A DNA stretch of 20,919 nt, from positions 1-20,919 of IMG/VR virus record IMGVR_UViG_3300030333_005218. The stretch is one strand, 5' to 3'. Shown here piece after piece: positions 1 through 20,919 of the stretch (the first letter of the stretch is position 1; the number at the start of each line of letters is the position of its first letter). Source of the stretch: a virus. The position numbers and the translations under genes are program-made. Under the pieces are notes generated by a model, which saw only the letters and a program-made list of their open reading frames with translations, was not told the DNA's origin and did not search any database.

Positions 1-1023
1 AGCGTCGTTGGGGTAGCCAGACGAAGTAGTGTGGACACGACCGAGCGTTTAGATCAAAATATTAAAAATGTTAATTTCACTCTTGTTGAGGGTGACATTA
101 CAGATGGATTTTGTGTCTCGGATATCATAAACAAGTACGAGCCAGATGAAGTATATAATCTTGCTGCCCAGTCACATGTAGGCACATCTTTTAAACAGCC
201 GACACTAACTTGGGACGTTACAGCTGGAGGATGTCTAAATATACTGGAAGCGATTAGGGTATCGCCTAGATCCGAGGAAATTAGGTTTTACCAAGCCTCG
301 TCAAGTGAGATGTTTGGAAAAAACTTTACTTCTGTACCAGTTTCAGAAGACAGTGTAGGAGACAGCCTCGTTAAATCAGAAACAGGTGTCAATTATTTGA
401 AATACCAAGATGAAAATACGGCATTTGTTCCACAGTCACCCTATGCTATTGCTAAACTTGCCGCTCATCATTTGGTGAGAAATTATAGAGATAGTTATGG
501 CATACACGCCTCTAGCGGCATATTGTTCAACCATGAAAGCGAGCGACGGGGCGAAAACTTTGTTACTCGCAAAATAACCAAGTGGATCGGAAGATTTATA
601 GCTTCCGGCAGGGATGAAGATTTTCCTAAGCTGGGACTTGGAAACTTAAAAGCAAGGAGAGATTGGGGTCATGCAAAAGACTATGTGCGAGGGATGTGGC
701 TCATGCTGCAACAAGAAGAGCCAGACGATTATGTCATCGCTACTGGAGAAACACACAGTGTTGAAGAATTTTTGGAATACGCTTTTGAGCACGCTGGTCT
801 TGGTGATTGGGACGAGTACGTGTACATTGACCCTGAATTCTTTAGACCCGCTGAAGTTGATTACTTACTTGGTAACCCGTCCAAAGCAGCAGCAAAACTT
901 GGATGGAGACCAGAAATAAAATTTGAGGAACTAGCACAAAAAATGGTGGAGGCAGATATAGATGAGGAACTACGACGATCCGGTCTACAAGAGGTTTCGG
1001 ACGGATGTTTTGAAACGAGATAA
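1..1023 (+). CDS. gmd: GDP-mannose 4,6-dehydratase, 5'-truncated by window edge
   Basis: This NAD(P)-dependent short-chain dehydratase family converts GDP-mannose to GDP-4-keto-6-deoxymannose, the precursor of fucose, rhamnose or perosamine sugars. The frame is open from base 1 and already reads GVARRSS, a motif about 40 residues into the family, so the start and the glycine-rich nucleotide loop lie off the left edge; the GTG at 31 is not the start. Counting from base 1, I see NLAAQSHV, ASSSEMFG (S101 and E103 at the catalytic Thr/Glu positions) and YAIAK (Y148, K152; the YxxxK pair). About 23 residues separate these motifs beyond the spacing I recall for E. coli Gmd. The C-terminal EEL.QKMVEADI is typical. 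In a phage this is an auxiliary gene that probably alters host surface sugar or virion glycosylation (inference). Its last 62 nt overlap the HNH gene. Confidence 0.9.
   Translation, partial: SVVGVARRSSVDTTERLDQNIKNVNFTLVEGDITDGFCVSDIINKYEPDEVYNLAAQSHVGTSFKQPTLTWDVTAGGCLNILEAIRVSPRSEEIRFYQASSSEMFGKNFTSVPVSEDSVGDSLVKSETGVNYLKYQDENTAFVPQSPYAIAKLAAHHLVRNYRDSYGIHASSGILFNHESERRGENFVTRKITKWIGRFIASGRDEDFPKLGLGNLKARRDWGHAKDYVRGMWLMLQQEEPDDYVIATGETHSVEEFLEYAFEHAGLGDWDEYVYIDPEFFRPAEVDYLLGNPSKAAAKLGWRPEIKFEELAQKMVEADIDEELRRSGLQEVSDGCFETR
948..952 (+). promoter_or_regulatory. Shine-Dalgarno site of the HNH gene, inside gmd
   Basis: GGAGG lies 9 nt before the ATG at 962 and within the gmd coding frame. 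It supports genuine initiation of the HNH gene inside the upstream gene rather than at a later codon. Confidence 0.6.
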
Positions 1024-1219
1024 GTTTTGTTGTAAGATGTGCAAGACTAGCGGCAAAAAGAAAAAACTATACGTTCATCATATCAGAAAGTGGGCTAGCG
1101 CATCTTCATTAAGATTTGATGTAAGCAATGGAATAACACTATGTTATGATTGCCACAAAGAAGTGACAGGAAAAGAAACGCATTATGAGTCTTATTTGTT
1201 AGGATTGATAAATGGCTAA
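962..1219 (+). CDS. Small HNH endonuclease
   Basis: This 85-residue protein has a complete HNH (beta-beta-alpha metal) nuclease motif: CKMC near residue 25, VHHI near 44, the central Asn in SNGITLC near 57, and CYDCH near 63. The two CxxC pairs should bind a structural zinc, and the His-Asn-His set binds the catalytic metal. The N-terminal YDDPVYKRFRTDVLKRD is the usual helix leading into free-standing phage HNH proteins, so the ATG at 962 is preferred although it overlaps gmd by 62 nt. It overlaps the next gene by 8 nt. Small HNH proteins near terminase genes are needed for cos cleavage and packaging in HK97-like phages (known); a packaging role here is inference. A homing-type or general nicking enzyme is the alternative. 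Confidence 0.88.
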   Translation: MRNYDDPVYKRFRTDVLKRDKFCCKMCKTSGKKKKLYVHHIRKWASASSLRFDVSNGITLCYDCHKEVTGKETHYESYLLGLING

Positions 1220-1736
1220 GAAAAACATACCATCATATACAGTTATACAAGATACCAGAGAGCAGAAAGGTTGGTACTTCAAAGAGTACGACAAATGTGC
1301 AGGAATGGAATCTGGCACTCTAAAAACTGGGGACTATACCTTAAAAGGTTTTGAAGACATGGTATGTATAGAAAGAAAGTTCTCAATAGAAGAAATAGCC
1401 AATAATCTTGGTAGAAAAAAGAAAGCTTTTGATGCAGAGATGAAAAGGATTCAGGAGTTTCCTTTTAGGTATATAGTATGTGAATTTTCAATGACAGATC
1501 TAATAAATTATCCTAACTCTATATTTTCAGATGAGATGTGGCAAAGGAAGCCAGAATATGTCAAGGCTCAGGTGAGCAAACGCAAGATAACTGGAAAGTA
1601 TCTCTTGAAAGCGCTGATGGAGTATCAAATTTGGTACGGAATTAATATCCTTTTTTGTGATAATAAACAAAGTGCTTTTTTGACAGTTAACAGTATTTTC
1701 AAGAGGTTGAATGAGATGTTCCATGAATCGAACTAA
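1212..1736 (+). CDS. ERCC4-fold nuclease
   Basis: This 174-residue protein has the catalytic signature of the ERCC4/XPF-Mus81 nuclease domain: DTREQ at residues 14-18, GDY at 40-42 and ERK at 54-56, giving the V/I-ERKx(n)D-type metal site. No helicase or tandem helix-hairpin-helix domain is present, so it is a stand-alone nuclease as found in many phages and archaea. Members cut branched or flap DNA. Here it sits between HNH and ClpP-like genes directly upstream of the terminase, which suggests a role in resolving branched replicative DNA before packaging, or in recombination (inference). The start overlaps the HNH stop by 8 nt, with a weak AGG 8 nt upstream, so translational coupling is likely. 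Its end overlaps the next gene by up to 26 nt. Confidence 0.85.
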   Translation: MAKKNIPSYTVIQDTREQKGWYFKEYDKCAGMESGTLKTGDYTLKGFEDMVCIERKFSIEEIANNLGRKKKAFDAEMKRIQEFPFRYIVCEFSMTDLINYPNSIFSDEMWQRKPEYVKAQVSKRKITGKYLLKALMEYQIWYGINILFCDNKQSAFLTVNSIFKRLNEMFHESN

Positions 1737-2382
1737 CAGATCACATATATATTCAGCTTTATCGAATTGGCACGATTATGGTGTTCTTAGTCAAACAAGG
1801 GAAATATTTCTTGAGTCTGGCGATGAGGGCATAGGTTCAAAGCATGCCGTAGAATTTATCAAAAATCTTGTAATGCTAGAATCTCTTAACGACGACCCAA
1901 TTATTGTTCATCAGTATAATATCGGAGGCGATCAAAACGCTGGCTTTGCTATATACGATGCAATAAAGGCTAGCAAGTGTAAATTTCTATTTATTTGCTA
2001 TGGTTCTGCATCTTCTATGGGAAGTATTATTCCCCAAGCGGTAATAGGCAAAGGCCTGAGAGTCACACATCCTCATACAGAATGGTTGATACACGAGGGC
2101 TCTTGTGAGACTAGCGGGACAACAAAGCAGTTTATATCAAACGCTGAGGCCCTTAAGAGGTCAAAAGAACTAATGTACGATATATATGTAAATGCATGCA
2201 AGAAGGGAGCTAACTTTAAAGGCAAGAGTCCTACAGAGATAAAAGCAATCCTTAAACGAAGACTCAATGTAAAAGAAGACTGGATACTGGACGGACAGCA
2301 GGCTATTAACTATGGCTTCGCAGATGTATTGTTTGGCAAGGGCCAAAACACCTCGATTAAAAATATTATTAAGAGACTCTAA
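1711..2382 (+). CDS. ClpP-fold serine protease
   Basis: This 223-residue protein matches the ClpP/crotonase-fold peptidase family S14. NIGGDQNAGFAIYDAI (about 70-85) corresponds to the substrate-binding PGG strand of ClpP. GSASSMG (98-104) carries the nucleophile, probably S102. WLIHEG carries the catalytic His128. KEDWILDGQQAINYGFAD (188-205) carries the likely catalytic Asp190, so the triad looks intact. The family includes host-like ClpP and the S14 head-maturation proteases of some phages. A separate prohead protease is encoded at 6641, so this enzyme may process something else or act on host proteins (inference). I chose ATG 1711 because AGAGG lies 4 nt upstream; ATG 1723 is an alternative. 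Its stop overlaps the terminase start in TAATG. Confidence 0.82.
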   Translation: MRCSMNRTNRSHIYSALSNWHDYGVLSQTREIFLESGDEGIGSKHAVEFIKNLVMLESLNDDPIIVHQYNIGGDQNAGFAIYDAIKASKCKFLFICYGSASSMGSIIPQAVIGKGLRVTHPHTEWLIHEGSCETSGTTKQFISNAEALKRSKELMYDIYVNACKKGANFKGKSPTEIKAILKRRLNVKEDWILDGQQAINYGFADVLFGKGQNTSIKNIIKRL

Positions 2383-4382
2383 TGAAAAAAGAAAACATAG
2401 AAAAGATACTTCAAGATGCTTGGTTAGGAATCAATGTAGAAGAAGATGAGTTATTCAACCCTATGGATTTTTTATTCTACGATCAGGATAAAGATAAGAT
2501 GATCGAAAGAATAGCTTGGCTCATGATGAGACCTGAGTATTTCTCCTTTGTCTGTAAGTATGTTCTAAACATAGAAATTTCTCCTTTTCAGTCTTTAATA
2601 TTACAGGAGATGTGGAATAAGAAATTCCCAATGCTAATTGGTAGCCGTGGTATGGGTAAATCTTTTATACTATCTGTCTATCCTCTACTCCGAGCACTGT
2701 TCATGCCTAGAAGAAAGATTATCGTTGTCGGTGCGGCCTTTAGACAGTCTAAAGTTCTTTTTGAGTATATGGACACCATCTGGAAGAATGCGCCGATTCT
2801 GAGGGATCTGTGCGGCTCTAACAGTGGACCTAGAAGAGATGTCGATAGATGTGTGATGCATATTGGAGATAGCACTATAACATGTCTACCTCTTGGCGAC
2901 GGAAGTAAAATTCGTGGTCAACGTGCCAATGATATTATCGCTGACGAGTTTGCATCTATACCTCGTGACATATTTGAAAACGTCGTTGCCGGTTTTGCTG
3001 CAGTAGCCGCATCTCCGATAGAAAAAGTCAAGATGAAGGCAAAGAAAAAGAGAGCGGCGGAACTAGGTGTTGATTTTCATAACGACCAACCAAGAACTGA
3101 TGTATTTGACGACAAGTCAAACCAGATTATTCTTTCTGGAACAGCCTATTACGACTTCAATCACTTCGCTCAATACTGGAAAAGATATAAGGCTATTGTA
3201 GATAGTCAGGGGGATGAGTTCAAATTAAAGGAAGTGTTTGGCGACGATGTGCCCAAAGACTTTAATTGGAGAGATTATTCGGTCATAAGAATGCCTGTGA
3301 CCACCTTGCCAGAAGGTTTTATGGATGAGGGGCAGGTTAGTAGAGCCAGAGCTACAGTCCACTCTGGTATATTCCAAATGGAATATGGTGCATGTTTTAC
3401 GACAGACAGTCAGGGCTTTTTCAAGAGATCTCTTATAGAAGGATGCGTTGTCTCCGAGCAAGACCCGATAAAGTTTGGTGATGAGGAAATTTTCTTTGAG
3501 GCTAAACTTAAGGGAGATCCTAACAAAACATATGTATTCGGAGTTGACCCAGCTTCTGAAGTTGACAACTTTAGTATAGTAGTGTTGGAAATTGATGGCG
3601 TCCACAGAAAGATTGTACATTGCTGGACAACGAATAGAAAGCAGCACAGGGAGCAGCTTAAGACAAGCATAGCAGATGAAGACGATTTCTACTCATATTG
3701 TGCTAGAAAGATTAGAAACCTTATGAGGGTATTCCCGTGTGCTGAAATCGCTCTAGATGCTCAGGGTGGAGGTATAGCCGTAATGGAGGCGCTTCATGAT
3801 AAGGATAAGATTAGAGAGGGTGAAGTGGCTATATGGCCAGTTATCGACTACGATAAACCAAAAGATACTGACGATGAGCCCGGTTTGCATATCCTGAAGA
3901 TGTGCCAGTTCGCCAAGTCAGACTGGCTAGCAGAAGCTAATCACGGACTCAGAAAAGACTTTGAAGACAAATTAGTTTTGTTTCCAGCTTTTGACGCCGT
4001 TAGCCTCGGACTTTCTGCTGAAGAAGATAATATGATTGGCAGAACATACGACACTCTAGAAGATTGCGTAATGGAAATAGAAGAGCTGAAGAATGAGCTA
4101 TCTATGATTATAATGACACAGACTAGCACTGGTAGAGAAAGATGGGATACTCCTGAAATAAAGGTAGCTGCTGGCAAAAAGAGCAGAATGAGAAAAGACC
4201 GCTATTCATCATTAATAATGGCTAACATGTCAGCGAGAGAATTATCCGCTCATAAAACAGTGAAAACGTATGATCACTATGGGGGTTTTGCCGAAAGATC
4301 GTATATAATAAAGGAGGAAGATGACGGCCCTATGTATAAAGGACCAGCTTGGTTTACAGAAAATATGGGTGATGTTTATTAA
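2382..4382 (+). CDS. terL: Terminase large subunit (packaging ATPase-nuclease)
   Basis: The large terminase is the motor that pumps DNA into the prohead and cuts the concatemer. The 666 residues show an N-terminal ATPase: Walker A GSRGMGKS (87-94), an arginine-rich GSKIRGQRAN segment (174-183), Walker B DIIADEF (184-190) with catalytic E189, and the coupling motif LSGTAY (251-256). A C-terminal RNase H-like nuclease follows, with D389 in VFGVDPA and D459 in IALDAQGGG as likely metal ligands. An insert of Lys/Arg-rich sequence around 211-230 lies between Walker B and the coupling motif. Length is ordinary for large phages. It starts in TAATG with the ClpP-like gene, so the two are coupled. No small terminase subunit was recognised in the window. 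Confidence 0.95.
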   Translation: MKKENIEKILQDAWLGINVEEDELFNPMDFLFYDQDKDKMIERIAWLMMRPEYFSFVCKYVLNIEISPFQSLILQEMWNKKFPMLIGSRGMGKSFILSVYPLLRALFMPRRKIIVVGAAFRQSKVLFEYMDTIWKNAPILRDLCGSNSGPRRDVDRCVMHIGDSTITCLPLGDGSKIRGQRANDIIADEFASIPRDIFENVVAGFAAVAASPIEKVKMKAKKKRAAELGVDFHNDQPRTDVFDDKSNQIILSGTAYYDFNHFAQYWKRYKAIVDSQGDEFKLKEVFGDDVPKDFNWRDYSVIRMPVTTLPEGFMDEGQVSRARATVHSGIFQMEYGACFTTDSQGFFKRSLIEGCVVSEQDPIKFGDEEIFFEAKLKGDPNKTYVFGVDPASEVDNFSIVVLEIDGVHRKIVHCWTTNRKQHREQLKTSIADEDDFYSYCARKIRNLMRVFPCAEIALDAQGGGIAVMEALHDKDKIREGEVAIWPVIDYDKPKDTDDEPGLHILKMCQFAKSDWLAEANHGLRKDFEDKLVLFPAFDAVSLGLSAEEDNMIGRTYDTLEDCVMEIEELKNELSMIIMTQTSTGRERWDTPEIKVAAGKKSRMRKDRYSSLIMANMSARELSAHKTVKTYDHYGGFAERSYIIKEEDDGPMYKGPAWFTENMGDVY

Positions 4383-4385
4383 TTC

Positions 4386-4392
4386 TGTGTAT
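4386..4392 (+). promoter_or_regulatory. Candidate phage promoter motif TGTGTAT (copy 1)
   Basis: TGTGTAT preceded by TTC lies in the 59-nt gap between terminase and portal genes, 49 nt before the portal ATG. The same heptamer recurs in three of the four other gaps longer than 50 nt. It runs into an inverted repeat at 4391-4405. It does not match the sigma70 or T4 late consensus, so a promoter role is inference from position and recurrence. Confidence 0.45.
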
Positions 4393-4405
4393 TGTATATT
4401 ACAAT
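4391..4405. repeat. Inverted repeat ATTGTA-TAT-TACAAT
   Basis: A perfect 6-bp dyad with a 3-nt spacer overlaps the end of the candidate promoter motif upstream of the portal gene. It could be an operator-like half-site pair or a small 5' leader hairpin. Short AT-rich dyads also arise by chance, so confidence in function is low. Confidence 0.35.
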
Positions 4406-4441
4406 CCTATTACCAATACTATTGACTGAAAGGCAATCATA

Positions 4442-6559
4442 ATGAGCGATGACTTATACTTGACATGGGGAGATGATGGCGAAAGAGAACAAGCTTATAG
4501 TCAGTCTTCAGATAATATAAGTGCCTATGATGGCATACAAAAATCTTACGCTTATGATTACCGAACTTTTATAGATATCGAGTCTTCTCGATCTGTCAGA
4601 CCGAGTTTCTATAGGTCTGATTACGATGCGTTCCGTCCGGGAGAAGCCCTCCCCAAAAGACAGAAACGAATAATGAAGATGTGTATGCAAGCTTACGAAA
4701 AGGTTGGCATAGTTCGTAATGTCATTGACTTAATGGGAGACTTTGCCGGTCAGGGCCTTACACTTGTGCATCCGAATAAATCTATAGAAAGATTTTACAG
4801 GAAGTGGTTCGATCAAGTCAATGGAGCTGAAAGGTCAGAAAGATTTTTAAACTATCTATATAGATGCGGAAACGTAGTAGTCAAAAGACGAACAGCAAAG
4901 ATCAGCTCGAAAAGAGAACAGGAGTTAAAGAGAAGCACTGCAGCTCCAGATGTTAAGATTGATGATTTGGTTTTTTCTAAGAAAGAAGTGCCTTGGAAGT
5001 ATGATTTCTTAAACCCTCTAACGGTCTATGTCAAAAACAAGGATGACGCTTCTTTCACAGGAAAGTATGATTATGTATTGAGGGTCTCAAAAAACACAAT
5101 GAACTCTCTTAGTACCTATAAAGGTAGACTTGGAAATAGTGTTTCGCTTCCAACTGGTGTTTTGAATGGTCTTAATAAAGGCGAAAGAGACATTGTTCTA
5201 GACATGGACAAAGTAAGCATATACCATTATAAAAAAGACGACTGGAACTTCTGGTCCAATCCAATGATCTATGCTATTTTAGATGACATTATCATGCTAG
5301 AAAAGATGAAGTTAGCTGATTTAGCAGCTCTTGATGGAGCTATATCTAATGTTAGACTGTGGAGACTTGGGGATCTTGACAATAAAATTATTCCCACGAA
5401 GTCGGCAATTAATAAGCTTAGAGACATTCTTGCTAGTAATGTCGGTGGCGGTACAATGGACCTTGTGTGGGGTCCTGAAATTGACTTTAAAGAAAGCAAC
5501 TCTCAGGTCTTCAAGTTTTTAGGTGATCAGAAATATCAACCTGTACTGACTAGCATATATGCCGGTCTAGGGATTCCACCAACTCTTACTGGAGCTTCAG
5601 GCGCTGGCGGCTATAGCAATAACTATGTCAGTCTTAAAACACTTATAGAGAGATTAGAATATGGTAGAGAAATCTTGACCGAATTCTGGAAGCAAGAAAT
5701 AGAACTCGTCCAGAAAGCTATGGGCTTTAGATTTCCAGCACAAATTCACTTTGATTCTATTATTCTTTCAGACGAAGCAGCAGAAAAACAATTACTTATT
5801 CAGTTGGCCGACAGAGATATCATATCTCACGAAACTTTATTAGAAAGATTCCGTGAACTTCCAAGCATTGAAAGAATAAGAGTGAGAAGAGAAGGCAGAG
5901 AAAGAAATAACGATACAAACGCTCCAAAGAAAGCTGGTCCTTTCCACAATCCTCAACATAAAGAAGATGTTGCAAAGATAGCAATGACAAAAGATGTTCT
6001 TGATAACGAAGCATATCTAGAAAAAATTGGCCTACCTCCAGTAGAGGAAGAAGCGGTAGTTGAAGAAAGGCCAGCTCCGGAGCAGCAGCAAGAAGAAAAC
6101 TTTGAGCCCACACCAGAAAATCCTCAAGGTGGGAGACCAAAGAACGCTAGAGATGAACAGAAACGGAAGCAAAAAAGAGTACTGCCTAGAAGTGGAGAAG
6201 CATCTATAGACTTGAATAGTAGAACTTTATGGGCATATGAGGCCCAAAAAACAATCGCTGATCTGGTTACTCCTATGGCTTTAGATCACTTCGATAAAAA
6301 GAACGCTCGCAGCCTTACTAAATCTGAATTTGATCAGCTAGAGTACTTGAAGTTGTGCATACTTACTGGAACAAAACCATTCATGGAGATAACTCCAGAG
6401 GTAATAAAATCTATTGTAGATGCGAACACAAAACCCTCGGAAGCATTCACATCCTATGCCAATGAGCTGAAAGACAGCTTTACTAATTTACAAAATAGGA
6501 AGCCAACTATTGATGAAGTTAGATATATATACGCGTCCACATTCGCTACTCTATCCTAA
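4442..6559 (+). CDS. Portal protein
   Basis: The portal is the dodecameric ring at one capsid vertex through which DNA enters and to which the neck attaches. The 705-residue protein follows the terminase directly and has portal-type sequence: an N-terminal segment with VGIVRNVIDLMGDF near 88-102, a GNVVVKRR strand near 143-150, and the widely shared GIPPTLTG segment beginning at residue 377, followed by a helix with ERLEYGR. The C-terminal third is unusual: a Glu/Pro/Gln-rich linker (about 534-563) followed by a basic stretch (RPKNARDEQKRKQKR, about 565-580) and an extra helical domain to residue 705. GAAAGG at 4428-4433 is the ribosome binding site, 8 nt before the ATG. It probably heads its own transcript, given the upstream motif at 4386. 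Confidence 0.88.
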   Translation: MSDDLYLTWGDDGEREQAYSQSSDNISAYDGIQKSYAYDYRTFIDIESSRSVRPSFYRSDYDAFRPGEALPKRQKRIMKMCMQAYEKVGIVRNVIDLMGDFAGQGLTLVHPNKSIERFYRKWFDQVNGAERSERFLNYLYRCGNVVVKRRTAKISSKREQELKRSTAAPDVKIDDLVFSKKEVPWKYDFLNPLTVYVKNKDDASFTGKYDYVLRVSKNTMNSLSTYKGRLGNSVSLPTGVLNGLNKGERDIVLDMDKVSIYHYKKDDWNFWSNPMIYAILDDIIMLEKMKLADLAALDGAISNVRLWRLGDLDNKIIPTKSAINKLRDILASNVGGGTMDLVWGPEIDFKESNSQVFKFLGDQKYQPVLTSIYAGLGIPPTLTGASGAGGYSNNYVSLKTLIERLEYGREILTEFWKQEIELVQKAMGFRFPAQIHFDSIILSDEAAEKQLLIQLADRDIISHETLLERFRELPSIERIRVRREGRERNNDTNAPKKAGPFHNPQHKEDVAKIAMTKDVLDNEAYLEKIGLPPVEEEAVVEERPAPEQQQEENFEPTPENPQGGRPKNARDEQKRKQKRVLPRSGEASIDLNSRTLWAYEAQKTIADLVTPMALDHFDKKNARSLTKSEFDQLEYLKLCILTGTKPFMEITPEVIKSIVDANTKPSEAFTSYANELKDSFTNLQNRKPTIDEVRYIYASTFATLS

Positions 6560-6593
6560 CTTTTTAGCAAAAAACTATATAAAATTCTTTTTT

Positions 6594-6600
6594 TGTGTAT
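6594..6600 (+). promoter_or_regulatory. Candidate phage promoter motif TGTGTAT (copy 2)
   Basis: TGTGTAT directly follows a T-run (6588-6594) in the 81-nt gap after the portal gene, 40 nt before the ATG of the protease-scaffold gene. The T-rich lead-in and spacing match the copies at 9783 and 17695. Confidence 0.45.
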
Positions 6601-6617
6601 TATCCATTGTAGCCGAT

Positions 6618-6627
6618 ATTCTAGAAT
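6618..6627. repeat. 10-bp palindrome ATTCTAGAAT
   Basis: A perfect palindrome lies 17 nt after candidate promoter copy 2 and 13 nt before the protease-scaffold ATG. It might be an operator or leader element, but this is short and could be chance. Confidence 0.25.
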
Positions 6628-6640
6628 GGAATAAAAACAT

Positions 6641-8185
6641 ATGTCTATAAAAATATACGAACAAGAAATACAAGATGGTCTTGAAGAAGCGATTGCTTCC
6701 AATTCAACCATCGCTTATTGTTCTGAGATTTTAAATTTCACAGACACCATAAGTATTTCGGATTTAGGTGGAGACGAATCAAAAGCGAAAGCAGACAGTC
6801 TATTTGAAAGCGCCGCACAAAACAACGACCAAATAGATCTTTATTACTTGTCATCTGTTTTAGTTAGCAGTGGCTGGAATAAGAATGATGATGTATTTGA
6901 TTCGCAAGAAATGTGGAAGGCCCGTTCTACCCCAGAAGACAAGCAATTTAACTTTATGCACAATGAAAAAGATATCATTGGACATATAACTGGCAACTAT
7001 GTAGTTGACTTTGAAGGCACACGTCTTGATTCTCAAGCTGACTGGATCGAAGCGGGATCGCCAAAAGACTTTAATATTATAACAAATGCTGTGTTATACA
7101 CCTCGTGGAGTGATCCAGACTTAAGAGGTCGTATGGCTAAAATCGTACAGGAAATAGAAGAAGGAGACAAGTGGTTTGTAAGCATGGAATGTATGTTCCC
7201 AAACTTTGACTACGCTTTGCAAAATTCGCAAGGTGAAACTAAAGTTGTAAGAAGAGAAGAGGCTTCGGCATTTTTGACGAAACACCTTCGAGCTTATGGG
7301 GGAACTGGAAAGTATGAGGAGTACACAGTAGGTCGTTTATTAAGAAATATATCTTTCTCTGGCAAGGGCTTGGTTTCAAAACCTGCTAATCCTCGAAGCG
7401 TAATTTTAAGGAATGAGAGTAATCTTACTGAAACTGAAAGTAAATTAGTCACAATTTCATCACAGAAGGAGAATGAAATGTCTGATGTTTTACAGAAACA
7501 AGTTGACGAACTGAAGGTTGAATTATCTGAAGCTCGCGCAACTAATGAAACTATGAAACAGGAGATGGAGGAAAAGAAAGCTGAGGCTATGAAACTACAG
7601 CTCGAATCTTTTGAAGCCACTATCTCTGAAAAAGATGAAGCAATCGCTTCTCTTGAAACAAAATTTAACGAGACTTCCGCTAAAGTAAAAGAACTTGAAG
7701 AAGCTCTTGCTGCTGTTGAAGTAGCTAAAGAAGAAGCAGTCGCTCAGATTGAAGAAATCAAAAAGGCTGCAGCTTTGGAAAAAAGAACTTTGGCTCTTAC
7801 TGAAGCCGGTCTTGAAGGTGAAGAACTTGACGATGCTATCGCTAAGTTTGAGGGCCTCGATGATGAAACCTTCGATTTCGTTGTTGCCAAAATGGGCAAA
7901 AAATACGGCGAAAAAGAAGAAGAAGAAGATAAGAAAGAAGCTAAGGCTGACCCTAAAAAGAAGGGTGAGCTCGATAAAGCCGAAAAAAGGCGAGCATCTG
8001 AAGCATCAGAAGAAGAAATTGACGAAGCAGAAGCTTCCGAAGAAATTCTAGAAGAAGCTGAAGAAGTCGCTGATGTTGCTATGGCCGAAGCTATTGATGA
8101 GAGTGAAGAATCTGAAGATCTTCGTTCTACAGCTAGCGAATGGTTTGGTTCTTTCTTAAAATCAACTGCTAACCTTAACGATTAA
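6641..8185 (+). CDS. Prohead protease fused to scaffold protein
   Basis: The 514-residue product joins a prohead (assemblin/T4 gp21-like) serine protease to a scaffold. The protease part (about 60-250) has SSGWNKNDDVFD, NFMHNEKDIIGHI with probable catalytic H107, and KWFVSMECMF with probable nucleophile S181, the usual His-then-Ser order of this fold. From about residue 280 the sequence becomes a long Glu/Lys/Ala coiled coil, then a very acidic stretch (about 425-490), ending in a hydrophobic tail (SEWFGSFLKS) that may bind the capsid protein. The protease would digest the scaffold and trim capsid proteins during maturation (family knowledge). The full-length start has only a weak GGA as ribosome site, in contrast to the strong internal site before codon 280. 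Position before the capsid genes fits. Confidence 0.83.
   Translation: MSIKIYEQEIQDGLEEAIASNSTIAYCSEILNFTDTISISDLGGDESKAKADSLFESAAQNNDQIDLYYLSSVLVSSGWNKNDDVFDSQEMWKARSTPEDKQFNFMHNEKDIIGHITGNYVVDFEGTRLDSQADWIEAGSPKDFNIITNAVLYTSWSDPDLRGRMAKIVQEIEEGDKWFVSMECMFPNFDYALQNSQGETKVVRREEASAFLTKHLRAYGGTGKYEEYTVGRLLRNISFSGKGLVSKPANPRSVILRNESNLTETESKLVTISSQKENEMSDVLQKQVDELKVELSEARATNETMKQEMEEKKAEAMKLQLESFEATISEKDEAIASLETKFNETSAKVKELEEALAAVEVAKEEAVAQIEEIKKAAALEKRTLALTEAGLEGEELDDAIAKFEGLDDETFDFVVAKMGKKYGEKEEEEDKKEAKADPKKKGELDKAEKRRASEASEEEIDEAEASEEILEEAEEVADVAMAEAIDESEESEDLRSTASEWFGSFLKSTANLND
7466..7471 (+). promoter_or_regulatory. Internal Shine-Dalgarno before scaffold-only start
   Basis: AAGGAG lies 6 nt before an in-frame ATG (7478) inside the protease-scaffold gene, exactly where protease sequence ends and coiled coil begins. 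It is much stronger than the site at the full-length start (6641). Confidence 0.65.
7478..8185 (+). CDS. Scaffold protein from nested in-frame start
   Basis: This predicted 235-residue product begins at Met280 of the protease-scaffold gene (MSDVLQKQVDELK). It would contain only the coiled-coil, acidic and capsid-binding tail regions, so it is a free scaffold without protease. The evidence is the perfect AAGGAG at 6-nt spacing, the placement of the Met at the domain boundary, and the need for many more scaffold than protease copies in a prohead. Lambda C/Nu3 is the known example of this arrangement. The alternative is that AAGGAG only reflects the Lys-Glu codons of the QKENEM sequence. Confidence 0.6.
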   Translation: MSDVLQKQVDELKVELSEARATNETMKQEMEEKKAEAMKLQLESFEATISEKDEAIASLETKFNETSAKVKELEEALAAVEVAKEEAVAQIEEIKKAAALEKRTLALTEAGLEGEELDDAIAKFEGLDDETFDFVVAKMGKKYGEKEEEEDKKEAKADPKKKGELDKAEKRRASEASEEEIDEAEASEEILEEAEEVADVAMAEAIDESEESEDLRSTASEWFGSFLKSTANLND

Positions 8186-8192
8186 ATAATAG

Positions 8193-8208
8193 AGGAGAAT
8201 ATATAATG
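8193..8208 (+). promoter_or_regulatory. Strong ribosome binding leader, first copy
   Basis: The 16 nt AGGAGAATATATAATG, including the start codon of the decoration gene, recur identically at 8709-8724 before the major capsid gene. Strong sites on both genes fit their expected high copy number. Confidence 0.6.
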
Positions 8209-8697
8209 GCTCTTAAATCAGATAGAAATGAAGTAGAAACCGACATTAGCTTTTTCATGAATGAAGTAGCTACTAGAGGTGGAATTGCTTCTATCAGCAC
8301 TGTTGGTTCTGGTGCTGCTATGGATCAAGGCGGTGCCTTGGTTACTTATGCTGCACTCCCATCCGGAAAAATCCCTGTTGGGTTGCTGGTAAACGATATG
8401 GTTAATATTGACCTAACACGTCAACACATTAATCAACATAAGGACGAAGTACAGAAGGGTGGTAAGGTAACACTTCTCCGCAAGGGTTATGTTGTTACTA
8501 ATAACATCGAGGGAACTACTCCTACTGCTGGTGCCCCAGCTTATGTGGCTCACAGTGGAAATCTTTCCATCGCTGACTTGTCTAACGACGATACTGATGC
8601 TGACGGTTCAACTCGCGTTGTAGGAAGATTCCTTTCTACAGTCGATGAAGACGGTTATGCTAAGGTATATATTGACCTTCCAAATACTAACGTATAA
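8206..8697 (+). CDS. Probable capsid decoration/cement protein
   Basis: This 163-residue protein lies between the scaffold and the major capsid gene, where many phages encode the decoration (cement) protein that binds and stabilises the expanded capsid. It is Gly/Ala/Thr-rich and beta-type. The C-terminal half (GAPAYVAHSGNLS, then VVGRFLSTVDEDGYAKVYIDL) resembles the DUF2190-like cement fold, in which a small beta domain ends in an EDGxxxVxI strand. I saw no signal peptide, membrane segment or catalytic motif. The strong AGGAG at 8193-8197 and nearly the same leader as the capsid gene point to stoichiometric synthesis with the capsid protein. The role is inferred from position and pattern. 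Confidence 0.6.
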   Translation: MALKSDRNEVETDISFFMNEVATRGGIASISTVGSGAAMDQGGALVTYAALPSGKIPVGLLVNDMVNIDLTRQHINQHKDEVQKGGKVTLLRKGYVVTNNIEGTTPTAGAPAYVAHSGNLSIADLSNDDTDADGSTRVVGRFLSTVDEDGYAKVYIDLPNTNV

Positions 8698-8708
8698 ACC
8701 ACTCTTAA

Positions 8709-8724
8709 AGGAGAATATATAATG
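8709..8724 (+). promoter_or_regulatory. Strong ribosome binding leader, second copy
   Basis: Identical 16-nt copy of the leader at 8193-8208. AAAGGAG at 8707-8713 stands 8 nt before the ATG at 8722, which makes 8722 the preferred start over the in-frame ATG at 8728. Confidence 0.6.
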
Positions 8725-9726
8725 AATATGAAAAATCGTCCTTCAGATGAATTTATCGCATTGCTTAAGCAGTCCGGTAGTTCAGATAAAGCAGTGGCTA
8801 TTGAAGCTCAGCGTGAAATCGCTAAAGCTTTGGAATTGCCTTTGCGTAAGGGTGTTTTATTCGGAGATGTTGTAACTTCAATTTATGAAGCTATGCCTCT
8901 TGAGCCGGGTAGCACACCTGAGTTTCCTCTTGACCTATTAGCTCCCGGAACAGAAAGTGAGCACATTGCTTACACTAATCCCGGACACGGTCGTATTCCA
9001 GAACGTAGCGTCGAAGGCGACTACGTAATGGTTAACACCTACGGTATCACAAGCTCAATCGACTTCTTGTTGAAATATGCTCGTGAAGCCAACTGGGGTG
9101 TTGTCGCTCGTGCAATGCAGGTCCTTGAGTCCTCATTTGTTAAGAAAATCAACGATGACGGCTGGCACACTTTGCTCGCCGCTGCTGTTGATAGAAATAT
9201 CTTGGTTTATGATGCAGATGCAGCTGCTGGTCAGTTCACAAAGCGTCTTGTATCATTAATGAAGACTGTCATGCGACGAAACGGTGGTGGTAACAGTGTT
9301 ACTGCTCCGGGCCGCTTGTCTGATCTTTATTGTTCACCAGAAGCAATCGAAGATATCCGCAACTGGGGTGTCGATCAGCTTGACGAAGTTTCACGTCGTG
9401 AAATTTACGTTGCAGGCGATGACGCAGCTCCACTAGTTCGCATCTTCGGTGTTAACCTTCACGACCTCTTTGAGTTTGGTGACGGTCAAGAGTACCAATC
9501 CTACTTCACTAGTGACTTAGGTGGTTCTCTGCAGACTAGCGATGTAGAGCTCGTAATTGGTCTCGACCAAGGTAGCAATGACAGCTTCGTAATGCCTGTT
9601 AAGAAAGAAGTTGAAGTTTATGAAGACGAAGCTCTTCACAGACACCAACGTCAAGGGTACTACGGTTGGGCTGAAATTGGTTTTGGTGTTCTTGATAACA
9701 GAAGAGTTCTCGCTGGCTCATTCTAA
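8722..9726 (+). CDS. Major capsid protein
   Basis: This 334-residue protein should form the icosahedral shell. It follows the scaffold and decoration genes, has the strongest ribosome site of the cluster, and is followed at once by a terminator, all usual for the major capsid gene. The sequence fits an HK97-fold capsid protein: an N-terminal helical arm, a long central alpha-helical stretch (YAREANWGVVARAMQVLESS, about 116-135) and a C-terminal block with RQGYYGWAEIGFGVLDNRR, which I recall from capsid proteins of large phages. Arginine codons are mostly CGT or CGC, whereas neighbouring genes favour AGA, consistent with selection for high expression or a different origin. No long N-terminal delta domain is seen, in line with a separate scaffold. 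Confidence 0.85.
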   Translation: MNMKNRPSDEFIALLKQSGSSDKAVAIEAQREIAKALELPLRKGVLFGDVVTSIYEAMPLEPGSTPEFPLDLLAPGTESEHIAYTNPGHGRIPERSVEGDYVMVNTYGITSSIDFLLKYAREANWGVVARAMQVLESSFVKKINDDGWHTLLAAAVDRNILVYDADAAAGQFTKRLVSLMKTVMRRNGGGNSVTAPGRLSDLYCSPEAIEDIRNWGVDQLDEVSRREIYVAGDDAAPLVRIFGVNLHDLFEFGDGQEYQSYFTSDLGGSLQTSDVELVIGLDQGSNDSFVMPVKKEVEVYEDEALHRHQRQGYYGWAEIGFGVLDNRRVLAGSF

Positions 9727-9754
9727 TAGCTTATCTCAATACCATAAAAAAGGA

Positions 9755-9783
9755 CCGTCTCGTGCAAGCGAGGCGGTTTTTTT
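9755..9783 (+). terminator. Intrinsic terminator after the major capsid gene
   Basis: CCGTCTCG (9755-9762) pairs with CGAGGCGG (9769-9776) as an 8-bp stem with one G-U wobble and a 6-nt loop, followed by seven T (9777-9783). It lies 28 nt after the capsid stop codon, the classic place to end a highly expressed capsid transcript. Its last T is also the first base of the TGTGTAT motif. Confidence 0.85.
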
Positions 9784-9789
9784 GTGTAT
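9783..9789 (+). promoter_or_regulatory. Candidate phage promoter motif TGTGTAT (copy 3)
   Basis: TGTGTAT abuts the terminator T-run, 45 nt before the ATG at 9835. Placement directly after a terminator and ahead of a new gene block is the best positional support that this motif restarts transcription. Confidence 0.5.
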
Positions 9790-9801
9790 ATACAGGTATA
9801 T
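9788..9801. repeat. Inverted repeat ATATAC-AG-GTATAT
   Basis: A perfect 6-bp dyad with a 2-nt spacer starts within the last two bases of promoter motif copy 3, as the dyad at 4391 does for copy 1. It is a possible regulator site; AT-richness makes chance plausible. Confidence 0.3.
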
Positions 9802-9834
9802 GGAATAGGATCACATTTAATCTCGGGAGATTAT

Positions 9835-10461
9835 ATGGCTTTTCAACTTAAAGATAGAGTAAAAGAGACCACTACTACCACTGGTACTGGTACTATCAGC
9901 TTAGACGGAGCTGCTACTGGCTTTCAGTCTTTTGTTAGTTCTATAGGCGACGGTAACGTAACTTACTACGCTATAGAAGATGGTAATGGTGCTGCTTGGG
10001 AAGTCGGAGTCGGTACTATCACCGATGGTTCTCCAGATACGCTATCTAGAGATACTGTTTTGTCGAGCAGTAGTGGTGGCAGTAAGATATCTCTTTCTGC
10101 ACTTTCCCATACTGTGTACGCAACTTACCCAGCAGGTAAGGCTGTGTATATAGATACGTTAGGAAATCTTTCTCATAGGAAAAGCCCCTTCACAAATGCC
10201 GGGAGCGACAAAAGCCTTGATACAGATGATGAAATAGTTTTCTGTAATGCTAGTAGCGGCATCATGACAGTCACACTTTACGCTGCTACTGGTAATGGAG
10301 GCAGAAGAGTAGTAATAAAGAAAACAGATTCTACTGCATATAGAGTTAACATAATTAGAACGGGGAGCGAGACTATAGATGGTGAAACATCTATATCGCT
10401 TAAGTATTCAAATGAATCAGTAACATTAGTTTCAGATAACAGTAATTGGTTTATTATATAA
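9835..10461 (+). CDS. Virion fibre-like beta protein (208 aa)
   Basis: The start is the ATG at 9835 with GGGAGA just upstream (9825-9830); the longer frame from GTG 9784 begins inside the promoter motif and is unlikely. The N-terminus (KDRVKETTTTTGTGT, then GFQSF, YYAIEDGNGAAWEVGVGT and LSRDTVLSSS) is a conserved domain at the head of many phage tail-fibre or virion adhesin proteins. The C-terminal 48 residues (IKKTDSTAYRVNII to NWFII) form a beta module repeated at the end of the next protein. Composition is Ser/Thr/Gly-rich with no membrane or enzymatic motif. It opens a block of structural genes and probably contributes to a fibre, though whether on head, neck or tail is unknown. Confidence 0.68.
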   Translation: MAFQLKDRVKETTTTTGTGTISLDGAATGFQSFVSSIGDGNVTYYAIEDGNGAAWEVGVGTITDGSPDTLSRDTVLSSSSGGSKISLSALSHTVYATYPAGKAVYIDTLGNLSHRKSPFTNAGSDKSLDTDDEIVFCNASSGIMTVTLYAATGNGGRRVVIKKTDSTAYRVNIIRTGSETIDGETSISLKYSNESVTLVSDNSNWFII

Positions 10462-10476
10462 TTAAGGAGACATAAA

Positions 10477-12204
10477 ATGTCATATTCACCCTTTGCATTT
10501 GGTCTCACTAAAGGGGAGACCACGTCAAGCTCAGGACAGTTTGTATTATTAGACAATAATGGAGATTTTGAGTTTCAGGATAGCGACGTACTAAAGTTCG
10601 GTGATGGTGCCGATATGAGCGTGTACCATACTGGCTCTGCCGGGTATATTACTAACGCTACTGGTACTTTGAATATAGCTACTGAAACTAGCGGAATAGC
10701 AATATCCATAGGGCATACAACCTCAGAAGTTACGGTTAATGACAACTTAACCGTTACTGGAGACCTTACTGTTAATGGAACAACAACATCTGTCAATCAA
10801 ACGCAGATAGATGTTACTAACGCGTTTGTGTTTGAAGGTTCTACTGCAGATGCACATGAGACAACGCTAGCTATTGTAGATCCTACCGCAGATGCTACGA
10901 TCAATCTTCCAGCTATGGCAGCAGGCACATACTACCTTCCAGTATTAGCTGCCGCTAGCACTACTGCAATCAGCTCTACTCCAGCAGAACTTAATTTGCT
11001 GGATGGCTCAGTCGCAAATACTGTTGTAAATAGCAAGGCTGTTATCTATGGCTCTTCAGGTCAGGTTAAAGGTTCTAGCTTTATAGTTGCTGACGGAGGC
11101 AACATAGGTTCTGCCAGTGATACAGACGCTATGTCAATATCTTCTGGAGGAGAGGTTAGTTTTTCTGTTGGTTTTGACGTTCCTTCTGGAGCTCAAGGCG
11201 ACATCCTTTATCATGATGGCAATAAGTTCGTTAGACTTGGCGCTGGTACTGATGGGCACTTCCTAAAAACACAGGGTACTGGTGCTAATCCGACATGGGC
11301 AGCTGCCAGTGGCGGAGGTGGAGCTAGCGCTCTTAATGACCTCTCAGATGTCACATATTCTAGCGGTGATTTAACTATCTCTAGTCTAGACACTATTATT
11401 GCTGGAGCTCTTACTATTGACTCAAGCGGAGACATTGCCCTTAGTGCTGATGGTGGTAATGTAACAATGGACGATGGGTCAACTACTATCTTTGACTTTG
11501 ATGTGGATGGAACTACGCTTACTATCCACGACGATCAAGATACTGGTGATAAAGTAGTAATGACAATGGCTCAGCATGGCGCATTTTCTATTGTCACTAC
11601 TGATGACGATGCTGCCGCTGCTAACATCACTATTACAGCTGACGGTACTTTTGAAGCAGATGGTACTACCATAACTCTAGACTCTGGCGGAGATATCGTC
11701 CTTGACGCCGCTGGTGATGAGGTTGTATTTAAGGATGGCAGCACTAATATTGGTCATGTGAGTATGGCCAGTGACAACCTTACTATCAAGTCTTTAGTTA
11801 ACGATAAAGACATGATCTTTCAAGGTGTCGATGACAGTTCTGCAATTACAGCTCTGACTTTAGATATGAGCGAGGCTGGTGCAGCGACATTTAACAGTTC
11901 AGTCAAAGGTGATGTCTTTATTGACTCAGTAGAGATTATAACAAATGACGGCGTTACTGTAAGCAAAGGTTTCACTGGAGTTACTACTGGCGGATCGAAT
12001 AGAGTCGCTACCTTACCTGCAGCTGTTGCAGGCAATGTTGGAGCTAAGTACACTATCAAAAAACTAGACAGTGGCGCTGGAGCCGTGGAAGTAACTAGAG
12101 CAGGGGATGATACGATTGATGGAGGGACTACCGTTGTTCTTTACCATCAGCATGAGAGTGTTACTCTTATTGTCGGCGCTGCTGACACTTGGTATATTAT
12201 ATAA
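10477..12204 (+). CDS. Large repeat-rich fibre-like virion protein (575 aa)
   Basis: This is a 575-residue low-complexity beta protein, rich in Ser, Thr, Gly, Asp and Ala, of a type common in aquatic phage fibres. Recognisable segments are LTVTGDLTVNGTTTSV (about 91-106), TPAELNLLDGS (168-178) and two related repeats at about 311-350 and 398-437, each of the form GDI-x-L-x-A-x-G followed by KDGST or DDGST and ending NLTI or TLTI. The C-terminal module IKKLDSGAGAVEVT to TWYII (527-575) is paralogous to the end of the preceding protein. AAGGAG at 10464-10469 is the ribosome site. It is probably a trimeric fibre or appendage shaft with a knob-like end (inference). No intramolecular chaperone motif or enzymatic motif was seen. 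Confidence 0.68.
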   Translation: MSYSPFAFGLTKGETTSSSGQFVLLDNNGDFEFQDSDVLKFGDGADMSVYHTGSAGYITNATGTLNIATETSGIAISIGHTTSEVTVNDNLTVTGDLTVNGTTTSVNQTQIDVTNAFVFEGSTADAHETTLAIVDPTADATINLPAMAAGTYYLPVLAAASTTAISSTPAELNLLDGSVANTVVNSKAVIYGSSGQVKGSSFIVADGGNIGSASDTDAMSISSGGEVSFSVGFDVPSGAQGDILYHDGNKFVRLGAGTDGHFLKTQGTGANPTWAAASGGGGASALNDLSDVTYSSGDLTISSLDTIIAGALTIDSSGDIALSADGGNVTMDDGSTTIFDFDVDGTTLTIHDDQDTGDKVVMTMAQHGAFSIVTTDDDAAAANITITADGTFEADGTTITLDSGGDIVLDAAGDEVVFKDGSTNIGHVSMASDNLTIKSLVNDKDMIFQGVDDSSAITALTLDMSEAGAATFNSSVKGDVFIDSVEIITNDGVTVSKGFTGVTTGGSNRVATLPAAVAGNVGAKYTIKKLDSGAGAVEVTRAGDDTIDGGTTVVLYHQHESVTLIVGAADTWYII

Positions 12205-12222
12205 TATAAGGAACTTTATTAT

Positions 12223-13458
12223 ATGGCTCATTCAATAACCTTACAGAACGTATCGGACACAGCTATCATTGATAATGATATTCTGGGGCAAATTTGTTTT
12301 GCTGCACCGAATGAATCTAGCGGCACTGATTCTATATTGATTTCAGCTTCTGTGTTTGCTAGATCAGAGGGGACTTTTGCTGCCGATAACAATGCTACAG
12401 AATTAGTCTTTGTGACAGGGGCTAGCGAATCTGCTGCTCCCGCAGCGACTAATGGCGATATGACGCTGAGTTCTGCTGGGTTGTTGACTGTTGCCGACGA
12501 TATAGTTATCAAGAGTGCAGGAACTATAGGAGGGGCTAATGATGTAGATCTACTTACTCTAGGTAATGGTGTACTCACTGTTGCTGGAGAAATAGAAGGT
12601 ACATCTTTAGATATTTCTGGTGATGGAGATATAGATGGAGCTCTGGAGGTGGGCAGTATAGAGTTAGGACACGCAAGTGACACAACTATAGCAAGAAGTA
12701 GTGCTGGAGTAATAACAGTAGAGGGAACAGAGGTTATTTTAGCTGGTGCGGTCACTGGGATAACCTCTCTCCTTGCTACTGATATTGTAATTGGTGAAGA
12801 CGCTGATACAAAGATTGACTTTGAGACAGCTAATGAAATTCACTTTGATACAGGGGGGACTGAGAGAGTAAAAATAGACTATAATGGGTTATATGTCGAC
12901 AAAATAAGAAGACTTTCAGATAGCGGCTCAACAACAAAAATACTTCTTAATGATGAGGTGTTGAAACTATACGCCGGTCATTCATCAAACAATATCTGTA
13001 CGATAGATTCTACCGGATTAACTATTGAGAATGGCAGCTTGGAGACGGCCACTATTGATTATACTGATGGCGATAATGCAATGACTATCGCTGATGGTGG
13101 AGCTGTTACTTTTGCTAAAGCAGCCAAGCCTGCCGCACCAGCTGCTGCGAGCGGCACTAGCGGTATTGTGGTTCTAGACTGTGACACCACAAATCATTTT
13201 ACCATAACTACCAGCGGGAATATTACGGGCTGGAACTTTACAAACGCTTCAGTAGGGCAAAGAATTGTAGTAAGAGTTACCAACGGCGCAAGTCATACTG
13301 TAGCTTTTTCAGCTAGCGGCGACGGTGATGTTGTATACTTCCCCGGAGGAACTGAACCAACCCTCACCACGAGTGGTGGAATAGACGTGTATGGATTTTT
13401 ATGTGTCGCAGCAGACACTTTTGATGGATTTATTCTAGGACAAGATATTAAGGCATAA
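12223..13458 (+). CDS. Fibre-like virion protein (411 aa)
   Basis: This 411-residue beta-rich protein resembles the preceding one in composition. It has the segments LATDIVIGEDADTKIDFE and NEIHFDTGGTERVKID (about 185-223), a pattern that recurs in fibre proteins of marine phages. Its C-terminal domain (from about 305: SGIVVLDCDTTNHFTI, then GQRIVVRVTNGASHTVAF, ending GFILGQDIKA) is a different tip module from the one shared by its two upstream neighbours. That fits a fibre made of interchangeable tips. AAGGAA at 12208-12213 precedes the start; only 2 nt separate its stop from the next gene. Which receptor or partner it binds cannot be read from the sequence. Confidence 0.65.
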   Translation: MAHSITLQNVSDTAIIDNDILGQICFAAPNESSGTDSILISASVFARSEGTFAADNNATELVFVTGASESAAPAATNGDMTLSSAGLLTVADDIVIKSAGTIGGANDVDLLTLGNGVLTVAGEIEGTSLDISGDGDIDGALEVGSIELGHASDTTIARSSAGVITVEGTEVILAGAVTGITSLLATDIVIGEDADTKIDFETANEIHFDTGGTERVKIDYNGLYVDKIRRLSDSGSTTKILLNDEVLKLYAGHSSNNICTIDSTGLTIENGSLETATIDYTDGDNAMTIADGGAVTFAKAAKPAAPAAASGTSGIVVLDCDTTNHFTITTSGNITGWNFTNASVGQRIVVRVTNGASHTVAFSASGDGDVVYFPGGTEPTLTTSGGIDVYGFLCVAADTFDGFILGQDIKA

Positions 13459-13460
13459 TA

Positions 13461-13994
13461 ATGACACAGTACGCTAGACCTGATGCAGATATATCAGATG
13501 GAGACTGGTTAAATCAGTCTGACAGTAATACTAATCTATACGCAAGCATAGATGAGTCTTCTGCTAGTGACAGTGACTATATAAAAGCTACAGACGAAGG
13601 TTATGGTAGCGGTAGTGACATTGTCTGTATTATTGGCCTAAGTGACATAAATACACCCGATGGAGATGCTGATCACAAAATAAAATATAGAGCCAGTGAC
13701 GATAGTGGATCGGGCGCTATGTCACTTAAAGTAGAGTTGCTTGAAGGAAGTACGGTTAGGAAGACGGACACTAATAGCAGTTTAACGTCTAGCCTTGCAA
13801 CCTACACCATAAACCTCACAACAGGTGAGGCTGGCAATATATCTGATTACACAGATTTGAGATTAAGGTTTACTGCGAATGACAGCTCGGGGTCTGGCAC
13901 CACTTGTACGGTTTCATGGGCTGAATTTCAAGCCCCCGACGAAGCGTCAGGCATTGTGACTAGTCCAGCGTTTTTATTGTTTGTTGACTTTTAG
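13461..13994 (+). CDS. Beta-sandwich structural protein (177 aa)
   Basis: This 177-residue protein is Ser/Asp/Thr-rich. The opening RPDADISDGDWLN and the sequence SSASDSDYIKATD followed by hydrophobic and charged alternating strands suggest a jelly-roll or lectin-like beta sandwich, of a kind often found in phage fibre clusters. No catalytic motif was found. It begins 2 nt after the stop of the preceding gene, with AAGG at 13450-13453, so it is probably translated as part of the same block. It may be a fibre tip or accessory adhesin (inference). Confidence 0.6.
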   Translation: MTQYARPDADISDGDWLNQSDSNTNLYASIDESSASDSDYIKATDEGYGSGSDIVCIIGLSDINTPDGDADHKIKYRASDDSGSGAMSLKVELLEGSTVRKTDTNSSLTSSLATYTINLTTGEAGNISDYTDLRLRFTANDSSGSGTTCTVSWAEFQAPDEASGIVTSPAFLLFVDF

Positions 13995-14003
13995 GAGACT
14001 GCC

Positions 14004-14258
14004 ATGTTTGGGTTTTCATCTATAGGTGCATTTCCTTTTAGTGATGTCAGTCCTCCGGGAACGAGAACCGTAGTAGAAATACTAGAAACGGAGGATTTTA
14101 TTGTGTATATCAATACGGATGCAGAATTTAATAGTAATATTACTAGATCATCACTGAGGGATGTTTTGGTAAATACTGCCTTCGCTAGTGATATTTCCAT
14201 AACCAGAACTAGTGAAAAAGATATTAGTATAGAAAGATTTAGAGAATTTGAGAGGTAA
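14004..14258 (+). CDS. Small protein of unknown function (84 aa)
   Basis: This 84-residue protein is not recognised. An AGGAG ribosome site overlapping the previous stop (13993-13997) and 2-nt spacing to the next gene support it as real. The N-terminus (MFGFSSIGAFPFSD) is Gly/Phe/Ser-rich, while the rest is polar with repeated short D-I-x-I or N-I-x-R strands. Its place between adhesin-like genes suggests a small virion or fibre accessory protein. The frame also contains one chance-level TGTGTAT at 14102. Confidence 0.55.
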   Translation: MFGFSSIGAFPFSDVSPPGTRTVVEILETEDFIVYINTDAEFNSNITRSSLRDVLVNTAFASDISITRTSEKDISIERFREFER

Positions 14259-14260
14259 TT

Positions 14261-14572
14261 ATGGCAGCTAATGAGATACGCGTAGGGGACATTGGAACAA
14301 CTTTCCAGCTAACCTTCAAAGACGACGGATCTGTTGTTGACATCAGTTCCGCTAACTCGATAATATTTTATCTGCAGGGACCTGACGACGCAACCCTCAC
14401 AAAGTCTGCCACACTTGTTAGTGGTGGAACCGACGGAAAAGCTAAGTACAGTACTGTTTCAGGAGATTTGGGTTCTGCTGGAACTTGGAGAATACAAGGC
14501 AAGGTTGTTTTCTCCACAACCGAATACAGCAGTGATATACATACCTTTGAGGTTCACAAGAACCTTAGTTAA
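14261..14572 (+). CDS. BppU-like N-terminal domain protein (103 aa)
   Basis: The 103 residues match the pattern of the BppU N-terminal (upper baseplate/receptor-binding protein) immunoglobulin-like domain: IGTTFQLTFKDDGSVVDISS, then SIIFYLQGPD, then GKAKYSTVSGDLGSAGTWRI and a final strand FEVHKNL. In lactococcal phages this domain attaches receptor-binding proteins to the baseplate. Here it is a single stand-alone domain, so it may be an adaptor for one of the upstream fibre proteins (inference). GAGAGG lies just upstream and overlaps the stop of the preceding gene. Confidence 0.62.
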   Translation: MAANEIRVGDIGTTFQLTFKDDGSVVDISSANSIIFYLQGPDDATLTKSATLVSGGTDGKAKYSTVSGDLGSAGTWRIQGKVVFSTTEYSSDIHTFEVHKNLS

Positions 14573-14589
14573 TAATAAAGGAGAGCGTC

Positions 14590-15099
14590 ATGGCTTGGAC
14601 AACAGATTTAGTTCTATTTGTTAGAACCTTAATTGGAGATCTTGATTCATCCAAATACACAGATGCTAGATTAGAACAGATAATATCTGTCGCCGCCTAC
14701 AAGGTGAATGACGAGGCAGATTTTAATTATACATACACTATAGATATCGCAACTAAAGAGATAAGTCCAGATCCAGTAGACAATAAAGATACAGACTTCA
14801 CGGTGCTTACAGCCTATCAAGCATCTTGCATAATTTTAGGAAGCGAAGTGAAAACTGAAGCTGCTAATTCCCTCTCTCTAAGAGATGGTCCATCAGCTAT
14901 CGACTTAAGGGGAGTTGCTACTACACTTAACACTCTGTACAATGATCTATGCAAGAAATACGAAGAGCTCATGCAGGTATACAAAGCCACCAATAGCCTT
15001 CACGGTCAGGCGATCCTTGGTCCTTACAGTCCGGGTAGCGCTATTGTTAATAGACAATTCCAATACGGACGTAGTCGCTCAGGGACTATGTTCGATTAA
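14590..15099 (+). CDS. Probable head-tail connector (neck adaptor) protein
   Basis: This 169-residue, mostly alpha-helical protein has the layout of phage head-tail adaptors (gp6/gp15-like): an N-terminal helix with VRTLIGDLDSSKYTDARLEQII and VAAYKVNDEADF, and further helices around TAYQASCIILGSEV and LNTLYNDLCKKYEELMQVYK. Such proteins form a ring beneath the portal. The C-terminal tail is Gly/Ser/Arg-rich. AAAGGAG at 14577-14583 is its ribosome site. It is the first gene of the neck-like group after the fibre block. The assignment rests on pattern and position. Confidence 0.6.
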   Translation: MAWTTDLVLFVRTLIGDLDSSKYTDARLEQIISVAAYKVNDEADFNYTYTIDIATKEISPDPVDNKDTDFTVLTAYQASCIILGSEVKTEAANSLSLRDGPSAIDLRGVATTLNTLYNDLCKKYEELMQVYKATNSLHGQAILGPYSPGSAIVNRQFQYGRSRSGTMFD

Positions 15100-15118
15100 T
15101 TAATAAAGGAGAGATTAA

Positions 15119-15559
15119 ATGACTACAGCAAAAATAAAAAGCGGAAGCGGCTTCAACGAAAGAGGAGGAGTTGTTTTCACTATTGGTCCCGGAGTTTTCG
15201 ATCAAGGAGTAATGAGCACAGCCATTAACAGAACAGCACTTCCAGAAGATCAGATGAGATACGGCATTACCGAATACGCTGATATTTCTGCAGGAGCCAC
15301 AACACAGTCTCTTCGCGCAGCCATACCGGGTAGACAAATTGAGGTTTTGAGTTATGTGTTTGTTGTTGATGCAGCATCCAGTGTGACATTCAAATCCAAT
15401 ACAACCGCTATTTCTGGGGCTATGGCCTGTGCAGCAAATGGGGGAGCATCAGCTAATGGCGAAGGTGACGGACTGATGATTACCGCCGTAGGAGAAGCAC
15501 TACAGGTTACTAATTCTGCTGGAAATATAGCTGGACATATTACTTATAGGATTGTATAA
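15119..15559 (+). CDS. Small beta-type structural protein (146 aa)
   Basis: The 146 residues contain SLRAAIPGRQIEVLSYVFVVDAASSVTFKS (written here from about 62 to 91), then AISGAMACAANGG and a C-terminal VGEALQVTNSAGNIAGHITY. I recall this pattern as a widespread small beta-barrel protein of phage virions, with no settled function. No enzyme motif is present. The ribosome site is AAAGGAG before ATG 15119, and the stop overlaps the next start in TAATG, so it is coupled to the zinc-ribbon gene. A neck, decoration or fibre-associated role is possible. Confidence 0.55.
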   Translation: MTTAKIKSGSGFNERGGVVFTIGPGVFDQGVMSTAINRTALPEDQMRYGITEYADISAGATTQSLRAAIPGRQIEVLSYVFVVDAASSVTFKSNTTAISGAMACAANGGASANGEGDGLMITAVGEALQVTNSAGNIAGHITYRIV

Positions 15560-16071
15560 TGGCCATCGTAATACCAACAGGGGTATTCAATGTTTACAAT
15601 GAGGCTGTTACACTATTTGAACGAGTTGTTACATTAGTTTACCCAGAGAAAAAAGAGCAGTGTCCTAACTGTTATTTGGATACAATGGGCACTCGCACCA
15701 GATCTGTCAGCGTTTACAGGTCTGGCGGTCCATATCCATTCAGCAGAGGTATGCCCTGCCCGCAGTGTGACGGGAAGGGTTATAAGGCTATTGAAGCCGA
15801 AGAGGATCTTAATGTTAGAATATATTGGGAACCTAAGCAGTGGAAAGATATTGGAGCTGCTATCAATCTTCCAGAAGGCGCCATTCAAATTATCTCTAAA
15901 ATGACGGACCTTCCCAAGCTGGACAAAGCTAAGTATCTAATACCTAAAACTTATGGAAATATAAGCAATTATCATACTATGAGATTTACCAGAGCTGGAG
16001 ATGCCTATCCGCAAGGATTTAAGCAAAACCCTGAAAAATATGCAGTTACATTCTGGACAAGGAATACATAA
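15559..16071 (+). CDS. Zinc-ribbon neck-region protein (170 aa)
   Basis: The 170 residues carry two CxxC pairs, CPNC at 35-38 and CPQC at 67-70. The second is followed by DGKGY, which makes it look like half of a DnaJ-type zinc-finger repeat; together the pairs should bind one zinc. The rest is mixed alpha/beta with WEPKQWKDIGAAINLPEG near 95-112. The gene is joined by TAATG overlaps to both neighbours, so it is made with the connector proteins. A head-closure or tail-joining role is inferred from position; a zinc-binding assembly factor is equally possible. Confidence 0.6.
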   Translation: MAIVIPTGVFNVYNEAVTLFERVVTLVYPEKKEQCPNCYLDTMGTRTRSVSVYRSGGPYPFSRGMPCPQCDGKGYKAIEAEEDLNVRIYWEPKQWKDIGAAINLPEGAIQIISKMTDLPKLDKAKYLIPKTYGNISNYHTMRFTRAGDAYPQGFKQNPEKYAVTFWTRNT

Positions 16072-16715
16072 TGGCTAAGAAATTAGGGCTGAAGATAATA
16101 GAGAGCAACGCTCAGATTGAAGCTATCTTGCTTAAGAAGTTAGCAGATATGGCGGATGCCCACTTTTCCTCTGCTTATAAAAAACTATTCCCTCCCCTGA
16201 GAAGAATGATTAGGGATGCTATTATCTCTTGTCCGGAGATGAAGTCTGTTTCTTCTGGTATCTTGAAGCTTGACTTTGGTATAGCTGATGACCCAGCCCC
16301 TGCTATAGCAGATATGATAGCTAACTCATTGCAGTTTAATTATTCCAGAGTGAGGCTTCGGGGTAAAAGCTTATCTGGAGGCTTAACTATAACATTACAA
16401 CCTACAGACTACACTGCCCTTAGAACGTCATCTGTTGGAATAACAGAGACTGAAGACGGGGACCTACTGCCTTGGCTAGACTGGCTGCTGACTCTAGGTG
16501 ATTCTATTATTATAGTAAACTTTGGTGTGCAGTATGGTCCATATGGTAGAACCGGAGGAGCGAGAATGGTTCCTACTAGCAAGGGTCCATCTGTCAGACC
16601 TTTCCAAGTAAATCCTAACTACTCTGGAAACGAAGCTGATAACTTTATAACTAGAGCAATCGCAGCCCAAGAGGGCCCGATTAAAACTTTAATCATGAAC
16701 ATTTTAAGAGGTTAG
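16071..16715 (+). CDS. Probable neck or tail-completion protein (214 aa)
   Basis: The protein has 214 residues. An N-terminal helical part (about 1-60, with KKLADMADAHF and RRMIRDAI) is followed by a beta-rich part with LPWLDWLLTLGDSIII near 133-148 and a Gly/Arg loop YGPYGRTGGARM. I associate this pattern with neck or tail-completion proteins encoded between the head adaptor and the tube in large phages, but I cannot name a family. It begins in TAATG with the zinc-ribbon gene and ends 4 nt before the next gene, which fits a translationally coupled neck set. Confidence 0.52.
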   Translation: MAKKLGLKIIESNAQIEAILLKKLADMADAHFSSAYKKLFPPLRRMIRDAIISCPEMKSVSSGILKLDFGIADDPAPAIADMIANSLQFNYSRVRLRGKSLSGGLTITLQPTDYTALRTSSVGITETEDGDLLPWLDWLLTLGDSIIIVNFGVQYGPYGRTGGARMVPTSKGPSVRPFQVNPNYSGNEADNFITRAIAAQEGPIKTLIMNILRG

Positions 16716-16719
16716 TGAC

Positions 16720-17676
16720 ATGCCAGAAGCATATAAATCTTTAAGAGGTTTTGCTAACTCACAAGATGCAACCCTTTCAAATATATTGTTGGAAAATTTC
16801 ATAACTTTTTATGACTGGGGACTTGTGGACAAGGGAGACTTCTATAATATAGATATTCCCGAATCTGGTTTGTATGGTGGTAATAAGCATAAGCTTAGAC
16901 CTGTTCAAGATCCCAACTATAACGATGGTCAGGTCTGGGAGGGCTACAGAGGTAATTGGGTTTGGGAAACTGGAGTCGCTAACGTAGAACAACCCATAAG
17001 AATTTCAGGAGTCTTTGTCGAAAACACGTTCAGAGCAACGGGCAACGTACAGGCTCCATATCATATAAATTACCCAGAAGGCAGGGTTATATTTGACACT
17101 GCTATATCTACCACAAGTACCGTGCAGTTAGAGTATGCACATAAAAGAGTTAATGTAATTCCTGCAGAGGGTGTACCTTGGTTTAGACAAATACAGCAGA
17201 GATCTTTTAGAGTAGATGACTCTACGTTCACTCAGTTTGGGTCTGGAAATTGGGCACAGTTAGGCCAAACAAGAGTACAGCTTCCAGCTATTGCTGTGGA
17301 TGTTATATCATCAAAATCATTCGACGGTTTCCAGCTGGGAGGTGGTCAGAATGTAAACTCCGACATATTATTCTATGTGATCGCTGAAAACCATTGGGAA
17401 TGTAATAATTTGATAGACCAAATAGGCTTTCAAAACGATAGAACAATATGGCTATTTGACACAAATGAGGTAGCTATTTCAGGAGTCTATCCATTTAATT
17501 ATAGAGGTGAGGTAAACGCAAACGCCTTACCTAGTGGTTTATATCCACAATTAGTGGACAATCATCGGTACAGAAGATGCTTTATCAATAATACCAGAGC
17601 GGACGGCGTTACACAGCTTTCCCCGGATCTTTACATAGGAACCGTCAGATGTTCCACAGAAGTTAAAGCAATATAA
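16720..17676 (+). CDS. Virion structural protein upstream of tail tube (318 aa)
   Basis: This 318-residue protein is not assigned to a family. It is Tyr/Trp/Asn-rich and appears mostly beta. Notable segments are NILLENFITFYDWGL near 21-35, VFVENTFRATG, APYHINYPEGRVIFD near 113-127 and a Gly/Gln loop FQLGGGQNVNSD near 204-215. An AAGAGG ribosome site overlaps the end of the previous gene. Position between neck and tube suggests a neck or tail-terminator component or a neck appendage (inference). It is the last gene before the fourth promoter-like motif. Confidence 0.5.
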   Translation: MPEAYKSLRGFANSQDATLSNILLENFITFYDWGLVDKGDFYNIDIPESGLYGGNKHKLRPVQDPNYNDGQVWEGYRGNWVWETGVANVEQPIRISGVFVENTFRATGNVQAPYHINYPEGRVIFDTAISTTSTVQLEYAHKRVNVIPAEGVPWFRQIQQRSFRVDDSTFTQFGSGNWAQLGQTRVQLPAIAVDVISSKSFDGFQLGGGQNVNSDILFYVIAENHWECNNLIDQIGFQNDRTIWLFDTNEVAISGVYPFNYRGEVNANALPSGLYPQLVDNHRYRRCFINNTRADGVTQLSPDLYIGTVRCSTEVKAI

Positions 17677-17694
17677 GCCCTTTTCTGAAAATTT

Positions 17695-17701
17695 TGTGTA
17701 T
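17695..17701 (+). promoter_or_regulatory. Candidate phage promoter motif TGTGTAT (copy 4)
   Basis: ATTTTGTGTATATA in the 90-nt gap before the tail tube gene repeats the T-rich TGTGTAT element of the other gaps; it ends 65 nt before the ATG. The extended match with copy 3 is TTTTGTGTATATA. Confidence 0.5.
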
Positions 17702-17734
17702 ATAAAAATACCAAGCCAGAGGTAAAAGATAGTT

Positions 17735-17750
17735 TTATATACGTATATAA
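17735..17750. repeat. 16-bp perfect palindrome before the tail tube gene
   Basis: TTATATACGTATATAA is a perfect palindrome ending 4 nt before the AAAAGGAG ribosome site of the tail tube gene and 34 nt after promoter motif copy 4. In RNA it could fold as a 6-bp hairpin with an ACGT loop at the 5' end of the transcript; in DNA it could be an operator. Confidence 0.45.
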
Positions 17751-17766
17751 CTAAAAGGAGATTAAT

Positions 17767-18783
17767 ATGGCTAATAATAGAATTTTCTATGCTTGCCAAG
17801 CGGTCGCCATCTGCAAGATGGGGCATACCCCAACTGGTGGATCGAGCGCTACTTGTAAGTTTATGAAAGGGATACAGTCTGTTGGTATTACAACAAACTT
17901 TACTCTTGACCAAGCTTACGAAATGGGTCAGATTCAGATCTATCAAAACTCCGAAGAGATTGCAGACGTTGAAGTTACGTTAGAAAAGGTTATTGATGGC
18001 GAGCCATTGATCTACCCATCAGCTGCTGGAGCAGTTGCTTCTACTAACCTCGTATCTGCAGGTAATAACAGATGTGACGTTTATCTTGCAGTTTATGCAG
18101 ACTCGGTATCACAAGTTGCTGACGCAACTCCAGTACAAGTTTGCATGTGCTCAGGTATGTACGTTAGCTCCGTGAGTTATACATTCCCAGTGGATGGTAA
18201 CGCTACAGAATCTGTTACTCTCGTCGGTAATGATAAATTCTGGTCAGGTAGAGCAGACACGGTAGCAAATCCGGCTACGTCGTTTGGAGACCCAGACACG
18301 GGACTTAGCGGTTCTGATACACCAGCTTCTGGTCTCGTAAGAAGAACTAATGTTGACGTTGCTGGCTCAACACTTCCAACGGAAGTTATTAGTCAATCAA
18401 CATCGGCTACTTCGAGACACATTGCTAGTATCAGTGTGAGTGCTGACTTTGGTCGTGATAATATTCTTGAGTTGGGTAGATTTGGGCCTTACTTCAGATA
18501 CGCAACTTACCCATTTGAAGTTACATCAGAATTTGAAGTAACTGCAACTAGTGGTGACTTGGTTAACGTTTCTGGATCACATCCGAACCTTTCTAACCAT
18601 AATATCATCATTAAAGACAGTGCAGGAACTGTTTTAGACTTAGGTAGTCAAAACAAGCTGTCCTCAGTTTCTTACTCCGGTGGTGATACTGGTGGTGGAA
18701 ACGCTACTATTACTTATTCCTATTCTACTTTCAATGACTTGAAGGTACATGGTGGTAAAGATAGTAACGGCTACTATAGCTAG
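17767..18783 (+). CDS. Probable major tail tube protein
   Basis: The protein has 338 residues. The segment IQSVGITTNFTLDQAYEMGQ at 36-55, continuing through IQIYQNSEEIADVEVTLEKV to DGEPLIY (83), matches the N-terminal beta domain I associate with phage tail tube proteins, in which a loop and strand stack ring upon ring. A later ASISVSADFGRDNILELGRFGPY segment (near 220) looks like a second tube-like element, and the end is Gly/Ser/Thr-rich, perhaps a small surface domain. Strong AAAAGGAG before the ATG, its own promoter-like motif and a hairpin after the stop all fit a product needed in many copies. Four cysteines fall in the first 30 to 130 residues. Whether a sheath surrounds the tube cannot be told. 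Confidence 0.6.
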   Translation: MANNRIFYACQAVAICKMGHTPTGGSSATCKFMKGIQSVGITTNFTLDQAYEMGQIQIYQNSEEIADVEVTLEKVIDGEPLIYPSAAGAVASTNLVSAGNNRCDVYLAVYADSVSQVADATPVQVCMCSGMYVSSVSYTFPVDGNATESVTLVGNDKFWSGRADTVANPATSFGDPDTGLSGSDTPASGLVRRTNVDVAGSTLPTEVISQSTSATSRHIASISVSADFGRDNILELGRFGPYFRYATYPFEVTSEFEVTATSGDLVNVSGSHPNLSNHNIIIKDSAGTVLDLGSQNKLSSVSYSGGDTGGGNATITYSYSTFNDLKVHGGKDSNGYYS

Positions 18784-18793
18784 TAGTTTTGCG

Positions 18794-18843
18794 CGTTAGT
18801 CAATTCTAATATATATTATATTTGGAAATCGGATTGGCAAGCG
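18794..18843 (+). other. Long imperfect hairpin after the tail tube gene
   Basis: Bases 18794-18806 pair with 18831-18843 as a 13-position stem with one A-A mismatch and three G-U pairs. The apical part contains the palindrome TAATATATATTA (18807-18818). Only TTTT follows, so it is a weak terminator or a transcript-stabilising or attenuating structure between the tube and downstream genes. It occupies most of an 85-nt gap that lacks the TGTGTAT motif. Confidence 0.4.
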
Positions 18844-18868
18844 TTTTAGGGATTTTAGGAAGGTATGA

Positions 18869-19915
18869 ATGAACGACATTCAAATAGACAAAACTTTATA
18901 TAGAATTATACAGGGTCGCTTACGCTTTAAGCGTGACGGCCTTGTTCTATATATACAGGAACCAACGAAAGAATTAATGTATGAGTCCTATGAAATTTAT
19001 GATGACGCATACGATCTAGCATACAAACGTGGCAATTATATAAAGCCAGAAGTCCTACAGATATTAATAGAACAAGATCTTTGGACCCCTCTAGATGATA
19101 AAGAAGCAAAAGAATACGAAAAGAAAGTAGAAGATAAAAAGCTCGAAGCTTACCAAAACTTCACTAAAGAGCGGGAACTTTTTAGAATTAAAAGAGAGAT
19201 CAGACATCTAGAGAAGTTATGGGGCAGAGCTGTGTCCAAAAAAACCGTTTACGATTCTGTGACATGTGAGTGGGCGGCAGAGCTATCTAGAGTAAATTGG
19301 CTTCTTGAGCAGACTTGTTTTTATCCTGACGGAACAAAATATGACTGGAAAGATATGTCCATAATGGATATGGCAGGATACTATGGAACGCAGTCAATAG
19401 CAGCGGCTATGTACAGAAAAATAGCTAGGAGCGCTTCATGGAGAAGCATGTGGTCTTCTGGCAAAGACACATCACTCTTTGGTCGCCCGTCTTGCGAATA
19501 CACAAAAGATCAACTTACTTTGTGCACTTATTCTAAGATGTATGATAATGTATATGAGCACCCAGATTCGCCAACTGAGAAAGTCATACAGGATGACGAC
19601 TGTCTTGACGGATGGTTTATATTCCAAAAGAGAAAACGAGAAAAAGAAAAGAAAAAGTCAGAAGTCCAAGGTCTGATAAAGAACCAGAAAATAGCAAACT
19701 CCGGTGAGATTTTTGTTATGGCTCAAGACGAAAATGAAGCGTCAAATGTATATGATATAAATAACCCCCATGCCAGAGGGATAATTAGAAATAGGGAGCA
19801 TCAGATTGAAGCGGCTGATGGTGAACACGTCAAGCAGGGAGATTTTGCAGATATCCAGCTTGAAAATGCCAACCTGAGACGCCAAAATTTTGTGCAACAT
19901 GTTAGAGGAAAATAA
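18869..19915 (+). CDS. Tail-module protein of unknown function (348 aa)
   Basis: This 348-residue, highly charged, mainly helical protein begins with YRIIQGRLRFKRDGLVLYIQEPT and has an EAKEYEKKVEDKKLEAYQ helix near 80-97. DDDCLDGWF near 241 is followed by a very basic stretch (KRKREKEKKK). I recall similar proteins in other large aquatic phages but no function for them. It follows the tube gene and precedes two small helical proteins, the place where tail assembly chaperones usually lie, so an assembly role is a reasonable guess. No productive frameshift site was found. The start ATG 18869 has AGGAAGG upstream; the ATG at 18865 is in another frame. Confidence 0.6.
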   Translation: MNDIQIDKTLYRIIQGRLRFKRDGLVLYIQEPTKELMYESYEIYDDAYDLAYKRGNYIKPEVLQILIEQDLWTPLDDKEAKEYEKKVEDKKLEAYQNFTKERELFRIKREIRHLEKLWGRAVSKKTVYDSVTCEWAAELSRVNWLLEQTCFYPDGTKYDWKDMSIMDMAGYYGTQSIAAAMYRKIARSASWRSMWSSGKDTSLFGRPSCEYTKDQLTLCTYSKMYDNVYEHPDSPTEKVIQDDDCLDGWFIFQKRKREKEKKKSEVQGLIKNQKIANSGEIFVMAQDENEASNVYDINNPHARGIIRNREHQIEAADGEHVKQGDFADIQLENANLRRQNFVQHVRGK

Positions 19916-19932
19916 TAGAAAGAAGGTGTAAT

Positions 19933-20313
19933 ATGGATGATTACCAGAATCTTCTTAAAACTTCTCTGAGCTTGAAGAAAAAGCGAGATGAGAAATATAA
20001 GGAGATTTCACGCGATAGGTTATACCAAATCGCAAAGAAAAAAATTCAAACAACTATGATAGGCGCTCTAGACAGCCTAGAAAAGAACTTTGGATTTTTA
20101 TGGGGGATAGGCTCCGAAGGAGAACTAACCCAGCAACAGGAACAGTTAAAGGCTATTTTTGAGGATGCTAGATCTGAAATACTAGATCGAGGAAATACTC
20201 AAATAAGAAACTTGCAGGCTGAAATATCTAATTATGACATTAGCTGGAAAAGACATACAGTTACAATGCCAGTTAAAGAAAGACCTAATGTAGAAGGAGA
20301 AACTAATGAGTGA
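19933..20313 (+). CDS. Small helical tail-module protein (126 aa)
   Basis: This 126-residue protein is strongly helical and basic in its first half (LKKKRDEKYKEISRDRLYQIAKKK). A central TTMIGALDSLEKNFGFLWG segment follows, then the helix ARSEILDRGNTQIRNLQAEI near 85-104. I recall related sequences in other large phages without a function. AGAAGG lies upstream of ATG 19933, 17 nt after the previous stop. Its end overlaps the next gene by 8 nt, so the two are probably co-translated. It may be a tail assembly or structural factor. Confidence 0.6.
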   Translation: MDDYQNLLKTSLSLKKKRDEKYKEISRDRLYQIAKKKIQTTMIGALDSLEKNFGFLWGIGSEGELTQQQEQLKAIFEDARSEILDRGNTQIRNLQAEISNYDISWKRHTVTMPVKERPNVEGETNE

Positions 20314-20919
20314 TATTAGACTAGTGGAAGGCAAAGATGAAGACGGAAATGAAGTGAAGGTATATGTTAAAAAACCTACATCTGTTGAGTATAGAGACTC
20401 TCAGATTGAGTATAACAAAACCTTTAGATCAGCACTTGAGTCTGGCGCCTTACTTAAAAAGAAGTTAGTAGACTATATGAAAGATCAAGGTATCTGGGAT
20501 GAAAAGAAGCAGGCTGAATATGACCGCTTGGTCGAAAAAATTCAGCAGCTCGAAGGAGTCTTAGATGCTGGTGGTATTCCTCTTGTAGAAGCAAAGAATA
20601 CAGCCTTTGATCTGAAGCAAGCTAGAGGCGAGTTCAGACTTTTGATTGCAGAAAGAACTGCACTTGATTCAAATACGGCAGAAGGACAGGCAGATAATGC
20701 TAGGTTCACTTCACTTCTTGCTCAATGTATTTTGAAAGAAGATGGAAGAAATCGAGTCTTTGCAGACATTGATTCTTACGAGGAGAGCGCGTCTCAGCCT
20801 TGGGCAGTTCAAGCAGCTTCTGAACTTGCTAATATGCTTTATGATCTAGACCCTGATTATGATAAAAATCTGAAAGAAAATCAGTTTTTAGTAAACTATG
20901 GCTTTGCCAATGAAGATCT
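20306..20919 (+). CDS. Tail-module protein, 3'-truncated by window edge
   Basis: The frame stays open from ATG 20306 to the window end, giving at least 204 residues, with GAAGGAG 7 nt upstream (20292-20298). It is acidic and mostly helical. Segments include VYVKKPTSVEYRDSQIEYN near 19-37, LVDYMKDQGIWDEKKQAEY near 55-73, RGEFRLLIAERTALDSNTAEGQADNARF (split near 107-134) and PWAVQAASELANMLYDLDPDYD near 168-189. I recall this as a conserved protein of large aquatic phages with no established role. It could be a tail assembly chaperone lying before a tape measure gene beyond the right edge (inference). Confidence 0.65.
   Translation, partial: MSDIRLVEGKDEDGNEVKVYVKKPTSVEYRDSQIEYNKTFRSALESGALLKKKLVDYMKDQGIWDEKKQAEYDRLVEKIQQLEGVLDAGGIPLVEAKNTAFDLKQARGEFRLLIAERTALDSNTAEGQADNARFTSLLAQCILKEDGRNRVFADIDSYEESASQPWAVQAASELANMLYDLDPDYDKNLKENQFLVNYGFANED

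Follow-up and report, generated by a model that had tools for sequence, protein, structure and literature searches.

A T-rich TGTGTAT box as a predicted late promoter, and a conserved candidate sigma factor, in an uncultured marine phage lineage

The DNA analysed here (the window) is an entire IMG/VR record of 20.9 kb, a genome fragment of an uncultured marine phage in which the string TTTTGTGTAT very probably marks the starts of virus-building genes. We are highly confident that the T-rich TGTGTATA element is a late promoter made up of one element, a long -10 box lacking a -35 partner, that would be read by the host RNA polymerase in combination with a small phage sigma factor, designated sigL. 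The interpretation as a late promoter was supported by the first rank of the box among 8-mers, its conservation in orthologous gaps, its bias toward the late strand, the conservation of the sigma gene and the lack of a phage RNA polymerase. Most likely, the small sigma redirects the host RNA polymerase to the boxes, although this recognition has not been demonstrated. All the evidence is comparative, and neither transcript ends nor sigma binding nor the host has been shown.

The search of 50,697 phage records gave no match to the portal-position gene, the capsid or sigL of this marine clade, and the terminase had matches of only approximately 26% (Microcystis phage MaeS and Bacillus phages), indicating a lineage without an isolate in that collection. 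Phage genes were also sought in bacterial genomes for identification of the host, and none was found. The relatives (loci L005-L160) were recruited with the terminase and the major head protein, and many of their contigs are longer than the window, reaching 145 kb. The 160 fetched loci were the basis for the comparison of orthologous gaps, which were cut between gene ends located by tblastn. The related records are fragments with start codons taken from a simple in-house gene finder, and the ortholog weighting used below removes their relatedness only in part.

The window genes from the terminase to the 338-aa gene lie on the plus strand. The terminase large subunit (2382-4382; phrog_2, 1.5e-22) is followed by a 705-aa gene (4442-6559), which had no PHROG or Pfam match and is called portal by position only, a 514-aa open reading frame (6641-8185), the major head protein (8722-9726; phrog_2522, 4e-5), a 208-aa frame whose start was chosen with the in-house gene finder (9835-10461), and a 338-aa gene (17767-18783), the orthologues of which in related genomes also have the box on their 5' side. 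The region 5' of the terminase (1-2382) carries genes for a GDP-mannose dehydratase, an HNH endonuclease, an ERCC4 nuclease and a ClpP-like protease.

The initial annotation had placed coding-strand copies of TGTGTAT at 4386, 6594, 9783 and 17695, within four of the five long intergenic gaps, and all four positions were verified. Late box 1 (TGTGTATT, 4386-4393) lies between the terminase and the portal-position gene, late box 2 (TTTTTTTGTGTATT, 6594-6601) precedes the 514-aa gene, late box 3 (TTTTGTGTATATA, 9783-9790) adjoins the terminator of the major capsid gene and stands before the 208-aa gene, and late box 4 (TTTTGTGTATATA, 17695-17702) precedes the 338-aa gene, all on the plus strand. 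The distance from the first T to the start codon is 56, 47, 52 and 72 nt, respectively (starts at 4442, 6641, 9835 and 17767). The extension of three copies to TTTTGTGTAT was likewise found, at 6591, 9780 and 17692, and the latter two extend further to TTTTGTGTATATA. The earlier count of just two additional plus-strand copies fell short by one, as a copy at 4680 had been missed besides those at 10143 and 14102; the minus strand has two (14655 and 19498), and every one of these extra copies is intragenic. The nine copies on both strands compare with 2.98 expected, a number reached in 0 of 100 shuffles. Together, the five gaps measuring 59 nt or more amount to only 423 nt, in which the dinucleotide background predicts approximately 0.03 copies (Poisson P of at least four, approximately 3e-8). 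The motif is real and beyond chance. The fifth long gap (18784-18868) contained no box in the window, nor did the three orthologous gaps of relatives; an A/T-rich stretch (TAATATATATTATATT) was seen there.

The T-rich TGTGTAT was retained in most of the 55 distinct gaps between the terminase and the portal-position gene and of the 65 gaps between the latter and the next gene, while the flanking sequence had otherwise diverged. The exceptions were near variants (TTGTGTAA, TTGCGTAT), showing that the box is not always perfect. In the capsid-next and 20-21 gaps, the box was retained in all those found. The core columns of the aligned boxes had near-maximum information, with T-rich sequence on the 5' side and A/T on the 3' side. 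Since the core itself served to locate the sites, independent evidence comes solely from the flanks and from retention in gap after gap. These flanks revealed neither a -35 partner at constant spacing nor a TATAAT consensus following the box; a weak A bias around -25 was all that was seen. The T4 late box TATAAATA was not matched either, in line with the earlier statement that the box is neither the T4 late box nor a sigma70 pair. Promoter-like hits of the host sigma70 type numbered 58 in the window against 48.7 expected (sd 6.1), and none was at a box. Nothing relevant to the box was found in the literature.

A motif search across the intergenic regions of relatives had been proposed as a check in the initial annotation, and in the long relatives no 8-mer was more strongly over-represented upstream of genes than the motif. 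In the de novo ranking, TGTGTATA came first (77 upstream regions, 3.4 expected) and TTGTGTAT second (69 and 2.8), both ahead of the Shine-Dalgarno sequence. In 12 related records, TTGTGTAT had 65 occurrences in sense-oriented upstream gaps (6.5 per 10 kb) and five in other gaps (0.5 per 10 kb), and coding DNA had 11 sense (0.13 per 10 kb) and 26 antisense copies (0.30 per 10 kb). The density in sense upstream gaps was accordingly 12-fold that in other gaps and 50-fold that in sense coding DNA. Of the 150 late-strand genes with a gap, 61 were preceded by the string, compared with five of 225 on the other strand. The box sites fell into 29 families of downstream genes, indicating that they are not a single ancestral site copied by descent.

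The strongest column outside the box was a purine at +15 counted from the first T, with a pyrimidine at +14. This YR step was present in 62% of the ortholog-weighted sites, when compared with a column mean of 23% (sd 9%), and the enrichment was unchanged when sites near a start codon were left out to drop the short leaders. All four copies in the window have the step (4400-4401, 6608-6609, 9797-9798 and 17709-17710). It is also carried by the intragenic plus-strand copies (4680, 10143 and 14102) and so cannot tell individual sites apart. The Shine-Dalgarno sequence of gap g7, which has the shortest leaders, started at +15 or +16 in 55 of the 65 examples. This places it inside the predicted transcript, and it behaves as if barred from the untranscribed part. 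The YR step stands at a fixed distance as an initiator would, a prediction from sequence only, as transcript ends have not been mapped.

The reader of the motif had been envisaged as a phage-encoded factor or polymerase, and the search of the genomes for a sigma-like factor, another of the proposed checks, identified a conserved one. Sigma70_r2 (PF04542) was detected above the cut-off in 11 of 12 related records, and the sigL gene was located approximately 3.5-4.5 kb 5' of the terminase in 27 of 27 eligible loci, a locus being eligible if 5.2 kb or more was available upstream. The window record ends before sigL. In its closest longer relative (L006), with a terminase 97% identical to that of the window, sigL occupies 1843-2352 and the terminase begins at 5708; by this layout, sigL would fall approximately 1 kb to the left of the first base of the window. 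The protein has approximately 166-190 aa in the marine clade, and only sigma-70 region 2 is recognisable (PF04542, 5.7e-8); region 4, responsible for -35 recognition, gave no Pfam hit. The region 2 helices of the AlphaFold model superposed on the N-terminal domain of SigE with a TM-score of approximately 0.73 (target-normalised) and an rmsd of approximately 2, although the Foldseek E-values were weak. The C-terminal part is unassigned; its helices were modelled confidently, with uncertain domain packing (pTM 0.47). In sequence and predicted fold, region 2 of sigL conforms to the sigma-70 family. Many relatives, not all, have a box 190-380 nt 5' of sigL; in L006, none was found within 450 nt upstream. 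The assignment of sigL to the box rests on co-inheritance and position, and binding and specificity have not been shown. Two further sigma-like types were observed with patchy distribution (G001:83107, G003:85485 and G006:18550; G001:116480, G002:95183 and G004:92015), perhaps serving middle genes.

In contrast to the factor, a polymerase of the phage's own found no support. T7-type RNA polymerase (PF00940) was detected in none of 10 related records with a positive T7 control, and a phage beta' subunit (PF04997) in none of 12, with 14 of 14 controls positive; highly diverged phage subunits are not excluded. The minus-strand early genes of two relatives (G001 and G002) had promoters resembling TTGACA-N17-TATAAT, so that promoter use appears to differ between the strands.

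The box and the sigma also occur together in a sister clade from freshwater and sediment that includes jumbo phages, with contigs up to 244 kb. The clade is 33% identical in the 338-aa gene and has the same gene order as the marine clade. A scan with its capsid yielded at least 600 stretches; the capsid gave a 20% match to Bacillus phage G, and the sigma had no match in the phage collection. The box of this clade was defined from orthologous gaps, as the de novo search in single records was too weak, and reads A/G-GTGTAT at places equivalent to the marine boxes. GTGTAT was found in 46 of 51 gaps 5' of the portal-position gene and in 44 of 54 and 16 of 17 post-capsid gaps, often directly after a terminator, while control positions had it in 0 of 55 and 0 of 46. 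A box-like string 5' of the gene after the portal (33 of 57) lies within portal codons and may reflect the portal protein sequence; it was not counted. A homologous sigma (E approximately 1e-27) was present in 31 of 31 eligible loci. It retains the region 2 core NRLxNxKRDNYxR and has, directly after region 2, a four-cysteine insert (L280:4381-5010 and others), possibly a zinc-binding module. The box and the sigma thus differ jointly from their marine counterparts, indicating that they travel together across a large divergence with a common GTGTAT core. In L280 (G016), TTGACA-17-TATTAT was noticed approximately 200 nt 5' of the sigma gene, before the preceding small ORF, with the spacing counted by eye; it suggests that the sigma is first expressed by the host sigma70. 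Epimerase, HNH and nuclease genes similar to those of the window were also seen 5' of the terminase in this clade.

The possibility that the T-runs are mere U-tracts of terminators and the motif a composition bias was considered in light of the copy at 9783, which does follow a real intrinsic terminator after the major capsid gene (stem at 9749-9782, plus strand; -20.6 kcal/mol, z -5.5). The T-run preceding this copy doubles as the U-tract, which runs into late box 3, and the order of terminator and box was seen again in relatives. The copies at 4386, 6594 and 17695, however, have no significant hairpin upstream. The background derived from gaps predicts approximately three copies where 69-77 were seen, and orthologous gaps retain the TGTGTA core. 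Conservation, 8-mer ranking and the missing hairpins refute this explanation for three of the four copies, and we give it practically no credence. Scarcely more credible is an RNA-level element, a processing site or translation enhancer in the leaders of late mRNAs. The box does lie in the 5' regions of late genes and nearly always in sense, but its distance to orthologous starts can be as short as 25 or as long as nearly 400 nt, and in loci with inserted genes it stays by the end of the capsid gene rather than by the start codon. The YR initiator and the Shine-Dalgarno limit at +15 fit a transcription start, and the joint change of box and sigma in the sister clade also speaks against an RNA element.

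A late promoter with a different reader, either host sigma70 with a phage activator or another phage sigma paralogue, deserves more attention and is nevertheless improbable. Sigma paralogues of types 2 and 3 do occur as one or two more sigma-like genes in some genomes, and some copies carry TGTGTATAAT, which is similar to an extended -10. The paralogues are patchy, however, and in G005, a record of 95 kb, sigL is the sole Sigma70_r2 hit. Reading by host sigma70 is opposed by the lack of a TATAAT consensus after the box and of a clear -35, with ordinary sigma70 promoters on the other strand.

Under the preferred reading of the box as a promoter recognised by sigL, the host RNA polymerase with its own sigma70 would early in infection transcribe the minus-strand genes from the TTGACA-N17-TATAAT promoters. 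Once made, sigL would join the host core enzyme and melt the DNA at the box, and the RNA would begin at the purine 15 nt after the first T, predicted at 4401, 6609, 9798 and 17710 for late boxes 1 to 4. The late genes would form separate units, one headed by the portal-position gene, one running from the 514-aa gene to the major capsid, one beginning with the post-capsid genes and one headed by the 338-aa gene, and the box 5' of sigL in many relatives would provide positive feedback. We further propose, tentatively and with somewhat less than even confidence, that the sigma-promoter pair has been vertically inherited in a large tailed-phage lineage without an isolate in the searched collection (marine members of approximately 100-145 kb; freshwater and sediment members up to 244 kb). 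The first base of the box, which is T in marine members and G or A in those of the sister clade, would differ as the sigma differs, including the four-cysteine insert, and the sigma would represent a new class among phage sigmas, paired with an orthogonal late promoter of its own. For common marine and freshwater phages without an isolate in that collection, these results offer a transcription programme, with early sigma70, a late phage sigma and starts predicted to the base. The box serves to find late operons in metagenomic contigs, sigL and the box together are a candidate for orthogonal expression, and the pair of clades offers a natural test of joint change in a phage sigma and its promoter.

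The box and the sigma family appear to be new, with a mode that by analogy would be like that of phiEco32 gp36 or the Kayvirus late promoters. The phiEco32 gp36 reads tAATGTAtA and starts 6-8 bp downstream without region 4 (PMC8948821). The likeness comprises a phage sigma without recognisable region 4, a single-element middle/late promoter and the shared TGTATA, whereas the box here is TTTTGTGTATA with the T-rich consensus TGTGTATA. The best PHROG of sigL was the gp36 family (phrog_1740) with weak values of 1.4e-6 and 1.4e-5, compared with 1.9e-45 for gp36 itself; the sister-clade sigma was also weak (6.8e-5). The profile similarity between sigL and gp36 was low (hhalign E 0.043, probability 1%), and window proteins had no match to phiEco32 in the phage collection. 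Because of the weak PHROG match and the different box, sigL was not filed as a gp36 family member. The late promoters of Kayvirus (Twort-like) phages, TGTTATATTA, are also long -10 boxes without a -35 (PMC7698491), and share the start a few bases downstream, predicted for the present box, the clustering at structural genes and the phage sigma (PMC7698491), but the box is another and the phages are unrelated. In phage 7-11, a sigma distantly related to phiEco32 gp36 likewise directs late genes, from bipartite promoters GTAAtg-16-aCTA (PMC8948821) unlike the single element here. The T4 late promoters (TATAAATA, gp55) resemble the present system in a single -10-like box 5' of structural genes and a small phage sigma. 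The gp55 system was rejected, as the box differs and gp55 is phrog_234, to which sigL does not belong, with only a marginal profile match over 45 residues.

Two minor observations were made in relatives. The early minus-strand promoters of L161, L167 and L168 (G001) and L180, L185 and L186 (G002) carry TG[C/A]CGATA within the spacer between -35 and -10, possibly an operator or activator site. A tmRNA with the tag VEENFALAA was present in two relatives (L167:5449-5789 and L185:10501-10842).
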